From: Oleisolibacter albus | GTDB lineage: Bacteria > Pseudomonadota > Alphaproteobacteria > Azospirillales > Azospirillaceae | Assembly: GCF_003336875.1 (NCBI RefSeq) | Contig: NZ_QGNJ01000001.1 | Span: forward strand, 496,001-560,000 | Direction of reading: 5' to 3' | Length of the DNA stretch: 64,000 bases | Program-made: the position numbers and the translations under genes | Notes under the pieces: model-generated | Told to the model about the DNA's origin: nothing | The model's input: only the letters and a program-made list of their open reading frames with translations | Database searches by the model: none | Shown: positions 1-64,000 of the stretch, piece by piece | Layout of the letters: each line of letters opens with the position of its first letter | Position numbering within the stretch: the stretch's first letter is position 1

Positions 1-515
1 AGCCGGCGCTCGCCCGCGGCCACCGACCGCACCGAAATGACACTGCCGTCCAGGCGGAACCACAACGGCTTCGGCGCCTCGGGCTCGTCGCCCGGCTCGG
101 TGGTGCTGGCCCACCAGTCCAGGAAGGCCCGCTCCGTCCGCGGGGCGACCTGATCCGCCAGCAGCAGATGCAGCAGGGCCACCACCAGCGCCGCCGGCAT
201 CAGCGTGCCCAGAAGCTGGTACGGGGTCAGGCCGATGGAGCGCATGGCCACGATCTCGTTGGTGGAGGCCAGGCTCCACAGCGTGGACAGGGTGCCGATC
301 AGCACCGACAGCGGCACCAGCCGCTCCACCACCAGCGGCAGGCGCAGACCGGTATAGCGCAGCAGATCCATCACGCCGCCGCCGCGCGACAGCACGCTGC
401 TGGCCGCATCCAGCAGGTCCAGCAGCTGCAGCAGCGCCGACAGCGCCAGCAGCACAGCCAGACAGCGGACCACGAACATGCGGGTGAGATAGCGGGTCAG
501 GACGGCCGGGCTCAT
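1..515 (-). CDS. lptG: LPS export permease LptG, partial (C-terminus beyond left edge)
   Basis: N-terminal about 171 codons of a YjgP/YjgQ-family permease. LptF and LptG form the inner-membrane part of the LptB2FG transporter that extracts lipopolysaccharide for export. The protein starts MSPAVLTRYLTRMF, followed by a hydrophobic first helix, the family segment with RLPLVVERLVPLSVLIGTL (helix 2), then the conserved STNEIVAMRSIGLTPYQL loop and helix 3 before the start of the periplasmic jellyroll region (LWFRLDGSVISVRSV). The ATG overlaps the lptF stop codon in an ATGA, so the two are translationally coupled. The gene runs off the left end of the window. Confidence 0.93.
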   Translation of the reverse strand, partial: MSPAVLTRYLTRMFVVRCLAVLLALSALLQLLDLLDAASSVLSRGGGVMDLLRYTGLRLPLVVERLVPLSVLIGTLSTLWSLASTNEIVAMRSIGLTPYQLLGTLMPAALVVALLHLLLADQVAPRTERAFLDWWASTTEPGDEPEAPKPLWFRLDGSVISVRSVAAGERR

Positions 516-1795
516 GCCTTCGACTCCCGGGGACGGCGGCGCCACAGCTGGCCCAGCCGCTGCAACAGATCATCCACCCGCTCGAAGGTGGACGCGAAGG
601 GATTTTCGCCCGGCCGCTGCTGCGCCCGGCGGAACAGCCACAGGCACAGGATGCCGAACAGGGCGAAGGGCACCCAGATGCCCACCGGGGCCGGGACCCG
701 TCCCACATCGGCCAGGCTCTCGCCCAGCTGGATGGCATGGTTGTAGACGACCAGGATGATGGCGGCCATCGCCACGCCCTGGCCACGGCGGGCACGCTTG
801 GCCGCCATGCCCATGGGCACGGCCAGCAGCGGCAGCAGCGGCAGGGTCAGGGCCCGGACGATGCGGGCATGGAACTCCGCCGCCAGCACCCGTGGCGACA
901 GCAGCGAGGTCGGGTCGTGCATCTCCCGCCACAGTTCGACCAGGGTCAGCTCGCGCTCGCTGCCGCCACGGGCACGGAAGGGCGGCACATCCAGGTTGAA
1001 GGGATGGTCCAGGGTCAGCGTCGCGAATTCCAGCACATGCGGCTCCCCCGCCGCGGTGGTGCGGATCTGCACGCCATTGTGCAGCGTCATCAGGATGTGG
1101 GTGCGTTCCGGATTGGCGCCCAGGCGGCCGGTGGCGGCCGTGGTCACCCACTCCTCCCCGTCCGGCCGCGTCTGATGGATGAACACCCGCTCCAGCGCGC
1201 GCCCTGTCGGGTCGACCAGATCGGCGGTCAGCATCACCCCGTCACCCGCCTCGACAAAGGCCGATTCCGGGACCGTGGCATCCCAGGCGGCATTGATGAC
1301 GCCGTGATAGATGGCACTGTAGGCATAGCGGCTGTAGGGCTGCAAGAAACCGAACAGCAGGATGCTGAACAGCATCAGCCCCCCGCCCAGCCAGAGGAAG
1401 GGCCGCCCGATCCGCGGCACCGACAGGCCGGTGGATTGCAGGGCGTCCAGCTCGTTGTCCTCGCCCAGCCGCGACACCACCACGAACATGCTGATGAAGA
1501 AGGCCGCCGGCAGCGCCAGCCCCAGATAGTGCGGCACCAGATTGGCGGCCATGCGGATGACCATGTCGAACGGGCCGCCATGCACCGCCAGAAGATTGAA
1601 CAGGCGCAGGATGCGCTCCATCAGCAGCGCCACCAGCACCACGGCCAGCGACACCGCCAACGGCTTCAGCGTTTCCCGCAGGATGTAGCGGTCGATCAGA
1701 CGGGTGCCACCGGGAATCCCCGTCCGTGCCGCCCGCTCTGTCACAGGGATCACCGGCAGATCGCTCACGGGCAGACGCCCCCCGTCACCGCGCAC
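512..1795 (-). CDS. lptF: LPS export permease LptF
   Basis: A 427-residue YjgP/YjgQ-family protein, normal length. LptF pairs with LptG in the LptB2FG ABC transporter. Visible are the family start LIDRYILRETLKPL, two N-terminal membrane helices, the loop GEDNELDALQSTGLSVPRI, a periplasmic domain (about residues 160-300) and three C-terminal helices ending in a basic tail. The start is uncertain: GTG at 1795 gives an extension of about 30 residues before the family start; a second GTG ten codons in, preceded by a G-rich stretch, is as plausible. It lies 7 bases after the HIT gene and overlaps lptG by ATGA, so the three genes are probably one operon. Confidence 0.93.
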   Translation of the reverse strand: MRGDGGRLPVSDLPVIPVTERAARTGIPGGTRLIDRYILRETLKPLAVSLAVVLVALLMERILRLFNLLAVHGGPFDMVIRMAANLVPHYLGLALPAAFFISMFVVVSRLGEDNELDALQSTGLSVPRIGRPFLWLGGGLMLFSILLFGFLQPYSRYAYSAIYHGVINAAWDATVPESAFVEAGDGVMLTADLVDPTGRALERVFIHQTRPDGEEWVTTAATGRLGANPERTHILMTLHNGVQIRTTAAGEPHVLEFATLTLDHPFNLDVPPFRARGGSERELTLVELWREMHDPTSLLSPRVLAAEFHARIVRALTLPLLPLLAVPMGMAAKRARRGQGVAMAAIILVVYNHAIQLGESLADVGRVPAPVGIWVPFALFGILCLWLFRRAQQRPGENPFASTFERVDDLLQRLGQLWRRRPRESKA

Positions 1796-1802
1796 CGTTC
1801 CA

Positions 1803-2261
1803 TCACAGGCCCAGCTCCGTCCAGCGGGCCGCCAGCTCGGCCGTCAGCGCCGACTGGGCCGCCGCGTCCAGGGTCACGGCCTGGCCCAGGGCCGGCGGTC
1901 CCGGCCAGCCGGCATCGGCCATGTCCAGCCCCTGCCAGGACCGGCTGCCCTCATAGCGGGGGATGACATGGAAATGCACATCAGGATCGACCATCATCAG
2001 CATGAGATAGTTGATCTTCTGATAGGCGGCGACGCCGGCGAGCAGACGCTCGATCCCGGCCACCACCGGCTGCAGCGCGGCGAAGGCCGCGGGGCTGACC
2101 TGACCGAAGGCCGTCACCGGTTCCTTGCACAGCAGGACCAGCGAGCCCAGGGTCGGCTGCTGCGGCCGCAGCAGCACCAGCCATGACGGCGTATCGGCCA
2201 CCAGGGTCCGGGGATAGCCGAATTTCAGCATGGTCGGCGTGGGTTCAAACGGTCTGTGCAT
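1803..2261 (-). CDS. HIT-family hydrolase
   Basis: 152-residue protein with a histidine-triad fold signature near residue 95, DPDVHFHVIPRYEG. The usual H-x-H-x-H pattern has aspartate at the first position, while the central (nucleophilic) and third histidines are kept. HIT enzymes hydrolyse nucleoside polyphosphates such as Ap4A or nucleotide phosphoramidates; the substrate here cannot be told. MLKFGYPRTL (residue 11) is a possible alternative start. It lies directly upstream of lptF with a 7-base gap and is probably co-transcribed with it; a functional link to LPS export is not implied. Confidence 0.85.
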   Translation of the reverse strand: MHRPFEPTPTMLKFGYPRTLVADTPSWLVLLRPQQPTLGSLVLLCKEPVTAFGQVSPAAFAALQPVVAGIERLLAGVAAYQKINYLMLMMVDPDVHFHVIPRYEGSRSWQGLDMADAGWPGPPALGQAVTLDAAAQSALTAELAARWTELGL

Positions 2262-2466
2262 GGTCGCGGGCCGTGGACGGATCGGTGCCGGAAAGGGAAA
2301 CGCCAGCAGCCGGCGACCCTTAAACGCCGGATCGCGCGCCTTGGCGTGTGATGACCGGCACAGTAGCCACAGATTTAGTGCTTATTGTAGGGGCAAAACA
2401 ACAGGGTGCGGAAACGGGTGCCGCCTGCCGGCGGCCGTTTTGCCGTGCCGGTGGAGCTTCCTGTCC

Positions 2467-3000
2467 ATGTTCTCCCTGCCCTCGTCGCCCTGGCCTGCCG
2501 CCCGCCGGCCGGCCGGCGCCATTCTCGCCGCCCCCCTGTTCGCCGCCGCCCTGCTGCTGCCGGGCGCAGACGGCGCCAAGGCCCAGGTTTCCAGCGAAAC
2601 CTGCACGGAGGCCACGGCCAACCGGCTGCAGATCACGGTGGCCGGCGTGCGCACCGGCAAGGGCGGAACGGCCAAGGGGCTGATGGCGATCACGCTCTAT
2701 CCCGACGATGAAAGCCAGTTCCTGGCACGCAAGGGCAAGATCGCCCGTGTCCGCATCCCGGCCACGGCACCGGAAACCCGCGTCTGTCTGCCGCTGCCGG
2801 CGCCCGGCGCCTACGCCGTCGCCGTCTACCACGATGAAAACAGCGACCACGATTTCAACCGCACCCTGCTGGGCATGCCCGCCGAGGGCTACGGCTTCTC
2901 CAACGATGCCGACACCACCCTGGGGCTGCCGCGCTTCAAGGATGTGCGCTTCAACGCCGGTGCCGGCAGCACCGACCTTGTCATCCACCTGCGCTATTGA
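2467..3000 (+). CDS. DUF2141-family exported protein
   Basis: 177 residues with a signal peptide (hydrophobic LAAPLFAAALLLPGA, cleavage probably after KAQ near residue 38). The mature part matches the DUF2141 pattern: LMAITLYPDDESQF, then PAPGAYAVAVYHDENSDHDF, then GMPAEGYGFSNDA. Proteins of this family are small secreted beta-rich proteins of unknown function. The ATG at 2467 was chosen because it begins the signal peptide and has GGAG upstream; a longer in-frame extension to 2230 would bury the signal peptide. The gene stands alone between minus-strand genes. Confidence 0.85.
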   Translation: MFSLPSSPWPAARRPAGAILAAPLFAAALLLPGADGAKAQVSSETCTEATANRLQITVAGVRTGKGGTAKGLMAITLYPDDESQFLARKGKIARVRIPATAPETRVCLPLPAPGAYAVAVYHDENSDHDFNRTLLGMPAEGYGFSNDADTTLGLPRFKDVRFNAGAGSTDLVIHLRY

Positions 3001-3009
3001 CCGTCCCGG

Positions 3010-3954
3010 TCAGGCGGCCAGCACGGCTGGCGGCTGCACGGCCGGCAGCAGCAGCTCATACCGGCCCAGCGTGGCGAATTTGCCGCCGTCCTCCACCAGT
3101 CCCCGTACCGTGACCGCCGCCCGCCAGCCCGCCCCGTCCCGCCGCACCAGCACATCATGCCAGCGCGCCGCATGGGCGCGGTCGGGACCGACCGCCGAGG
3201 CGGAAGGGGCGGTCAGGCTGGGCACCGGCCCCAGCGGCCCGGCCAGGGTGGCCAGGCTGGGACGGTGGGCATGACCATGCAGCAGCAGCTCCGCCCCCAC
3301 GCGGGACAGCATCTGACGGAAGGCCGGCGCATCGGTCAGGCCCTTGCGGGCCGAGACGACGCCACGGCCGACGGGATGGTGCAGCAGCACCACGCGGAAC
3401 AGCCCGCGCCGGCCCAGATCCCACAACACCTGTTCCGCCGCCCGCAGCTGCTCCCCGCCCAGGGTTCCGGTGGCCAGCAGCGGCGGGGTGGGCAGGCCGG
3501 AATTCAGCCCGACAAAGGCCACGGGGCCGCGCACGCGCACGGCGGGGAACAGCCGGTCGGCCGCCAGCGCCGCGCCGTCGTCCCCCTGCATCCAGGGACG
3601 CCACAGACCCAGCCCCTGCGCCCAGGGCACCGGCACCAGCGTGTCGTGGTTGCCGGGCACCAGGGTGACATCGGCCGGGCCGCCCAGGGCCGTCAGCCAG
3701 TCCAGCCCGCGCGCGAACTCGGCGGGAAGGGCGATGTTAGCGATGTCGCCGGTCACCACCACATGATCGGGCCGCGTGGCCCGCACATCGGCGATCAGGG
3801 CCGCCAGCACGGCGGGACTGTGCCGGGCGTGGCGCTTGCGCCGCCAGGACAGATACCCGAACAGCCGTTTCGACAGCCATTGCCGCCCCTGGAGGCGATC
3901 AGGGTCCAGCGGCAGGTGCGGGTCGGAGAAATGCGCGAAGCGATAGGCAAGCAT
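3010..3954 (-). CDS. Calcineurin-like metallophosphoesterase
   Basis: 314-residue protein with the full set of metallophosphoesterase motifs: FAHFSDPHLP (D-x-H), VVVTGDIAN (GD), LVPGNHDTL (GNHD), LLHHPVGR and LHGHAHRP (GHxH). These bind two metals and cleave phosphomono- or diesters; the substrate is not evident. The start at 3954 (MLAYRFAHFSD) places the first motif at the usual N-terminal distance; the in-frame extension to 4035 is unlike the family. It is divergent from the lipid head-group cluster that starts at 4155, with about 200 bases between, so it could be a lipid-pathway phosphatase, but that is only proximity. Confidence 0.85.
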   Translation of the reverse strand: MLAYRFAHFSDPHLPLDPDRLQGRQWLSKRLFGYLSWRRKRHARHSPAVLAALIADVRATRPDHVVVTGDIANIALPAEFARGLDWLTALGGPADVTLVPGNHDTLVPVPWAQGLGLWRPWMQGDDGAALAADRLFPAVRVRGPVAFVGLNSGLPTPPLLATGTLGGEQLRAAEQVLWDLGRRGLFRVVLLHHPVGRGVVSARKGLTDAPAFRQMLSRVGAELLLHGHAHRPSLATLAGPLGPVPSLTAPSASAVGPDRAHAARWHDVLVRRDGAGWRAAVTVRGLVEDGGKFATLGRYELLLPAVQPPAVLAA

Positions 3955-4154
3955 GCGACAAATTGGCGGGGTCATGTGGCGCGGCGGCCACCATGTCATG
4001 AAACTGTCGCCTGCGCGATAGGCAAGGGCGCGCATCCAGGGTATCTAGGCGCGGTTTCCGGCCTGCCGGCGGTGGGCGGGCTGTGTACGGCCGTGCCTGC
4101 CGGGACCGTCCTTTCCGGGATGGCCGGCATGGAGAGACAGACGGGGCGGATGAA

Positions 4155-5312
4155 GTGACTGCGGCGGAGACCAACAAGACGGATGCGGCCCCGATGGGCG
4201 CCATCCTTGGCGACAATCCGGTGCGCCTGTGGGGCATGACCTCGGCGGAACGGCTGCGGCGGTCACTGGTGCGCAACGGTGTCAGGCAGGTGCGGGCCTG
4301 GGACGGGCTGGACCATGGCAGCGCCCAAGTGCTGTTGCGGTCCGACTTCGTCTTCGACGAGGTGCTGGTGCGCGACCTGATCAAGGCGCCGGGCACGGTG
4401 CTGACCGATCCGCGCTCGGGCGAGCCGGTGGCTGCCCATGTGGCCGCCTCCGACGTGGCCGCGGCTGCCGCCATGCTGACCAGCTCCCGCATCGTTCCGG
4501 CCGATCTGAAGAACCGGCTGCGCGTCGTGGGGCCGGCCGATCTGTCCTCGGCCTACAACAACGCCCTGCGCAAGAAGGAGCCGCCCTTCCTGCTGCGTCT
4601 GACGGCGGAGGCCCTGCCCCGCATCGAACAGCGCATGTTCGGCGGCAGCTACAAGGGCGTCACCGATCTGGTGACCAAGTATGTCTGGCCCCTGCCCGCC
4701 CGCCATGTGACCAAGCTCTGCGCCGTGCTGGGCATCAGCCCCAACATGGTGACGACGCTGAGCGCCGTGCTGGTGGCCCTGGCCTTCTGGCTGTTCTGGC
4801 AGGGCCAGTTCCTGCCGGGCCTGGCCTGCGCCTGGGGCATGACCTTCCTGGACACGGTGGACGGCAAGCTGGCCCGCGTCACCCTGACCAGCAGCAAATG
4901 GGGCAATGTCTTCGACCACGGCATCGATCTGGTGCATCCGCCCTTCTGGTACTGGGCCTGGATGGCCGGTCTGGTCGCCGTCGGCCTGCCGCTGGCACAG
5001 GAGGGGCTGATCCTGGCCATCGTCGTCGGCGGCTATGTGGCGCAACGCCTGCAGGAAGGGGCCTTCATCGCCCTGTTCAAGATCGAGATCCATATCTGGC
5101 GGCGCTTCGACAGCCTGTTCCGCCTGATCACGGCCCGCCGCAACCCCAACCTGCTGCTGCTGACGGTGTTCGCCCTGGCCGGCCAGCCGGACACCGGCAT
5201 GGTGGCCGTGGCGGTGTGGACGCTGCTGTCCTTCCTGGTCCACATGGTGCAGATCGTCCAGGCCTTCGGCGCCAGCCGGCGCGGCCCGATCCGCTCCTGG
5301 CTGGCCTCCTGA
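4155..5312 (+). CDS. CDP-alcohol phosphatidyltransferase-family protein with N-terminal extra domain
   Basis: About 385 residues from the GTG start. The C-terminal two thirds is a polytopic CDP-alcohol phosphotransferase; the catalytic signature DG-x2-AR-x8-G-x3-D-x3-D is complete in DTVDGKLARV followed by GNVFDHGID. Such enzymes transfer a phospho-alcohol or phosphatidyl group from a CDP-activated donor. The N-terminal about 130 residues (AERLRRSLVRNGV, DFVFDEVLVRDLIKAPG) resemble a decayed nucleotidyltransferase-like domain seen in fused family members. It opens a tight four-gene run (20, 1 and 9 base gaps) with a lipid kinase, a Tam41-like protein and a methyltransferase, and faces the sphingolipid genes. 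I infer a role in sphingolipid or phospholipid head-group attachment, comparable to the Caulobacter cpg genes. Alternative start: ATG 4194. Confidence 0.85.
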   Translation: MTAAETNKTDAAPMGAILGDNPVRLWGMTSAERLRRSLVRNGVRQVRAWDGLDHGSAQVLLRSDFVFDEVLVRDLIKAPGTVLTDPRSGEPVAAHVAASDVAAAAAMLTSSRIVPADLKNRLRVVGPADLSSAYNNALRKKEPPFLLRLTAEALPRIEQRMFGGSYKGVTDLVTKYVWPLPARHVTKLCAVLGISPNMVTTLSAVLVALAFWLFWQGQFLPGLACAWGMTFLDTVDGKLARVTLTSSKWGNVFDHGIDLVHPPFWYWAWMAGLVAVGLPLAQEGLILAIVVGGYVAQRLQEGAFIALFKIEIHIWRRFDSLFRLITARRNPNLLLLTVFALAGQPDTGMVAVAVWTLLSFLVHMVQIVQAFGASRRGPIRSWLAS

Positions 5313-5331
5313 GACCGGAGCTGCCGCGTTC

Positions 5332-6291
5332 ATGATCCGCGTCGGTCTCATCCGCAATCCCCGCAGCCAGCGCAACAAGCGGGGCGGCGGCGACATGCGC
5401 ACCCAGGCGGCGGCGCTGCTGGGCTATTACTTCGCCGAGCCGGCAACCCCGGCCGAGCTGGCCGAGGTGCTGGCCGACTTCGCCCGGCACGAGGTGGGGA
5501 TCATCTGCATCGACGGCGGCGACGGCACCGTGCGCGAGGTGCTGACCGCCCTGCCCGCCGCCTATGGCGGCGAGTTACCGAAGCTGGCCATCCTGGCCTC
5601 GGGCAAGACCAACCTCATCGCCGCCGATGTGGGCTCGCCCGGCCACGGCCTGGAAGGATTCGGCCGGCTGGTCGACGATGCGCGCAAGGGCTTCCTCGGC
5701 TCGCACCTGCAACGCCGGCCATTGCTGGAGATCAGCTGGCCCGACGGCAGCCACGAGACCATCCGCGGCATGTTCATGGGGGCCGGCGCCTTTACCCGCG
5801 CCACCGATCTTGCCAATAGCAGCATCCATGCCCGCGGCCTGTACAACAATGCCGCCGTGGTGCTGACCATGGCCAATGTGCTGGGCAGCGCCCTGCTGGG
5901 CCGCGACCGTGACGGCTGGCTGGACGGCGAGCCGATGACCGTGTCCGACGGCCGCGACAATGGCCGCGACGGCAACCGCTTCATCTTCCTGGCCACCACG
6001 CTGCACCGGCTGGTCATGGGGCTGTGGCCGTTCTGGGGCGAAGGGAATGGCGCGTTGCGCTATCTCGATGTGGCCGCCCACCCGACCCGGCTGACGGCCG
6101 CCCTGGCGCCCGTCCTGCGCGGCAAGCCCACGCCCTGGATGCTGGCCGACGGCTACCGCAGCGGCGTGGCCGAACGGCTGACGCTGGGGCTGTCGGCGCC
6201 CTTCATCATGGATGGCGAGCGCTTCGAGCCCGGCCCCGGCGGCACCATCCATCTCGATGCCGGCCCGGTGGTGGATTTTGTCATCCCCTGA
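5332..6291 (+). CDS. Diacylglycerol/ceramide kinase-family lipid kinase
   Basis: 319 residues with the DAGK catalytic domain: N-terminal VGLIRNPRSQRNKR, the nucleotide-binding IDGGDGTVREVL near residue 63, ILASGKTNLIAADVG, and the acidic C-terminal sandwich domain (FIMDGERFEPG). The family phosphorylates lipid alcohols such as diacylglycerol, sphingosine or ceramide with ATP. In Caulobacter a member of this family is reported as the ceramide kinase of anionic sphingolipid synthesis. The gene lies 20 bases after the CDP-alcohol enzyme and one base before the Tam41-like gene, opposite a serine palmitoyltransferase operon, so ceramide is a plausible substrate; diacylglycerol cannot be excluded. 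Confidence 0.88.
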   Translation: MIRVGLIRNPRSQRNKRGGGDMRTQAAALLGYYFAEPATPAELAEVLADFARHEVGIICIDGGDGTVREVLTALPAAYGGELPKLAILASGKTNLIAADVGSPGHGLEGFGRLVDDARKGFLGSHLQRRPLLEISWPDGSHETIRGMFMGAGAFTRATDLANSSIHARGLYNNAAVVLTMANVLGSALLGRDRDGWLDGEPMTVSDGRDNGRDGNRFIFLATTLHRLVMGLWPFWGEGNGALRYLDVAAHPTRLTAALAPVLRGKPTPWMLADGYRSGVAERLTLGLSAPFIMDGERFEPGPGGTIHLDAGPVVDFVIP

Positions 6292-6292
6292 G

Positions 6293-7252
6293 ATGTCCTT
6301 CCGCAACCACGTGGCCGCAAGCCGGCTGCAGCACGCCGTGGACGCCGAACTGACCTTGCCGGTACCGGCGGCGGCCACCGCCCTGGCTGCGGCCCTGGCG
6401 GACCATGGCGGCGGCAGCGTGGCGGCGGTGCTGTTCTATGGCTCGGTGCTGCGCACCGGCGATCTGGACGGAATCCTGGACTTCTATGTGCTGACCAGTT
6501 CCCTGCGCGGCTGGCACCGGCATGGCGGGCTGGCCCTGGCCACGCGCCTGCTGCCACCGACGGTGGAATACTGGGAACTGCCCTGGCAGGGCGGGACCGT
6601 GCGGGCCAAGGTGGCCGTGCTGCGCACCGACCAGTTCGCCCGCGCCGTGCGCGCCGGGGCCATCGACACCACCATCTGGGCCCGGTTCTGCCAGCCGGTG
6701 CGGCTGCTGTATGCCCGTGACCAGGAAAGCCGGCAGCGCGTCACCGCCCTCATCGCCGCCGCGGTCACCACCGCGGCCGGCTGGGCCGCGCGGCTGGGGC
6801 CGCCGGAGGGCACCGATGCGCCCGGATTCTGGGATGCCCTGTTCCGCCACACCTATGCCGCCGAGCTGCGGGTGGAAAAGGGAGACCGTGCCGTCAGCAT
6901 CGTCGATCATGCCCGCGACCGCTACGCCGCGCTGCTGACCCCGGCCTGGACGGCCGGTGGCCTGGCCTGGGAGCAGGGTGCGGACGGGCCCCTGGTCCCC
7001 CGGCTGACGCCGGCCGCACGGGCCCGCGCCCGCCGCGCCTGGGCGGTCCGCCGCCGGCTGGGCAAGCTGCTGAACATGGCGCGGCTGGTGAAGGCGGCCT
7101 TCACCTTCACCGGCGGCGTCGATTACATCCTGTGGAAGATCGAGCGCCATTCCGGCGTGCGGCCGGAGATGACGCCGTGGCAGCGGCGGCATCCGGTGCT
7201 GTCGGCCCCCCTGATGCTCTGGCGGCTGTGGCGTCGCGGCGCCGTGCGCTGA
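6293..7252 (+). CDS. Tam41/Mmp37-like nucleotidyltransferase (candidate lipid-phosphate cytidylyltransferase)
   Basis: 319 residues. Residues about 45-65 read LFYGSVLRTGDLDGILDFYV followed by GWHRHG, which fits the Tam41 pattern YGSG-x-n-D-F/I then W/F-H. Further on, VRAKVAVLRTDQF and then IWARFCQPVRLLYARD match the Tam41 segment K-x-G-V-n-L-n-AGRL-x-KPV in order and spacing. Tam41 is the mitochondrial phosphatidate cytidylyltransferase that makes CDP-diacylglycerol. Here the gene sits between a lipid kinase (one-base gap) and a methyltransferase, downstream of a CDP-alcohol transferase. I infer that it activates the kinase product with CTP. It could instead be a generic polymerase-beta-type nucleotidyltransferase; the family assignment is by eye. 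Confidence 0.65.
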   Translation: MSFRNHVAASRLQHAVDAELTLPVPAAATALAAALADHGGGSVAAVLFYGSVLRTGDLDGILDFYVLTSSLRGWHRHGGLALATRLLPPTVEYWELPWQGGTVRAKVAVLRTDQFARAVRAGAIDTTIWARFCQPVRLLYARDQESRQRVTALIAAAVTTAAGWAARLGPPEGTDAPGFWDALFRHTYAAELRVEKGDRAVSIVDHARDRYAALLTPAWTAGGLAWEQGADGPLVPRLTPAARARARRAWAVRRRLGKLLNMARLVKAAFTFTGGVDYILWKIERHSGVRPEMTPWQRRHPVLSAPLMLWRLWRRGAVR

Positions 7253-7261
7253 GGCGGGGAC

Positions 7262-7858
7262 ATGGAACCGTCCAGCCTGCCCCATTACGACCTGCATGCC
7301 GAAGCCTATGCCGAGGCGCTGCTGTCCCACGATTTGGGGGAAGCGCGGGAGAAGTTCCTGGCCGCCCTGCCCCGGCACCCGGCCGACATCCTTGATCTGG
7401 GCTGCGGCCCCGGCCGGGATCTGGCCGCCTTCGCCAGGGCCGGCGAACGGGCCGTGGGGCTGGACGGGTGTTCCGTGCTGGCCGATGTGGCCCGGCGGCA
7501 CAGCGGCTGTCCGGTGTGGGAGGCCGATCTGCGCACCGCGCCCCTGCCCCCGGCCGCCTTCGACGGCCTGTTCGCCCAGGCCGTGTTGTTCCACATCGCC
7601 ACGGCCGAGCTGCCGGACCTATTGCAGCGGCTGCGCCGGTGCCTGCGCCCCGGCGGTATCCTCTATGCCTGCGACCCCAGCGGCGCCGGCGAAGAGGGCT
7701 GGGCCGACGGGCGCTATCTGGCCTTCCGCCGGCCGCAATCGCTGGCCGCCCTCTATCGCCGTGCCGGATTCGATCTGGTGGAACAGTGGCGCCGGCCGCC
7801 GGGCCGGCCCCGCCGGCAGCAGGACTGGCAGGCCTGGCTCTGGCGGCGCCGGGGCTGA
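7262..7858 (+). CDS. Class I SAM-dependent methyltransferase
   Basis: 198 residues with a Rossmann methyltransferase core: motif I ILDLGCGPGRDL near residue 44, acidic ribose ligand in AVGLDGCS, EADLRTAPLPPAAFDGLFAQ (motifs II/III) and LRPGGILYACDPSG (motif post-III). The substrate is unknown. It is the last gene of the lipid head-group run, 9 bases after the Tam41-like gene, and is followed by a strong hairpin, so head-group or lipid methylation is a reasonable guess but not shown. The C-terminus is very basic (RRPPGRPRRQQDW). Confidence 0.82.
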   Translation: MEPSSLPHYDLHAEAYAEALLSHDLGEAREKFLAALPRHPADILDLGCGPGRDLAAFARAGERAVGLDGCSVLADVARRHSGCPVWEADLRTAPLPPAAFDGLFAQAVLFHIATAELPDLLQRLRRCLRPGGILYACDPSGAGEEGWADGRYLAFRRPQSLAALYRRAGFDLVEQWRRPPGRPRRQQDWQAWLWRRRG

Positions 7859-7888
7859 CGCCCGCCCGGAGCAAACGCCCGAAAACGA

Positions 7889-7916
7889 ACCGGCCCGGCG
7901 TTGCCGCCGGGCCGGT
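7889..7916. terminator. Hairpin between convergent lipid operons
   Basis: Perfect 12-bp stem (7889-7900 with 7905-7916) and TTGC loop in the 88-base gap between the methyltransferase stop (plus) and the serine palmitoyltransferase stop (minus). There is no long T run on either side, but its position between convergent ends fits a bidirectional terminator. Confidence 0.6.
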
Positions 7917-7946
7917 CGCAACCTCGTTATGATTGGACCGTGCGCC

Positions 7947-9170
7947 TTACTCGGCCGCGGCCTGGACGAACTCCTTGGCCGGCAGCACGCCGAGCTGCTG
8001 GCCGACCTGGGCGAACAGGTCGAGGGCCTGGTCGATCTGTTCGGTCGTGTGCGCCGCGCTGACGCTGGTGCGCAGCAGGGCCATGCTGTTGGGCGTGGCC
8101 GGCGGCAACGCCAGATTGAGATACAGGCCGGCATCCAGCAGGGCGTTCCAGAAGGCGATGGCCACCTCCTTCGACGGCAGGATCACCGACACGATGGGGT
8201 TGGGCTGCGGACCGACGGAGAAGCCCAGATCCATCAGCCCCTTGTACAGCCGCTCGGCATTGCCCATCAGCCGATGGCGCAAATCCGGCTCCTGCTGCAG
8301 CCGCTTCAGCGATTGCAGGGTGGTGGCGATGACCGACGGCGGCAGCGAGGCCGTGAACATATAGGGCCGGCAGGCCACGCGCAGGATGTCGAAATCCGGC
8401 AGGTCGGAGACGCAGAAGCCGCCGACGGCCCCCAGGCTCTTGGAGAAGGTGCCGACGATGAAATCGACATCGGCCTCAACCCCATCCGCTTCGGCCTGGC
8501 CGCGGCCCGTCGGACCCAGCACGCCCATGGAATGGGCCTCGTCCACCAGCAGGAAGGCACCGGTCTCGCGCTTGACCTGGGCGAATTCCTTGATCGGGGC
8601 GGCATCGCCCAGCATGGAATAGATGCCCTCGACCACCACCAGCTTGTTGCCGGGATGGTCGGACAGGCGGCGCAGCCGCTTGTACAGATCGTCCGGGTCG
8701 TTGTGCCGGAAGCGCACCACCTGGGCCGTGCCCATCTTGGCGGCATCATAGATGCTGGCGTGGCTGTCGCTGTCGATCAGCAGGATGTCGTCCTTGCCGA
8801 CCAGCGTCGAGATCATGCCCAGATTGGCCTGATAGCCGGTGGTGAACACCATGCAGTGCTGGCGGCCGTAGAAGTCGGCCAGCGCCTTTTCCAGATCGCC
8901 ATGGCCGGCATAGCTGCCGTTGGCGATGCGGGAGCCGGTGGTGCCCGTCCCCTGCTGGGTCAGCGCCTCGACACCGGCGGCAATCGCGCTCTCGTCGAAG
9001 GTCAGGCCCAGATAATTGTTGGTCCCGAGCAGGATGGTCCTGCGGCCGTTCAACAGCCCTTCCGTCGGCGACAGGATGCGCTCGAACCGGACGGAAAACG
9101 GATCATGGCCAAAGGACCGCAGTCGTTCGTAGTTCTCACGCAGCGGTGAGAATTTTGCGAGAATCGTCAT
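7947..9170 (-). CDS. spt: Serine palmitoyltransferase (sphingolipid backbone synthesis)
   Basis: 407-residue alpha-oxoamine synthase. Visible: GTNNYLGL, DSDSHASIYDA, the PLP-contact DEAHSMGVLG, and the Schiff-base lysine motif TFSKSLGAVGG. Bacterial serine palmitoyltransferase condenses serine with an acyl thioester to 3-ketosphinganine. The same family includes KBL and BioF, but the context decides: the gene directly follows an acyl carrier protein (2-base gap) and lies downstream of an NAD-dependent reductase and a fatty-acyl-AMP ligase, the order described for the ceramide genes of Caulobacter. The enzyme probably takes its acyl chain from that carrier protein. Length and motifs are complete. 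Confidence 0.92.
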   Translation of the reverse strand: MTILAKFSPLRENYERLRSFGHDPFSVRFERILSPTEGLLNGRRTILLGTNNYLGLTFDESAIAAGVEALTQQGTGTTGSRIANGSYAGHGDLEKALADFYGRQHCMVFTTGYQANLGMISTLVGKDDILLIDSDSHASIYDAAKMGTAQVVRFRHNDPDDLYKRLRRLSDHPGNKLVVVEGIYSMLGDAAPIKEFAQVKRETGAFLLVDEAHSMGVLGPTGRGQAEADGVEADVDFIVGTFSKSLGAVGGFCVSDLPDFDILRVACRPYMFTASLPPSVIATTLQSLKRLQQEPDLRHRLMGNAERLYKGLMDLGFSVGPQPNPIVSVILPSKEVAIAFWNALLDAGLYLNLALPPATPNSMALLRTSVSAAHTTEQIDQALDLFAQVGQQLGVLPAKEFVQAAAE

Positions 9171-9172
9171 AT

Positions 9173-9424
9173 TCAGGCGCGCCCCCGGAGTTCCTGAATC
9201 GTCAAGGCCAAGTCGCCGACCGTCTCGACCTCGGCGATCCGCTCCAAGGGGATCGAGACGTCGAACTTGTCTTCAAGCACCATGACGAAATCCATCACCG
9301 CCAGGGAGTCCAGTCCCAGATCCCGGGTGATGCTGGTATCAGGTGTTATTGTGACCGGCGCTTGCAGGCTGGGCCCGAGGGCATGAATGATTTCAGTCAC
9401 GATCTCGTCGATCTCGGCGTTCAT
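9173..9424 (-). CDS. acpR: Acyl carrier protein of the sphingolipid locus
   Basis: 83 residues, acidic, with the phosphopantetheine attachment motif DLGLDSLAVMDF (serine near residue 40) and a typical four-helix ACP pattern. It lies 2 bases upstream of the serine palmitoyltransferase gene and downstream of the reductase and acyl-AMP ligase genes. In the Caulobacter ceramide locus a dedicated ACP delivers the acyl chain to Spt; I infer the same role. It is not the housekeeping AcpP, which would sit with fab genes. A 211-base gap upstream suggests its own promoter. Confidence 0.9.
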   Translation of the reverse strand: MNAEIDEIVTEIIHALGPSLQAPVTITPDTSITRDLGLDSLAVMDFVMVLEDKFDVSIPLERIAEVETVGDLALTIQELRGRA

Positions 9425-9566
9425 TCAACGCACCCGGGATTTGGCATAGGATGGTCTTGCTTCTTTGAATTGGCTGAAAGGCCGGATATCGGAAAGAAAA
9501 GCGTCACGGTCTCGTAAGGTAAGTGCAACGCTCCAGGATGCAAGCGCAAACTACTGTATAACCGTA

Positions 9567-9579
9567 CTGGACAGTCCAG
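9567..9579. promoter_or_regulatory. Palindrome in the acp-spt upstream gap
   Basis: The 211-base gap 9425-9635 is less GC-rich than its surroundings and holds the perfect palindrome CTGGAC-A-GTCCAG. On the minus strand a TATACA (candidate -10) begins about 11 bases further on, so the palindrome would lie between the -35 and -10 regions of a promoter reading into acp. No convincing -35 was found, so this is only a candidate operator. Confidence 0.3.
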
Positions 9580-9635
9580 AAATCTGCGCGATTGACAATT
9601 CCGCAACATCGTCCCCTACGGCTAGGCTGGAGGGC

Positions 9636-10586
9636 CTAGAGCCAGCCCTCCGCCCGGTACCAGGCCACGGCGGCGGCGAATCCTTTGACGATGTCCGACG
9701 AAGGCCGCCACAGCGACAGGGGCGGAAGGGTAGTGGGGGCAACAGACCAGTCGCAGTGACGGATCTCACGCACCTTACCCGCAGTCAGCATGACTGGCCT
9801 GCGGGTCGCCCATGCCTTTGCCGTTCCGGCCAGCCCCAGAGCGGCCAGCGCCGGGCCGGGAACGGGGACGCGGACGGCCCGGCGCCCGACCGCCGCGGCG
9901 GCGGCGTCCAGGATCTCGCCCCAGCCATACCCCGCGGGATTTCCGTCGGCCAGTTCGAATACCCGCCCCGCCGGTCCGCCGGGTCGGGCCAGTGCGGCCA
10001 CGGCCGCGGCGCAGTCCGTTGCCTCGATCATGGCGATTCGGGCCTCGGGTCCACCGGGAACGGGCACAAGTGGGCCGGACGCGGCCTTGAACAGGGCCAG
10101 GGTTTCCCGGTCCCAGGGGCCGTAAATGGCCGGCGGGCGTACCACCAGCCATTCTCCGGCACCGATGGCGGCGATGGCGGCCCGCTCCCCGGCGTGCTTG
10201 CTGGCGGCATAGTCGGACAGGGTCGGCTCCCGCGCCGCCTGGCTGGAGACCAGCAGCAGCCGGGCGGCAGGGGCGCAGCGCGCCACCGCCTGTCCCAGCC
10301 GGGCCGACCCGGCTTCGTTGATGCGGAAGAAACCGGCGCGGTTGACGGCCTTGATCAGGCCGGCGGCATGGATCACCACCGCCGCCCCGGCGACCAGGCG
10401 GTCCAGCGCCCCGTCACTGAACAGGTCCCCCGGTACCAGTTCCAGCGCCACAGGCTGCAGCAGCGGATGCACCGGGTCCTGCCGCGCCAGCAGGCGCACC
10501 CGGAAGCCGGCGCGGTCCAGTGCCCGGACCAGATAGCGGCCCAGGAAGCCGGTCCCGCCGGTCAGGGCGGCAACGGGACGCTGCAT
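9636..10586 (-). CDS. cerR: CerR-type NAD-dependent epimerase/reductase
   Basis: 316 residues, extended short-chain dehydrogenase. The NAD(P) motif TGGTGFLGRYLV is at residues 8-19; the catalytic serine is in LLLVSSQAAREP and the YxxxK pair in YAASKHAGER; VRPPAIYGPWD is typical of extended SDRs. In Caulobacter the homologous gene (CerR) reduces the keto group of the acylated 3-keto backbone. Start ATG 10586 lies 5 bases after the acyl-AMP ligase stop, indicating co-transcription. A general sugar-nucleotide epimerase role is less likely in this context. Confidence 0.85.
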   Translation of the reverse strand: MQRPVAALTGGTGFLGRYLVRALDRAGFRVRLLARQDPVHPLLQPVALELVPGDLFSDGALDRLVAGAAVVIHAAGLIKAVNRAGFFRINEAGSARLGQAVARCAPAARLLLVSSQAAREPTLSDYAASKHAGERAAIAAIGAGEWLVVRPPAIYGPWDRETLALFKAASGPLVPVPGGPEARIAMIEATDCAAAVAALARPGGPAGRVFELADGNPAGYGWGEILDAAAAAVGRRAVRVPVPGPALAALGLAGTAKAWATRRPVMLTAGKVREIRHCDWSVAPTTLPPLSLWRPSSDIVKGFAAAVAWYRAEGWL

Positions 10587-10591
10587 GGCCC

Positions 10592-12319
10592 TCAGGCCGC
10601 CGACGGGGCAGCGAAGGCACCGTGCAGATACATCTGCTTGGCCCGCGACCGGCTGAGCTTGCCCGACGAGGTCTGCGGCAAGGCATGGGTCGGCACCAGC
10701 ACCACCTTGACCTCGACTCCGTGGGCGGCACGCAGCACACCGGCCACCTCCTGCTCCAGCGCGGTGCGGGCGGCGGGATCGGCGGAACGGCACTGCACCA
10801 GCACCGTCACCGCCTCGCCGGACTCGGCATCGACGGAGAAGGCGGCCACGTCGCCGCTGCGCAGGCCGGCCACCTGATGCTCGGCCGTCCATTCCAGATC
10901 CTGCGGCCAGATGTTGCGGCCATTGACCAGGATCAGGTCCTTGGCGCGGCCGGTGATGACGATCTGACCATCGCAGATGTAGCCGAGATCGCCGGTATCG
11001 AGCCAGCCATCGGCGCCCATGACGGCCGCCGTTTCCTCCGGCCGGCCGAAATACGCCTTCATCAGCGACGGACCGCGGGCGAAGATGCGGCCGACGCGAC
11101 GCTCCGGCAGCGGCTTGCCATCCTCGTCACGCACCTCCACTGCATGGCCCGGCAGCGGCGGGCCATTGAGCACGAAGGCGCGGGCCCGGGTCGACTCGGT
11201 CTGGGCCGGCACGGCGATCTGCTCGTTTTCCAGCCGGTCCAGCTCGATCAGATCGGTGACGATGCCGCGGTCCAGCGGCGCGAAGGTCAGCGCCAAGCTG
11301 GCCTCGGCCATGCCATAGCTGGCGACGAAGGCCTCGCGCCGGAAGCCACGCGCGGCAAAGGCCGTGCTGAAACGCTCCATCACCCGCGGACGCACCATGT
11401 CGCCGCCGATGCCGGCCACGCGCCAGCGCGACAGGTCCAGTTCCTCGGTCGAGGCCGTCTCGGCCCGGCGGGCGGCCAGCTCGTAGCCGAAGCTGGGGCT
11501 GTAGGAGATGGTGCCGCCATTGCGCGTGATGAGGCTGAGCCAGAGCAGCGGCCGGCGGGCGAATTCCCGCGTCGGCAGGTAATCGACGCTGAGCTGCGCG
11601 ATCAGCGGCGCCAGCATGAAGCCCACCAGCCCCATATCGTGGTAGAGCGGCAGCCAGGAGGTGGCACGGTCGCCGCCCCGCACCTGCAACCCGTGCCGGG
11701 TGATACCGGCGGCATTGGCCATCAGCGCATCCTGGGTGACAGCCACGCCCAGGGGAAAGCGCGTGCTGCCCGACGAGAACTGCAGATAGCAGAGATGGTC
11801 GCCGCGGACCTTCGGCAGGTCGGCGCCGGCGGCGGGAATGTCCTGGAACAGGGCCAGCGTCCCCACCGCCTTCAGGCCCAGCCCGTCGGTGGCGGCCTGA
11901 AGCCATTCGCCCAGGGCGGCGGGCGCCAGGGCCGCGCTGGCCTGGGCGCCCTGGATCATGCGGCGGATATGGTCGATATAATGGTCCTTGCCGCCGAAGG
12001 CCGCGGGCAGCGGCAGCGGCGCCGGCACCAGGCCGGCATACTGGCAGGCGGCAAAGGCCCGCATGAAATCGCCGTCGGATTCCGCGACGATGGCGATGCG
12101 TTCCCCCGGCACCAGACCGGCGCGCAGCATGCGCTGCGCCAGATCCAGCGCCTGGTCGCGCAGGTCCCGGTAGGACAGCACCTCGACCAGTTCACCCCGG
12201 CCGGAATAGAAGTTGAACCCGGTCGCACCCTTGGCGGCGTAGTCGAGGGCTTCGGCAACAGTCCCGAACTCGGCAAGGCGGGGAGCCAGCCCGGACTCCG
12301 ACGGTGTAACACTGACCAT
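10592..12319 (-). CDS. aasR: Fatty-acyl-AMP ligase / acyl-ACP synthetase of the sphingolipid locus
   Basis: 575-residue ANL-superfamily enzyme. The P-loop is LQFSSGSTRFPLGV; YGMAEASLALTF and GDLGYICDGQIVITGRAKD follow, and VNGRNIWPQDLEW is the fatty-acyl-AMP ligase version of the A8 hinge. The enzyme should activate a fatty acid as acyl-AMP and load it on the ACP encoded two genes downstream. The last residues include SSGKLSRSRAKQMY, containing the A10 lysine. ATG at 12319. First gene of a four-gene unit aasR-cerR-acp-spt. As in Caulobacter, the separate bacterial ceramide synthase (N-acyltransferase) gene is not adjacent. Confidence 0.88.
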   Translation of the reverse strand: MVSVTPSESGLAPRLAEFGTVAEALDYAAKGATGFNFYSGRGELVEVLSYRDLRDQALDLAQRMLRAGLVPGERIAIVAESDGDFMRAFAACQYAGLVPAPLPLPAAFGGKDHYIDHIRRMIQGAQASAALAPAALGEWLQAATDGLGLKAVGTLALFQDIPAAGADLPKVRGDHLCYLQFSSGSTRFPLGVAVTQDALMANAAGITRHGLQVRGGDRATSWLPLYHDMGLVGFMLAPLIAQLSVDYLPTREFARRPLLWLSLITRNGGTISYSPSFGYELAARRAETASTEELDLSRWRVAGIGGDMVRPRVMERFSTAFAARGFRREAFVASYGMAEASLALTFAPLDRGIVTDLIELDRLENEQIAVPAQTESTRARAFVLNGPPLPGHAVEVRDEDGKPLPERRVGRIFARGPSLMKAYFGRPEETAAVMGADGWLDTGDLGYICDGQIVITGRAKDLILVNGRNIWPQDLEWTAEHQVAGLRSGDVAAFSVDAESGEAVTVLVQCRSADPAARTALEQEVAGVLRAAHGVEVKVVLVPTHALPQTSSGKLSRSRAKQMYLHGAFAAPSAA

Positions 12320-12497
12320 GGCAACTCATTCCAACGACAAGAGAAAGCCCCGGCAGGGCGGGGCGGATATTGCGCACAACGGGCAGGACCGCACAACAAA
12401 ACACGGCCGCCCGCCACCCGGCCGGGACCGCTGCGCGGCGCTCTTAGCAGAGACGCCCCGCCTGCGGCAATGACGGCGCTCCGGCGGGGCCAGCATG

Positions 12498-13631
12498 TCA
12501 GGCACGCCCCGGCCGATCCAGGAAATCAGCCAGGATCTCCGCATTGTGCCGTGCCGGATGTGGCACGCCGAGATCGAAGGTCTCCGCCACGGCGGCCGTC
12601 TGCACCGGGCGGAACTCCGCCTCGCGGGCGAAGGCATCGTCCAGCCCGGCCATGACCGCGCGCACATCGTCCACCACAGGCCCCAACGTCCAGAAACGGT
12701 AGCGGTCATCCCCCTGCCAGGCGACCCCATGCGCGTTCAGGAACAGGCAGGGGCGCGGTGACAGCAGAAACTCGTAAACCTGGCTGCTGACATCGCCCAT
12801 GTAGAGATCGGCCGCTGTGACATAGGTCATATCAATGCTCCGCGTGCTGCCGAGATCGATCAGCATGTGCGGCAGGCCGCGATAGCGGGCAAAGGGCGCG
12901 TAGCTGTCGGGCGTGGGCGGATCGAACAGGCGCACATGCGGCGCGAAGATCAGATTGAAGCGGTCGCTGGCCGCGACCTGATCGAGGATGCGGAAGCCCC
13001 AATCGGGCCAGGAGGACAGGGCCGGGCGGAAATGCGGATTGTAGAGGATGGTCGGGCGCTGCGCCGGGAACAGCGGCGCCCGCTCCTGCCGCAGCCGCCG
13101 CACCAGATCGAACTTGGCGTAGGCACCGACAGCGTAATGGCCGGGGCGGATGATGCCCAGGTCCAGCAGCCACTTGGCTGTCTTCGGTCCCGGGGTCAGG
13201 GCGAAGTCGAACTTGGCGATGCGCTTGTCCACGGCCGTGGCCCGGTCACCGGCGCCATGGGCCGTATGGATGAATTTCGGCCGGGTCACGCCGAAGCGCT
13301 TGAGATTGAGGCTGGTCTTCTCGGTCAGAACGATGGCGTCGAAACTGTCGAACAGACGGCGGTTGTGCCACAGCGTCCACAGCTTCGGCGCCACGGTGAC
13401 GGGCCGGACCCGGCGATAGAGGCTGAAGGCCGCCGGTTCGTCCAGCAGGCAGTACTGCACCCGCGCCTCGGGATAAAGGGGTTGCAGGCCGCGGATGAAA
13501 TCCAGATGTCCCTGGGTCGAGGCCAGGATGCAGACATCGAAATCCGGACGCAGGGCCGACAGCTCGAAGGCCACCGGCAGGCTGTGCAGGATCTGGTGGT
13601 ACTGGGTGTTGTAGTAGAAGGCGATCTTCAT
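12498..13631 (-). CDS. CDP-glycerol glycerophosphotransferase-like protein
   Basis: 377 residues, GT-B-like. FIHTAHGAGDR and, near the C-terminus, ADLYMGDVSSQVYEFL then RPCLFLNAHGVAW match the poly(glycerophosphate) transferase family, where the D-x-SS motif binds the nucleotide donor. Members transfer glycerol-phosphate or related groups from CDP donors to a lipid-linked or glycan acceptor. The start MKIAFYYNTQ at 13631 is clear. It is followed by a 178-base gap before the sphingolipid operon and preceded (65 bases) by a flippase gene on the same strand. I infer a surface-glycan or ceramide head-group modification; the acceptor is not identifiable. Confidence 0.75.
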   Translation of the reverse strand: MKIAFYYNTQYHQILHSLPVAFELSALRPDFDVCILASTQGHLDFIRGLQPLYPEARVQYCLLDEPAAFSLYRRVRPVTVAPKLWTLWHNRRLFDSFDAIVLTEKTSLNLKRFGVTRPKFIHTAHGAGDRATAVDKRIAKFDFALTPGPKTAKWLLDLGIIRPGHYAVGAYAKFDLVRRLRQERAPLFPAQRPTILYNPHFRPALSSWPDWGFRILDQVAASDRFNLIFAPHVRLFDPPTPDSYAPFARYRGLPHMLIDLGSTRSIDMTYVTAADLYMGDVSSQVYEFLLSPRPCLFLNAHGVAWQGDDRYRFWTLGPVVDDVRAVMAGLDDAFAREAEFRPVQTAAVAETFDLGVPHPARHNAEILADFLDRPGRA

Positions 13632-13696
13632 GCTGTCCTGACCCCTGCGAGGACGGCCCGGAACAGCCGCCCCCCCTTTCTTCGCACCGGCCCGGC

Positions 13697-15064
13697 CTAT
13701 CCGGCGGATTGCACCGCCGGCTGGCGGAACCAGCGCAGCACCGGCCGCAGGAATGCGGCGAACATCAGCACGGCCACCGCAAGGCGGACCCAGCCCGCCC
13801 CCGCCAGCCCGGCATGGTCGAGCGCCAGGAACAAGGCCGGGATGTACAGGGCCGAGGTCCAGGCGCGGATGCGCGTGGCCGTGCCCGCCTGACCGTTGGA
13901 GATCAGCATGGGCTCCAGCGGAAAGGACCAGATGCCGACCACGGCCGCCGCGATCAGCCAGAGCATGACGCCGTAGGCGGAGACGAACTCCGGTCCCAGC
14001 ACCAGCGACAGCAGCGGCTTGCCCAGCAGCGCCGCCACCAGCATCAGGGCCGTGGCCCCGGCCCCGGCGATCAGGGCCGACCGTTCGATCAGATGGCGCA
14101 TCGAGGCCCGGTCGCCGGCGGCGGCCAGACGCGCCAGTTCGGGATAGATGGCCGGCACCAGCAGCTTGGCCGGCTTGGCCACGCCGTCGGCCACCTGGCG
14201 CGCCACCCGGAACAGGCCGGCCTCGGTCGACCCCATCATCCAGCCCACCACCAGCGTGCCCACATGGGTAAAGGCCAGTTCCAGGGTGGAATTCAGGTTG
14301 GTGGACCAGACGAAGCTCCAGATGCCCGGAAAGCCGTGGGTCATCGGCCCCTCCCCGCGCCAGCGGAACCCCTCCAGCAGGCCACGCGTGCGCAGCTCGC
14401 GCCAGCCGGCAGCGATCAGGAACAGGCCGGCCACCACCGTGGCCAGATACCAGGCGGCCAGGAAGGCGACCAGACCGCCGCCGGCAAGCCAAACGGCCAG
14501 ACCCGCGGCCATGCGCACGAACCAGCCCAGCGTGCCCTGCACCGAGAGGAGCGAGAAGCGGTCGACCAGGCGCAGCACGCCGGTCGGCGTGGCCGTCACC
14601 ATGAACAGAACCGAGGTCACATAGATCAGCGCCGCCGGCATCACCTCCGCCGGCCAATGCAGATGCGGGCCGACGAACCAGGCGATGAGCACCGACAGGA
14701 CCATGCCGGCCAGGGCGCTGACCCCGTCCAGCAGCACGGTGAAGCGCAGCAGCCGCTGGAAAGCCGGCCGGTCGCCGCTGTCCAGGGCCGGGGTGCCGTA
14801 GCGGATCACGGCCTGCCAGGACTGGAACTTGGCGATCTCGCCGATGGCCTGGGTGAAGGTGTGGATCAGCACCAGCACGCCAAATTCCTCGGCGCCGAGC
14901 GCCCGGGCGGCGATGGCCAGGCCGGCCAGGCTGAACAGGGCATTGAAGCCTTTTCCGCCCAGCAGGATGCCGGCATTGCTGAACAGGCGGCGCAACCGCT
15001 GGTCGGCGAACCAGCGGGGCGGCGGCATGGTCGGATCGGGTGGGGTGGGAAGCGGTTCTGCCAT
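13697..15064 (-). CDS. Polysaccharide/lipid-linked oligosaccharide flippase (MOP family)
   Basis: 455 residues, about 12 to 14 predicted membrane helices. The N-terminal part LFSNAGILLGGKGFNALFS and the segment SWQAVIRYGT are typical of RfbX/Wzx-type polysaccharide biosynthesis proteins that flip lipid-linked glycans across the inner membrane. Start ATG 15064 (MAEPLPTPPDP) is chosen because the much longer in-frame extension to 15439 is low-complexity and overlaps the mlaA promoter region. It precedes the glycerophosphotransferase-like gene and may export its product. Confidence 0.8.
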   Translation of the reverse strand: MAEPLPTPPDPTMPPPRWFADQRLRRLFSNAGILLGGKGFNALFSLAGLAIAARALGAEEFGVLVLIHTFTQAIGEIAKFQSWQAVIRYGTPALDSGDRPAFQRLLRFTVLLDGVSALAGMVLSVLIAWFVGPHLHWPAEVMPAALIYVTSVLFMVTATPTGVLRLVDRFSLLSVQGTLGWFVRMAAGLAVWLAGGGLVAFLAAWYLATVVAGLFLIAAGWRELRTRGLLEGFRWRGEGPMTHGFPGIWSFVWSTNLNSTLELAFTHVGTLVVGWMMGSTEAGLFRVARQVADGVAKPAKLLVPAIYPELARLAAAGDRASMRHLIERSALIAGAGATALMLVAALLGKPLLSLVLGPEFVSAYGVMLWLIAAAVVGIWSFPLEPMLISNGQAGTATRIRAWTSALYIPALFLALDHAGLAGAGWVRLAVAVLMFAAFLRPVLRWFRQPAVQSAG

Positions 15065-15182
15065 GGTGCGCTGATGTAGCAGCCCGCCGCGCCCCGGGGA
15101 ATGGGACAGTGTCGCGTCACGGGACCGTGCGGCCCACCCTCTAGCCCGTTTGCACGGTATGCATGGTGTGACCGACGTCACT

Positions 15183-15210
15183 TTGAACAATTCTTTACGC
15201 ACCGTACAAG
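15183..15210 (+). promoter_or_regulatory. Candidate sigma70-type promoter for mlaA
   Basis: TTGAAC at 15183-15188 and TACAAG at 15205-15210, 16 bases apart, in the 242-base gap between the divergent flippase and mlaA genes. It lies in a locally AT-richer stretch and would give a leader of roughly 90 bases. Prediction by eye only. Confidence 0.3.
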
Positions 15211-15306
15211 GTGCAGGCTTAAAGTGGATCTTTGTTCGCGTCGGACGATCGCGCGTACAGGGACGCCGTATCGACGCCTTATTCATCCCTTGCCGACCCA
15301 GGAACC

Positions 15307-16122
15307 ATGCCCGTGCCAACCGTCCTCGACCGCCCCCATCGCCTGCGCCGGCTGGCAACCGCGGCCACCTGGCTTCTGGTTCTCTCCTCCACGGCCCTGT
15401 CGACCTCGCTGGCCACGGCCCAGGAGGCTCCGCCGGCACCGACGGAAGCCGACAACACCAACGATCCGCTGGAGCCGATCAACCGCGGCGTCTTCTGGTT
15501 CAACGAACTGCTGGATGTGGTGCTGCTGCGCCCGGCGGCGGAAATTTACCGCGAGGTGGTGCCGGACCCGGCCCAGACCGGTGTCCGCAACGCCCTGCGC
15601 AACCTGCGCTCGCCGCTGGACCTGGCCAACCAGACGCTGCAGGGCGACTGGGATGGCGCCGGCAATGTGCTGAAGCGCTTCGCCCTCAACACCACCGTCG
15701 GCATCGGCGGCCTGATCGACGTGGCGGCCCAGCAGGGCATCCCCTACGAGTATGAGAGCTTCGACCAGACCCTGGCCGTCTGGGGCGTGCCCGAGGGGCC
15801 CTATCTCGTGCTGCCGCTGATCGGTGCCTCCTCGGTGCGCGATGCCGTCGGCTTCGGCGCCGAGTATCTGGGCGATCCGGTCAGCCTCTATGCCAGCAAC
15901 AACGACCTGGAGTGGGCCAACTACACCCGCGCCGGTCTGACGGTGCTGGATACCCGCGCCGGCTATATCGACGTCATCGACGATCTGCGCCGCAACAGCT
16001 TCGACTATTACGCCGCCATGCGCTCGCTCTACCGCCAGCGCCGCGACGGCTGGATCCGCGACGGTGCCCCGGACGCAAGCCGTCTGCCGGACATTCCGGA
16101 TTACGAGGCGGCGGACCAGTAG
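15307..16122 (+). CDS. mlaA: MlaA/VacJ-family phospholipid-asymmetry protein
   Basis: 271 residues. The family signature NDPLEPINRGVFWFN follows the signal sequence, and AVWGVPEGPYLVLPLIGASS is the conserved central segment. MlaA sits in the outer membrane and removes surface phospholipid for retrograde transport. The N-terminus MPVPTVLDRPHRLRRLA leads into a hydrophobic stretch ending LATAQEAPP; no cysteine is present, so unlike E. coli MlaA this is not a lipoprotein and looks like a signal peptidase I substrate. ATG 15307 is preferred; an in-frame start at 15232 would put 25 extra residues before the signal peptide. Confidence 0.88.
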   Translation: MPVPTVLDRPHRLRRLATAATWLLVLSSTALSTSLATAQEAPPAPTEADNTNDPLEPINRGVFWFNELLDVVLLRPAAEIYREVVPDPAQTGVRNALRNLRSPLDLANQTLQGDWDGAGNVLKRFALNTTVGIGGLIDVAAQQGIPYEYESFDQTLAVWGVPEGPYLVLPLIGASSVRDAVGFGAEYLGDPVSLYASNNDLEWANYTRAGLTVLDTRAGYIDVIDDLRRNSFDYYAAMRSLYRQRRDGWIRDGAPDASRLPDIPDYEAADQ

Positions 16123-16185
16123 AACCGCGCAGTCGAGCGGTCGGCGGGGAACCGGACCCGATCCGCCCCTGTTGCAGGGGGACCG

Positions 16186-16222
16186 GTGCGCCGGCCCTGA
16201 CGTCATCCTGGGTCCGGCGCAC
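16186..16222 (+). terminator. Hairpin downstream of mlaA
   Basis: Nine-bp perfect stem GTGCGCCGG (16186-16194) with CCGGCGCAC (16214-16222), 60 bases after the mlaA stop. There is no T run, so termination is not certain. Confidence 0.35.
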
Positions 16223-16252
16223 CCCGGCCCTGCACCCCAGGAGAGACGGCCC

Positions 16253-16435
16253 ATGCCCAGACCGCAGCCCGTGCCGCCGAAGGAACGCCCGTTCCCCAAT
16301 GAAGACCTGCCCGGTCAGGGACTGCCCGGCGGCCTGCCGGACAATCCGGACCTGCCCGGCACAGGCATCCCCACCGAGCCGGCCCATCCGGCCGATCCCG
16401 GCTATCCCACGCCGAGCAGGCCGCTGCCGATGTAG
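16253..16435 (+). CDS. Proline-rich microprotein
   Basis: 60 residues, about one quarter proline: MPRPQPVPPKERPFPNED, then repeated GxP/DxP turns, ending PGYPTPSRPLPM. There is no signal peptide and no known domain. The ATG has a strong ribosome-binding site (CAGGAGAG, about 8 bases upstream), which is the main argument that it is expressed. A second proline-rich small frame with the same PYPTP turn occurs at 20973. Its 3' end overlaps the end of the convergent MarR-type gene by 34 bases. Function unknown. Confidence 0.5.
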   Translation: MPRPQPVPPKERPFPNEDLPGQGLPGGLPDNPDLPGTGIPTEPAHPADPGYPTPSRPLPM

Positions 16436-16848
16436 GGGGCCGGGGACCGGGCTTCCGCCTGCCTGTCGGCCACCCGCTCAAGCTCGGCCATGAACTCCCG
16501 GCCCGGCCGGGTCAGGGAGACCAGCTTGTTGCGCCGGTCCAGCGGGTCCTCCCGCCAGGTCAGCAGATCATGGCCCGGCATCCCCTTGTGCCCCGTCCGG
16601 GACATCACGGCCACCGTGCGGCTGACCGAGGATTTCACCACCCCCACCCGGCAGGCGATGTCCTTCATGCCGATCTCGCCCGCCTCGGCCACCGTCAGCA
16701 GGATGGCCATGGCCACCGCACCGATCTCCGGGTCCAGGCTGCGGAAATGCGCCACCACCCGTCCCGCCAGCTTCACCACGCCCGTCTGCATCCCTGCCCC
16801 GCTCACCTGCGCCCCGCTCAGCTGCACGCCGCCAGATCCGTTTTGCAT
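16402..16848 (-). CDS. MarR-type winged-helix transcriptional regulator
   Basis: About 148 residues from the ATG at 16848 (a start at 16866 is also open). The winged-helix part is visible: AILLTVAEAGEIGMKDIACR, VGVVKSSVSRTVAVMSR (recognition helix), then the wing with DLLTWREDPLDRRNKLVSLT and GREFMAELERVA, as in MarR regulators where the DxRxK/R wing contacts DNA. The ligand and targets are unknown. It stands alone; the next gene upstream on the same strand (TIGR02588) ends 134 bases away across a region with an 11-C run. Confidence 0.72.
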   Translation of the reverse strand: MQNGSGGVQLSGAQVSGAGMQTGVVKLAGRVVAHFRSLDPEIGAVAMAILLTVAEAGEIGMKDIACRVGVVKSSVSRTVAVMSRTGHKGMPGHDLLTWREDPLDRRNKLVSLTRPGREFMAELERVADRQAEARSPAPYIGSGLLGVG

Positions 16849-16948
16849 CCGGAACGATCGCCGCACATCCCCTGTCAGGACGCGAGTCTAGCCACAGATC
16901 CCCACGGGCCGGGTGTGAGATTCAGCGGGCGAAGGATGCCCCCGCGAT

Positions 16949-16959
16949 CCCCCCCCCCC
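16949..16959. repeat. Homopolymer run of 11 C
   Basis: Run of 11 cytosines in the gap between the MarR-type gene start and the TIGR02588 gene stop. Runs of this length are prone to slippage and to sequencing error. Located about 100 bases upstream of the regulator start on the minus strand. Confidence 0.8.
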
Positions 16960-16981
16960 GTGATGATTTGCAGGCCGGGAC

Positions 16982-17395
16982 CTACGGCTCGGCATAGCCT
17001 TCCGCCAGCACGCGCAGGTCGCAGCAGGTGGGATCATGCTGGAAGATCAGGCCGATCCGGCGGCTGGACGCGGCCGGCAGATAGTCCAGTGTCACCGCCG
17101 ATTCCTCCACCAGCGTCCCGGCCTGCTCCAGCCGCCCGCGGATCTCGACCGCCGCGGCGGTGCTGCCGCCGCTGTTGCGGACCTCGACTCCGATCAGCCA
17201 GCCACTGCCCCGCGGCCGGGCGCTGCGCACGTCCGCGACGATATCCGGCGGCGTGGTCCGTTCGCCCACGGCCTGCCAACCGAGATAGCCAAGGCTGGAA
17301 AGCACCAGCGCCGCGCCCAGCAGCGACACCGCCCATTCCAGCGGCGGCACCCCCTCCTCGCCCCCATGCCGGCGTTGTCCGCCGCCCTGTCCCAT
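16982..17395 (-). CDS. TIGR02588-family membrane-anchored protein
   Basis: 137 residues: one N-terminal helix (LEWAVSLLGAALVLSSLGYLG), then a small beta-sandwich-like domain (VEVRNSGGSTAAAVEIRGRL, VTLDYLPAASSRRIGLIF). This matches the TIGR02588 family, which in many proteobacteria is encoded next to a TIGR02587 integral membrane protein, as here (16 bases downstream of it). The domain looks like an extracytoplasmic Ig-like fold. Function unknown. Confidence 0.75.
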   Translation of the reverse strand: MGQGGGQRRHGGEEGVPPLEWAVSLLGAALVLSSLGYLGWQAVGERTTPPDIVADVRSARPRGSGWLIGVEVRNSGGSTAAAVEIRGRLEQAGTLVEESAVTLDYLPAASSRRIGLIFQHDPTCCDLRVLAEGYAEP

Positions 17396-17411
17396 CGAAG
17401 CGTCCTTTCCG

Positions 17412-18260
17412 CTACAGGATCAGCCGGGCCGTGGCCGCGCCGATGGCGCTGGCGAAGCCCAGCACCACCGTGGTCTGCATCACCTCCGCCGGCCCCAGCC
17501 CGTCCGTCCGTCCGAAGGTCCACAGCACATAGAGGCTGACCAGCAGGGCGATGGCATAGCCGACCACGGTGAAACGGAAGAAGATTCCGGCCAGAGACGC
17601 ATGCTCGGGCGGGGATTCCTGGCCGGCGAAATCCAGGGTGTAGACGAAGGCGTGCATCAGCAGCAGCGACACCAGAGCCAGGGCCAGGGCCTGGAGCGAC
17701 GACATCTGGAACGCGATCAGCAGCATTTCCTCGGTCGGGGCCACGTTGAAGGCCACGAACAGCGCCCCCACCGTCATGAAGAACAATTCGATGGCATAAG
17801 GATCACCCCGCGGGGTCCGCGGCCCGGCGCTGCCGGGGCGGGTGTCGCCGGGACCGCCGTCGAGGTTGAGCTGGGTGCGTGACAGCACGGCCCCGATGCT
17901 GGCCGGAACCGCCTGCAATGCCACCTTGCCCAGCATCTCCGCCAGGGTCTGCTCCGGCGCCAGCACCCCGAACAGCCAGAGGAACAGGGCGCTGGACAGG
18001 AACCCGACGGCATAGGCGGTCAGCGCATCCTGGACAGCATCGGTCCAACGCTCCGTCTCGCGCAGCCCGGCGAAGTAGGACAGCCCGACCAGCAGGGGGA
18101 AGACCGCCAGCAGGAACAGGGCCAGACGCAGCCGGTCGGCAGAAAAGCCCAGCCACCACATCTCCATGGTCATCAGCATGGGCATGGAGAAGATCAGGGC
18201 GCCGCCGAAGGCCCGGCCCAGCACCACGGCATAGTCACGGTTGCTGATCCGGGCCGCCAT
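17412..18260 (-). CDS. TIGR02587-family integral membrane protein
   Basis: About 282 residues with some six to eight hydrophobic helices; the N-terminal GRAFGGALIFSMPMLMTMEMWW is the family hallmark, and FNVAPTEEMLLIAFQM is a conserved central loop. ATG 18260 is chosen over 18326 because GGAGG lies 10 bases upstream. It is followed by the TIGR02588 gene with a 16-base gap, so the two form an operon and probably a complex. No function is assigned to this pair in the literature that I know of. Confidence 0.78.
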   Translation of the reverse strand: MAARISNRDYAVVLGRAFGGALIFSMPMLMTMEMWWLGFSADRLRLALFLLAVFPLLVGLSYFAGLRETERWTDAVQDALTAYAVGFLSSALFLWLFGVLAPEQTLAEMLGKVALQAVPASIGAVLSRTQLNLDGGPGDTRPGSAGPRTPRGDPYAIELFFMTVGALFVAFNVAPTEEMLLIAFQMSSLQALALALVSLLLMHAFVYTLDFAGQESPPEHASLAGIFFRFTVVGYAIALLVSLYVLWTFGRTDGLGPAEVMQTTVVLGFASAIGAATARLIL

Positions 18261-18359
18261 CACCGCCCCCCCTCCAGCCGCACGGTCCAGCGGCCCCTTG
18301 TTGCCCGTGCCCACGGGAACGGACACGGCGGGAAGACGGTTCCGCGACGGATGCGCGGT

Positions 18360-19955
18360 TCAGCCTGGCTGTAGCGCCAGGATCACCCCTTCGCCCGGCT
18401 CCAGGTCCAGCCGGCCGGACAGGGCAGCGCCGACGGCATGGCCGCCGCTGGAAAGCAGCACCCGCCCCGGTACCGCCAGGGGCAGCACGCCGGCATCGCC
18501 GCCGAGATTGAGCACCACCAGCAGCCGCCGGTCACCATGATGGCGCTCATAGGCCAGCACCTGCCCCCCGGCCGGCACCGCCACATAGCTGCCCAGGCTC
18601 AACGCCGGCTCCATCCGCCGCAGGGCGATGAGGCGGCGATAGAGCTGCAGCAGGGAGTCCGGCTCCTCGCGCTGGCGGGCCACGGTGGGTCCGGCCCCGT
18701 CGGCGCCCAGCGGCAGCCAGGGTGTGGCGCCGGGCGGGCAGAATCCGGCATTGGCACTGCCGTCCCAGGGCATGGGCGTGCGCACCGGATCGCGGCCCAG
18801 TCCCAGGCCCGGCACATTCTTTTCGTAAGGGTCCCGCACCCGCTCCGGCGGGATCGGCACGTCGGTCATGCCGATCTCATCCCCGTAATAGAGCGTGGGC
18901 GTGCCCCGCAGGGTCAGCAGCAGCAGGGCTGCAACCCGCGCCTGCCGCGGCCCGACCCGGCTGGCGATGCGGCTGCGGTCATGGTTGCCCAGCACCCAGT
19001 TGGGCCAGCCGCCGGGCGGCAGCGCCGCCTCGTAGCGGTCGATCAGCCCGGCGATCAGGCGGGCGTCCCAGGGGGCGTCGATCAGCTGGAAATTGAAGGG
19101 CAGATGCGCCCCCTGCAGGTTGGCGCCGTAATAACGCACCAGCCGCTCGGGCGGCAGCCAGATCTCACCGATCAGCACGCGGGCGGGATAGGCGTCCATC
19201 ACCGCCCGCAGGCCGGCCACGACCTCATGCACCTCCGGCCGGTCGGCGGAGAATTCCGGGATCAGCCGGCCGGCCGGCGCCCCGCCCGGCCCGGCACCGG
19301 GGTTCTCCGGGTTGTCGCGGAACTGGTCGTCCTTGATCAGATGCCACATGACATCGACGCGGAAGCCGTCCACCCCCTTGTCCAGCCAGAAGCGCATGGC
19401 GTCGTGCATGGCGGCGCGGACCGCCGGATTGCGCCAGTTCAGGTCCGGCTGTTCCGGCAGGAAGGCGTGGTAATAATACTGACCGCTGGCCTCATCGAAC
19501 TGCCAGGCGCTGCCGCCGAATTCCGACAGCCAGTTGTTGGGCGGCCCGCCCTCGGGGGCCGGATCGCGCCAGATGTACCAGTCGCGCCTGGGGCTGTGGC
19601 GGGAGGCGCGGCTTTCGCGGAACCAGGGGTGCTGGTCGCTGCTGTGGTTGGGCACCAGATCCAGGATCAGCTTCAGTCCGCGCGCATGGACCTCCCGCAG
19701 CAGCCGGTCGAAGGCGTCCATGTCGCCGAAAATCGGATCGATGCCGCAATAATCGGCGATGTCGTAGCCGAAATCCTTCATCGGCGAGGGAAAGACTGGG
19801 CTGATCCACAGCGCGTCCACCCCCATCCAGACCAGATGGTCCAGGCGGCGGCGGATGCCGTCGAGATCGCCGATACCATCCCCGTCGCTGTCCTGGAAGC
19901 TGCGGGGATAGACCTGGTACACCAGTCCGCGCTGCCACCATTCGGCCTCGGCCAT
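18360..19955 (-). CDS. GH13 alpha-glucosidase / oligo-1,6-glucosidase-type enzyme
   Basis: 531 residues, cytoplasmic. Starts with WWQRGLVYQVYPRSFQDSD typical of GH13 subfamilies 23/31. Catalytic regions: LDLVPNHSSDQHPWF (region I), GVDGFRVDVMWH (nucleophile Asp), RVLIGEIWLPP (acid/base Glu) and WVLGNHDRSR (stabilising Asp). The enzyme should hydrolyse short alpha-glucosides. A good ribosome-binding site (GGAGGGATCGC) precedes ATG 19955. The frame remains open far upstream to 21089 but that is GC-driven. The neighbour upstream (TauE permease) is unrelated; no sugar transporter is nearby. Confidence 0.92.
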   Translation of the reverse strand: MAEAEWWQRGLVYQVYPRSFQDSDGDGIGDLDGIRRRLDHLVWMGVDALWISPVFPSPMKDFGYDIADYCGIDPIFGDMDAFDRLLREVHARGLKLILDLVPNHSSDQHPWFRESRASRHSPRRDWYIWRDPAPEGGPPNNWLSEFGGSAWQFDEASGQYYYHAFLPEQPDLNWRNPAVRAAMHDAMRFWLDKGVDGFRVDVMWHLIKDDQFRDNPENPGAGPGGAPAGRLIPEFSADRPEVHEVVAGLRAVMDAYPARVLIGEIWLPPERLVRYYGANLQGAHLPFNFQLIDAPWDARLIAGLIDRYEAALPPGGWPNWVLGNHDRSRIASRVGPRQARVAALLLLTLRGTPTLYYGDEIGMTDVPIPPERVRDPYEKNVPGLGLGRDPVRTPMPWDGSANAGFCPPGATPWLPLGADGAGPTVARQREEPDSLLQLYRRLIALRRMEPALSLGSYVAVPAGGQVLAYERHHGDRRLLVVLNLGGDAGVLPLAVPGRVLLSSGGHAVGAALSGRLDLEPGEGVILALQPG

Positions 19956-20044
19956 GCGATCCCTCCATCGGTGTGAGCATCCCCGGCGGCAACCGCACGC
20001 CGCCGCCGCGGTTCCACCCTGCCGGCCCGCCCGATGCCGACGGC

Positions 20045-20803
20045 TCAGCCCCCCAGCAGCGGCCCCAGCGACTGTAGCAGATTGCGCAGGCTCAGCAGGA
20101 CGATGACGATGGCGACCAGGATCATCAGCGGACGGTCCGGCAGTCGCTGCGTCACATAGGCGGCGAAGGGCGCCGCCAGCACGCCGCCCAGGATCAGCCC
20201 GGTGATGACCGGCCACAGCTCCAGCCCGATGGTGGCCAGGAAGGTGGCCGACACGGTGGTGGTGACGAAGAACTCGGCCATGTTGGTGGAGCCGATGGCA
20301 TAGCGCGGCACCGTGCCGCCGCCGATCAGGGTGGAGGCCACCAGCGGCCCCCAGCCGCCGCCGCCGACCGCATCCAGGAAGCCGCCGCCCAGACCCAGCA
20401 GACCGACATGGCGGGGCGGTTCCTCCCGCGGCGGCGGCGGGTGCAGGGCCTTCCACAGGATCAGGGCGCCCATGCCCATGAGATAGAGCGAGGCGAAGGG
20501 CCGGATGGCCTCGCCCACCAGATCGGCCAGCACATAGGCGCCCAGGGCGCCGCCGACCATGCCCGGCACCGCCAGCCGCAACACCAGCTTCATCCGCACA
20601 TTGCCCATGCGCCAATGGGCCAGACCCGAAGCGCCGGTGGTGAACATCTCCGCCGCATGCACGCTGGCGCTGGCCGTGGCCGGGGGGATGCCCAGGCTCA
20701 TCATCACGCTGGAGGCGGTGACGCCATAGGCCATGCCGATGGCACCGTCGACCATCTGGGCGGCGAATCCGACGGCGGCAAACAGAAGGATCTGATCGAG
20801 CAT
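20045..20803 (-). CDS. TauE/SafE-family membrane permease
   Basis: 252 residues with about eight hydrophobic segments. The duplicated family motif is visible as MVDGAIGMAYGVTASSVMM at the N-terminus and FLDAVGGGGWGPLVASTLIG in the second half. The family exports or imports sulfite, sulfoacetate and related anions; the substrate here is unknown. ATG 20803. The upstream 170 bases contain no evident riboswitch. Confidence 0.87.
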   Translation of the reverse strand: MLDQILLFAAVGFAAQMVDGAIGMAYGVTASSVMMSLGIPPATASASVHAAEMFTTGASGLAHWRMGNVRMKLVLRLAVPGMVGGALGAYVLADLVGEAIRPFASLYLMGMGALILWKALHPPPPREEPPRHVGLLGLGGGFLDAVGGGGWGPLVASTLIGGGTVPRYAIGSTNMAEFFVTTTVSATFLATIGLELWPVITGLILGGVLAAPFAAYVTQRLPDRPLMILVAIVIVLLSLRNLLQSLGPLLGG

Positions 20804-20972
20804 ACGAACCGGTCGTGGTTGGGGAGGTCTCCACTTTACAGGACGCAGCATTGGCCCGTCTCCCCTTTCGCTCCAGCATCCGCCCCGCGGGCGCCCCGCG
20901 GGCACGGGGGCGCCATGGCTGCGGCCCGGACGCCGGGTTGGAACCAGGGGATTTTTCCGCGGTTGCAGGAGC

Positions 20973-21233
20973 ATGGACGATGCCCCGCCCCGCTCGCTGC
21001 CCCGCCCGCTGCCCCGCCCACTGGCCCACCCCCTGGCCGGCCCCTATCCCACGCCCCCCCTGCCCGAACCGGGCGGTCCGCCGCTGCACGATCCCGACAG
21101 ACCGCCGCCGGTGGAGGAACCGCCGTCCCCGATTCCCCTGCCGCCGCTGGAGCCGCCGCCGCTGCCGGAACGGCTGGCCCGCCGGGGACCCGCTTACGGG
21201 ATGGCCGTGCCGGGACAGATCCGGCCTGGTTAG
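20973..21233 (+). CDS. Proline-rich small protein
   Basis: 86 residues, more than one third proline: MDDAPPRSLPRPLPRPL, HPLAGPYPTPPLPEPGGPP and long PPP-LPPLEPPP stretches. There is no signal peptide or known domain. AGGAG lies immediately before the ATG (short spacing). The AGPYPTPP turn resembles PGYPTPSRP of the microprotein at 16253, so the two may belong to one family. In such GC-rich DNA a proline-rich frame can be a chance product, so confidence is limited. Confidence 0.4.
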   Translation: MDDAPPRSLPRPLPRPLAHPLAGPYPTPPLPEPGGPPLHDPDRPPPVEEPPSPIPLPPLEPPPLPERLARRGPAYGMAVPGQIRPG

Positions 21234-21338
21234 CCCGGTCGGGATCGACCTCCAGGCGGGAACGCCGCCCGGCGCCGCCGGTTGGAGCAGGGCGGCCGCC
21301 GCTCCCGGCGCCGGCGACAGTCCTGCGGAGATCCGTCG

Positions 21339-23138
21339 ATGCGCACCTCCCTGCTGACGGCCACCCTGCCGGTCCTGGCCATCCTGGCCCTGGCAGGGCC
21401 GGCCCAGGCCCAGTCCACGCCGTCCGAGGCCACCTCATCGGAGGCCCCGCCGGCTGAGAGCACACCGGCTCAAGCCCCCCAGCCCGCAGCCACGCCACAG
21501 CCGGGTCAGCCCGCCGCCGGCCCGTCCCTGGACCAGGCACAGGCCGCCCTGGGTGCGGCGCAGTCAGCGCTGCAGCAGGCCCGTGCCGCCGGCGACCGCG
21601 ACCGGGAGGCCAGTGCCCGGGCCGCCATGCAGGACGCCCTGACCCGCATGGGCGCCGCCCTGACCCTGGCGCAGGAGCAGGTCAGAACCGCCTTGACCGC
21701 GGTCCGGGACAACAATGCCGATGTGACGCGACAGGTCGCCCTGCTGGCTGGTCCCGGTGAGGACCCCGGTGAGGACCCCGGTGAGGACAGCGTCGACGCG
21801 GCCGGGACAGCCCCGGACCCAACGGCCGTTGCGGTCGCGCAGCCGCCGGCTCGGGTGGCCGTGGCCCAGCAGCCGGCCCATGTGACCGTGCAGCCCCATG
21901 CGCCCCAGGTGCGGGTCGAACAGCAGAAACCCCAGCTGACGCTGGACCAGCCGGCCCCCCAGATCACGGTGCGGCAGCAGCCGGCCCGCATCACCGTGCG
22001 GCAGTTCCCGCCGGAAATCATCGTCCGCCAGTTCGAGCCGGAGGTGATCGTCCACCAGCGCGAGCCGGAGATCATCATCGAACAGGCCGACCCGGAGGTG
22101 GCGGTACAGCAGCCGGAGCCGCAGGTCGTGGCCGTAGTGCCGCCACCCGCCGTCGCCGTGCAGCAGCAGGACCCGGAGGTCAGCATCAGCCAGGCACCGC
22201 CCATGGTGCGCAGCGAAAGCCCGCCGCCCGCGGTACAGACGGGGGAGCAGACCGGATCGACGCCAGAGGAAACCGCGATACCCGGCCCTGCAACACCCGG
22301 CACTGCGGCACCCGACACCGGGACCCCCGACACCGGGGCCCCCGTGGCGGACCCGCCCCCGGCGGCGGCGGATCGGACATCCCCCGGACAGGCCGCCATC
22401 GACCAGACGGCCAATGCGCCGCCTGACCCGGCACAGACCGGGACCGGTCCGGCGGCGGGCGAACCGATGTCCGACCAGCCGGCAGGCACGCCGGCGGATA
22501 CAGGGGCGGCCACCCGTCCCGACGCGCAGGCCGACGCGGACACGGCCGTGCAGCCACCGCCGGTGACCAGTGCCACCGACGACCAGGACGCGACGGAACC
22601 GGCTCCGGCCCATCCCCCCTCGCTGGATCTGGGCGTAACGCCGGACGAGCAGCCCCCGCCCGCATCCGCCGATCAGCCGGGCCTGCCGCCGGGAGAGACG
22701 CGGACCGTGCCGCCGGCCCGGTCGCCCGACCAGAGCGCCGATGCCGCGGCACCGGCTCCCCAGGTCCAGGGCGCGGTGCAACCCACCGTCGATCCCAGCC
22801 TGCAGGTGGCGGCCCTTCCGCCGTCCCCCGGCCAGGACGCGCCCGACCGGGACGCGATGGAGCAGACTGGCATCGCTCCCGATACGGCGCCTTACCGTGT
22901 GCCCCTGCGCGGGCTGGTGGGCCGGATCGTGCTGTCCGGCACGGGCGACCCGGTCGGGCGGGTCGAGGATGTGCTGATGGCGCCGGAGCGGCCAGGCACG
23001 GTTTCCGCCTTCCTGGTGCGGCTGGACGCGGCGGGCCGGTTGCAGCGCGTGGCCTATGGCGATGTCCGTATCGACCGGACGACCCTGACGGTGCCGCAGC
23101 CGTTCCCGTCCGCCTCCACGGATGGCGCCCCGCGCTAG
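21339..23138 (+). CDS. Exported PRC-barrel protein with beta-strand repeat and proline-rich linker
   Basis: 599 residues. A signal peptide (MRTSLLTATLPVLAILALA...AQA) is followed by a helical region (residues about 60-135), a GEDP triplet repeat, then from about 165 to 290 a run of near 10-residue repeats of the form P-x-[IV]-x-[VI]-x-Q, for example PQITVRQQPARITVRQFPPE. A long Pro/Ala/Asp-rich disordered linker follows, and a C-terminal PRC-barrel (about 535-590: LVGRIVLSGTGDPVGRVEDV). The repeat probably forms a beta-solenoid or extended sheet. GGAG lies 8 bases before the ATG. The next gene has a shorter version of the same layout. Function unknown; probably periplasmic or envelope-associated. 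Confidence 0.8.
   Translation: MRTSLLTATLPVLAILALAGPAQAQSTPSEATSSEAPPAESTPAQAPQPAATPQPGQPAAGPSLDQAQAALGAAQSALQQARAAGDRDREASARAAMQDALTRMGAALTLAQEQVRTALTAVRDNNADVTRQVALLAGPGEDPGEDPGEDSVDAAGTAPDPTAVAVAQPPARVAVAQQPAHVTVQPHAPQVRVEQQKPQLTLDQPAPQITVRQQPARITVRQFPPEIIVRQFEPEVIVHQREPEIIIEQADPEVAVQQPEPQVVAVVPPPAVAVQQQDPEVSISQAPPMVRSESPPPAVQTGEQTGSTPEETAIPGPATPGTAAPDTGTPDTGAPVADPPPAAADRTSPGQAAIDQTANAPPDPAQTGTGPAAGEPMSDQPAGTPADTGAATRPDAQADADTAVQPPPVTSATDDQDATEPAPAHPPSLDLGVTPDEQPPPASADQPGLPPGETRTVPPARSPDQSADAAAPAPQVQGAVQPTVDPSLQVAALPPSPGQDAPDRDAMEQTGIAPDTAPYRVPLRGLVGRIVLSGTGDPVGRVEDVLMAPERPGTVSAFLVRLDAAGRLQRVAYGDVRIDRTTLTVPQPFPSASTDGAPR
21751..21788 (+). repeat. 12-base tandem repeat within the PRC-barrel gene
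   Basis: Three copies of GGTGAGGACCCC-like units encoding GEDP-GEDP-GEDS, just before the beta-strand repeat region of the PRC-barrel protein. Near-identical at DNA level, so the copy number may vary between strains. Confidence 0.75.
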
Positions 23139-23230
23139 CGCCCGTCCGCACCGCCCATGCGCCAGTGCCGGTGCCGGCAACCCGGCGGCAAGCCGGCTGG
23201 AAGACCGATTCTCCGATGGAAGGAACCGTC

Positions 23231-23824
23231 ATGCGCCTGCCGCTCCCGTTTCTGGCCGCCCTGGTGCTGCCTCCCCTGGTTTCGCTTCCTGTGTCGGCCC
23301 AGGATCACCCCCAACCCCCGGCATCGCAGCAGACTCCGGGGCAGGCCCAACGCCTGGACCCGGCAACACAGGCCGAGATCAGCATCCGGCGCGCGGAACC
23401 CCGGATCGACGTGCAGGCGGCCGACCCCCAGGTGCAGATCCAGCAGTCCCAGGACAAGCCGTCGATCCGCATCGAACGCCTGACGCGCAAGGAGGCCAGC
23501 CTGCGCGACGCCGGCGTCGCCGACCGCCAGCAGATGGTGGGGCTGGCCGTGGTCGGTCAGGACGGCAACGATGTGGGGGAAGTCCGCGACCTGCTGTTGA
23601 CTGGCGAGCGCATCGACAGCGTGGTGGTGGAGGCCTCTTCCGGCTTCCTCGGCATGAACGAACGCCTGGTGGCCGTGCCGTGGCAGCAGGTGCAGGTGGA
23701 GGGCGACGACAAGCGCCTGCGCCTGCCCCTGACCGATGATGCCATCCGGGAACTGCCGGAATTCCAGTATGAGCAGACCGGGCCACGGCAGGCCCTGGTC
23801 GGTCCCGATGGCGCAAAGCGCTGA
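23231..23824 (+). CDS. Exported PRC-barrel protein with short beta-strand repeat
   Basis: 197 residues: a signal peptide ending near SAQ (residue 24), three to four copies of the repeat also seen in the preceding gene (AEISIRRAEPRIDVQAADPQ and VQIQQSQDKPSIRIER), then a PRC-barrel domain (residues about 105-175: LAVVGQDGNDVGEVRDLLL, ERLVAVPWQQVQVEG). ATG 23231 has AAGGA upstream. It lies 92 bases after the larger PRC-barrel gene on the same strand. The shared repeat plus shared domain suggest the two arose by duplication and act together. Function unknown. Confidence 0.83.
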   Translation: MRLPLPFLAALVLPPLVSLPVSAQDHPQPPASQQTPGQAQRLDPATQAEISIRRAEPRIDVQAADPQVQIQQSQDKPSIRIERLTRKEASLRDAGVADRQQMVGLAVVGQDGNDVGEVRDLLLTGERIDSVVVEASSGFLGMNERLVAVPWQQVQVEGDDKRLRLPLTDDAIRELPEFQYEQTGPRQALVGPDGAKR

Positions 23825-23871
23825 CCGCCGGCCGGCCGGGCCGCCCGGCACCGGCCATCAGGGACGTGGCG

Positions 23872-24957
23872 TCAGGGGGGAACCGGCGTCAGTGACAGCG
23901 TCACCTCGATGGTACGGCCCTGCTCCTGCCGTTCGAGCAATTGTCCGGCCACCTGGGCCACCAGGGCGCGGACCAGCCGCAGGCCCAGGTGCCCGCTTGC
24001 CGCCCGCGTGTCCGCACCGGAACCGCCCGCCGGGGACCGGGTGTCCACACCATCGTCGCTGACCCAGAGCCGCAGCACACCATCGGTCACGACCACCCCG
24101 GACCGGACGACACCGCCGGCCGCCGTTCCATGCAACAGGGCGTTGCTGAGCAGTTCGTTGAGCACCAAACCCAGCGGAACGGCACGATCCACATCCAGCA
24201 TCAGGCCGGGCCGCGCCTGCATGGCGATCCGGCTGCCGGCCGGAACAGCCGAGAGGCCCCGGGGCAGGCGTTCGGCCAGAGTCAGGACGAAGGCGCCGAA
24301 ATCCAGGTCCGCCACCGTCTCTGTCATGTACAGGCCGGTATGGATGTCGGCCAGACAGGCCACACGCTGATAGGTCTGGTCGAACAGGGCCTGCACCGCG
24401 GGATCGGTCAGGCTGAACGCCTGCAACCGCAGCAGGCTGGCCACCAGTTGCAGATTGTTCTTGATACGGTGGTTCAACTCCCGCAGCAGCCGGCGGCGAA
24501 CCTCGGCCGCTTGATGCAGCGCTTGCGCCAGCACGGTTTCCCCGGCCGCAGGCCCGCGCAGCAGATCGTCGATGTCGGTGACGACGCCGAGTACCAGCGG
24601 CAGCGCCCCCCCGTCCGGGGAGGCCGCCGGCAGCAGTTTCTGTTCCTGGATCTGCACCCAGCCCCAGGCCGCCGGTCCGGATCGGCGCCAACGCAGCCGC
24701 ACCGACGGTCCGTCGGCCATGAGCAGGTTGACATCATCCGGATGGATGAGCTGGTCCAGCGGCAACTCGGCCGCGCCGTCGGGACCCAGACCGACAAAAT
24801 GCGTCACGGCGTCGGTCCAGTCGAGCAGGGCCGGACGGTCCGGCCCGCGCAGATAGGCCATGCCCGGAATCCGGCGCAGCAGGTCGGCCGCGGCAGCAGG
24901 AACGGGCGATGCCGATGGCTGCGGTCCGAGGGGCGGACGATGTTCCGAAACGGCCAT
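23872..24957 (-). CDS. HisKA_2-type sensor histidine kinase
   Basis: 361 residues, soluble. The N-terminal about 140 residues look like a PAS domain (LLDWTDAVTHFVGLG, IHPDDVNLLM, LVLGVVTDIDDL). The H-box is LLRELNHRIKNNLQLVASLL near residue 160, the HisKA_2 form, followed by an ATPase domain with LGLVLNELLSNALLHG (N-box) and DDGVDTRSP (G1). Kinases of this group often act in general stress or light signalling in alphaproteobacteria and phosphorylate separate response regulators; none is adjacent. There are no membrane segments. Confidence 0.88.
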   Translation of the reverse strand: MAVSEHRPPLGPQPSASPVPAAAADLLRRIPGMAYLRGPDRPALLDWTDAVTHFVGLGPDGAAELPLDQLIHPDDVNLLMADGPSVRLRWRRSGPAAWGWVQIQEQKLLPAASPDGGALPLVLGVVTDIDDLLRGPAAGETVLAQALHQAAEVRRRLLRELNHRIKNNLQLVASLLRLQAFSLTDPAVQALFDQTYQRVACLADIHTGLYMTETVADLDFGAFVLTLAERLPRGLSAVPAGSRIAMQARPGLMLDVDRAVPLGLVLNELLSNALLHGTAAGGVVRSGVVVTDGVLRLWVSDDGVDTRSPAGGSGADTRAASGHLGLRLVRALVAQVAGQLLERQEQGRTIEVTLSLTPVPP

Positions 24958-25391
24958 ATCCGAGACCGAAAAATTAAGACATCCAAGCGGATAGTTCCGC
25001 TATCCGCACTATCGGCATCCGAGATGACCGGCGCAATACGCAAATCAGCCGATGCCATTTCTCAAATACATTCCAGCCATTCATTAGAAAAATCTCACAA
25101 ATCGGAAAAGAATATTAGAATGTTTTCATGCCATCTTTGCGAGATAAAATTCACGATTTGAAGCCCAGGGATGTAGACAACTTAAAATTCCAACAATCGG
25201 CAAAATTAAGGTTGAAAGCAGAGAAACGGCGCCGCCCTTTGCCGCCCAGATCGCGCCACCGCACGAACTCTTCGCTCCCTTTGGTCGCGCCCGGGGATCA
25301 TTGGGGCGTCCACGGCCAGGGGAACAGCCCCGGCCGTCGCCCTGTTGCCTCAACGGCAGGAAAGGTCCGTCGCAACGGAAAAGGTGCAATC
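24958..25391. other. Long intergenic stretch with an AT-rich core
   Basis: 434 bases without a convincing gene. From about 24990 to 25215 the composition changes abruptly to AT-rich (for example CATTCATTAGAAAAATCTCA and AATATTAGAATGTTTTCATG), unlike everything else in the window. It is upstream of the histidine kinase (minus) and of a small plus-strand frame at 25392. It could hold promoters for both, or be a remnant of acquired DNA. No tRNA or known riboswitch was recognised. Confidence 0.6.
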
Positions 25392-25592
25392 ATGTCCGGA
25401 CAGGATGAGGACCGGCCCGGGGGTCTGGGCAATGTTCCCGTCGATGAGGCCAAGCAGCCGCGCTTCCGCCCTCGCGGCCACGCGGACGAGTCATCGCCAC
25501 CAACACCGGAGAAGGCCGTAATCAAGACGGTGGAGGCCTGCTGCCGCGGCCAGGCCGGCCACGCCCAGCCGCCGACCGACCGGCGGCGCTGA
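25392..25592 (+). CDS. Small hypothetical protein
   Basis: 66 residues, hydrophilic and charged: MSGQDEDRPGGLGNVPVDEA, a basic middle PRFRPRGH and KAVIKTVEACCRGQAGH near the end. There is no signal peptide, helix or known domain. AAAAGG lies 8 bases upstream of the ATG. It sits downstream of the AT-rich stretch and is convergent with the pseudouridine synthase. Low confidence; could be non-coding. Confidence 0.35.
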   Translation: MSGQDEDRPGGLGNVPVDEAKQPRFRPRGHADESSPPTPEKAVIKTVEACCRGQAGHAQPPTDRRR

Positions 25593-25607
25593 GACGGGAT
25601 CAGCCCG

Positions 25608-26321
25608 TCAGCCCATCGGCGCCAGCCGCTCCCCCAGCTGCGCCCCCAGTCGCGCCCCCAGCCGCGCCAGGGTGGCGGCCATGGCCGGCGGCGGCTCGGC
25701 CTGCGCCGTGACGGGACCGGTGTCCCAGGGGAACGACACACCCCGCGCCAGCAGATGCAGCGGCTGGTCCGGCGGCAGGATGTCGCCATAGATCGGATCG
25801 CCCAGCATGGGCAGGCCGGTATAGGCCAGGTGGGCCCGCAGCTGGTGCATGCGACCGGTGCGCGGCTTCAGCTCCAGCCAGCTGAGGCCGCCATCGCTGC
25901 CCAGCAGGCGCCAGTCGGTCAGGGCCGGCTTGCCGGCGGGGTCGACGACGACTTTGGAGCAACCGGGGATATGGACCTTGCACAGCGGCAGGTCGATCCG
26001 TCCCTCCGCCCCCACGGGACGGCCCTTGACCACGGCCCAGTAGGTCTTGTCCACACGGCCGGACACGAACAGACGGCCCAGCCGCGCCGCCGCCTCTGCG
26101 GTCAGGGCCAGCACCAGACACCCCGCCGTATCCTTGTCCAGACGGTGGGCCAGCCGCGGGATCTGATCCGGCCCGTCGGCCAGCAGCGGCAGATACTGGT
26201 CGAGATGCTCGGGCGTGCGCGTGCCGAAATGCACGGGCAGGCCGGGCGGCTTGTCGAACACCAGCACCTCTGCGTCCCGATGGAGCACGCGGGCGCGGAT
26301 TTCCTCGGGGCTGTAGGGCAT
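25608..26321 (-). CDS. RluA-family RNA pseudouridine synthase
   Basis: 237 residues. The catalytic motif is RLAHRLDKDTAGCLVLA (Asp nucleophile in HRLDKDT), preceded by LVFDKPPGLPVHFG and followed by KPRTGRMHQLRAHLAY, all typical of RluA-type synthases that isomerise uridines in rRNA or tRNA. There is no S4 domain, as in RluA/TruC-like members. ATG 26321 precedes the conserved start LHRDAEVLVFDKP. The C-terminus has an odd (LGARLGAQLGERL) coil. Which RNA position is modified cannot be told. Confidence 0.88.
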   Translation of the reverse strand: MPYSPEEIRARVLHRDAEVLVFDKPPGLPVHFGTRTPEHLDQYLPLLADGPDQIPRLAHRLDKDTAGCLVLALTAEAAARLGRLFVSGRVDKTYWAVVKGRPVGAEGRIDLPLCKVHIPGCSKVVVDPAGKPALTDWRLLGSDGGLSWLELKPRTGRMHQLRAHLAYTGLPMLGDPIYGDILPPDQPLHLLARGVSFPWDTGPVTAQAEPPPAMAATLARLGARLGAQLGERLAPMG

Positions 26322-26373
26322 GGCGGGTCCGGCGGGTGGCGGGAACGGGGCGCTGTGGGCGGCGAACAGCAGG

Positions 26374-26952
26374 TCAGGCCAGCGTGCTGCCGCCGAGAAA
26401 CAGGGCGAACCCGGCCAGCAGGGCCGCAGCCGCCCGGTGCAGCAGCGGCCCGCTGCCCGCCCTGGACAGCAGATGCGCGCCGAAGCCGATCCACAGCAGC
26501 GCCACCGGCACCAGAACGCTGGCAAACAGCAGAGCGGCCATCAGGAATCCCTGGATATGGACGAAGGCCTCGGCCGGGAACAGCCCGCTGGCGAACAGCA
26601 GCCCCTTGGGATTGAGCAGGGTGGCGACGAACAGGCGCTGCGGCGTGATGCCGGGACCGTTCTGTGACAGGCCGGAGCCGGCCTGCCACAGCCGCAGCGC
26701 CAGCACCACCAGATAGGCAGCGCAGAGCAGCCGCAGGGCCGAAGGCAGCCAGGGCGCCGCAGCGGACACCGCGGCCAGCAGCAGCCCCCAGGCGGAAATG
26801 GCCAGCAGATAGCCCCCCAGTTCCGCCGGAATCAGCGGCAAGGCCCGACGCAGCCCCCTATCCGCGCCGGCCAGCGCCAGCAGCGTGTTGGTCGGCCCCG
26901 GTGTCAGCAGGATCAGGGCGATGGCGGCAAGAAACACGGTCGGCTCGGTCAT
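26374..26952 (-). CDS. LysE/RhtB-family amino-acid exporter
   Basis: 192 residues with about six hydrophobic segments. The N-terminal ILLTPGPTNTLLALAGADRG is the family signature and TLLNPKGLLFASGLFP the conserved second one. These proteins export amino acids or related metabolites. It lies 52 bases upstream of the pseudouridine synthase on the same strand. The N-terminus is complete (MTEPTVFLAAIALILL). Confidence 0.87.
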   Translation of the reverse strand: MTEPTVFLAAIALILLTPGPTNTLLALAGADRGLRRALPLIPAELGGYLLAISAWGLLLAAVSAAAPWLPSALRLLCAAYLVVLALRLWQAGSGLSQNGPGITPQRLFVATLLNPKGLLFASGLFPAEAFVHIQGFLMAALLFASVLVPVALLWIGFGAHLLSRAGSGPLLHRAAAALLAGFALFLGGSTLA

Positions 26953-27064
26953 GCCGGCGTTCTAGCATGATCGGCCCGCAACCGGGCCTTGATCCTGCTC
27001 ATTTCCCTAAAAAAACTGTTTCCCGCCCGCGCCGGTTCCGCTGCCGGCACCATCCCGCCTATCG

Positions 27065-27118
27065 AACCACTATACGGAGGGTTATCTGGAGCTGTCGCTC
27101 GACTGCTGTATAGTGGTT
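27065..27118. promoter_or_regulatory. 11-bp inverted repeat in the copA upstream region
   Basis: AACCACTATAC at 27065-27075 and its exact reverse complement GTATAGTGGTT at 27108-27118, 32 bases apart. Beside the left arm is ATAC-GGAGGG-TTAT, a G-run flanked by AT-rich ends, somewhat like operators of the CsoR/RcnR family. It lies about 200 bases before the copper ATPase start and directly before a plus-strand terminator, so it probably marks the control region for the leader transcript. The regulator is not in the window. Confidence 0.45.
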
Positions 27119-27144
27119 GGTGATTGCTCGGTTTCACTTGGCAG

Positions 27145-27180
27145 CCCCCACCGCCCCTCCGGCAGTGGGGGTTTCTTTTT
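27145..27180 (+). terminator. Rho-independent terminator inside the copA leader
   Basis: Stem CCCCCAC (27145-27151) with GTGGGGG (27165-27171), followed at once by TTTCTTTTT. The T run is on the plus strand, yet no plus-strand gene lies upstream for kilobases. So it ends either a short leader/small RNA starting near 27070-27120 or acts as an attenuator for copA. The loop contains CCCCTCC, an anti-Shine-Dalgarno-like sequence. Confidence 0.7.
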
Positions 27181-27314
27181 CGGCGGCCCACAGCGGCGGG
27201 CTGCAGCGGCGGCACACAGCGGCACACGGCCCCTCCCGATCCCGACCTTGGCCCTTGACCTTCCCGTCACTGGAAGGTCCATCTCTCCGGGGACACTGTC
27301 CGATCAGATCGTGG

Positions 27315-29720
27315 ATGCCGCCCATGTCCTCCCCGTCGCTCTCCTTTCCCGTCCAGGGCATGACCTGCGCCAGCTGTGCCGCGCGCCTGGAAAAGGTGCT
27401 GGGCCGGGTGCCGGGTATCGCCGCGGCCTCGGTCAATCTCGCCAGCAACCGGGCCAGCGTCACCCTGGCCGAGGCCGGCCCCGCGGGTCTGGCCGAGGTG
27501 GGGGCCGCGGCGGCGGCGGCCGTGGAGAAGGCCGGCTTCACGCCGGGTGTCGCCACCCTTGATCTCGCCATCACCGGCATGACCTGCGCCAGCTGCGCCG
27601 GCCGGGTGGAGAAGGCGCTGCGGCGCGTGCCCGGCGTGCTGGAGGCCCAGGTCAATCTGGCCACGGAGCGCGCCCGCGTGCGGCAGCTGGGCGGCGATGC
27701 GGACAGGCTGATCCAAGCCGTGGCCCGCGCCGGCTATGGTGCCGCCCCGGTGATGGACGGCCCCGCCCCCGCCGGTCCCCCTGATCGCGGCTGGGCCAGC
27801 GTGGCGCTGGCGGCGCTGCTGACGCTGCCGCTGGTGCTGCCCATGCTGCTGCAGCCGCTGGGCGTGCCCCTGCACCTGCCGGGCTGGCTGCAACTGGCGC
27901 TGGCGCTGCCGGTGCAGGTGGGCCTGGGCGCACGCTTCTACCGGGCCGGCTGGAAAGCCCTGCGCGCCGGCAGCGGCACCATGGATCTGCTGGTGGCACT
28001 GGGCACCAGCGCCGCCTTCTGCCTGTCGGTCTGGATGCTGCTGACGGCTGATGCCGGCCATCCGCCCCACCTCTATTTCGAGGCGTCCAGCACGGTCATC
28101 ACCCTGGTGCTGCTGGGCAAGGAGCTGGAGGGACGGGCCAAGCGCCAGACGGCCGCCGCCATCCGCGCCCTGTCGGCGCTGCGGCCCGAGCGGGCGCGGC
28201 TGCTGCGCGACGGGGTGGAGCAGGAGGTGCCGGTGGCCGCCGTGCGCGTCGGCGATCTGGTCATCGTCCGGCCCGGCGAGCGCATCCCCGTGGACGGGAC
28301 CGTGCGCGAGGGGCAGAGCCATGTGGACCTGTCCATGCTGACGGGGGAGAGCCTGCCGGTGGCGCGCGAGGCCGGCGGCAGCGTGCCCGGCGGCGCCGTC
28401 AACGGCGAGGGGCGGCTGCTGCTGGAGACCACGGCCGTGGGCGCCGAAACGGTGCTGGCCCGCATCATCCGGCTGGTGGAGGACGCGCAGGCCGCCAAGG
28501 CCCCGATCCAGAAGCTGGTGGACCGGGTCAGCGCCGTGTTCGTGCCCGTCGTCCTGGGCATCGCCCTGCTGACGCTGGCCGGCTGGCTGCTGGCCGGGGC
28601 CGGGCTGGAGCGGGCCGTGGTCAATGCCGTCTCCGTGCTGGTCATCGCCTGTCCCTGCGCCCTGGGGCTGGCCACCCCCACGGCCATCATGGCCGGCACC
28701 GGTGTCGCCGCCCGCGCCGGCATCCTGATCAAGGACGCCGAGGCGCTGGAACGGGCGCAATCCGTGGACACGGTGGTCTTCGACAAGACCGGAACCCTGA
28801 CCGAAGGGGCGCCGACCCTGCTGGCGGCCGAGCCGGTGGCGGGGCTGGCGCAGGCCGATCTGCTGCGGCTGGCGGCCGCCCTGCAGCGCGGCAGCGAGCA
28901 TCCGCTGGCCCGGGCGGTGCTGGCCGCGGCGGCGGCGACCGAAGGCATGGCCGTGCCGGCGGCGACGGATGTGCGGGCCCTGCCCGGCCGCGGCATCGCC
29001 GGACAGGCTGACGGGCGCCGGCTGCAGCTGGGCAGCGCCCGGCTGATGCAGGAGCTGGGCCTGTCGCTGGCCCCCGTGGCCGACCCGGCGGCGCGGTATG
29101 GCGCCGACGGCCGCACCCTGTCCTATCTGGCCGACACCGGCACGGGCGCGCTGCTGGGTCTGCTGGCCTTCGGCGATGCGCTGAAGCCCGGCGCCGCCGC
29201 CGCCGTGGCCCGGCTGAAGCGGGCCGGCGTGCGCACCGTGCTGCTGACCGGCGACAGCGCCGGCAGCGCACGGGCCGCGGCCGGCGCCCTGGCCCTGGAC
29301 ACGGTGCTGGCCGAGGTTCTGCCCGCCGACAAGGCGGCGGCGGTGGCGACCCTGCGGGCCGGCGGACACCGGGTCGCCATGGTCGGCGACGGCATCAACG
29401 ACGCCCCGGCCCTGGCCGCCGCCGATGTGGGCATGGCCATGGGCAACGGCACCGACGTGGCCATGCAGGCGGCCGGCATCACCCTGATGCGCGGCGATCC
29501 GGCCCTGGTGGCCGATGCGCTGGACGTGTCGCGGCGGACCTGGGCCAAGATCCGGCAGAACCTGTTCTGGGCCTTCGTCTATAATGCGCTGGGCATTCCG
29601 CTGGCGGCGCTGGGACTGCTGAATCCGGTGCTGGCCGGGGCGGCCATGGCCTTCTCCTCGGTCAGCGTCGTCGCCAACGCCCTGCTGCTGCGGCGCTGGC
29701 GGCCGGCGTCCCGGTCCTAG
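27315..29720 (+). CDS. copA: Copper-translocating P-type ATPase
   Basis: 801 residues. Two N-terminal HMA domains each carry GMTCASCA (residues about 15 and 90). Then membrane helices, the TGES-type actuator loop (MLTGESLPV), the ion-binding CPC in [15 protein letters not shown], the phosphorylation site [11 protein letters not shown] in [11 protein letters not shown] and the hinge [19 protein letters not shown] with two CxxC HMA domains indicates Cu(I) export. Start uncertain between ATG 27315 and ATG 27324; the upstream frame to 27117 runs through a terminator and is not counted. No csoR, cueR or copper chaperone is adjacent. Confidence 0.95.
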
Positions 29721-29721
29721 G

Positions 29722-29759
29722 CACGGGCGGGCGCCAGCCGGAAACCGGCGCCCGCCGTG
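29722..29759. terminator. Hairpin between convergent copA and cysS
   Basis: CACGG-CGGGCGCC type stem with its complement GGCGCCCGCCGTG around a short CCGGAAACCGG top, filling the 63-base gap between the copA stop (plus) and the cysS stop (minus). Position and symmetry fit a bidirectional terminator; there is no T run. Confidence 0.55.
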
Positions 29760-29783
29760 GGTCCCCCGCGTTCCCCCGCCGCG

Positions 29784-31172
29784 TCAGGCCCGCTTCCAGC
29801 TGGTGCCCTGCGGCCCGTCCTCCAGCACGATGCCCTGGGCCAGCAGGTCGGCACGGATGCGGTCGGCCTCGGCGAAGTTCTTGGCCTTGCGCGCATCCTT
29901 GCGGGCCTGGATGGCCGCTTCGATGGCGGTCGCGTCCAGATCGGCGCCCTTCGGCGCCCAGCGGAACCAGGACTCCGCCTCCTGCCCCAGGAAGCCCAGA
30001 AGGCCGGCCCCGGCCTTCAGCGCCGCCGCGGCCGCACGCTTTTCCGCCTCCGTCCCCGCCTTGTGGAAGCTGTTGGCCAGCTCATGCAGGGCGCTGATGG
30101 CCAGCGGCGTGTTGAGGTCGTCGCACAGCGCCTGCAGCACCTCCGCCGGCACCGGCGCGGTATCAACGGGGGCGGTCCCGGCCGCGCGCAGCACGCCGTA
30201 CCAGCGGTCCAGCGTCTGCTTGGCCTGGGCGATCTTGTCCTTGGTGAAGTCCAGCGGCTGGCGGTAATGGGCCGACAGCAGGGCCAGACGGATGGCCTCG
30301 CCGGGGAACTCGTCCAGAAGTTCGCGGGCGGTGTAGAAGTTGCCCAGGGACTTCGACATCTTGTCGCCGGCGATGGTCAGGAAGCCGCTGTGCATCCAGA
30401 CATTGGCCATGACCGGGGTGCCATGGGCGCAGCGGCTCTGGGCGATCTCGTTCTCATGGTGGGGGAAGATCAGGTCCAGCCCGCCGCCATGGATGTCGAA
30501 CATGGCCCCCAGATGCATGGCCGACATGGCCGAGCATTCGATATGCCAGCCGGGCCGGCCCTGGCCGGGGCCGGCGCTGGCCGGGTTGTCCCAGCCGGGT
30601 TCGCCGGCCTTGGCCGGCTTCCACAGCACGAAATCGGCCGGGCTGCGCTTGTAGGGCGCCACCTCGACGCGGGCGCCGGCGATCAGCTCGTCCTGGCTGC
30701 GCCGGGACAGGCGGCCATAGTCCGGCATGGCCGGCACATGGAACAGCACATGCCCCTCGGCCGCATAGGCGAAGCCCTTCTCCACCAGCGTGTCGATCAT
30801 GGCCCGCATCTGCCCGATATGGGTGGTGGCCCGCGGCTCCACATCGGGGCGCAGCAGGCCCAGCCCGTCCATGTCGGCATGGAACTGGGCCGTGGTCCGG
30901 GCCGTGACGCTGTCGATGGGCTCGCCGGACTTGTGGGACCGCTCGATGATCTTGTCGTCCACGTCCGTGATGTTGCGGGCGTAGGTGACGCGCGGATAGA
31001 GATGCTTCAGCAGCCGGGCCAGCAGATCGAAGGCGCTGAAGGTGCGGGCGTTGCCCACATGGGCATAGTCATAGACCGTGGGGCCGCAGACATAGAGCTT
31101 CACATGGCCGGGATCGATGGGGGTGAAGGCTTCCTTGCTGCGGGTCAGCGTGTTGTAGAGCGTCAGGGCCAT
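29784..31172 (-). CDS. cysS: Cysteinyl-tRNA synthetase
   Basis: 462 residues, complete. Zinc and active-site pattern: YVCGPTVYDYAHVGNAR (first Cys and the HIGH-type motif as HVGN), WHIECSAM (second Cys), FPHHENEIAQS (His/Glu ligands), and KMSKSLGNF. The C-terminal anticodon-binding region ends with ARKAKNFAEADRIRADL, characteristic of CysRS. It ligates cysteine to tRNA-Cys in the cytoplasm. gltX lies 232 bases upstream on the same strand. Confidence 0.96.
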   Translation of the reverse strand: MALTLYNTLTRSKEAFTPIDPGHVKLYVCGPTVYDYAHVGNARTFSAFDLLARLLKHLYPRVTYARNITDVDDKIIERSHKSGEPIDSVTARTTAQFHADMDGLGLLRPDVEPRATTHIGQMRAMIDTLVEKGFAYAAEGHVLFHVPAMPDYGRLSRRSQDELIAGARVEVAPYKRSPADFVLWKPAKAGEPGWDNPASAGPGQGRPGWHIECSAMSAMHLGAMFDIHGGGLDLIFPHHENEIAQSRCAHGTPVMANVWMHSGFLTIAGDKMSKSLGNFYTARELLDEFPGEAIRLALLSAHYRQPLDFTKDKIAQAKQTLDRWYGVLRAAGTAPVDTAPVPAEVLQALCDDLNTPLAISALHELANSFHKAGTEAEKRAAAAALKAGAGLLGFLGQEAESWFRWAPKGADLDATAIEAAIQARKDARKAKNFAEADRIRADLLAQGIVLEDGPQGTSWKRA

Positions 31173-31220
31173 GGAAACGCACTCGTCTTTGGGCGGTGGT
31201 CTTGAGGGGCGTGATCTTGT

Positions 31221-31253
31221 GACACAGTCTTCGGGGGCACAGTCTTTGGGGGC
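31221..31253. repeat. Short direct repeat between gltX and cysS
   Basis: Two copies of a 16-base unit (CACAGTCTTCGGGGG and CACAGTCTTTGGGGG) within the 232-base gap 31173-31404. The rest of the gap shows no gene on either strand that I can support; it may hold the cysS promoter. Confidence 0.5.
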
Positions 31254-31404
31254 GCGGCCCCTCCGGACCGGGCGGGAAGGCCGTCAGCGGCAACAGCAAC
31301 GCGGAAGCGGTCGCACCATGGGCAGCTCGTCCCCGGAAAAGGCCCGCCAGCGGCACGCCGACCAGGGTCGCGGCGGGCGGTCTGGTGGTCGGGTGGCCAG
31401 AAGG

Positions 31405-32760
31405 TCAGGCGGTCTGGCCGGACAGGCGGGCCAGCGCCCGCGTCCGTCCGATCAGGGGTAGCAGGGTTTTCAGCTCCGGTCCATGATCGCGCGCCGTCAG
31501 CGCCCGGCGCAGCGGCAGGAACAGGGCCTTGCCCTTGGCGCCGGTGGCCTGCTTCACCGCCTCGGTCCACTGGCCCCAGGTCTCCGCCGTCCAGGGCTCC
31601 GGCGGCAGCAGCGCCGCCGCCCGTTCCAGGAACCCGGCATCCTCCACCAGCGGCGTCACCGGCGCATGGGTCACCTCCCACCAGTCGCGGGCATCGGCCA
31701 GCCTGGTCAGGTTGGGGCGCACCGCCTCCCAGAAGGCGGTATCGGCCGTCAGGCCCAACGCCGCCAGCCGGTCGGCCACGGCCGCGAAGGGCAGCGCGTG
31801 CAGCACCTGAGCGTTGAGGCGCAGCAGCTCGGCCGGATCGAATTTCGGCGTGCCGCGGCCCAGATGGGACAGGTCGAAATCGGCTACCAGTGCCGCATGG
31901 CTGGTGCGGGCGACGATGGCGTCGGAGGTGCCGAGCTTGGCCATGTAGCTCAACAGCGCCAGCGGCTCGATCCCCTCCTCCTCGCGCATCGCGGTCAGGC
32001 TGAGGGAGCCCAGCCGCTTCGACAGCCCCTCCCCCTCGGCCCCGGCGATCAGGGGGAAATGGGCGAAGGCCGGCACGGCACCCCGTCCCTCGGCCGCCAT
32101 CAGGGCCTGGAACAGCTGGATCTGCACCGCCGTGTTGGTGACATGGTCCTCGCCGCGGATGATGTGGGTGATGTCGAAATCCAGATCATCGACGACGCTG
32201 GTCAGGGTATAGAGCGGCCGGCCATCCTCACGGATCAGCACGGGGTCCGACAGGTCGCGGCCATGGAACTGCTTGTCGCCCTGGATCAGGTCGGTCCAGA
32301 CGATGGGGGCATGCTCCAGCTTGAAGCGCCAATGGGGCCGGCGTCCCTCAGCCTCCAGCCGGGCGCGGTCGCCGCCGCTCAGCTTCAGCGCGGCGCGGTC
32401 ATAGAGCGGCGGGCGGTGCTGGGCCAGCAGCGCCTTGCGCTTCAGCCCCAGCTCCTCGGCCGTCTCGTAGCAGGGATAGAGCCGGCCCGCCGCCTTCAGC
32501 CGCTCCACCGCCACGGCATACCGGTCGTAGCGGTCGCTCTCGCGGGCGAAGCGGTCCCAGTCCAGCCCCAGCCAGCGCAGATCGGACTCGATGGCGGCGG
32601 CGAATTCGGGGCGCGACCGCTCCTCGTCCGTATCGTCCAGCCGGTAGAGGAAACTGCCGCCGGCCTTGCGCGCGAACAGCCAGTTGGTCAGGGCGGCGCG
32701 GAGATTGCCGATATGCAGCAGCCCGGTGGGGCTGGGCGCGAAGCGGACGGCGACGGTCAT
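31405..32760 (-). CDS. gltX: Glutamyl-tRNA synthetase
   Basis: 451 residues. N-terminal [21 protein letters not shown] has the HIGN form of [18 protein letters not shown] and DVHD-like region [12 protein letters not shown] are family-specific; the second signature is [11 protein letters not shown] (KMSKS variant). It charges tRNA-Glu and, in alphaproteobacteria, often tRNA-Gln. Alphaproteobacteria commonly carry two GltX paralogs; which one this is cannot be told. ATG 32760 starts at the conserved N-terminus; a longer frame to 32949 is ignored. Confidence 0.94.
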
Positions 32761-32828
32761 GGTGCTCGGTCGGTCAGAACGGCGGGGTGCCTGCGATAGC
32801 ACGCAGGCTCCGCCGCTGCAAAGCGGCA

Positions 32829-34001
32829 TCAGCCCTGGGGTGTAAACACCGCATGGGGCTGGTCCAGCCCGCGCAGGGGATATGTGCCCAACGGCTGCAT
32901 GGCGCGGCCGGAGCAGCCGGCGAAGGCCTCGCTCACCACCACCCGGCATTCCTGCGCCTTGGCCACGTCCAGCAGGCGGCTGGCGATATTGACCGCCGGG
33001 CCGACCACGGTGAAGTCCAGCCGGCGCGCCCCGCCGATATTGCCGAAGGCCACATGGCCCAGATGCAGCGACAGCCCGTATTCGATCGGTGGCTGCCCCG
33101 CCGGCGGGGTGCGGTTGAAGGCGTCCACGGCATGGGACAGGTCGGCACAGGCGGCCAGGGCATGGCCGCAGGCCACCCGCGGGTCCAGCATGTCGGCGGG
33201 GAAGATGGCCAGCAGCCCGTCCCCCATGAATTTCAGCACCTCGCCGCCATGGGCCTCCACCGCGTCCACGGCCAGATCGAACCAGCAGTTCAGCCGCTGG
33301 ATCACCGCCTCGGACAGGCTGTCCTGGGCGAAGCCGGTGAAGTGGCGCAGGTCGCAGAACCAGATGGCGGCGAAGATGCTCTCGCAGTCGCCGCGGGCGA
33401 TCTGGCCGTCATAGACGCGGCGGCCGGCACCGCTGCCCAGATATGTCGTCAGCAGATCGGTGGCGATGGTGCGGATGACTCGCGCCTCCAGCAGGGGCGA
33501 CAGCAGCGACACCGTGCGGTCGAGATCCTGGATATCCAGGGTGCAGAAGCCGCCGGGCCGGCGCGTGGCGAAGGAGATGGCGGCGGAGCGGCCGGAATCC
33601 TGGAAGCCCAGCGGATAGATGGCATAGTCGGTGAAGCCCTCGTCGCGCAGCCGCGGCAGCAGCTGCATCGGCGGCAACGGCTGGTCCAACCGGACGCGGA
33701 AGGCCTGGCCCGTGGTGTCCACCCGGTGCATGGGGCTGTTGACGTAATCCTCCAGACGTTCCTCGCTGCGCTCCAGCAGGCGGCGGCTCAGGCCCTCACC
33801 CCGGACCCAGAGCCGCCCTTCCGCCGAGACCTCGGGATGCAGGAATTCCAGGGCCAGCAGCACCCGGTCCAGCGGCAGCCCCGCCGTCTCCAGCCGCTCC
33901 AGCGCCCCGGCGAACAGGAGGTCGAGATCGCGCGGCCCGTCCCGGAACAGCCAATCGGCCAACGGGAGGAGGCGGTCGGACAGGAAAGGCGGTGTGGTCA
34001 C
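32829..34001 (-). CDS. Class III adenylate/guanylate cyclase
   Basis: 390 residues. The C-terminal cyclase domain (about 205-385) has both metal-binding aspartates ([11 protein letters not shown] and [11 protein letters not shown]), the lysine before GDG and threonine in DFTVVG that favour ATP, and the transition-state Asn/Arg in [12 protein letters not shown]. The N-terminal 200 residues form a soluble domain shared by many alphaproteobacterial cyclases, with LLEFLHPEV-type and YVNSPMHRV segments, of unknown ligand. No membrane segments. Standing alone between gltX and a small lipoprotein. Confidence 0.9.
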
Positions 34002-34127
34002 GGTGCGGACGTCCCGGGCGGCGGTTTCGGCGTCAGGATGGGGACCCGGGCCGCCCAGGGCAAGGGCGGCGGTACCCGACTGCCGGCAATTCCCCCGAAA
34101 GCGGTATATCGGGCGGAGATGCCCGGA

Positions 34128-34343
34128 TCACGGAAAGCCGTCCCGCCCCAGGCAGCTGTGCTCCACCGAGCGGGCGGCCAGGTCCTGGAAGCGGGCGAGG
34201 TAGCGCCCGTCATTCACCATGGCGGGATCGCGGATGGTATCGGCATTGAGAGTCCGCATGTCGTCGCGGATACGGTCGCAGGGGCCGGCACAGGCGGCCA
34301 GACCGACGAGGCCGAGCAGGGCGAAGGCGGCACGCAGGAACAT
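34128..34343 (-). CDS. Small lipoprotein
   Basis: 71 residues: MFLRAAFALLGLVGLAAC is a lipoprotein signal with lipobox L-A-A-C at residues 15-18; the mature part of about 54 residues (CDRIRDDMRTLNADTIRD, three Cys in total) has no known domain. Cys 22 and Cys 64 could form a disulfide. ATG 34343. Probably in the envelope; function unknown. Confidence 0.7.
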   Translation of the reverse strand: MFLRAAFALLGLVGLAACAGPCDRIRDDMRTLNADTIRDPAMVNDGRYLARFQDLAARSVEHSCLGRDGFP

Positions 34344-34465
34344 GGAACGGGCCTTTGGTCACGGTCGATGCGATCGGAAGGGTGCGATCCGAGCACGGCG
34401 CGTGGGCGGAAGCGGGGCATGATCTGGGCGCTCTTGCGGCAGAGGCGGCAGCGGACGCCCCTGCC

Positions 34466-35356
34466 TCAACCCGGCCGGGTGGTCCCCTGTTCCCCCGCCG
34501 GGCGCAGGGAGCGGAAATAGCGCAGCAGCTGCTGCAACTCGCGCAGCAGCGCCTCATCCTCGCGCAGCCGGGCCTGCAGCGCCTGATCCCGCCGCACCAG
34601 ATACAGCACATGCTCCTTGGGCGGCAATTGGCGGTAGGACGGTTTCGGCGACAGGGTGCCGTCTTCCTGGATGGTGGAAAGGAAGAACGAGGCCCGCATA
34701 TATTTGGAAAACAGCCGATAGCCGGACTCCGGCGGCTCCCGCGTCACGATGCTGAAGATGTAGTTGGCGCGGAAGAGATAATAATTGTCGTAGATGCGCT
34801 GGAGCGTGTGGAACAGCTCGCTGGCACTGCCGATGCGGCTGACGATCTGCTGATCCTTGTAGCCCAGGGCGAAGTAACTGGCGGCCTCCCGCGCGAACAG
34901 CAGCGGCCGTTCTCGCATGCGCGTGGCCTGCCGGCGGTACTCGACCAAGGCCCGCCCCAGCACCCCGTGCAACGCGCGCCGCTCCTTCTCCAGGGCAGGC
35001 GGCAGGCCCATCATGAACTCGACGGCCGGCAGCAGCTGCAGCGGGTGGGTCACGCTCATCGGCCGGCCCCGCCCCTGTCCCCCCTGGCCCAGCAGCGAGG
35101 ATTGCAGCCCGTCCAGCACCTCCTGCCAGCGCCAGCGCAGCCGGACCGTGGGCGACAGGGTGATCAGCCCCCCGGCATGCAGGGCCAGACGCAGCCGGTC
35201 GCGCCAGCCCGGCGGCGGCACCGGCACCGGGGCCACATCGGTCAGCCGCAGCGGTCGCAGCAGCCTGTCGGCAGACGGCGGCGCCGGGCGCAGCAGCAGG
35301 CTCCGCCCGTACACCACACCGCGCATCCTGTCCTCTGCCGGTTCCGCCATCCCCAT
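34466..35356 (-). CDS. Hypothetical protein of unknown family
   Basis: 296 residues (an internal start at 35326, MRGVVYGR, is equally plausible). Not recognised. Visible: a basic, proline-rich N-terminal third (PLRLTDVAPVPVPPPGW), a central helical part with EKERRALHGVLGRALVEYRR and AREAASYFALGYKDQQIVSR, an aromatic-rich RIYDNYYLFRANYIFSIV segment and a C-terminal coiled coil (RLREDEALLRELQQLLRY). There is no signal peptide or clear membrane helix. Isolated, between a lipoprotein gene and the EF-hand gene. The codon and amino-acid pattern is that of a real gene. Confidence 0.65.
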   Translation of the reverse strand: MGMAEPAEDRMRGVVYGRSLLLRPAPPSADRLLRPLRLTDVAPVPVPPPGWRDRLRLALHAGGLITLSPTVRLRWRWQEVLDGLQSSLLGQGGQGRGRPMSVTHPLQLLPAVEFMMGLPPALEKERRALHGVLGRALVEYRRQATRMRERPLLFAREAASYFALGYKDQQIVSRIGSASELFHTLQRIYDNYYLFRANYIFSIVTREPPESGYRLFSKYMRASFFLSTIQEDGTLSPKPSYRQLPPKEHVLYLVRRDQALQARLREDEALLRELQQLLRYFRSLRPAGEQGTTRPG

Positions 35357-35488
35357 CCAATCCGGCCACGTTGACCCCGGCCCGCCGGGGCCGGTGCCGC
35401 TGCATCATTTTGCCGCTATCAGGACGATAGGGGCAGGGGTGCAATTTTTGAAAGTACATCTTTTTTCCATGCAATCGCCGCGAGCCGA

Positions 35489-35516
35489 CCGCCGGGACCG
35501 CCGGGACCGCCGGGCG
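35489..35516. repeat. 9-base tandem repeat
   Basis: About three copies of GACCGCCGG in the 251-base gap 35357-35607. This gap also has an AT-richer part near 35440-35470 that may hold a promoter for the EF-hand gene or the divergent unknown gene. No gene is seen in it. Confidence 0.6.
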
Positions 35517-35607
35517 ACGGCGCAGGGTTTTCCCGCGACCGGCGTACCAGAGACGACGGGCACATGGCCCGCATGACGCCCCCACGATGAAACGAAGGAG
35601 TCCTTCG

Positions 35608-36042
35608 ATGATGGTCCGCCCCCTGATCCTGGCCGCCCTCTCCACCCTTGTCCTGGCCTCGGCAGCGCATGCCCAGGCCGAAGGCCCTCGCCGGCAAGGC
35701 CCCGGTGCCCAGGCCATGTGGGAAAAGATGGACACCAACAAGGACGGTGTCGTCGACGAGGCCGAGTTCAAGGCGGCCCGCGCCGAGATGTTCAAGCGCA
35801 TGGACAAGGATGGCGACGGCAAGATCTCCAAGGCCGACTTCCCCGCCGCCATGGACCAGGCCCGGACCCAACGCCACGCGGAAATGCAGAACCGCATGTT
35901 CGACCAGCTGGATACCAACAAGGACGGATTCGTGACCGCCGACGAGTTCGCCGCTGGCGCCGGCAAGGGTTTCGAGCGGTTTGACCGCAACGACGACGGC
36001 AAGCTGACGCCGGAAGACCGGCCCCAGGGCAAACGCAACTGA
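35608..36042 (+). CDS. Exported EF-hand calcium-binding protein
   Basis: 144 residues. Signal peptide (MMVRPLILAALSTLVLASAAHAQA). Four EF-hand loops: DTNKDGVVDEAE, DKDGDGKISKAD, DTNKDGFVTADE and DRNDDGKLTPED, all with the canonical acidic positions; the second and fourth end in D rather than E at position 12. Likely a periplasmic calcium sensor or buffer. ATG 35608 has AAGGAG 8 bases upstream. It is followed by a strong hairpin and then an ECF sigma/anti-sigma/metal-sensor-like set, as in other alphaproteobacterial loci, so it may belong to that stress response. Confidence 0.88.
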   Translation: MMVRPLILAALSTLVLASAAHAQAEGPRRQGPGAQAMWEKMDTNKDGVVDEAEFKAARAEMFKRMDKDGDGKISKADFPAAMDQARTQRHAEMQNRMFDQLDTNKDGFVTADEFAAGAGKGFERFDRNDDGKLTPEDRPQGKRN

Positions 36043-36091
36043 TCCGCGGGTGAACGGCGATGACGGCGCAGGCACTGGCCACTAGGATGGA

Positions 36092-36115
36092 GGGGACCCG
36101 GCCTGCCGGGTCCCC
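36092..36115 (+). terminator. GC hairpin between EF-hand and sigma-factor genes
   Basis: GGGGACCCGGC paired with GCCGGGTCCCC, 11 complementary bases per arm around only CT, about 50 bases after the EF-hand stop. There is no T run after it. It separates the EF-hand gene from the sigma gene and argues that the sigma coding region starts downstream of it. Confidence 0.5.
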
Positions 36116-36134
36116 CACCTCTGGAGGAGTGCGG

Positions 36135-36758
36135 TTGACCGGGTCCGCGGATACAGGATCGGACGCCAGCCGGAGCGAACCCGGTGACGAGGCGCTGGTC
36201 GTCCGCGTGGCGGCCGGCGACCGCCGCGCCTATGCGCTGCTGGTCGACCGCCATCTCGACCGCACCGTCACCATCGCCCGGCGGGTTCTGGGCAGCCAGG
36301 CCGAAGCGGAGGATGTGGCACAGGAGGCGTTCCTGCGCCTGTGGCAGAATGCCGGCCGCTTCCGGCCGGACAGCGGCGCCCGCTTCACCACCTGGTTCTA
36401 CCGGGTCACCATGAATCTCTGCCTCGATCATCAGCGCCGGCCCAAGGGCAGGGCGCTGGACGATGCCGGAGACCCGCAGGACCCGGCCCCGGACGCCGAA
36501 ACCAATCTGGTGCGGAACCGGACGGCGGCGGCCGTGGCGGCCGCGATCCAGGAACTGCCGGAGCGGCAGCGGGCGGCGATCACGCTGACCTATGACGCCG
36601 GCCTCAGCAATGCCGAGGCGGCACGGACGCTGGATGTCAGCGTCAAGGCATTCGAAACGGTTCTGGTGCGCGCCCGGCGCGCGTTGCGGACCCGTCTGGC
36701 CGGTTGGGGCGCCGCCGGCGGGACCGACGAAGAGAGCAAAAGGAAGGAAGGGGCATGA
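36135..36758 (+). CDS. ECF-family RNA polymerase sigma factor
   Basis: About 207 residues. Region 2: GDRRAYALLVDRHLDRTVTIARR and EAEDVAQEAFLRLWQNAGRF, GARFTTWFYRVTMNLCLDHQRR; region 4: IQELPERQRAAITLTYDAGLSN and AEAARTLDVSVKAFETVLVR. I place the start at TTG 36135 because GGAGGAG lies just upstream and a hairpin sits between it and the ATG at 36060; both starts are in frame. It overlaps the next gene by ATGA, and that gene encodes a small membrane protein, the usual layout for a sigma/anti-sigma pair. Confidence 0.88.
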   Translation: MTGSADTGSDASRSEPGDEALVVRVAAGDRRAYALLVDRHLDRTVTIARRVLGSQAEAEDVAQEAFLRLWQNAGRFRPDSGARFTTWFYRVTMNLCLDHQRRPKGRALDDAGDPQDPAPDAETNLVRNRTAAAVAAAIQELPERQRAAITLTYDAGLSNAEAARTLDVSVKAFETVLVRARRALRTRLAGWGAAGGTDEESKRKEGA

Positions 36759-37228
36759 TGACACCGTCGCGCTTCGAAGACCTGCTGGACCGGCACGGAC
36801 CGGACCTGGCGCAGTGGCCGGCCGGTGAACGCGCCGCCGCGGACGCCCTGTTGCGCCGCGCCCCGGAGATGGCCGCCCTGCTGGAGGCGGATCGGCAGCT
36901 GCGGACGGTCCTGGCCGACGGGCTGCCCGGTGCAACAGCCGGCAGCGGCCTGCGCGCCGCCATCCTGTCCATCCCCCTGGCCCATCCGCGGACCCTGCCC
37001 CGGCGCTTCGGACTGCGGGCCTGGCTGGCCGGGTTGCTGCGGCCGCTGTCCGCCGGCATGGCCACCGCCTGTGCCGCCGGCGCCCTGGGCTTCGTCCTGG
37101 GCTATGGCCAGCTCATCACCCTGCCCGGCCTGACCGGAACCGACACCGCCAGCAGCGAAGCCAGCGCCAGCGATGGCGAGCTGGTCGCCAGCCTGGCCTT
37201 CTATTCCCCGTTGGAGACCCTGCCATGA
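36755..37228 (+). CDS. Probable anti-sigma factor (small membrane protein)
   Basis: 157 residues. Cytoplasmic N-terminal part FEDLLDRHGPDLAQWPAGER with a helical DALLRRAPEMAALLEADRQL, then one membrane helix (about residues 108-130, GMATACAAGALGFVLGYGQL) and a short outer part. No zinc-binding HxxxCxxC is visible. The start overlaps the sigma stop (ATGA) and a strong ribosome-binding site AGGAAGG precedes it. The role as anti-sigma is inferred from coupling and topology. Confidence 0.75.
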   Translation: MMTPSRFEDLLDRHGPDLAQWPAGERAAADALLRRAPEMAALLEADRQLRTVLADGLPGATAGSGLRAAILSIPLAHPRTLPRRFGLRAWLAGLLRPLSAGMATACAAGALGFVLGYGQLITLPGLTGTDTASSEASASDGELVASLAFYSPLETLP

Positions 37229-37722
37229 GGCGGCAGACCCTGATCCTGACCATCCTGCTGGTGCTGTCCGTTTCGGCCAATCTGGCCGTGGCCGGCATCG
37301 TGCTGGGCCATCGTCTGCATGGCGGACCGTTCGGCAAGGAAGGCCACCGGCCGCCCTATCCGGAACTGGCCATGGGCCATGTGCCGTCCGAGCTGCGCAA
37401 GGCCCTGTGGAGCCATATCCGCAATCCCGAGGATCCGGCGGTGGCACGAGGGGAGGCATTGCGCGACACCGTGCGCCAGGCCATGGCCGAGGCCGCCCGC
37501 ACCCTGCGGGCCCGCCCCTTCGACGCCGACGCCGCCACCGCGGCGCTGGCCCGGCTGCGTCAGACCACCCAGTACGCCCAGGAGCGGGTACATGGCGCCA
37601 TCGTGCAGACCCTGGACGAGGCCCAGAGCAAGGGGACGCTGCCGCCGCCGCCCGATCCTGGTGACGAACCGCCGGGCCGGCGCGACGGCGGTCCTGAAGC
37701 GCCCGGCCGCGGCGAGCGCTGA
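37225..37722 (+). CDS. Periplasmic heavy-metal sensor / CpxP-like protein
   Basis: 165 residues. N-terminal anchor or signal (TLILTILLVLSVSANLAVAG), a His/Gly-rich segment (GHRLHGGPFGKEGHRPPY), then a helical region with ELRKALWSHIRNPEDPAVAR and ARPFDADAATAALARLRQTT, the pattern of the heavy-metal-resistance (CnrX/ZraP/CpxP-like) family. Proline-rich C-terminus. It overlaps the anti-sigma stop codon by four bases, so all three genes are coupled. It probably senses metal or envelope stress and feeds into the anti-sigma factor (inference). Confidence 0.78.
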   Translation: MRRQTLILTILLVLSVSANLAVAGIVLGHRLHGGPFGKEGHRPPYPELAMGHVPSELRKALWSHIRNPEDPAVARGEALRDTVRQAMAEAARTLRARPFDADAATAALARLRQTTQYAQERVHGAIVQTLDEAQSKGTLPPPPDPGDEPPGRRDGGPEAPGRGER

Positions 37723-37742
37723 CGGGGAAAGCACCGGCTGCC

Positions 37743-37802
37743 GTCGGCGCCCCCGTCGGCGCCCCCGTTGGCGCCCCCGTTGGTGCCCCCCCGTCGGCGC
37801 CC
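37743..37802. repeat. 12-base tandem repeat
   Basis: Five units of GT[CT]GG[CT]GCCCCC with small changes, between the metal-sensor-like gene and the DUF892 gene. Non-coding in the accepted annotation. Low complexity and likely length-variable. Confidence 0.75.
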
Positions 37803-37838
37803 ATTGTCACGGTGCTCGTGACAAGGTGCCTGTGAAAA

Positions 37839-37860
37839 GGGCCGCCCGGTCGGGCGGCCC
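37839..37860. terminator. Bidirectional GC hairpin
   Basis: GGGCCGCCCG (37839-37848) with CGGGCGGCCC (37851-37860); AAAA precedes and TT follows. It lies between the convergent metal-sensor-like gene and DUF892 gene and probably ends both transcripts. Confidence 0.6.
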
Positions 37861-37904
37861 TTGCGGCCTGGGGCATTGCGTGCCGGAAGGCCGGCCGGAC
37901 CGGC

Positions 37905-38405
37905 TCAGGCCGCGGCCTGCATGGCCTTCCGGTTGACGTCGCCGGTGGCGATCTTGTTCAGCAGCTCGTCCGTCCGCTTCTCCTCCGCCAGCGTCTCATC
38001 CAGCAGCTTGGCCACGTCGGTCAGGCCGCAGGCCTCGGCATAGGCGTGGACGGTGCCATAGGCGGCGATCTCGTAATGCTCCATCTTCTGGGCATGGGCC
38101 AGGATGGCGGCATCCTGCAGCTCGGCCGGCAGCCCTTCATCCATCAGGCTGGTCACCTCCTCGATCAGCCCTTCCATGGCGTCGCAGTGCTTGGCCCGGG
38201 GGCGCTGCTCCAGATGCTCGAAGCACTGCTTGAGGCGTTCGATCTGGCCTTCGGTCTCCTCGCGGTGCTTCTGGAACGCCTGCTTCAGCTGGTCGTTCTG
38301 CACCGCCTTCTGCAGCTTGGGATAGACCTTCAGCGCCTGCTTCTCCGCGTCGTAGATGTCGCGCAGTTCTTCGACCAGCAGGTCCTTCATGGACTTCGCA
38401 GCCAT
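37905..38405 (-). CDS. DUF892 / YciF-type ferritin-like protein
   Basis: 166 residues, all-helical. Features: MKDLLVEELRDIYDAEKQAL, FQKHREETEGQIERLKQCFE, and AQKMEHYEIAAYGTVHAYAE with a C-terminal DETLAEEKRTDELLNKIA. The spaced Glu/His (E-x-n-H-x-n-E-x2-H) resembles ferritin-like di-iron sites. The family is linked to stress responses. AGAGGA lies upstream of ATG 38405. Convergent with the sigma-factor operon; it may be a target of it, but no shared promoter motif was identified. Confidence 0.87.
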   Translation of the reverse strand: MAAKSMKDLLVEELRDIYDAEKQALKVYPKLQKAVQNDQLKQAFQKHREETEGQIERLKQCFEHLEQRPRAKHCDAMEGLIEEVTSLMDEGLPAELQDAAILAHAQKMEHYEIAAYGTVHAYAEACGLTDVAKLLDETLAEEKRTDELLNKIATGDVNRKAMQAAA

Positions 38406-38629
38406 CGGCAATTCCTCTGTCTTCGGTAGGGACCGGGGGAGTTGGTCTGGCTCTATGGCGGCCCCGGCGGTTCCGCGCCCTGACAACAGGGCGGGACGGG
38501 CCGGTGTTGCACCCCCTACCTTTTTCGCTGTGCGGACGGTTACAGTGGGCCGGCGCGGCTGTCCTCATCCTGGCGGTGTCGCCGCCCCCGCCCTGCCCGC
38601 AATGCCGGAAAAGCATCCAGGTCCAGACC

Positions 38630-39769
38630 ATGAGCCACCCCCCTGTCGTCACGCCGCCTGCCGCCGCCGAGGTTTCCCGCTGGACGGACGCCTATTTCCA
38701 GCGCACCCGCGCCATCGTCGAGCGCTTCGGTGATGCCCGGGTCACCTATGCCGTGTTCATGCGCCGCCCGGTGATCTTCGCCCCGAAACTGGCCCTGGAC
38801 TGGCTGCGCGCCGTGGCCGCCGAGCGTGGTTTCACCCCGGAGATCCAGCAGAATTACGAGGAGGGCAAATGGGTCGGCGCCGGCGAGCCCATGCTGTGGA
38901 TCACCGGTCCCTTCACCCGGCTGGTGGAACTGGAAACCCTGTTCCTGATGAAGCTGGGTCCGGCCTGCGTCGCCGCCTACAACGCCTACATGATGTGCGC
39001 CGGCCTGCCCCGCACCGCCTTCCTGGCCATGGATGCCCGGCACTGCGCCGGGACCGAGATGGCGGAGATCATGGCCTATGCCGCGTCGGTCGGCTCGGCC
39101 CGGGCTCAGCGCAAGGACGGGGCCATGGGCTTCGTCGGCAATGCCACCGACGCCACGGCCCATTATTTCGGGAAGGACCAGGGGCTGGGCACCATGCCGC
39201 ATGCCCTGATCGGCTATGCCGGCTCCACCGTGCGGGCGGCGGAGCTGTACCGGGAAACCTTCCCGGACGAGCCGATGACGGTGCTGGTGGATTATTTCGG
39301 CCGCGAGGTCAGCGACAGCCTGGCGGTCTGCCGGCGCTTCCCCGACATGGCGGCGGCCGGCACCCTGTCATTGCGCCTGGACACGCCGGGCGGCCGCTTC
39401 GTCGAGGGGCTGGACCCGCCGCAGAGCTATGCCGTCCTGGACCGGCGGGCGCCGGCCTCCATCCGCGGCTACCGCGACGAATCGGAGCTGCGCCATCTCA
39501 TCGGGGCCGGCGTCTCCGCCGCCGCCATCCACTGGCTGCGGGAGAAGCTGGACGAGGCCGGCTTCCCCAGGGTCAGGATCGTGGCCAGCAGCGGGTTCAA
39601 TCCGGAGAAGTGCCGGGTCATGGCCGACGCCCTGGCCCCCATCGACGTGGTCGGGACCGGCAGCTACCTGCCGGACCGCTGGTCGGAGACCTATGCCACC
39701 GCCGACATCGTGGAGTATGACGGCGTCCCGCGGGTCAAGGTCGGGCGTGAGTTCCTGCTGCGGCGCTGA
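38630..39769 (+). CDS. pncB: Nicotinate phosphoribosyltransferase
   Basis: 379 residues. N-terminal WTDAYFQRTRAIVERFGDAR, central MDARHCAGTEMAEIMAYAAS, FVGNATDATAHYFGKDQGLG and GTMPHALIGYAGSTVRAAEL, and C-terminal IVASSGFNPEKCRVMADALA with VGTGSYLPDRW (phosphate-binding loop). It makes nicotinate mononucleotide from nicotinate and PRPP in NAD salvage. ATG 38630 chosen; the longer frame to 38504 lacks family match. NadE, which completes NAD synthesis, is encoded 3.4 kb downstream on the same strand. Of the two nicotinate PRTase types this is the shorter one related to quinolinate PRTase. Confidence 0.87.
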   Translation: MSHPPVVTPPAAAEVSRWTDAYFQRTRAIVERFGDARVTYAVFMRRPVIFAPKLALDWLRAVAAERGFTPEIQQNYEEGKWVGAGEPMLWITGPFTRLVELETLFLMKLGPACVAAYNAYMMCAGLPRTAFLAMDARHCAGTEMAEIMAYAASVGSARAQRKDGAMGFVGNATDATAHYFGKDQGLGTMPHALIGYAGSTVRAAELYRETFPDEPMTVLVDYFGREVSDSLAVCRRFPDMAAAGTLSLRLDTPGGRFVEGLDPPQSYAVLDRRAPASIRGYRDESELRHLIGAGVSAAAIHWLREKLDEAGFPRVRIVASSGFNPEKCRVMADALAPIDVVGTGSYLPDRWSETYATADIVEYDGVPRVKVGREFLLRR

Positions 39770-39837
39770 CGTCCACAGGACCCGGCCGGCCAGCTGCCCC
39801 CGCGCCGGCTGGCCGGCCGGTCCGCCGAACGGAGTCC

Positions 39838-40392
39838 TCAGCGGATTCCGGCGGGCTTGTCCAGCAGGTTCTCTTCCTGCGGCTTCTTGATCTGCAGCAG
39901 CTCCACCGTGAACAGCAGGGTGGCGCCGGGAGCGATCTCATCGCCGGCGCCCTTGTTGCCATAGCCCAGTTCCGACGGGACGGCGAATTCCCAGACCTCG
40001 CCCACCCGCATCATCGGAATGCCTTCGCGCCAGCCGGGGATCAGCTTGTTGATGGCGAAGGTCGCCGGCTGTCCGTGGCTGTAGCTGCTGTCGAACTCGC
40101 GGCCATCGATCAGGGTGCCGCGGTAATGGGCCACCACGGTGTCGGTGGGCAGGGGACGCGGCGCATTGCCCGTCACCCGCTTGACCACATGGTATTGCAG
40201 CCCGCTCGCCGTCACCATCCAGCCCGGCTTCTTGGCGTTCTCCACCAGATACTGCTTCTGCGGGCTGGGCGGCGGCAGCGTGGTGGCGGCGGGCGGCTGC
40301 TGCGCCGTGGCGCTGCCGGCGGCGAGAACGGCCAGACCGGCCACCAGGCCCGTGACCAGGGACTTGTGCAGGAAGGCGGGGCGCAGGGGCAT
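39838..40392 (-). CDS. Exported FKBP-type peptidyl-prolyl isomerase
   Basis: 184 residues. Signal peptide (LVTGLVAGLAVLAAGSATA, cleavage near AQQ). FKBP domain residues 70-175: VVAHYRGTLIDGREFDSS, FAINKLIPGWREGIPMMRVG, ELGYGNKGAGDEIAPGATL and LLFTVELLQIKK. It assists folding in the periplasm. GGAG lies 7 bases before ATG 40392. The spacing PNN-like 'WMVTASGLQYHVVK' start of the domain is normal for Mip/FkpA-type proteins but lacks their long dimerisation helix. Confidence 0.9.
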   Translation of the reverse strand: MPLRPAFLHKSLVTGLVAGLAVLAAGSATAQQPPAATTLPPPSPQKQYLVENAKKPGWMVTASGLQYHVVKRVTGNAPRPLPTDTVVAHYRGTLIDGREFDSSYSHGQPATFAINKLIPGWREGIPMMRVGEVWEFAVPSELGYGNKGAGDEIAPGATLLFTVELLQIKKPQEENLLDKPAGIR

Positions 40393-40511
40393 GAAGATCT
40401 CCGCGAGGTAAGGACATCGGGCGGCATCGCCGGGCCGCCCGCCCCTTTCGCGTAGCATTGCCGCGCGCCGGGGTCGAGAGGGATCGGCCCGCCGGTCAGC
40501 GGGAAACGCGG

Positions 40512-41198
40512 TCAGCGGGGCGCACGGCCGGCCGGAGCCGGCATCGCGTCGCCGGGAGCGGCCATGGGCGTGCCGGGGGCCGGCGGGCGATCGGGCAGCG
40601 TGTCCAGCGTCATCATCCGCACATCGGCCGGCAGATCGAACAGGGCGGCATCCTGCGGCCCCCGGCTGACGCCGGTCAGGTCCATATGGACCTGGACACC
40701 CTCGCCGCCGTCGGTGGCGGTGCCGTCGACACGGAGATAGATGCCATCGGCCGTGGCCCAGACGGTGCCGGTGAAACCGCCGCCGCCGGCAAAGACATCC
40801 TGGACCTTGTACTTCGTGGCCTGCAGGCCGCCGATGGTCTCCTTGCCCTGCGCCTCGCCGTCCAGCGTCGCCAGCAGCGCCGTATCCAGCCCCACCTCGG
40901 GGTCGAGCGGCGAGATCTCCATGGCGATGCGGGCCTGCGGCTGCATGACATAGGCCTTGTTCCGGTCCGGCCGCAGGATCAGCACATTGGCCAGACCGTC
41001 CACCGTGGCCTCGCGCCGTTCCCGCCCGCGGGAATGGAACAGCCGGGACTCGGTGGTGACGCCGTTGGCGGTCAGGCTCTGCCGGGCGCTGTAGTCCGCC
41101 TGCGGGGCTGGCAATTTGGCGGCCAGGGCCGGCGCTGCCGCCAGCAGCAGAATCAGACCGGCGGCGGCCGGGCGGAACGGACGGGGGAACGGCATCAT
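40512..41198 (-). CDS. Exported DUF4412-like protein
   Basis: 228 residues. Signal peptide (FRPAAAGLILLLAAAPALAA). The mature protein is beta-rich: ADYSARQSLTANGVTTESRL, then RDKAYVM-like RPDRNKAYVMQPQARIAMEI, GLQATKYKVQDVF and FDLPADVRMMTLDTLP. This pattern resembles DUF4412 / LolA-fold lipid-binding proteins, in which a lipid or apolar ligand binds a half-barrel. Start ATG 41198 (a second ATG follows directly). Proline/alanine-rich tail. Function unknown. Confidence 0.7.
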   Translation of the reverse strand: MMPFPRPFRPAAAGLILLLAAAPALAAKLPAPQADYSARQSLTANGVTTESRLFHSRGRERREATVDGLANVLILRPDRNKAYVMQPQARIAMEISPLDPEVGLDTALLATLDGEAQGKETIGGLQATKYKVQDVFAGGGGFTGTVWATADGIYLRVDGTATDGGEGVQVHMDLTGVSRGPQDAALFDLPADVRMMTLDTLPDRPPAPGTPMAAPGDAMPAPAGRAPR

Positions 41199-41271
41199 CG
41201 GGAAACCACCAGCACGGCTTGGAATGGCGGCGACCCTACGCCCGGCCCGCAGCCCCGGCAAGGCCCGCCGG

Positions 41272-42927
41272 TCACGGCTCCGGCGGCGGGCCGACCGGCT
41301 CGCCGGACGCATCGACCGGCGCCAGATCGGCCACGGCCGGTCCCGCCAGCACCGCGCCATCCGGTGCGAAGCGGCTGCCATGGCAGGGGCAGTCCCAGCT
41401 GTTCTCCAGCCCGTTCCAATGCACGGTGCAGCCGAGATGGGTGCATTTGGCCGAGACGCGGGTCAGGCTGCCATCCTCCGCGCGGAAGACGGCCACGGGC
41501 TGCCCCCCGATCCGCAGCACCCCGCCGCCGCCCGGCGCGATGGCGGCTTCGCTGGTGATGTCTGTCCCGCCCTCGTGGCGGTAGCCGCCGAAGGCGTATT
41601 CCCGGGCCACGTCCAGGTTTTCCTTCAGGTATTCGCGCAGGTTCCGGGCCGGCTTGCGCGAGGGCTCGTACAGGCCGGCCCAGGCGTTGGCGCGCCCCTG
41701 CAACAGATCGGTCAGCACCATGCCGGCAATGGTGCCATGGGTCATTCCCATGCCGCTGTCGCCGGTGGCGATCAGGATGTTGGCGGTGTTGGCCGGATCG
41801 CGGCCGATGAAGGCCAGCCCGTCGAACGGCTCCATCACCTGGCCGGACCAGCGGCAGACCGTCTCGGCCGCCATGGGGAAATGGCGCCTGGCCCAGTCCT
41901 CCAGCCGCAGAAAGCGCTGGTCGTGGTCCTGGGCCTCCCCGGTCTTGTGATCCTCGCCGCCGATGATGAGGATATCGTCCCCCTGTTCATCGGCCGCCGC
42001 CTGCAGGCGTACATAGTGATAGTCGTCGCGCGTGTCCCACCACAGCGCCGGTTCGAGGCTGCCGCGCGGCACCCGCAGCGCCACCACATAGGTGCGGTAG
42101 GGGGCCTGCTTGGTGTGGATGGCGACCGTGTCGATGACGGGGCTGTTGGTGGCGACGACACAGGCGGCCGCCTTCAGGCTGTGTCCATCGGCCAGATGGA
42201 TGATGGCCTCCTCCCCGCCCTCCACCGATGTCACGCGCTGGCCGGCCACCACCTGACCGCCAAGGGCGCGGATGGCCCGGACCAGCCCGGCGGCATATTT
42301 CATCGGATCGAACTGCCCCTGGCGCGGGAAGCGCAGGGCCGGACCGGCATAATTGGCCGGAAGGCGGAAATCCTCCACCAGATCCACATCGGTCAGCCCG
42401 GCCCGGTGGGCCGCGGCCAGTTCCTCCTCCAGCAGATGCCGGTCGTCGCCCGGCGCCAGGAACAGCCAGCCGTCGAGCCGGCGATAGTCGCAGGCGATGT
42501 CCTCCTGCGCGGCGATGCGGCCGATCATCTCGATGGCGGCGGTATGGCTCTCCGCCGCCAGCCGCGCCCCCTCCTCGCCCACCTGGGTCTCCAGGAAGCT
42601 GTAGCGGTCGTCGATGGCGTTGGACAGATGGGCCGTCGTGCGGGCCGTCTCGCCGCCGGCGGGGTCCCTGGCATCCAGCACCAGCACCGCCCGCCCCTCC
42701 CGCGCCAGCAGATAGGCCGTGGTCAGCCCGGCGATGCCGGCGCCGACCACCACGACATCGGCCGGCCTGTCGCGGTCGACCAGACTGTAAGGGGCAAAGG
42801 CCAGCCCCTTGTCCATGTCCAGGTCCGACGGATGCGCCGGTTCACCCGGATGCGGCGCGACACGTGTGGCCTCTGGCCGGGGTGCCGTGTCCATCCACAG
42901 GGATCTGCTGCTGCCGGTGCCGCGCAT
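41272..42927 (-). CDS. FAD-dependent oxidoreductase with C-terminal Rieske domain
   Basis: 551 residues. N-terminal FAD motif VVVVGAGIAGLTTAYLLARE (about residue 58) with the DAO-type fold, e.g. FIGRDPANTANILIATGDSG and MGMTHGTIAGMVL. C-terminal Rieske [2Fe-2S] domain with CTHLGCTVHW and CPCHGSRF (residues about 490-525). Such fusions occur in bacteria and are thought to act on amino or amine-containing substrates, with the Rieske centre relaying electrons; the substrate is unknown. The first 40 residues are extra and disordered. Convergent with the DUF4412-like gene's upstream side and divergent from nadE. Confidence 0.9.
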   Translation of the reverse strand: MRGTGSSRSLWMDTAPRPEATRVAPHPGEPAHPSDLDMDKGLAFAPYSLVDRDRPADVVVVGAGIAGLTTAYLLAREGRAVLVLDARDPAGGETARTTAHLSNAIDDRYSFLETQVGEEGARLAAESHTAAIEMIGRIAAQEDIACDYRRLDGWLFLAPGDDRHLLEEELAAAHRAGLTDVDLVEDFRLPANYAGPALRFPRQGQFDPMKYAAGLVRAIRALGGQVVAGQRVTSVEGGEEAIIHLADGHSLKAAACVVATNSPVIDTVAIHTKQAPYRTYVVALRVPRGSLEPALWWDTRDDYHYVRLQAAADEQGDDILIIGGEDHKTGEAQDHDQRFLRLEDWARRHFPMAAETVCRWSGQVMEPFDGLAFIGRDPANTANILIATGDSGMGMTHGTIAGMVLTDLLQGRANAWAGLYEPSRKPARNLREYLKENLDVAREYAFGGYRHEGGTDITSEAAIAPGGGGVLRIGGQPVAVFRAEDGSLTRVSAKCTHLGCTVHWNGLENSWDCPCHGSRFAPDGAVLAGPAVADLAPVDASGEPVGPPPEP

Positions 42928-43064
42928 CTCGGCCTTCCTTTCAGGGTTCGGCGGCCGCCGCTTCGGATGCCGCCCTGGCTCGGGAACATGACGGCTTTGC
43001 CGAAAGTTCCGGTCTCGGCCCTTCCCCCCGCCCCCCTCTGCCGTGGCAGAGTGCGATGGAGAAC

Positions 43065-43093
43065 TTGACCCTTATGCTCATGAAGAGCATAAG
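43065..43093 (+). promoter_or_regulatory. Candidate nadE promoter with overlapping operator
   Basis: TTGACC (43065-43070) and CATAAG (43088-43093) are 17 bases apart, a good sigma70 layout. A 9-bp perfect inverted repeat CTTATGCTC (43071-43079) / GAGCATAAG (43085-43093) with 5-base spacer fills the spacer and the -10. A protein bound here would block RNA polymerase. It lies 41 bases before the nadE start. NAD-responsive repressors (for example NrtR or NadQ types) are obvious candidates but the motif was not matched. Confidence 0.5.
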
Positions 43094-43133
43094 CGGAGAC
43101 ATTTATCCGACCCGGTTTCAGGAAACGACAGCC

Positions 43134-44804
43134 ATGACCGACCGCCTGACCATCGCCCTGGCCCAGATCAACCCGACCGTGGGGGCGCTGGCCGCCAATG
43201 CGGCGCTGATCCGCCAGGCCCGCGCCCAGGCCGCGGACCGCGGCGCCGATCTGGTGGTCTGCCCGGAACTGTCGATCTGCGGCTATCCGCCCGAGGATCT
43301 GGTGCTGAAGCCCTTCTTCCTCGACCGGGTCCAGGCGGTGGTGGAGGAACTGGCGGCGGAGACGGCGGACGGCGGCCCGGCCCTGCTGGTGGGCGCCCCC
43401 TGGCGCGTCGGCGGCAAGCGGCACAATGCTGCCCTGCTGCTGGATGGCGGCCGTATCGAGGCGGTGCGGCTGAAGCATGACCTGCCGAACTACGGCCCCT
43501 TCGACGAGAAGCGGGTGTTCGAGCCGGCCGGCCTGCCCGGCCCCATCAGCTTCCGCGGCGTGCGCCTGGGCGTGCTGATCTGTGAGGACATGTGGACGCC
43601 GGATGTGGCCGAAACCCTGGCCGAGACCGGGGCGGAGATCCTGATCGTGCCCAACGGCAGCCCGTTCGAGATGGACAAGGCCGACCGCCGCCTGTCGCTG
43701 GCCGTGGCGCGGGTGACGGAAACCGGCCTGCCGCTGATCTATGTGAACCAGGTGGGCGGCCAGGACGAGCTGGTGTTCGACGGCGCCAGCTTCGCGCTGA
43801 ACGCCGACCATACCCTGCTGGCCCAGCTGCCGGCCTTCGAGCAGCATGTGGCCATCACCGCCTGGACCCGGACGACCGATGGCTGGCGCGGCAGCTCCAC
43901 CACGCTGACGCCGCCGCCGGAGCGGCTGGAATCGGTCTACCGGGCCATGGTGCTGGGCCTGCGCGACTATGTGGAGAAGAACCGCTTCCCCGGTGTGCTG
44001 ATCGGCCTGTCCGGCGGCATCGACAGCGCCATTTCCGCCGCCGTGGCCGTGGATGCGCTGGGCGCCGACCGCGTCCATTGCGTGATGATGCCCTCGCCCT
44101 ACACCAGCCAGGACAGCCTGGACGACGCCGCCGACTGCGCGTCGCTGCTGGGCTGCCGCCTGGACAGCATCGCCATCGCGCCGGCCATGACCGCCTTCGC
44201 CGGCATGCTGGCGCCGCATTTCGCCGGCCGCGACCCGGATATCACCGAGGAGAACCTGCAGAGCCGTGCCCGCGGCATGACGCTGATGGCCCTGTCCAAC
44301 AAGTTCGGCAGCATGGTGCTGTCCACCGGCAACAAGTCGGAGATGAGCGTGGGCTATGCCACGCTCTACGGCGACATGTGCGGCGGCTATTCGGTGCTGA
44401 AGGATGTGTACAAGACCACGGTCTATGACGTGTCGCGCTGGCGCAACGCCCACCGGCCCGGCGACGGGCTGGGTCCCGGCGGGCGGGTCATCCCGGAGCG
44501 CATCCTGACCAAGGCGCCCACAGCGGAACTGAAGCCGAACCAGACCGACCAGGACACCCTGCCCCCCTACGAGGTGCTGGATGATATCCTGAGCTGCCTG
44601 GTGGAACAGGATCTGGGACTCGATGAGATCATGGCCCGCGGCCACGACCGCGAGACGGTGAACCGGGTCTGGCGCATGCTGGACCGGGCGGAATACAAGC
44701 GCCGGCAGGCGCCGCCGGGCGTCAAGGTCACCGCCCGCAGCTTCGGCAAGGACCGGCGCTATCCCATCACCAGCGGCCTGCTCTCGCTGCTGCAACAAAA
44801 ATGA
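43134..44804 (+). CDS. nadE: Glutamine-dependent NAD+ synthetase
   Basis: 556 residues, two domains. N-terminal nitrilase glutaminase: Glu in CPELSICGYPPEDL, Lys in LKHDLPNYGPFDEKR, Cys in GVLICEDMW. C-terminal synthetase from about residue 290: ATP-binding GLSGGIDSAISAAVAVDALG, STGNKSEMSVGYATLYGDMC and KAPTAELKPNQTDQDTLPPY. It converts nicotinate adenine dinucleotide to NAD using glutamine nitrogen. ATG 43134 follows AGGA; the frame extends upstream through the control region but begins the family match here. Shares the NAD theme with the nicotinate phosphoribosyltransferase gene upstream. Confidence 0.96.
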   Translation: MTDRLTIALAQINPTVGALAANAALIRQARAQAADRGADLVVCPELSICGYPPEDLVLKPFFLDRVQAVVEELAAETADGGPALLVGAPWRVGGKRHNAALLLDGGRIEAVRLKHDLPNYGPFDEKRVFEPAGLPGPISFRGVRLGVLICEDMWTPDVAETLAETGAEILIVPNGSPFEMDKADRRLSLAVARVTETGLPLIYVNQVGGQDELVFDGASFALNADHTLLAQLPAFEQHVAITAWTRTTDGWRGSSTTLTPPPERLESVYRAMVLGLRDYVEKNRFPGVLIGLSGGIDSAISAAVAVDALGADRVHCVMMPSPYTSQDSLDDAADCASLLGCRLDSIAIAPAMTAFAGMLAPHFAGRDPDITEENLQSRARGMTLMALSNKFGSMVLSTGNKSEMSVGYATLYGDMCGGYSVLKDVYKTTVYDVSRWRNAHRPGDGLGPGGRVIPERILTKAPTAELKPNQTDQDTLPPYEVLDDILSCLVEQDLGLDEIMARGHDRETVNRVWRMLDRAEYKRRQAPPGVKVTARSFGKDRRYPITSGLLSLLQQK

Positions 44805-44892
44805 GACCAGGGCGGCGGGTTCCGCCCCGGGTCGATGGAAAGCGCACCGCGGCAGATGGTTACAGGGTTGAAAAAGCCGAGCCTCCACTGTC

Positions 44893-44921
44893 TTGACAAG
44901 GGTCCGTCCCCTCACCAAAGT
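44893..44921 (+). promoter_or_regulatory. Possible promoter upstream of cheY
   Basis: A consensus TTGACA (44893-44898) in the 266-base gap between nadE and cheY. The -10 at the expected distance (around 44916) is poor (CCAAAG), so only the -35 is convincing. No terminator with a T run was seen after nadE, so read-through is also possible. Confidence 0.25.
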
Positions 44922-45070
44922 GCCCGCCGACGTACCATTCGGATGGGGTGGGGGAGTACGTATTGCTTCCTTCGCCCCAGTCCGCGTAAGGTGCGCAAGC
45001 GCTCCATGATCGTCCCGGTGGATGCGGGTCGGAGCGATGCCGTGCAACACGTCCAGGTGGGGGTTTCCGC

Positions 45071-45457
45071 GTGTCCGTGACCAATCTTCAGGTGCTGGTT
45101 GTCGATGATTATGCGACGATGCGGCGCATTATCCGAAACCTGCTCACCCAGATCGGCTTCACCAAGATCGAAGAGGCGGCGGACGGGGCCGAGGCCTTGG
45201 CCAAGCTGCGTGGTGGGGCCTTCGGGCTCGTCATCTCCGACTGGAACATGGAGCCGATGACCGGCCTGCAGCTCCTCAAGGAGGTGCGCGCCGACATCCG
45301 CTTGAAGCAGATGCCCTTCATCATGGTGACCGCGGAGTCGAAGACGGAAAACGTCATCGCCGCCAAGGAAGCCGGCGTGAACAACTACATCGTCAAGCCG
45401 TTCAACGCCGACACCCTGAAGAAGAAGATCGAGAGCGTGCTCGGCGCCATCGGCTGA
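45071..45457 (+). CDS. cheY: CheY-type chemotaxis response regulator
   Basis: 128 residues, a single receiver domain. Acidic pocket DD in VLVVDDYATMRR, phosphorylation Asp in LVISDWNMEPMTG (residue about 58), Thr/Lys of MVTAESKTENV and VKPFNADTLKKKI. The W-N motif after the Asp is typical of CheY that binds FliM. Start GTG 45071 (a second GTG two codons later). It lies alone rather than in a che operon, as often in alphaproteobacteria. Confidence 0.92.
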   Translation: MSVTNLQVLVVDDYATMRRIIRNLLTQIGFTKIEEAADGAEALAKLRGGAFGLVISDWNMEPMTGLQLLKEVRADIRLKQMPFIMVTAESKTENVIAAKEAGVNNYIVKPFNADTLKKKIESVLGAIG

Positions 45458-45525
45458 CCGCCGACGCCGGACCGGGTTCACGGGCCTGCCTGCGGGTCCT
45501 TCCCCTCTGCGATAGTGTCTTTCCC

Positions 45526-45557
45526 ATGGCCACGCCTCCTCCCGGGGGCGTGGCCAT
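45526..45557 (+). terminator. Hairpin downstream of cheY
   Basis: 11-bp stem ATGGCCACGCC (45526-45536) / GGCGTGGCCAT (45547-45557) 69 bases after the cheY stop. No T run directly follows, so it may be a stabilising hairpin rather than a terminator. Confidence 0.4.
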
Positions 45558-45640
45558 CGGCGTTTGTGCCGGATGTGAGTTTATGCGGGATGTGACCGAC
45601 CGGACCTGCCGGTCTGCGGAACTTCTGACATCGCCCAGAA

Positions 45641-45678
45641 AAAAGCCCCTCTGCCATAACAGGGGCAGAGGGGCTTTT
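45641..45678. terminator. Bidirectional rho-independent terminator
   Basis: Perfect 15-bp stem AAAAGCCCCTCTGCC (45641-45655) / GGCAGAGGGGCTTTT (45664-45678) with 8-base loop. The A run on one arm and T run on the other make it work in both directions: it ends the DAHP synthase gene (minus, stop at 45722) and catches cheY transcription (plus). Confidence 0.85.
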
Positions 45679-45721
45679 ATCGATGGCGGGACGTTCGTAT
45701 CGGTCCCCGTCGTGCCTCGGC

Positions 45722-47131
45722 CTATTCGGCCGCCACCCGCGGGCGGGGCAGACCGCTGCGCATGGCCTTCAGCTGCTCCGCAAGCAGGAAGGCCAGTTCC
45801 AGCGCCTGGCTGGCATTGAGGCGCGGATCGCAGGCCGTGTGATAGCGCTGGCCCAGCAGCGTGTCGGTGATGGCCTGGGCACCGCCGGTGCATTCCGTCA
45901 CGTCCTGGCCGGTCATCTCGAAATGCACGCCGCCGGGGCGGGCGCCCTCGGCGCGGCAGACCTCCATGAAGCCCCGCACCTCGGCCAGGATGCGGTCGAA
46001 GGGACGGGTCTTATAGCCGGTGCTGCTCTTGACCGTGTTGCCGTGCATGGGATCGCAGGACCAGACCACCTGCCGCCCCTCGCGCAGCACGCGGCGCAGC
46101 AGCGGCGGGAACTTGTCCTCCACCTGGTCGTGGCCCATGCGCACGATCAGGGTCAGGCGGCCCGGCTCGTCCTCCGGGTTCAGCAGGTCGATCAGCCGGA
46201 TCAGCTCGTCCGGGTCCATGCTCGGCCCGCATTTCAGGCCGATGGGATTCTTGACCCCGCGCAGGAACTCCACATGCGCCCCGTCGGGCTGGCGGGTGCG
46301 GTCACCGATCCACAGCATGTGGGCGGAGACGTCGTACCAGTCGCCGGAGGTGCTGTCGATGCGGGTCAGCGCCTGCTCATAGGGCAGCAGCAGCGCCTCA
46401 TGGCTGGTGAACAGCTCGGTCTCGCGGATCTGCGGCGTGGTCTCGCCGGTGATGCCGCAGGCATTCATGAAGGCCAGCGTCTCGTCCAGCCGGTCGGCCA
46501 GATCGCGGTAGCGCTCGCCCTGCGGGCTCTTGGCGACGAAGCCCAGCGTCCACTGGTGCACCTTGTGCAGGTCGGCATAACCGCCCTGGGCGAAGGCGCG
46601 CAGCAGGTTCAGCGTCGATGCCGCCTGGTTGTAGGCCTGGACCATGCGGTCCGGATCGGGGATGCGGGCATCGGCGTTGAAATCGAAACCGTTGATGATA
46701 TCGCCGCGGTAGCTGGGCAGTTCGACGCCGCCGATCACCTCGGTATCGGCGCTGCGCGGCTTGGCGAACTGGCCGGCCAGCCGCCCCACCTTCACCACCG
46801 GGGTCGCACCGCCGAAGGTCAACACGACAGCCATCTGCAGCATGACGCGGAAGGTGTCGCGGATATTGTTGGGGTGGAACTCGGCGAAGCTCTCGGCACA
46901 GTCGCCGCCCTGCAGCAGGAAGGCTTCACCGCGGGTCACCTTGGCCAGCAGATCCTTCAGCCGCCGCGCCTCACCGGCGAAGACCAGGGGCGGATAGGTG
47001 GACAGCCGCGCCTCGGCCGCCCGCAGCTTCGATTCGTCGGGATACTGCGGGACCTGCCGGATCGGCTTGGTGCGCCAGCTGTCCGGCGCCCAGCGCCCGA
47101 CAGTCCCGGCCATCTGCTTATCCGTTGGCAT
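45722..47131 (-). CDS. Class II 3-deoxy-7-phosphoheptulonate synthase
   Basis: 469 residues. Class II DAHP synthase signatures: [40 protein letters not shown], the metal Cys in that [22 protein letters not shown] and [20 protein letters not shown]. It condenses PEP with erythrose 4-phosphate, the first step of the shikimate pathway. ATG 47131 has AGAGGTGG upstream; an ATG six codons earlier is also open. aroQ, a later step in the pathway, is at 60630. The divergent gap to the AmpG-like gene contains a TTTGCG/CGCAAA inverted repeat at 47230-47252. Confidence 0.95.
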
Positions 47132-47320
47132 GATCCACCTCTTTGTCAAAACACGTCCTGCCGCGCCCGCGGCGGGGCACCTGTTCTACGCGAATCGGAC
47201 GGGTTGTTTCCAGTCCGGAACGCCTGCGTTTTGCGCAATCTTCGTACGCAAATAGCTTACCCGTGTCCCCATCCCCCTTCTATACTCGCGAACCCGTTCC
47301 GATTGCCCGGTGAATCCCGC

Positions 47321-48715
47321 GTGTCCGATCTGCCCGCCCCCGCCGCCCCCACCGCCCCGCCGCCGCCGGCCGCCGGTCCGGCGGCAGGGCCGGACGGGAT
47401 GGCGAAACGGCCCCGCCCCGGCTGGCGCGAGGTGCTGACGGCGCTGCGCCAGCCGCGGGTGCTGATCATGCTGCTGCTGGGTTTCAGCTCCGGACTGCCC
47501 TTCATGCTGACCGGCAACACGCTGGGCTTCTGGCTGCGCGAGGGCGGCGTCGACCTGACCACCATCGGCTTCCTGTCCTGGGTCGGTCTGGCCTATTCGC
47601 TGAAATTCCTCTGGGCCCCCGTCATCGACAGGGTGGATGCGCCGGTGCTGGGCCGCCTGCTGGGGCGGCGCCGCGGCTGGATGGCCCTGGCGCAGCTGCT
47701 CGTCGGTGCCGGCCTGCTGGGCATGGCCGCCACCGGGCCGGGACCGAGCCTAGCCACCCTGGCCGGCTTTGCCCTGCTGGCCGCCTTCGCCTCGGCCACC
47801 CAGGATGTGGTGGTCGATGCCTGGCGCATCGAGGCGGCGGCCAGCCCGGACGAGACCGGGCTGCTGTCCGCCGCCTATCAGATGGGCTACCGCGCCGCCC
47901 TGCTGGCCACCGACGCCCTGATCCTGGTGCTGGCGGCGCAGGTGGGCTGGGCCACCTCCTATGCCGCCTGCGGCCTTGCCATGGGTATCGGTCTGGCGGC
48001 GACACTGCTGGCTCATGAGCCGGTGCGCATGGCCGTGATCGCCGCGGCCGGCCCGTTATGGAGCCTGCGCGGCCTGCGCGATGCCATCGTCGGCCCCTTC
48101 GCCGCCTTCTTCCAGGCCCATGGCGCCCAGGCCGCGCTGATGCTGTCGGCGGTGGCGCTTTACCGGCTGCCGGACTTCCTGATGGGCCCCATGGCCAACC
48201 CCTTCTATGTGGATCTGGGATTGGGCAAGGAGGTGGTCGGCTCCATCCGCGCCACGGCCGGGCTGTGGGCCTCCATCGCCGGGGTGGCGCTGGGCGGGCT
48301 GTCGGCGCTGAAGCTGGGCTACCGCCGCACCCTGGTGCTGGGCGCCATCCTGGGGCCGGGCTCGAACCTGGCCTTCAGCCTGATGGCGGTCAGCGGACCC
48401 GATATCGGCGTCTTCACCGCGGCCATGGTGGTGGACAATGTGGCCACCGGCTTCGCCGGCACGGCCCTGGTGGCCTATATGTCCAGCCTGACCAGCCTGG
48501 GCTACACCGCCACCCAATATGCCCTGCTGAGTTCGCTCTACACGGTCCTGGGCAAGCTGCTGAAGGGATTTTCCGGCGGCATGGTCGAAGCGCTGGAGGC
48601 CAGCATGCCGCCGCTGACCGCCTATGCCCTGTTCTTCGCCGGCACCGCCCTGGTCGGGGTGCCGGCGCTGATCCTGTGCCTGCTGCTGGCACGGACGGAC
48701 GGCGGGCGGCGCTGA
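47321..48715 (+). CDS. AmpG-like MFS permease
   Basis: About 464 residues from GTG 47321 (alternative ATG 47399, which removes a Pro/Ala-rich leader). About 12 to 14 helices. Family features: LLGFSSGLPFMLTGNTLGFWL, TTIGFLSWVGLAYSLKFLWA and ASATQDVVVDAWRIEAA are typical of AmpG, which imports anhydro-muropeptides for cell-wall recycling; YRLPDFLMGPMANPFYVDLG is in line with it. No other recycling or beta-lactamase genes are near. It is followed by the Nif11-type peptides on the other strand. Confidence 0.85.
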   Translation: MSDLPAPAAPTAPPPPAAGPAAGPDGMAKRPRPGWREVLTALRQPRVLIMLLLGFSSGLPFMLTGNTLGFWLREGGVDLTTIGFLSWVGLAYSLKFLWAPVIDRVDAPVLGRLLGRRRGWMALAQLLVGAGLLGMAATGPGPSLATLAGFALLAAFASATQDVVVDAWRIEAAASPDETGLLSAAYQMGYRAALLATDALILVLAAQVGWATSYAACGLAMGIGLAATLLAHEPVRMAVIAAAGPLWSLRGLRDAIVGPFAAFFQAHGAQAALMLSAVALYRLPDFLMGPMANPFYVDLGLGKEVVGSIRATAGLWASIAGVALGGLSALKLGYRRTLVLGAILGPGSNLAFSLMAVSGPDIGVFTAAMVVDNVATGFAGTALVAYMSSLTSLGYTATQYALLSSLYTVLGKLLKGFSGGMVEALEASMPPLTAYALFFAGTALVGVPALILCLLLARTDGGRR

Positions 48716-48784
48716 CACCGGCAGACGCTGACAGCAGCGGGAAGCCGGGATGCCCCGATGGCCGCTATCCGAGACCCGCTGTGC

Positions 48785-48839
48785 GGCGCCCACCGTCTGG
48801 TGCCCACCGTCTGGCGCCCACTATCTGGTGCCCGCGGCC
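48785..48839. repeat. 14-base tandem repeat
   Basis: About four units of GG[CT]GCCCAC[CT][GA]TCT between the AmpG-like stop and the first Nif11-type peptide stop. No coding role is apparent. Confidence 0.65.
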
Positions 48840-48855
48840 AGACGCGGCGTCGCGC

Positions 48856-49146
48856 TCAGCTCTGCCGGCTGAAGTCGTCGGGGTCCATCTTCCCCGGCGC
48901 GCTGCAGTTGGGGCGCGATCCGCCATTGACCAGATCCAGGGCGCTGTCATCCAACTCGCCCTCGCCCAGATGCCGGTCGAGGTCGGCCTCGATCTCGGCG
49001 GCGCCGAGCGGCAGGCCGCGGGTCCGGGCCTCGTCGGCCAGGGCCGACACCAGGGCCTCGCGGCCGGACAGGGCGGACAGGCGGGCCATCAGGGCCGCGT
49101 CCTGGCGGATGCTGGCGGCAAAGGCCGTGGCGGTATCGGCGGACAT
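48856..49146 (-). CDS. Nif11-type RiPP precursor peptide 1
   Basis: 96 residues. The leader (about 1-76) has the Nif11 pattern: FAASIRQDAALMARLSAL then REALVSALADEARTRGLPL, an acidic EIEADLDRHLGEGELDD segment and the cleavage-type end ALDLVNGG. The core would be SRPNCSAPGKMDPDDFSRQS (20 residues with one Cys). Nif11-type leaders direct modifying enzymes such as lanthionine synthetases, epimerases or nitrile-hydratase-like enzymes. GGGGAACGAAGA before ATG 49146 provides a ribosome-binding site. The leader is 86 bases identical in a row with precursor 2. No modifying enzyme is nearby. Confidence 0.72.
   Translation of the reverse strand: MSADTATAFAASIRQDAALMARLSALSGREALVSALADEARTRGLPLGAAEIEADLDRHLGEGELDDSALDLVNGGSRPNCSAPGKMDPDDFSRQS
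48971..49056 (-). repeat. 86-base perfect direct repeat, copy A
   Basis: Identical to 49403-49488 (offset 432). It covers the middle of the Nif11-type leader in each precursor gene. Its perfection implies recent duplication or gene conversion. Confidence 0.9.
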
Positions 49147-49290
49147 TCTTCGTTCCCCATTGTCGATAGAGATCATCAGCACTGGTCCTGCAAGCCCGGC
49201 CCTGCGGCACTCGCACGATACTCGGACCGGGGACCGGACTATGACCACGGCTGACAGGCCCGGAGCATGGAAGGCGCCCCGGGCCGGTGC

Positions 49291-49575
49291 TCAGCCGCGC
49301 TTCTTGCTGCTGACCGACGTGTCGGACGGATGGCCGACACCATAACTCGATCCGCCGCTGACCAGATCCAGGGCGCTGTCATCCAGTTCGGCGGTCGACA
49401 GGTGCCGGTCGAGGTCGGCCTCGATCTCGGCGGCGCCGAGCGGCAGGCCGCGGGTCCGGGCCTCGTCGGCCAGGGCCGACACCAGGGCGCCGCGGTCGGA
49501 CAGGGTGGACAGGCGGGCCATCAGGGCCGCGTCCTGGCGGATGCTGGCGGCAAAGGCGGTCGTTTCAACGGACAT
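49291..49575 (-). CDS. Nif11-type RiPP precursor peptide 2
   Basis: 94 residues. Leader nearly identical to precursor 1: SVETTAFAASIRQDAALMAR, then RGALVSALADEARTRGLPL and ELDDSALDLVSGG. The core after GG is SSYGVGHPSDTSVSSKKRG, rich in Ser/Thr, without Cys, so different chemistry from peptide 1 is likely (if dehydrated residues are formed, no thioether partner exists in this core). ATG 49575 is preceded immediately by a hairpin in the mRNA. The gene lies just downstream of the tRNA gene on the same strand. Function inferred from leader only. Confidence 0.72.
   Translation of the reverse strand: MSVETTAFAASIRQDAALMARLSTLSDRGALVSALADEARTRGLPLGAAEIEADLDRHLSTAELDDSALDLVSGGSSYGVGHPSDTSVSSKKRG
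49403..49488 (-). repeat. 86-base perfect direct repeat, copy B
   Basis: Second copy of the leader-coding repeat described at 48971-49056. The sequences outside this block diverge more strongly, particularly in the core-coding ends. Confidence 0.9.
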
Positions 49576-49617
49576 GGGTTCAGTCCCGTAACTGTGTCGA
49601 TGGGACGCATTGAACCC
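49576..49617 (-). promoter_or_regulatory. Leader hairpin before precursor 2
   Basis: Two-part inverted repeat: GGGTTCA (49576-49582) with TGAACCC (49611-49617) and GTCCC (49583-49587) with GGGAC (49602-49606). In the minus-strand mRNA it sits directly before the start codon and would cover the ribosome-binding region. It could control translation, or be incidental. Confidence 0.45.
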
Positions 49618-49724
49618 GGGATGGACCGCCCGCGGCAACGGGGCCACACTCTGGAAAGCGGGATACCGGACTATGCAGGAGGCCACGGGCCTGCCGGCAG
49701 CAGAAGGCGGCAGCCAAAAGGAAA

Positions 49725-49754
49725 ACGCCCGCCGGACCGGGGTCCGACGGGCGT
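49725..49754 (-). terminator. Terminator of the tRNA gene
   Basis: 14-bp stem with one mismatch (49725-49738 with 49741-49754) and T-rich CGTTTTCCTTTT following on the minus strand. It begins 7 bases after the tRNA CCA end. Confidence 0.75.
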
Positions 49755-49760
49755 CCATAT

Positions 49761-49835
49761 TGGTAGCACCGGGCAGATTTGAACTGCCGACCAAGGGCTT
49801 ATGAGTCCCCTGCTCTACCACTGAGCTACGGTGCT
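49761..49835 (-). tRNA. tRNA with CAU anticodon (Ile2 or Met)
   Basis: 75 nt on the minus strand including encoded CCA. Acceptor stem AGCACCG pairs with CGGTGCT; D arm GCTCAGTGGTAGAGC; anticodon loop CTCATAA gives anticodon CAU; T arm GGCAG-TTCAAAT-CTGCC. The anticodon loop is flanked by A on the 5' side and G on the 3' side, so the last stem pair is A/G. ACTCATAA followed by CTTGGTCG resembles the tRNA-Ile whose C34 becomes lysidine by TilS; elongator tRNA-Met is the alternative. Not the initiator: the acceptor stem starts with a normal A-T pair and there are no three G-C pairs in the anticodon stem of the initiator type. Confidence 0.92.
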
Positions 49836-49921
49836 TCAGCGCGTCCGGAGCGTCGCCCCGGCGTGGCGCGTGATTTAGTGAAATCGTCGAAGGCTGTCAA
49901 GCATCCTGATGCCGATTTTCT

Positions 49922-50143
49922 TCACGGGCTGGCGGCGGGTGGCTGGTCATCAAGAATGGCCCCGCGCAGCCAGGCGCGGAACCGGCCCAGCCGCGTGCCG
50001 TCATGACCGGGCCAGCCGCCCCGCCGCGCCGCGGCTTCCGCCTCGGTCTGGGTCCGGGCCCAGCAGGTGATCTCGGTCCACCGGCCATCCCCGGTGCGCC
50101 AGCGGAAGTCGAAGGGAACCGGATCAGCGGGTGGGAGCGGCAT
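49922..50143 (-). CDS. Small hypothetical protein
   Basis: 73 residues: MPLPPADPVPFDFRWRTGDG, then RWTEITCWARTQTEAEAAAR and a basic RLGRFRAWLRGAILDD tail. A possible longer start lies at 50191. The centre looks like a beta-hairpin plus helix, with a Trp-rich surface; no known family recognised. It starts 134 bases past the stop of the phosphatase-family lipoprotein gene on the same strand. Confidence 0.5.
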   Translation of the reverse strand: MPLPPADPVPFDFRWRTGDGRWTEITCWARTQTEAEAAARRGGWPGHDGTRLGRFRAWLRGAILDDQPPAASP

Positions 50144-50277
50144 GGCGGAACGGACATCACGGCGGAAGAAACAGCGCAAGGCGGACACCATGCGGCGGGA
50201 CGCCCCGTCCTGTCCATGGGCTGTTGCCGGCGGACAGACCGCCCGCGCGGATCCGGACAGGACGGGGCCGAGGAGGC

Positions 50278-51177
50278 TCACTGGGCGGCGACCTGCGCGC
50301 CCGGCCGCAGTTGCACCGCCGACGGGCAATGGTCGGACAGGCTGTCCTGCAGCGCCCGGTCGGTCTCGTCATAGACCAGCTCGCGGTAGCTGCCCGGCAC
50401 CAGGGTGCGGACGGCGCCATTGCCCAGGATGATATGGTCGATATGGTCGGGATACTGCCCACCCCAGCAGGCGGACCTGTGGCCTTCCGACACCCGCAGC
50501 AGCGGCGTCGGCCCATTGTCCAGGGCGGCCCACAGCGGATCGCCGGCGGGGAAGCGGCGGTTGAAGTCACCCAGCACGACGAAGGGCACGCCCTCGGCCT
50601 GACGCGCATCGATCCAGGCGGACAGAATCGGGATCTGCCGGGCCAGCTGCGGACAGGCCTCGGACTTGCTGCCGGGCTGGAAACAGCCGCTCTTGAGATG
50701 CACGGCCAGAAGACGCAGGTCGCCACCGGGCAGATGCAGGGTCACATCGGCGCCGCGGCGCAGACTGCGGGGTTCCTGCCCGGCCAGAACATCCAGCTCG
50801 GCCAGATCGGGATTGCGGGTGAAGCGGATGCCCTTGCGGATGGCGAAACCGGGCCGCTGATAATCCGACTCGTCGGTCAGGACGATGGTGTAATCCGGCC
50901 CGAACACGCGGCTGGCCACGGCCTCTCCGTCCACCTCCTCGATGGCGACCACGTCGGCGCCGAGCCGCTTGGCATAGTCCCCCAGACGCTGGAACTCGGC
51001 CGGCGTGCGCTGGTGCAGCGGATTGCGCAGTCCGGTGCTGATCTCCGCGGCGCGATCGCTGAGCCAGCCCATGTTCCAGGTGGCCAGCGTCAGCGGCTTA
51101 TCGGCAGCCCCCGTCTCGACGGAAGAACAACCAAAAAGAAGAAAAGATATGGACACGATCAATGCAAGAGTGCGCAC
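50278..51177 (-). CDS. Endonuclease/exonuclease/phosphatase-family lipoprotein
   Basis: About 299 residues from GTG 51177 (ATG-like start 51234 also in frame). The N-terminus VRTLALIVSISFLLFGC is a lipoprotein signal with lipobox LFGC. EEP-fold motifs: LATWNMGWLS (Asn), VAIEEVDGE (metal Glu), LLAVHLKSGC (His), VVLGDFNRRFPAG (Asp/Asn) and LSDHCPSAVQL (catalytic DH). It is an exported, lipid-anchored Mg-dependent phosphodiesterase; substrate DNA or phospholipid unknown. Four Cys in the mature part could form disulfides. Confidence 0.85.
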   Translation of the reverse strand: MRTLALIVSISFLLFGCSSVETGAADKPLTLATWNMGWLSDRAAEISTGLRNPLHQRTPAEFQRLGDYAKRLGADVVAIEEVDGEAVASRVFGPDYTIVLTDESDYQRPGFAIRKGIRFTRNPDLAELDVLAGQEPRSLRRGADVTLHLPGGDLRLLAVHLKSGCFQPGSKSEACPQLARQIPILSAWIDARQAEGVPFVVLGDFNRRFPAGDPLWAALDNGPTPLLRVSEGHRSACWGGQYPDHIDHIILGNGAVRTLVPGSYRELVYDETDRALQDSLSDHCPSAVQLRPGAQVAAQ

Positions 51178-51355
51178 GGGAACCCCCGGTATGGTGAGGG
51201 CGCCCACTATGCGCAGCCTGCGTGACACACACAATCGCGCTCAAACCGTGACCTGCCCGCCTGGGGAGAATTGCGGCAGCGCCCGAATGGTTTCCCTACA
51301 ACCGGAAGGCATTTTTAATATATTGACTCTCGTCAAATGATGCGCCTCCATCGGC

Positions 51356-52114
51356 ATGAATGTGTCCGCACGGGGTCACAGAATGTCTCGCCCCCTCTTC
51401 GCCGCCTGCCTTGCGCTGTTGCCGCTGCCGGCGGCTGCGGACCCGGTCCGTTTCATCGCGGGCGAGCAGCCGCCCTTCGCCTATACGCAAGACGGGATCA
51501 TGCGGGGCGAGATCGCCGATCTGGCCCGGGAGGTGGCACGCCGGGTCGGGGATGGCAGCGGGCTGACCCTGATTCCCTGGCCGCGCTTCAACCGGGAGGC
51601 CGCAAGCGACGGCCCGTTGCTGTTCGTGACGGTCCGGCGGCCGGAGCGTCAGGCCCCTCTGCACTGGATCGGCCGCCTGGGACAGGCCGACCTGGTCCTG
51701 GTCTCCGAAAGCGCGCCGGCGGCCATCAGTCTCGATCAGGCGCGCGATCAGCTGGTGGTGGTGGTGACCGGTTCGGTGGCAGAGCAGGCGTTGCAGGAAG
51801 CCGGCTTCCGCCGGATCGAGCCGGTGCAGACCGAGCGACGGGCGGCCCAGCTGCTGAGCAGCGGCCGGGTGGGGATCTGGGCCACCGCGCTGGAGACGGC
51901 GCTGAGTTCCTATCGGGCGCTGGGCCTGTCCGCCGACCGGCTGAAACCGGGAGCGCAGATCCTGCCGGCCGAACTCTGGCTGGCGGCCACGCCGGCCGTC
52001 GATGCGGCAACGGTCCGGCGCTGGTCGGAGGCATGGAACAGCATGGTGGTCGATGGTCTGGTGCCGGCCGCCGTGGCGACCGGTGACAGCCACGGCGGCT
52101 CAGCCGCCCCGTAG
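51356..52114 (+). CDS. Periplasmic solute-binding protein (family 3-like)
   Basis: 252 residues (start at 51383, [14 protein letters not shown], also possible). Signal peptide ending near AAADP. The mature part has [20 protein letters not shown] then [20 protein letters not shown] and later [20 protein letters not shown], the pattern of SBP_bac_3 proteins that bind amino acids or other polar solutes, with PPF-Y at the ligand pocket. No ABC permease genes are adjacent, so it may be a sensor-type or orphan binding protein. Its 3' end overlaps the convergent mnmA stop by 15 bases. Confidence 0.82.
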
Positions 52115-53254
52115 CGCCGTGGCCGCGATCCAGCCGCCGCCCAGCAGGCGGTCCTCCTGGTAGAACACGGCCGCCTGACCGGGGCTGACCCCGTATTGCG
52201 GCTGATCCAGCTCGACCACGGCCTGGCCGTCCCCCTGCAACAGCAGGGTCGCCGGACTCAGCGGCTGGGCGCTGCGCAGCTTGACCTCGATGCGCAGCGG
52301 CACGCCCACCGCCTCCGGCCCGATCCAGTTGACCTCGCGCACCTGCACCCGGTCGCGGGCCAGGGCCGTGCGCGGCCCGACGATGACGCGGTGCGTCTCC
52401 GGCTCCACCCGCACCACATAGAGCGGGTCCAGTTCCTCGCCGTCCGGCCCCTTGCGGCCGCCGATGCCCAGCCCCTTGCGCTGGCCCACGGTGAAGTTGA
52501 TGACGCCGTCATGGCGGCCCATGGCCCGCCCGTCCACATGCACGATCTCGCCCGGCTCGATGGCGCCGGGCCGCAGCTTCTGCACCACGCTGGCATAGCC
52601 GCCCGAGGGCACGAAGCAGATGTCCTGGCTGTCCGGCTTGTCCGCCACCGGCAGGCCCAGCCGTTCGGCGATGGCCCGGGTTTCGGTCTTGGGCTTGTCG
52701 CCCAGGGGGAAGCGCAGGAAATCCAGCTGCGCCTGGGTGGTGGCGAACAGGAAATAGCTCTGGTCGCGGCCGGGATCGGCCCCGCGCAGCAGGGCGGCCC
52801 CGGTCAGCCCGCCGTTGCGGCGGACATAATGGCCGGTGGCCAGGCAGTCGGCGCCCAGGTCGCGGGCCTGGGCCAGCAGATCCTTGAACTTGACGGTCTG
52901 GTTGCAGCGGACGCAGGGGATCGGTGTCTCCCCCCGCATATAGGTATCGACGAAATCATCGATGACCGACTGGCGGAACCGGCTTTCGTAATCCAGCACA
53001 TAATGCGGGATGTCGATGGCATCGGCCACGCGCTTGGCATCATAGATGTCCTGGCCGGCGCAGCAGGCCCCCTTCTTGCCCACGGTCATGCCGTGGTCAT
53101 AGAGCTGCAGGGTGATGCCGACCACGTCATAGCCCTGCTGTTTCAGCAGGGCGGCGACCACGGAGGAGTCCACGCCGCCCGACATGGCCACGACCACGCG
53201 GGTGTCGGCGGGCGATTTCGCAAATCCAAGCGTGTTGAGGTGCTGCGCGTCCAT
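52100..53254 (-). CDS. mnmA: tRNA-specific 2-thiouridylase MnmA
   Basis: 384 residues. PP-loop motif [18 protein letters not shown], active-site Cys pair in [12 protein letters not shown] and [11 protein letters not shown], plus [10 protein letters not shown]. MnmA thiolates U34 of tRNAs for Glu, Gln and Lys with ATP. Start ATG 53254 ([11 protein letters not shown]). The neighbouring upstream region (53255-53390) contains tandem 36-base repeats with hairpins. Confidence 0.95.
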
Positions 53255-53306
53255 GGCCGCGGTATATAGGCCGCAAGGGGCCGGGCACAATCGCGCCGGA
53301 CGCAAC

Positions 53307-53378
53307 CCCGCCGCCGGCTTCTGCCGGGCGGCAAGAAACAGACCCGCCGCCGGCTCCTGCCGGGCGGCGAGAATCAGG
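53307..53378. repeat. Two tandem 36-base repeats, each a hairpin
   Basis: Copies 53307-53342 and 53343-53378, nearly identical. Each has a GCCGCCGGC-type arm with a GCCGGGCGGC return arm around TTCT or TCCT. They fill the gap between mnmA (minus) and the hydrolase gene (plus). They could act in mRNA processing or as a protein target (REP-like); only two copies are present in the window. Confidence 0.75.
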
Positions 53379-53390
53379 GAGGAAACCATC

Positions 53391-54359
53391 GTGGACGTCA
53401 CGCCGCAGAGCCGCTTCGCCGAAGTCAACGGCATCCGTCTGCATTACCTGGAGGCGGGCAGCGGCCCGCTGGTGCTGCTCTGCCATGGCTGGCCGGAACT
53501 GGCCCACAGCTGGCGGAACCAGATCCCGGCGCTGGCCGCCGCCGGCTACCGCGTGGTCGCGCCGGACATGCGCGGCTTCGGCGCCAGCGACGCCCCGGCC
53601 GACATCGCCGCCTATGGCATCATGGATCTGGTGGGCGACATGGTCGCCCTGGTGGAGGTGCTGGACGAGCCCAACGCCGTGGTCGTCGGCCATGACTGGG
53701 GCGCGCCGGTGGCCTGGCACTGCGCCCTGTTCCGTCCTGACCTGTTCCGCGGCGTCGCCGGCCTGTCGGTGCCCTGGTCGCCGCGCGGTCCCGCCAGCGT
53801 GGTCGCCGTGGCCCGCCATCTGGGCATGGAGCGCTTCTACATGGTCTATTTCCAGGAGCCGGGCGTGGCCGAGGCCGATCTGGAGCGCGACGCCTATGAG
53901 AGCCACCGCCGTCTGCTGGTCGGCGCCTCCGGCGACGCGGTGCGCACAGGCCGCGCCTGGCCGGCCGTCATCCCCGAGGGCATGACGCTGGTGGAGGCCT
54001 GTCCCGCCGTGGACACCCTGCCGGCCTGGCTCAGCGAAGCCGATCTGACCGTCTATGCCGAAACCTACCGGCGCACCGGCTATCGCGGTGGTCTGAACTG
54101 GTACCGCAACATGGACCGCAACCATGCCGTCACTGCGCCCTGGGTCGGCGCCCGCATCCCGGTGCCGGCCTGCTTCATCGCCGGCACCCTGGACGGGGTG
54201 CTGAAGATGCCGGGCATGGACAAGGCCGTTCACCGGCTCGACGAGACCTGTATCGATTTCCGCGGCACGACCCTGGTGGAGGGCGCCGGCCATTGGGTGC
54301 AGCAGGAGGCGCCGGAGGCGGTGAACAAGGCGCTGCTGGACTTCCTGGCCGGGCTCTGA
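53391..54359 (+). CDS. Alpha/beta hydrolase, epoxide-hydrolase-like
   Basis: 322 residues. Oxyanion motif [10 protein letters not shown], nucleophile Asp in [14 protein letters not shown], cap-domain Tyr residues ([31 protein letters not shown]) and catalytic His in [14 protein letters not shown]. The set matches soluble epoxide hydrolases that open epoxides to diols; a haloalkane dehalogenase would lack the cap Tyr pair. GTG 53391 has GGAGG 9 bases upstream, which decides the start over an open frame reaching 53184. Confidence 0.9.
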
Positions 54360-54476
54360 CCCCCGCCCGATGCCGTCCCCGCTTTGCCCCCTGCCCTCCC
54401 TGTCCCGCATGCCCGCGGTTCCCCTGGCGGCGGCGGGCGGGTAGGCTGGCCCGACCACCGCAGGAGAGCGCACCCC

Positions 54477-55175
54477 ATGCAGCCCGTCATCCTGGATGCC
54501 GTCCTGACCGGCACGCCGCAGCCGCTGGGGCCGAAGGCCGCGCCCAGTTCCATCGCCACCCGTGTGCCGGCGGCGGGTCCCGTCCAGGCCGGCCCGTTGG
54601 GTCTGGCCGGCGACGCGGTGGGCGATGGCACGGTGCATGGCGGACCGGACAAGGCCATCCATTTCTACCCCCGCGACCATTACGACCGCTGGGCGGCGGA
54701 GCAACCACCCATGGCCCCGCTGCTGGCTGCCCCCGGCGCCTTCGGGGAGAATCTCTCCGCCCGCGGCCTTGGCGAGGCCGATGTCTGCCTGGGCGACATC
54801 GTGCGCGCCGGGAGTGCCCTGCTGCAACTGACCCAGTCGCGCCAGCCCTGCTGGAAGCTGGGGGTGCGCTTCGGCCTGCCCGCCCTGCCGCGGCTGGTGC
54901 AGAAGACCGGGCGCACCGGCTGGTACTACCGGGTGCTGGAGTCTGGGGCCATCGGCCCCGGCGACCCTCTGACCCTGGTGGACCGGCCCAATCCCGGCTG
55001 GACCCTGCCCCGCACCCTGCGCCTTCTCTATGTGGACATGCTGGACCCGGAGGCGCTGGCCACCCTGGCGGCGCTGCCCGGCATCAGCGCCGGCCTCGCC
55101 CGCACGGCCCGCACCCGGCTGGAGACGCTGGCGGTGGAGGATTGGAGCCGGCGGCTGGACGGCGCCCCATCCTGA
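54477..55175 (+). CDS. MOSC-domain protein (YiiM-like)
   Basis: 232 residues. Conserved features: GDAVGDGTVHGGPDKAIHFY, GAFGENLSARGLGEADVC, LQLTQSRQPCWKLGVRFGL and GWYYRVLESGAIGPGDPL. The cysteine in RQPCWKL is the conserved MOSC Cys that coordinates molybdenum or the sulfur donor. YiiM acts in 6-N-hydroxylaminopurine detoxification with the molybdenum cofactor; this protein may do the same. AGGAG lies 10 bases before ATG 54477. Confidence 0.88.
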   Translation: MQPVILDAVLTGTPQPLGPKAAPSSIATRVPAAGPVQAGPLGLAGDAVGDGTVHGGPDKAIHFYPRDHYDRWAAEQPPMAPLLAAPGAFGENLSARGLGEADVCLGDIVRAGSALLQLTQSRQPCWKLGVRFGLPALPRLVQKTGRTGWYYRVLESGAIGPGDPLTLVDRPNPGWTLPRTLRLLYVDMLDPEALATLAALPGISAGLARTARTRLETLAVEDWSRRLDGAPS

Positions 55176-55205
55176 GCGGCCCGACCCCGGTCAGCCTGCT
55201 CCTGG

Positions 55206-56402
55206 TCAGCGCGTCAGGGAGCGCAAGCGCCGCGCCGCCTCTGCCATGTCCGGCTCGGTCCCGGCGAAGCTGAGACGGATGAAGCGGTGCCCGCGGGCCG
55301 GATCGAAATCCACGCCGGGCGTCAGGGCCACCCCGGTCCGCTCCAGGATCCGCCGGCAGAACACCTGACTGTCGTCGCAGAGGTCGGAGACATCGGCATA
55401 GAGGAAGAAAGCGCCGTCGGCCGGCGCCAGCTTGCCGAACCCGGCCGACGGCAGCTCGTTCAGCAGCAGGTCGCGGTTGCGCCGGTAGCGGGCCACATGG
55501 CCGTCCAGTTCCCCGATGCAGGAGAAGGCGGCCACGGCGGCATGCTGGCTCAGCGTCGGCGGCGAGATATAGAGATTCTGGGCCAGACACTCGACGCTGC
55601 GCACCAGTTCCGGCGGCAGCACCAGCCAGCCCAGACGCCAGCCGGTCATGCTGAAATATTTGGAGAAGCTGTTGACCACCAGCGCCCGCTGACCGAAGGC
55701 CAGCGCCGTGGCCGGGGCCACGCTGCCATAATCGATGCCGTGATAGATCTCGTCGGAGACCAGCCGCACCCGGCGCGCCTCGCACCAGTCCGACAGCCGC
55801 CGCAGCTCGGCCCGGCCCAGCATGGTGCCGGTCGGGTTGCCGGGGCTGGCCAGGATCAGGCCCCGCACCGGCTGCGGCAGCGCCTCCAGCCGTTCCACCG
55901 TGGGCTGGAACCGCGTCTCCGGCCCGGCCGGCACCTCCACCGGCTCCAGGTCCAGGGCGCGCAGGATATTGCGGTAGGCGGGATAGCCCGGGGCCGCCAG
56001 GGCCACCCGGTCGCCCTTCTCGAACGCCGCCAGGAAGCCCAGCAGGAAGGCGGCGGAGGAGCCGGTGGTGACGGCGATGCGCTCCGGCGGCACGGCCACG
56101 CCATGACGGTCGCGGTACCAGCCGGCGATGACCTCGCGCAGGGCCGGCAGGCCGAAGGCGTCGGTATAGCCCAGCGTCTCGGCCTCCAGGGCGCGCGCCG
56201 CGGCGGCGCGCACGGCCGCCGGTGCCGGGGTGCAGGGCTGGCCGATCTCCAGATGCAGCACGTCGCCCCCGGCCGCCTGCCGGGCGTTGGCGGCCCGCAG
56301 CACCTCCATGACGATGAAGGGCGCCACCTGGCCGCGGCAGGACGGTGCCCAGGCCGCCGTATCAGGGGACGCATGCGGTGACGGGGCTGGCGCCGCCGCC
56401 AT
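55206..56402 (-). CDS. Class I/II pyridoxal-phosphate aminotransferase
   Basis: 398 residues from ATG 56402. Features: HLEIGQPCTPAPAAVRAAAA, PERIAVTTGSSAAFLLGFLA, LASPGNPTGTMLG, LVSDEIYHGIDYG, the PLP lysine in NSFSKYFSMTGWRLGWLV and the arginine in HRFIRLSFAGTE. This is an aspartate-aminotransferase-superfamily enzyme, amino acid unknown. A longer start at 56468 is open but would overlap the divergent protease start, so 56402 is preferred. Divergent from the protease gene with a 65-base gap. Confidence 0.9.
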   Translation of the reverse strand: MAAAPAPSPHASPDTAAWAPSCRGQVAPFIVMEVLRAANARQAAGGDVLHLEIGQPCTPAPAAVRAAAARALEAETLGYTDAFGLPALREVIAGWYRDRHGVAVPPERIAVTTGSSAAFLLGFLAAFEKGDRVALAAPGYPAYRNILRALDLEPVEVPAGPETRFQPTVERLEALPQPVRGLILASPGNPTGTMLGRAELRRLSDWCEARRVRLVSDEIYHGIDYGSVAPATALAFGQRALVVNSFSKYFSMTGWRLGWLVLPPELVRSVECLAQNLYISPPTLSQHAAVAAFSCIGELDGHVARYRRNRDLLLNELPSAGFGKLAPADGAFFLYADVSDLCDDSQVFCRRILERTGVALTPGVDFDPARGHRFIRLSFAGTEPDMAEAARRLRSLTR

Positions 56403-56466
56403 TCCCTTGCCAAATTCATCGCGCTGAGCTTGCCCGCTCGGGGCAGTGCCGCCAGAAGGTGACGTC

Positions 56467-57837
56467 ATGTTTGCAGGTCCGAAACGGTTGGCCGGTATCG
56501 CAGTCGTCTGGGTGCTGTCCCTGGTGCTGACGGTCCAGCCGGCCCTGGCCCAGTCCCGGTCCATCAGTTTCATCCGCGACACGGAAATCGAACATATCCT
56601 GCGCGAGTACGCCACCCCCCTGTGGCAGCAGGGCGGCATCGTTCCGGAATCGGTCACCATCGCCCTGATCAACGACGATTCGCTGAACGCCTTCGTCTCC
56701 GGCGGCCAGAACATCTTCTTCCATACCGGCCTGCTGATGGACACGGAGATGCCGGAACTGATCGGCGTCATCGCCCACGAGACCGGCCATATCGTCGGCG
56801 GGCATCTGGCCCGCAGCCGGGACGCCATGTCCAACGCCTCCACCATCGCCACCCTCTCCTTGCTGCTGGGTCTGGCCGCCGCCATCGGCGCCGGGCGCGG
56901 CGACGTGGCCCAGGGCGTCATGGGCGGCGGGCAGGAGATCGCCATGCGCAGCTTCTTCTCCTTCTCGCGCCAGCAGGAAGGCTCGGCCGACGAGTTCGGC
57001 ATGCATGCGCTGGAAGCCGTGGGCTGGCCGGCCACCGGCATGCTGTCGATGATGCAGAAGCTGGCCTCGCAGGAGCTGCTGCCGGAAAGCCGGCAGGTGG
57101 AATATGTCCGCACCCACCCGCTGACGCGCAACCGTGTCGAGGTCATCAAGAACTTCGTCGAGCACGAGTCGAAGAACAACAACAAGAGCTTCCCGGCCGC
57201 CTTCTACGACATGCATGCCCGCATGAAGGCCAAGCTGCTGGGCTTCATGCGCCCGGATCTGGCCCTGCGGCGCTACTCGGCCGACGACACCGCGGTCGCC
57301 GCCCGCTATGCCCGCGCCATCGCCCTGTACCAGAAGGGCCGCATCGCCGAATCCCTGCCGCTGGTGGACGGGCTGATCAAGCAGGAGCCCGACAATCCCT
57401 ATTTCCTGGAGCTGAAGGGCCAGATCCTGTTCGAGAACGGCCATGCCGCCGAGGCGGTGCCGCCCTACCGCCGGTCCGTGCAGCTGGCACCGGAAGCCGG
57501 GCTGATCCGCTCGGCCCTGGGCCATGCGCTGCTGGAGGTGGGGGACGACCGGCTGGTGCCGGAGGCGGTGCAGACGCTGCAGGCGGCCGCCCGGCTGGAG
57601 CGCCGCTCGGCCTTCGTCTGGCAGCTGCTGTCCAGCGCCTACAGCCGCGCCGACATGCAGCCGCAGCTGGCCTATGCCCGCGCCGAGGAGGCGTTGGCCC
57701 GCGGTGATATCCGGGCCGCCAAGTTCCACGCGGACAAGGCCGAGCAGATGCTGCCCGCCGGCTCGCCGGAATGGCTGCGTGCCCAGGATATCCGCGTCAT
57801 GGTGGAAAGCCGCGTGGGCATGGACCGGGGCGAATAG
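56467..57837 (+). CDS. BepA/YfgC-like M48 metalloprotease with TPR region
   Basis: 456 residues. Signal peptide (IAVVWVLSLVLTVQPALA, then QSRSISF). The M48 active site VIAHETGHIVGGHLAR has HExxH; the third ligand is Glu in QEGSADEFGMHALEAVG. A TPR-like C-terminal half starts near residue 290 (AIALYQKGRIAESLPLVDGL, FLELKGQILFENGHAAEAVP). E. coli BepA degrades or helps assemble outer-membrane proteins such as LptD; this protein likely acts in the same periplasmic quality control. AAGGTGA before ATG 56467. Confidence 0.92.
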   Translation: MFAGPKRLAGIAVVWVLSLVLTVQPALAQSRSISFIRDTEIEHILREYATPLWQQGGIVPESVTIALINDDSLNAFVSGGQNIFFHTGLLMDTEMPELIGVIAHETGHIVGGHLARSRDAMSNASTIATLSLLLGLAAAIGAGRGDVAQGVMGGGQEIAMRSFFSFSRQQEGSADEFGMHALEAVGWPATGMLSMMQKLASQELLPESRQVEYVRTHPLTRNRVEVIKNFVEHESKNNNKSFPAAFYDMHARMKAKLLGFMRPDLALRRYSADDTAVAARYARAIALYQKGRIAESLPLVDGLIKQEPDNPYFLELKGQILFENGHAAEAVPPYRRSVQLAPEAGLIRSALGHALLEVGDDRLVPEAVQTLQAAARLERRSAFVWQLLSSAYSRADMQPQLAYARAEEALARGDIRAAKFHADKAEQMLPAGSPEWLRAQDIRVMVESRVGMDRGE

Positions 57838-57847
57838 CCGCCGCCGC

Positions 57848-59407
57848 TCACATCAGGAAACGGCGGTCGGCCATGACCTTGAGGAAGGCGCGGACGACAG
57901 CCGGGTCGAACTGCGTCCCGGCCTGCGCCTCGATCCAGTTCAGCGCCTCGGGCACGGGCTCCGGCTCGCGCCAGCTGCGCTGGTGGGTCAGGGCATCGAA
58001 CACATCGACCACGGCCACGATTCGGGCGGCCAGGGGGATATCGGTGCCGGCCAGCCCGCCGGGATAGCCGCTGCCGTCCCAGCGTTCCTGATGGCAGCGG
58101 GCCACCTCGGCCCCGAAGGACAGATAGTTGCTGCCCTGGACCAGGCGCGAGGCCTTTTCCAGCAGCGCGGCGCCGCGCTCGCAATGGTGCTGCATTTCAT
58201 GGCGCTCATCGGCGTCCAGGGGACCCAGCTTCCAGCGGATGCGGTCGGGCACCGCCACCATGCCGATGTCATAGACCATGGCGCCCATGGCGATGAGGTC
58301 GAGGAAGCCGTCGTCGATCTGCGATGACAGCGCCGGATCGGCCCGCAGGGCCAGCGCCGTCTCGCTGACCAGCCGGGAGACACGCAAACCCTGGTCGCCG
58401 CTGCCGTCGGGATCCTTGTGGTCGGCCAGCCCCGCCAGGGCGATGACCGTGGCCTTGTGGGCCCGGCGCAGCTGGTCATAGAGATAGAGATTCTCGAACC
58501 CGGCCGTGATCTTGGCCGCCATCACGTCGATCAGCCGCTGCTCCAGCGCATCCAGCGTGCGGCCGGCCGTGTGCAGGCACACGGCACAGTCGCGGCCGTC
58601 GGCCATGGTCAACACCTGCACCAGGAACCCGTCGCCCTGGACGGACTGCCGGCCGCGCAGGGCATCCAGCACCGCCTGGGTCAGGGTGCCGTCGACCGCC
58701 ACGCGCAACGGCATGCCGGCGGCACCGGCATGGCGGCCGGTGCCGGCCAGGATCTGTGCCTCGGTCCGCGCCGGCCCGCGGGCGACGCAGACCAGCCCGT
58801 CATCGGCCAGATCGAGGACGCGGGCCAGCTCGTGCAGGATGGTCCCGGCAAATCCGTCCAGGGAGCGCTGGGTGAACAGGACCGAGGCGGCATCGACGAT
58901 GCGCTCCATGCCCCGGCGCGACCGCTGCAGGGCGCGGATATGCTCGTAGGACCGCAGGGCCGCGGCCGTGGCCGTGCCCAGCTTCTGGGCCGTCAGCTCG
59001 GTCTTGGCCTTGTAGTCATTGATGTCATAGCTGTGGATGACCGCGTCTTCCGGCGCCTGGCCGGGCTGCCCGGTGCGCAGGATGATGCGCACGGCATCAT
59101 TGTTCAGCTCCTCACGGATGCGGGGGACCAGCCGCAGGCCGGCATCCTCCGTCTCCATCACCACGTCCAGCAGGATCAGGGCGATGCCGGGATCGTCGCG
59201 CAGCAGGGCCATCGCCTCTTCGGCCGAATAGGCCGACAGGAACTGGACCGGGCGCCCGGCGAAGGTGAACTTCTTCATCACCAGCCGGGTCATGGCATGC
59301 ACTTCGGGATCGTCATCGACGATCAGGACCAGCCACGGCCGGGCCGCGGGCGTCAGATCCAAAGGCGGCGGATCGTCCTGGAACAGAAAATCGTCTGTAT
59401 CGCTCAT
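57848..59407 (-). CDS. Response regulator with DUF3369 and degenerate HD-GYP domain
   Basis: 519 residues. Receiver domain 24-145: LIVDDDPEVHAMTRLV, phospho-Asp in LILLDVVMETEDAG, KTEL for the Lys. A DUF3369 middle (about 165-310, SRRGMERIVDAASVLFT). The HD-GYP domain (330-505) is altered: the HD pair in LHDIGK reads MVYDIGMVAVPD, and the first His of the metal site is missing in GDQGLRVSRLV. The GYP motif remains as DGSGYPGG with HQER. So phosphodiesterase activity against c-di-GMP is doubtful; a binding or scaffold role is more likely. Start ATG 59407. Confidence 0.88.
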   Translation of the reverse strand: MSDTDDFLFQDDPPPLDLTPAARPWLVLIVDDDPEVHAMTRLVMKKFTFAGRPVQFLSAYSAEEAMALLRDDPGIALILLDVVMETEDAGLRLVPRIREELNNDAVRIILRTGQPGQAPEDAVIHSYDINDYKAKTELTAQKLGTATAAALRSYEHIRALQRSRRGMERIVDAASVLFTQRSLDGFAGTILHELARVLDLADDGLVCVARGPARTEAQILAGTGRHAGAAGMPLRVAVDGTLTQAVLDALRGRQSVQGDGFLVQVLTMADGRDCAVCLHTAGRTLDALEQRLIDVMAAKITAGFENLYLYDQLRRAHKATVIALAGLADHKDPDGSGDQGLRVSRLVSETALALRADPALSSQIDDGFLDLIAMGAMVYDIGMVAVPDRIRWKLGPLDADERHEMQHHCERGAALLEKASRLVQGSNYLSFGAEVARCHQERWDGSGYPGGLAGTDIPLAARIVAVVDVFDALTHQRSWREPEPVPEALNWIEAQAGTQFDPAVVRAFLKVMADRRFLM

Positions 59408-59700
59408 CGGCCTGCACGGGACTGGCTGAGGGGCGCGGCGCGGATCGGTGTTGTCGCAAAAAAGCCGTCAACCGGCCCGATGCTGATATCCAACGGCCGC
59501 TGCGCCCTTCCGTTGCCATTCTATCTCCGCATAGCTCGCGCGGGGAGGCAAGGATGTTTCTCGGATCGGTTGCACTGAGGCCGGAGGTTCCCGCCGCCGC
59601 CATGGCCGCCGCCGCTGTTTCCTGTTGCCGTGGCGGCCCGCTCCTGCGCACCTTGCGGGCCTGTTCCACCCCTGTCCGATCTTGTTCGAGGATGTCCGCC

Positions 59701-60507
59701 GTGCGTCGTTTTCCCGCTCCCGTCACCGCCCTGGCCCTGATCCTGACCGCCGCCACCGCCCAGACGGGCCTGTCCCGGCCGGCCCTGGCCCAGGAGAAGC
59801 CGCTGGACCGCGCCGCGGTCGAAGCCATCGTGCGGGAGACGCTGGTCAAGAATCCCGAGATCATCCTGGAGGCCATCCATGCGCTGGAGGCCAAGGACCA
59901 GGCGGCCAGCGACAAGGCCCAGGCCGATGCCCTGGCCGACAACCGCAAGGCCCTGACCGACAGCCCGACCTCGCCGGTGGGCGGCAACCCCAAGGGCGAC
60001 GTCACGCTGGTCGAATTCTTCGACTACAATTGCGGCTACTGCAAACGCACCCACCCCGAGCGGGTCGAGGCGGTGAAGAAGGACGGCAAGGTCCGTCTGG
60101 TCTACAAGGAATTCCCCATCCTCGCCCCCTCCTCCATGGAGGCGGCCAAGGCGGCGCTGGCGGCCCAGCGCCAGGGCAAGTACGAGGCCATGCACACGGC
60201 CCTGATGACGCATCAGGGCAAGCTGGACACCGACACCATCCGCGAGATCGCCAAGGGGGTCGGGCTGGATGTGAAGAAGCTGGAGGACGATATGGGCGAC
60301 CCGGCCATCCAGAAGGAGATCCAGGCCAATCTCGACCTGGGACCGAAGCTGGGCATCCGTGGCACGCCGGGCTTCATCGTCGGCGACACCATCGTTCCCG
60401 GTGCCATCCAGGCCGACCAGTTCAAGCAGCTGTTCGCCCAGGCCCGCGATGCCGGCAAGGAGGGGGCGGGCAAGGACGGATCCAAGGACGCGAAGAAGGG
60501 CGGCTGA
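59701..60507 (+). CDS. Exported DsbA/ScsC-type thiol-disulfide oxidoreductase
   Basis: About 268 residues from GTG 59701 (GAGG 8 bases upstream; ATG 59692 is also in frame). Signal peptide VTALALILTAATAQTGLS. An N-terminal helical extension (LDRAAVEAIVRETLVKNPEI) of the ScsC/BdbD-like type, then a DsbA-like thioredoxin fold with CGYC in FFDYNCGYCKRTHPERV and cis-Pro in GIRGTPGFIVGD. It catalyses disulfide formation or isomerisation in the periplasm. The C-terminal 20 residues are Lys/Gly-rich and unstructured. Confidence 0.88.
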   Translation: MRRFPAPVTALALILTAATAQTGLSRPALAQEKPLDRAAVEAIVRETLVKNPEIILEAIHALEAKDQAASDKAQADALADNRKALTDSPTSPVGGNPKGDVTLVEFFDYNCGYCKRTHPERVEAVKKDGKVRLVYKEFPILAPSSMEAAKAALAAQRQGKYEAMHTALMTHQGKLDTDTIREIAKGVGLDVKKLEDDMGDPAIQKEIQANLDLGPKLGIRGTPGFIVGDTIVPGAIQADQFKQLFAQARDAGKEGAGKDGSKDAKKGG

Positions 60508-60629
60508 TGCCGCCCGCCCGGGGGGCCGGGACAGGCGGCAACCGTGCCCCTGTCTCTCCGGCATTGCTCCGGCGTACACCCATGCTATAAAGCCGCGGCT
60601 TTCGGTGTCACCAGACCGGGTACCCTTAC

Positions 60630-61088
60630 GTGGCCATTCAGCCCTCCGTGCTCATCCTCAACGGGCCGAATCTCAACCTGCTGGGCACGCGGGAACCGCA
60701 TGTCTATGGTCGGGAGACCCTGGACGATGTGGAAGGGCTGTGCCAGGACGAGGCGGCGCGCCTGGGGCTGGACATCGATTTCCGCCAGTCGAACCATGAA
60801 GGCGAGCTGGTGACCTGGATTCAGGAGGCGCGGGGCGAACACGACGCCATCATCCTGAATGCGGGGGCCTATACCCACACATCGATTGCCATCCTGGACG
60901 CGCTGGCGGCGGTGGATCTGCCGGTGGTCGAGGTGCATCTGAGCAACATCTTCCGGCGCGAGGCGTTCCGGCACCATTCCTATGTGTCGACGATCGCGCG
61001 GGGGGTCATATGCGGCTTCGGTTCGCATGGCTATGGACTGGCGCTACAGGCGGTCGCCCGCCTGATCGAAGCGTCCGGCCGGCCGTGA
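60630..61088 (+). CDS. aroQ: Type II 3-dehydroquinate dehydratase
   Basis: 152 residues. Signature [19 protein letters not shown] with the catalytic Tyr, [37 protein letters not shown] and [18 protein letters not shown] (catalytic His). Converts 3-dehydroquinate to 3-dehydroshikimate. GTG 60630. Its last base lies 35 bases before accB, and accB-accC follow, the common aroQ-accB-accC order of many bacteria. Confidence 0.95.
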
Positions 61089-61123
61089 CGGCACCGCTGC
61101 CTTTGGAAAAGGTTGAAAAGACG

Positions 61124-61591
61124 ATGGCGAGCTTCGAACTGGACGCGGAATTCGTTCGCACCATGGCCAAACTCCTGGAGGAGAGCGGCCTGACCGAGAT
61201 GGAATATTCGGAAGGCGAGCGCCGCATCCGCCTCAGCCGCGCGGCCCCGCCGGCGCCTGCCGTCGCCTACGCGCCCATGCCGGCCGCAGCCATGGCGGCA
61301 CCGGTGGCCGCGGCGGCTCCGGCCGCCCCGGCTGCGGCCGCCAATCCGGCCCAGCACCCCGGCGCCCTGAAGAGCCCGATGGTCGGCACCGCCTATGCGG
61401 CGGCCGAGCCCGGCGCCGCGCCCTTCGTGAAGCCCGGCGACACCGTCAAGGCCGGTCAGACCGTCATGATCATCGAGGCCATGAAGGTCATGAACCCGAT
61501 CAAGGCGCCCAAGGGCGGCGTGATCACCGACATCCTGGTCAAGGACGCCCAGCCTGTCGAGTTCGGTGAAGTCCTGATGATCATCGAGTGA
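61124..61591 (+). CDS. accB: Biotin carboxyl carrier protein of acetyl-CoA carboxylase
   Basis: 155 residues: an N-terminal helix (VRTMAKLLEESGLTEMEYSE), a long Ala/Pro linker (residues about 45-85) and the biotinyl domain with the lysine motif IIEAMKVMNPIKAPKGG. It carries biotin for the carboxylase AccC in the first step of fatty acid synthesis. ATG 61124. The stop overlaps the accC start (GTGA), so both proteins are coupled. Confidence 0.96.
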   Translation: MASFELDAEFVRTMAKLLEESGLTEMEYSEGERRIRLSRAAPPAPAVAYAPMPAAAMAAPVAAAAPAAPAAAANPAQHPGALKSPMVGTAYAAAEPGAAPFVKPGDTVKAGQTVMIIEAMKVMNPIKAPKGGVITDILVKDAQPVEFGEVLMIIE

Positions 61592-62952
61592 CGCTGATGC
61601 AGGACGGGCTTTTCGAGAAGGTCCTCATCGCCAACCGCGGTGAGATCGCGTTGCGCATCCACCGCGCCTGCCGCGAGATGGGCATCAAGACCGTGGCGGT
61701 GCATTCCACCGCCGACGCCGACGCCATGCATGTGCGCCTTGCCGACGAGAGCGTGTGCATCGGACCGCCCTCGGCCAAGGAGAGCTATCTCAACATTCCG
61801 GCGATCCTGTCGGCCGCCACCATCACCGGCGCCGACGCCATCCATCCCGGCATCGGCTTCATGGCCGAGAACGCGCAGTTCGCCGAGATGGTGATCGAGC
61901 ACGGCTTCGCCTGGATCGGCCCGACGCCGGAGCATATCCGCATCATGGGCGACAAGGTCACCGCCAAGAAGACGGTGATCGGCCTGGGCCTGCCCTGCGT
62001 GCCCGGCTCCGACGGCCCGGTGGAGAGCTACGAGGCGGCGGCCAGCGTGGCCGACAGCATCGGCTACCCCGTGCTGATCAAGGCCGCGGCCGGCGGCGGC
62101 GGCAAGGGCATGAAGGTGGCCTGGGACCGCGACGAGCTGAAGGAAGCCTATCAGCTGGCCCGCGGCGAGGCCCGGGCCGCCTTCGGCAACGACGAGGTCT
62201 ATCTCGAAAAGTATCTGGCCAATCCGCGCCATATCGAGATCCAGCTGCTGGGGGACCATCACGGCAACGTGGTGCATTTCGGCGAGCGCGACTGCTCGAT
62301 CCAGCGCCGCCACCAGAAGGTGGTGGAGGAGGCCCCCTCCCCGGCCCTGAACGCCGAACAGCGTGAGCGCGTCGGCACTATGGCGGCCCGCACGGCCAAG
62401 CTGCTGGGGTATCGCGGCGTCGGCACCATGGAGTTCCTGTACGAGGACGGGAACTTCTACTTCATCGAGATGAACACCCGCCTGCAGATCGAGCACACCA
62501 TCACCGAGATGATCACGGGGGTGGATCTGGTGCGCGAGCAGATCCGGGTGGCCACCGGCGCCCCGCTGGGCTTCAGCCAGGCCGATGTGCGCTTCCACGG
62601 CCATTCCATCGAGTGCCGCATCAACGCCGAGAACCCGGAGACCTTCCTGCCCTCGCCGGGCCGGATCACCCGCTACCATGTGCCGGGCGGTCTTGGCGTG
62701 CGCGTGGACAGCGCCCTCTATGACGGCTACCGCGTGCCGCCCTATTACGACAGCATGATCGCCAAGCTGATCGTGTCGGGCAACTCGCGCAACGAGTGCC
62801 TGATGCGGCTGCGCCGGGCGCTGGAAGAGTTCGTCATCGAAGGCGTCGACACCTCCATCGCGCTGCATAAGCGCATCATCGCCGAGCCGGATTTCATCAA
62901 CGGCCAGTACGACATCAAATGGATGGAACAGTGGATGAAGCGCGGCCAGTAA
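61588..62952 (+). CDS. accC: Biotin carboxylase subunit of acetyl-CoA carboxylase
   Basis: 454 residues. ATP-grasp features: LIANRGEIALRIHRACREMG, ADAIHPGIGFMAENAQFAE, the Gly-rich loop KAAAGGGGKGMK, EKYLANPRHIEIQLLGD and the catalytic FIEMNTRLQIEHTITEMITG. Carboxylates the biotin on AccB with ATP and bicarbonate. Start either GTG 61588 (overlapping the accB stop) or ATG 61597. Ends with a terminator at 63033. Confidence 0.96.
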   Translation: MTLMQDGLFEKVLIANRGEIALRIHRACREMGIKTVAVHSTADADAMHVRLADESVCIGPPSAKESYLNIPAILSAATITGADAIHPGIGFMAENAQFAEMVIEHGFAWIGPTPEHIRIMGDKVTAKKTVIGLGLPCVPGSDGPVESYEAAASVADSIGYPVLIKAAAGGGGKGMKVAWDRDELKEAYQLARGEARAAFGNDEVYLEKYLANPRHIEIQLLGDHHGNVVHFGERDCSIQRRHQKVVEEAPSPALNAEQRERVGTMAARTAKLLGYRGVGTMEFLYEDGNFYFIEMNTRLQIEHTITEMITGVDLVREQIRVATGAPLGFSQADVRFHGHSIECRINAENPETFLPSPGRITRYHVPGGLGVRVDSALYDGYRVPPYYDSMIAKLIVSGNSRNECLMRLRRALEEFVIEGVDTSIALHKRIIAEPDFINGQYDIKWMEQWMKRGQ

Positions 62953-63032
62953 GCCGCCTTCGCTGCTGACGCCGCCGGCCCCCCGGGCCGGCGGACCCGC
63001 CCGATCGGACTGCCGCGCAGATCGGATCACTG

Positions 63033-63064
63033 AAAGGACCCGCGCCGCCCGGCCGGGTCCTTTT
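63033..63064 (+). terminator. Rho-independent terminator of the accBC operon
   Basis: AAGGACCCG (63034-63042) pairs with CGGGTCCTT (63054-63062), followed by TT and pyrimidines (CCTTTTCTG). Located 80 bases after the accC stop. Confidence 0.8.
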
Positions 63065-63258
63065 CTGTGCCGTCCGTGTCCAGCCGGGCGCTGCCCGCGG
63101 TCCGGGGTGGCACATCCTCCCCCATGGCATGCTCCCCCACGGCCTCCCCCACGGCATGGCTGCCGAAGACCAGGGAGGTTCCGGGTGCCGGACCTGCGGT
63201 CGCACAAATCAGGCGGCCCGTCCGGCACGGCGCCGAACGCGCCCGCCCCGTCAGCGGA

Positions 63259-64000
63259 TCAGGCGGCGCTGTCCAGGATTCCCATCAGCCGCTGGCGCAG
63301 ATGGCGCACCCGATCCGTCACCTCGGCCGCCTTGCGGTCCAGGTCGTCGGCCAGGGTGCGGGTGGAGCCGGCGTCGCGGGCCACGGTGCCGATGCGATCC
63401 GACACCTCGGTGGTGCCGCTGGCCGCACTGGCGGCACTCTGGCTGATGCTCTCGGTGGCGGCGCCCTGCTGGGTGACGGCGCTGGCGATGGCACCGGCGA
63501 TATCGTCGATGCGGGCGATGACACCCTGAAGCTCGCCGATATCGGCCACCACCTGGCGGGTGGCCTGCTGCACCGCCGTGATCTGGGCGGAAATCTCCTC
63601 GGTGGCCTTGCCGGTCTGTGTCGACAGATTCTTGACTTCCGACGCCACGACGGCGAAGCCGCGCCCCGCCTCGCCGGCGCGGGCCGCCTCGATGGTGGCG
63701 TTGAGGGCCAGCAGGTTGGTCTGGCCGGCGATGGTGCCGATCAGCTCGGCCGCGCGGCTGATGCTGTCGGCCACATCGGACAGCCGTGCCACCACGGCCC
63801 GCGTCGTCTCGCCCTTGCGCACGGCCTCATGCACCATATCGGCCACGTCGGACACCTGGCGCCCGATCTCGCGCGAACTGGCGGCGAGCTGCTCGGTGGC
63901 AGCGGCCACGGTCTGCACGGCGCCGGTGGCGCCCTCGGCCGCGTCGGCGACGCCGCGGCTCTGCTCGCCGGTGCGGCGGGCAGCCTCGTTCATCTGGCCG
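63259..64000 (-). CDS. Methyl-accepting chemotaxis protein, C-terminal part (cut by right edge)
   Basis: C-terminal about 247 residues of a chemoreceptor. The highly conserved signalling tip is [20 protein letters not shown] in the form [20 protein letters not shown], with [20 protein letters not shown] after it and the upstream [20 protein letters not shown]. It would activate or inhibit CheA; the sensory half is outside the window. The C-terminus ends with [13 protein letters not shown], without a CheR-binding pentapeptide. CheY is encoded at 45071. Confidence 0.94.

Follow-up and report, generated by a model that had tools for sequence, protein, structure and literature searches.

In Caulobacter crescentus the genes for the anionic sphingolipids ceramide-phosphoglycerate (CPG) and CPG2 are clustered at CC_1152-CC_1168 and comprise cpgABCD, spt, cerR, aasR, acpR, cerS and lptF2/G2/C2, as described in PMC11324152. 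According to this description CC_1160 and CC_1161 are required for CPG, which is abolished by the loss of CC_1161, while CC_1159 and CC_1152 are required for CPG2 only; a strain without CC_1159 still forms CPG once CC_1160 is supplied. CpgA is reported as required for CPG2, not for CPG (PMC11324152, PMC12275187), and CpgD makes CDP-glycerate (PMC12275187). In the accounts available, the ceramide kinase and the synthesis of CDP-glycerate were shown biochemically in Caulobacter only. For the conversion of ceramide-1-phosphate (C1P) to CPG, an 'NDP-activated ceramide' has already been printed as a hypothesis on CC_1161 (Olea-Ozuna 2024, PMC11324152), and a preprint of May 2026 still labels the CpgC step from C1P to CPG an 'unidentified mechanism' (PMC13228409). 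In the literature searched, the term 'CDP-ceramide' gave no match; among variant terms only 'activated ceramide' was found, in PMC11324152, other uses being off-subject by title.

The window analysed here is a stretch of 64,000 nucleotides from Oleisolibacter albus (contig NZ_QGNJ01000001.1, positions 496,001 to 560,000). Judged by its genes, the locus is a Niveispirillum-group version of the Caulobacter anionic sphingolipid cluster. A first-pass annotation had described two convergent gene sets, for backbone and head group, at 4155-15064; all genes were found at these coordinates with the family matches named, acpR by motif and place. On the plus strand lie a cpgA-like gene (4155-5312; PF01066 E 1.2e-8 on residues 195-285), a cpgB-like lipid kinase gene, probably for a ceramide kinase (5332-6291; Pfam DAGK_cat E 7.5e-9), the cpgC-like gene of a Tam41-fold nucleotidyltransferase (6293-7252) and a SAM methyltransferase gene (7262-7858; PF08241 Methyltransf_11 E 1.5e-16). 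The minus strand carries spt for serine palmitoyltransferase (7947-9170; NCBIfam NF047599 E 4e-206, 684 bits against a cut-off of 500), the 83 aa ORF acpR (9173-9424), assigned as acyl carrier protein by its serine motif and its place, with homologues beside spt in family loci, a cerR-like NAD(P)-dependent epimerase/reductase gene (9636-10586; PF01370 E 5.3e-20) and aasR for a fatty acyl-AMP ligase (10592-12319; AMP-binding E 2e-47, PRK09192 subfamily E 3.3e-265). A TagF-related or GT-B-like gene (12498-13631) and a MOP/Wzx-type flippase gene (13697-15064; PF01943 Polysacc_synt E 1.9e-11) follow on the same strand, and the gene of an MlaA (VacJ) lipoprotein adjoins the island (15232-16122, plus strand; PF04333 E 2.5e-66).

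These genes form the centre of a larger island. At the start of the window the minus strand holds a partial lptF2-like permease gene (3-569; 41 % identity over 165 aa to an LptF/LptG permease from Roseomonas), with the remainder upstream of the window (L142:17443-18570), an lptG2-like LptF/LptG permease gene, probably for lipid export (512-1795; PF03739 E 1.2e-69 on 515-1795, 44 % identity to the Roseomonas homologue), and a HIT-family gene (1803-2261; 66 % identity to a HIT-annotated protein in locus L141, PF01230 at 17.1 bits, under the cut-off of 21.5). They are followed by a DUF2141 gene, frequent in such clusters, on the plus strand (2230-3000; PF09912 E 2.6e-25, start codon uncertain) and by a calcineurin-like metallophosphoesterase gene on the minus strand (3010-4035; PF00149 E 1.1e-11), by position the counterpart of CC_1158, a published phosphoesterase. 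Upstream of the window, within 6.6 kb, are cerS (54 % identity to the homologue in L141), a MobA-like nucleotidyltransferase gene and cpgD, and the island of this genome is complete: the ceramide genes spt, acpR, cerR, aasR and cerS are present together, and cpgA, cpgB, cpgC, cpgD, the CC_1153-type nucleotidyltransferase, the phosphoesterase and lptF2/G2 are all in one region.

For the genes compared (cpgABCD, the ceramide genes, the nucleotidyltransferase, the phosphoesterase, lptF2/G2 and the flippase) the content equals that of CC_1152-CC_1168 by published description, and as far as the genes are described the locus-tag order from CC_1152 (cpgD) to CC_1166 (flippase) is the same (PMC11324152). 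The presumed orthology to the Caulobacter proteins is drawn from gene content, order and these descriptions, and the sequence comparison was with Roseomonas, where an annotated plasmid carries the same gene set with aasR and cerR relocated. Common to Caulobacter and this island are the phosphoesterase and cpgA-cpgB-cpgC beside spt, with cpgD, the nucleotidyltransferase, cerS and lptFG upstream. The island of the window differs in the methyltransferase between cpgC and spt, the TagF/GT-B-like gene that separates aasR from the flippase, a fatty acid hydroxylase gene upstream and MlaA beside the flippase. Of the 12 family loci fetched, 11 carried the methyltransferase gene close to cpgC, yet among the 80 named loci just 9 did, and the gene is taken as a lineage-specific addition. 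A chance neighbourhood of the two convergent sets was ruled out by the presence of spt near cpgC in 10 of the 12 family loci and 61 of the 80 named loci.

The assignment of the 6293-7252 product as Tam41-like held. Its AF2 model (pLDDT 93.9) matched best the Tam41/TAMM41 CDP-DAG synthases, PDB 7ecd (Z 18.4, rmsd 3.3 across 230 residues; Foldseek E 1.6e-7), 6ig4 (Z 16.0) and 6ig2 (Z 15.5), against 8.0 for the next family. The likeness is one of overall fold, with 11-13 % identity in the structural alignments. Residues Y49, G50, D63 and K106 are invariant in 55 of 55 homologues, S51 nearly so. In the segment GS(50-51)...D63-F64-Y65 the second acid of the NT fold is missing. In Tam41, by its published description, a single acid of the three is kept in the catalytic strand (PMC11646218), and CpgC may likewise keep one only, D63. 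The CpgC of the window itself matched no Pfam or NCBIfam family at E up to 10, PF09139 included, and ten single homologues gave no Pfam match at E up to 0.1; PF09139 was matched by 2 of 24 (best E 9.1e-7) and 3 of 55 homologues (best 2.7e-6). CpgC profile searches against PDB sequences returned nothing useful. Since PF09139 was found neither in 14 control genomes, Caulobacter vibrioides among them, nor in the own genome, a genome search with this family alone is uninformative.

The distribution of the genes was followed in 289 evenly drawn genomes of Alphaproteobacteria, an unbiased sample in which the first look scored at most 6-9 candidates per genome. CpgB and CpgC occurred in an identical set of 34 genomes, all of them positive for Spt: CpgB at or above 199 bits was present in 34 of 34 genomes with CpgC and in none of the 255 others, and in 31 of the 34 cpgB and cpgC were at most 100 bp apart. 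Spt occurred in 40 genomes, CpgB with CpgC in 34 and CpgA with CpgD, again an identical set, in 20, strictly nested. A replacement of a missing CdsA by CpgC was ruled out, since a CdsA-type enzyme was present in 36 of 36 genomes searched, including all 34. Kinase and Tam41-like protein in the same 34 genomes, all with Spt and a CdsA-type enzyme, fit a conversion of C1P to CDP-ceramide. Unlike Tam41, CpgC is tied to the ceramide kinase and Spt, thus its lipid substrate is probably C1P. The kinase and the Tam41-like enzyme keep each other's company, and together they may yield a ceramide activated with cytidine. The printed proposal for CC_1161 concerns the same reaction and the same kind of gene on the basis of an InterPro domain, as given there (PMC11324152); the reading here is backed by fold and genome co-occurrence. 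If CDP-ceramide exists, liponucleotide chemistry would extend to ceramides as to diacylglycerols.

For the island as a whole we consider the following course probable, though far from assured, and we infer every activity in this genome. The products of aasR, acpR, spt, cerR and cerS would build ceramide, and CpgB would phosphorylate it to C1P. CpgC would most likely move CMP from CTP onto C1P, giving CDP-ceramide, and a transferase other than CpgA, possibly a housekeeping CDP-alcohol enzyme, would replace CMP by glycerate to form CPG. On a separate branch CpgD would make CDP-glycerate, from which CpgA would add the second phosphoglycerate of CPG2, the HIT protein being a likely helper of CpgA. 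LptF2/G2 and the flippase would export the lipid. Some observations count against this explanation: the bacterial Tam41 described acts on phosphatidate (PMC11646218), the CpgC of the window lacks a Pfam match, and few homologues match PF09139. Near cpgC, 7 of the 80 named loci had no match to a CpgB-type kinase (L073, L084, L089, L094, L100, L128, L132; locus only, some loci being short), and L106 had a weak one (39.8 bits). The MobA-like gene was retained in 8 of 11 CpgA-less loci fetched, though a Caulobacter mutant of its counterpart loses CPG2 but not CPG.

The first-pass annotation had let the 4155-5312 enzyme follow directly, CpgA exchanging the CMP of CDP-ceramide for a polar alcohol. 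The genes are adjacent, often in the order cpgA-cpgB-cpgC, and CpgA has fold and motif of a CDP-alcohol phosphotransferase: its AF2 model (pLDDT 93.4) matched AF2299 (Z 24.3) and IPCT-DIPPS (Z 22.7; PDB 4o6n, 4mnd), and D236, G237, A240, R241, G250, D254 and D258 were invariant in 43 of 43 sequences, forming DG(x)2AR(x)8G(x)3D(x)3D, which we take to be the motif of this family. However, the fold is that of the AF2299/IPCT-DIPPS type, in which a cytidylyltransferase-like N-domain is likewise fused to the membrane CDP-alcohol domain, and IPCT-DIPPS uses a soluble CDP-alcohol. The usual cytidylyltransferase signature was not seen in the N-domain of CpgA, in contrast to these enzymes; the domain is probably degenerate and the active cytidylyltransferase is likely a separate protein, CpgD. 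CpgA was moreover absent from 14 of the 34 CpgB/CpgC genomes and confined to the 20 with CpgD, and its action on CDP-ceramide was rejected on these grounds; the CPG formed in Caulobacter without CC_1159 speaks against it as well. We regard the full chain through CpgA as highly improbable. The CDP-alcohol enzyme belongs to a separate, dispensable step, in which CpgA most likely uses CDP-glycerate to convert CPG to CPG2, in line with the published genetics. Of the proposed CDP-ceramide route the tie of the kinase/Tam41-like unit to sphingolipids stood, on circumstantial evidence, and the next step fell.

CpgC could also be a second CDP-DAG synthase, the pathway using CDP-DAG only. Tam41 is the closest solved fold, the bacterial enzyme makes CDP-DAG, and homologues are reported in proteobacteria (PMC11646218), but the constant company of Spt and CpgB, the CdsA-type enzyme already in all 34 genomes and the loss of CPG without CC_1161 (PMC11324152) make this improbable. 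Still unlikely, though less so, is that CpgC makes no liponucleotide and either NTP-activates glycerate or joins it directly to C1P, so that CpgB and CpgC suffice for CPG. The Caulobacter papers place CpgC at the step from C1P to CPG (PMC12275187, PMC13228409), and in 5 of 11 CpgA-less genomes examined PgsA and PssA were the sole PF01066 proteins, leaving no dedicated CDP-alcohol transferase; fold and probable single-acid active site of CpgC are instead of the CTP:lipid-phosphate cytidylyltransferase type. In these five genomes CDP-ceramide would be used by PgsA or PssA, by another fold, or would not exist, which counts against the main explanation too; the other six had three or four PF01066 proteins. 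Several CpgA-less genomes are MAGs. Returning to CpgC as a dedicated CDP-ceramide synthase, its product might enter the ordinary phospholipid machinery and receive the first phosphoglycerate head group from PgsA or PssA, the sole CDP-alcohol transferases in some CpgA-less genomes. PssA is the likelier of the two, since glycerate differs from serine in bearing a hydroxyl where serine has its amine. This extension is speculative and rather doubtful; if true, sphingolipid and glycerophospholipid head-group synthesis would share one transferase. CPG joined with phosphatidylserine synthase gave no match in the literature searched.

New here are the strictly nested modules, the CpgA-less genomes with PgsA and PssA only, and a HIT gene tracking CpgA/CpgD. 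The nested sets split the pathway into two modules and point to strains for each, Azospirillum sp. RU38E being one that lacks CpgA. The HIT gene failed to track CpgA in 5 of 50 genomes, a set picked for and against local cpgA, thus its frequencies are not natural. Exceptions were G333, with HIT and no CpgA, and G334, G335, G361 and G367, with CpgA and no HIT. A sign test on five independent pairs on supported branches cannot reach 0.05 (CpgD 5/5, p 0.0625; HIT about 4/5). In Caulobacter, the cofitness data as described do not link CC_1157, which may be the HIT gene, to the cluster (PMC11324152). The 'glycerophosphotransferase-like' label of 12498-13631 is a remote one, as is 'Tam41-like' for CpgC: 4 of 16 homologues matched PF04464 (Glyphos_transf; best 7e-5), and the window protein itself had no Pfam match. 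The family profile matched the TagF-like polymerase Cps3D at E 0.0031, ranked under two AP2-factor chains (0.00032 and 0.0027).

The kinase gene cpgB (5332-6291) and the gene for the Tam41-like protein CpgC (6293-7252) share one distribution in an unbiased sample of 289 evenly drawn alphaproteobacterial genomes: CpgC was detected in 34 genomes and the CpgB-type kinase, at 199 bits or more, in exactly those 34, the next match in a CpgC-less genome reaching 59.8 bits. By a hand count from match positions, the two genes lie next to each other, no more than 100 bp apart, in 31 of these genomes (exceptions G156, G218 and G259). Spt at E values up to 1e-95 occurred in 40 genomes, including all 34 with CpgC. 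The CDP-alcohol phosphotransferase CpgA (4155-5312; 395 bits or more) was present in 20 genomes, all within the 34, and the CDP-glycerate synthesis gene product CpgD (298 bits or more, next match 127.7) in exactly the same 20. Fourteen genomes carried kinase and CpgC without CpgA and CpgD. A CdsA-type enzyme (PF01148) was encoded in 36 of 36 genomes, these being the 34 and two CpgA-less members of the Niveispirillum group. The first-pass annotation had proposed a chain in which the kinase forms ceramide-1-phosphate, the Tam41-like protein CDP-ceramide, and the CDP-alcohol enzyme exchanges CMP for a polar alcohol. The first two steps gain support, the third is contradicted.

In Caulobacter, CpgB has been shown to be a ceramide kinase (PMC10331486) and CpgD to form CDP-glycerate (PMC12275187). 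Ceramide with one phosphoglycerate (CPG) requires CC_1160 and CC_1161, while CC_1159, CC_1158, CC_1153 and CC_1152 serve the form with two, CPG2 (PMC11324152). CpgC would yield CDP-ceramide, and CpgA would draw on CDP-glycerate; the latter is hypothesized in PMC12275187 and PMC13228409, where the mechanism of CpgC is termed unidentified. The idea of CDP-ceramide is not new, since an 'NDP-activated ceramide' is already put forward as a possibility in PMC11324152; the step is a good, directly testable and previously printed hypothesis.

A second sample comprised 50 CpgC genomes, picked to include loci with a local cpgA as well as loci without one; 11 of the 50 genomes lacked CpgA. All 39 genomes with CpgA contained CpgD, 36 at 345 bits or more; the protein of G334 was divergent (198 bits), and G328 (198 plus 101 bits) and G367 (153 bits) had it in pieces only, which we interpret as genes interrupted at the end of a contig. 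In the 11 CpgA-less genomes CpgD was not found, the best paralogue scoring 109 bits. The HIT gene between lptG2 and the phosphoesterase gene (1803-2261) accompanied CpgA in 35 of 39 genomes and occurred in one of the 11 without it. On the CpgC tree, the distribution of CpgA requires at least seven changes, five of them forced by starred branches. CpgD went the same way as CpgA in five of five independent pairs and HIT in about four of five, pairs too few for significance. Two close genomes of the Niveispirillum group, those of Azospirillum sp. RU38E and of Niveispirillum sp. SYP-B3756, have lost cpgA and the HIT gene, and CpgD was not found in them either; cpgB, cpgC and the genes for methyltransferase and phosphoesterase are still in place. 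CC_1157, which we assume from its position to be the HIT gene, is called probably unrelated in PMC11324152, according to which Zymomonas lacks both CC_1157 and CC_1159.

The sequence of CpgC had no match in Pfam or NCBIfam, and PF09139 was matched by two of 24 and three of 55 homologues in two sets. A structure model built from 55 sequences (mean pLDDT 93.9) had as top PDB match 7ecd, a bacterial Tam41 with CTP-Mg (Foldseek E 1.6e-7, Z 18.4 over 230 residues, rmsd 3.3). Mitochondrial Tam41 (6ig4) followed with Z 16.0, and the next family, the aminoglycoside nucleotidyltransferases, with Z 8.0. Invariant in 55 of 55 sequences were, among others, Y49, G50, D63, K106, W129, R131, Q134, P135, E191, R193, K267, Y278 and K282. 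With its sequence D63-F-Y65, the catalytic strand lacks the second of the NT-fold acids; Tam41 is reported to retain just one of the three (PMC11646218).

The model of CpgA from 43 sequences (pLDDT 93.4) aligned nearly over its full length to AF2299 (Z 24.3, 318 residues) and to IPCT-DIPPS with Z 22.7. D236, G237, A240, R241, G250, D254 and D258 were invariant in 43 of 43 sequences. The N-terminal part is cytidylyltransferase-like and was read as degenerate, because the usual cytidylyltransferase signature was not seen there. DIPPS takes soluble CDP-inositol as its substrate, and this speaks for a soluble CDP-alcohol, for instance CDP-glycerate, as the donor for CpgA.

PF01066 proteins were counted in 19 CpgC genomes, 11 of them CpgA-less. 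Five of the 11 (G060, G191, G288, G322, G329) encoded only two such proteins, the remaining six three or four each; if CpgC forms CDP-ceramide in the five, a housekeeping transferase or an enzyme of another fold must accept it. One of the two proteins was PgsA (TIGR00560, five of five above cut-off). The other was PssA-like (TIGR00473, cut-off 107 bits), two just above the cut-off and the rest at 106.8, 88.9 and 80.0; the G322 protein (106.8) scored slightly higher with the archaetidylserine synthase model (109.3, cut-off 240). Since glycerate has a hydroxyl group where serine has its amine, our guess for a first candidate is PssA.

The window corresponds to 496001-560000 of contig C1. All genes named in the first-pass annotation were recovered in their places, and the sphingolipid island extends beyond 4155-15064. 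Its order in the downstream direction is cpgD, other genes, a MobA-like nucleotidyltransferase gene, cerS, a fatty acid hydroxylase gene, lptF2, lptG2, HIT, DUF2141, metallophosphoesterase, cpgA, cpgB, cpgC, methyltransferase, spt, acp, cerR, aasR, a TagF/GT-B-like gene, flippase and MlaA. In the own-genome stretch L142, which holds the upstream part, cpgD lies at 11437-12234 (54 % to a Roseomonas homologue) and the hydroxylase gene at 16519-17313 on the minus strand (PF04116, E 7.4e-19), within the island between cerS and lptF2; the corresponding identities for the MobA-like protein and CerS are 58 % and 54 %. Of the 12 family loci fetched, 11 had the methyltransferase gene (7262-7858 in the window) in the interval from cpgC to spt, against just nine of 80 named loci; its product could serve head-group modification. 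The TagF/GT-B-like gene (12498-13631) was seen in 18 of 80 named loci, frequently close to spt or the flippase gene. It is gone together with cpgA from the RU38E locus and retained in CpgA-less loci of Acidisoma, Endobacter and Nevskia. The MlaA lipoprotein gene (15232-16122) adjoins the flippase gene, and nine of 12 family loci show MlaA.

The island is a further member of a known cluster type. As far as the genes are described in PMC11324152, its order matches Caulobacter CC_1152 to CC_1166. An annotated plasmid of Roseomonas haemaphysalidis has much the same gene set: fatty acyl-AMP ligase and SDR at one flank, then a phosphocholine-cytidylyltransferase family gene (cpgD), a nucleotidyltransferase, an annotated dATP pyrophosphohydrolase in the cerS position, two LptF/LptG permeases, HIT, DUF2141, metallophosphoesterase, CDP-alcohol transferase, diacylglycerol kinase family, a hypothetical protein (cpgC), aminotransferase and ACP. 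The fetched stretches of two Nitrospirales loci (L131, L135) showed no spt, acp, cerR or aasR; two CpgA-like enzymes flank cpgB-cpgC there. The Diaphorobacter plasmid pDCB2 (L138), typed as conjugative IncP, bears a sphingolipid island that is related and also contains genes for P450, PPTase and NRPS-like proteins; the loci L073, L084 and L089 share parts of this set. A second, different CDP-alcohol transferase gene adjoins its cerS-like gene, as in L073, L084, L100, L108, L109, L127 and L132. Plasmid pPNP1 of Pseudomonas sp. JS425 (L139), which has an IncP replicon, combines genes for acyl-AMP ligase, epimerase, ACP, aminotransferase, kinase and CDP-alcohol transferase with lptFG, cpgC and cpgD-like genes, a sign of horizontal movement of the island.
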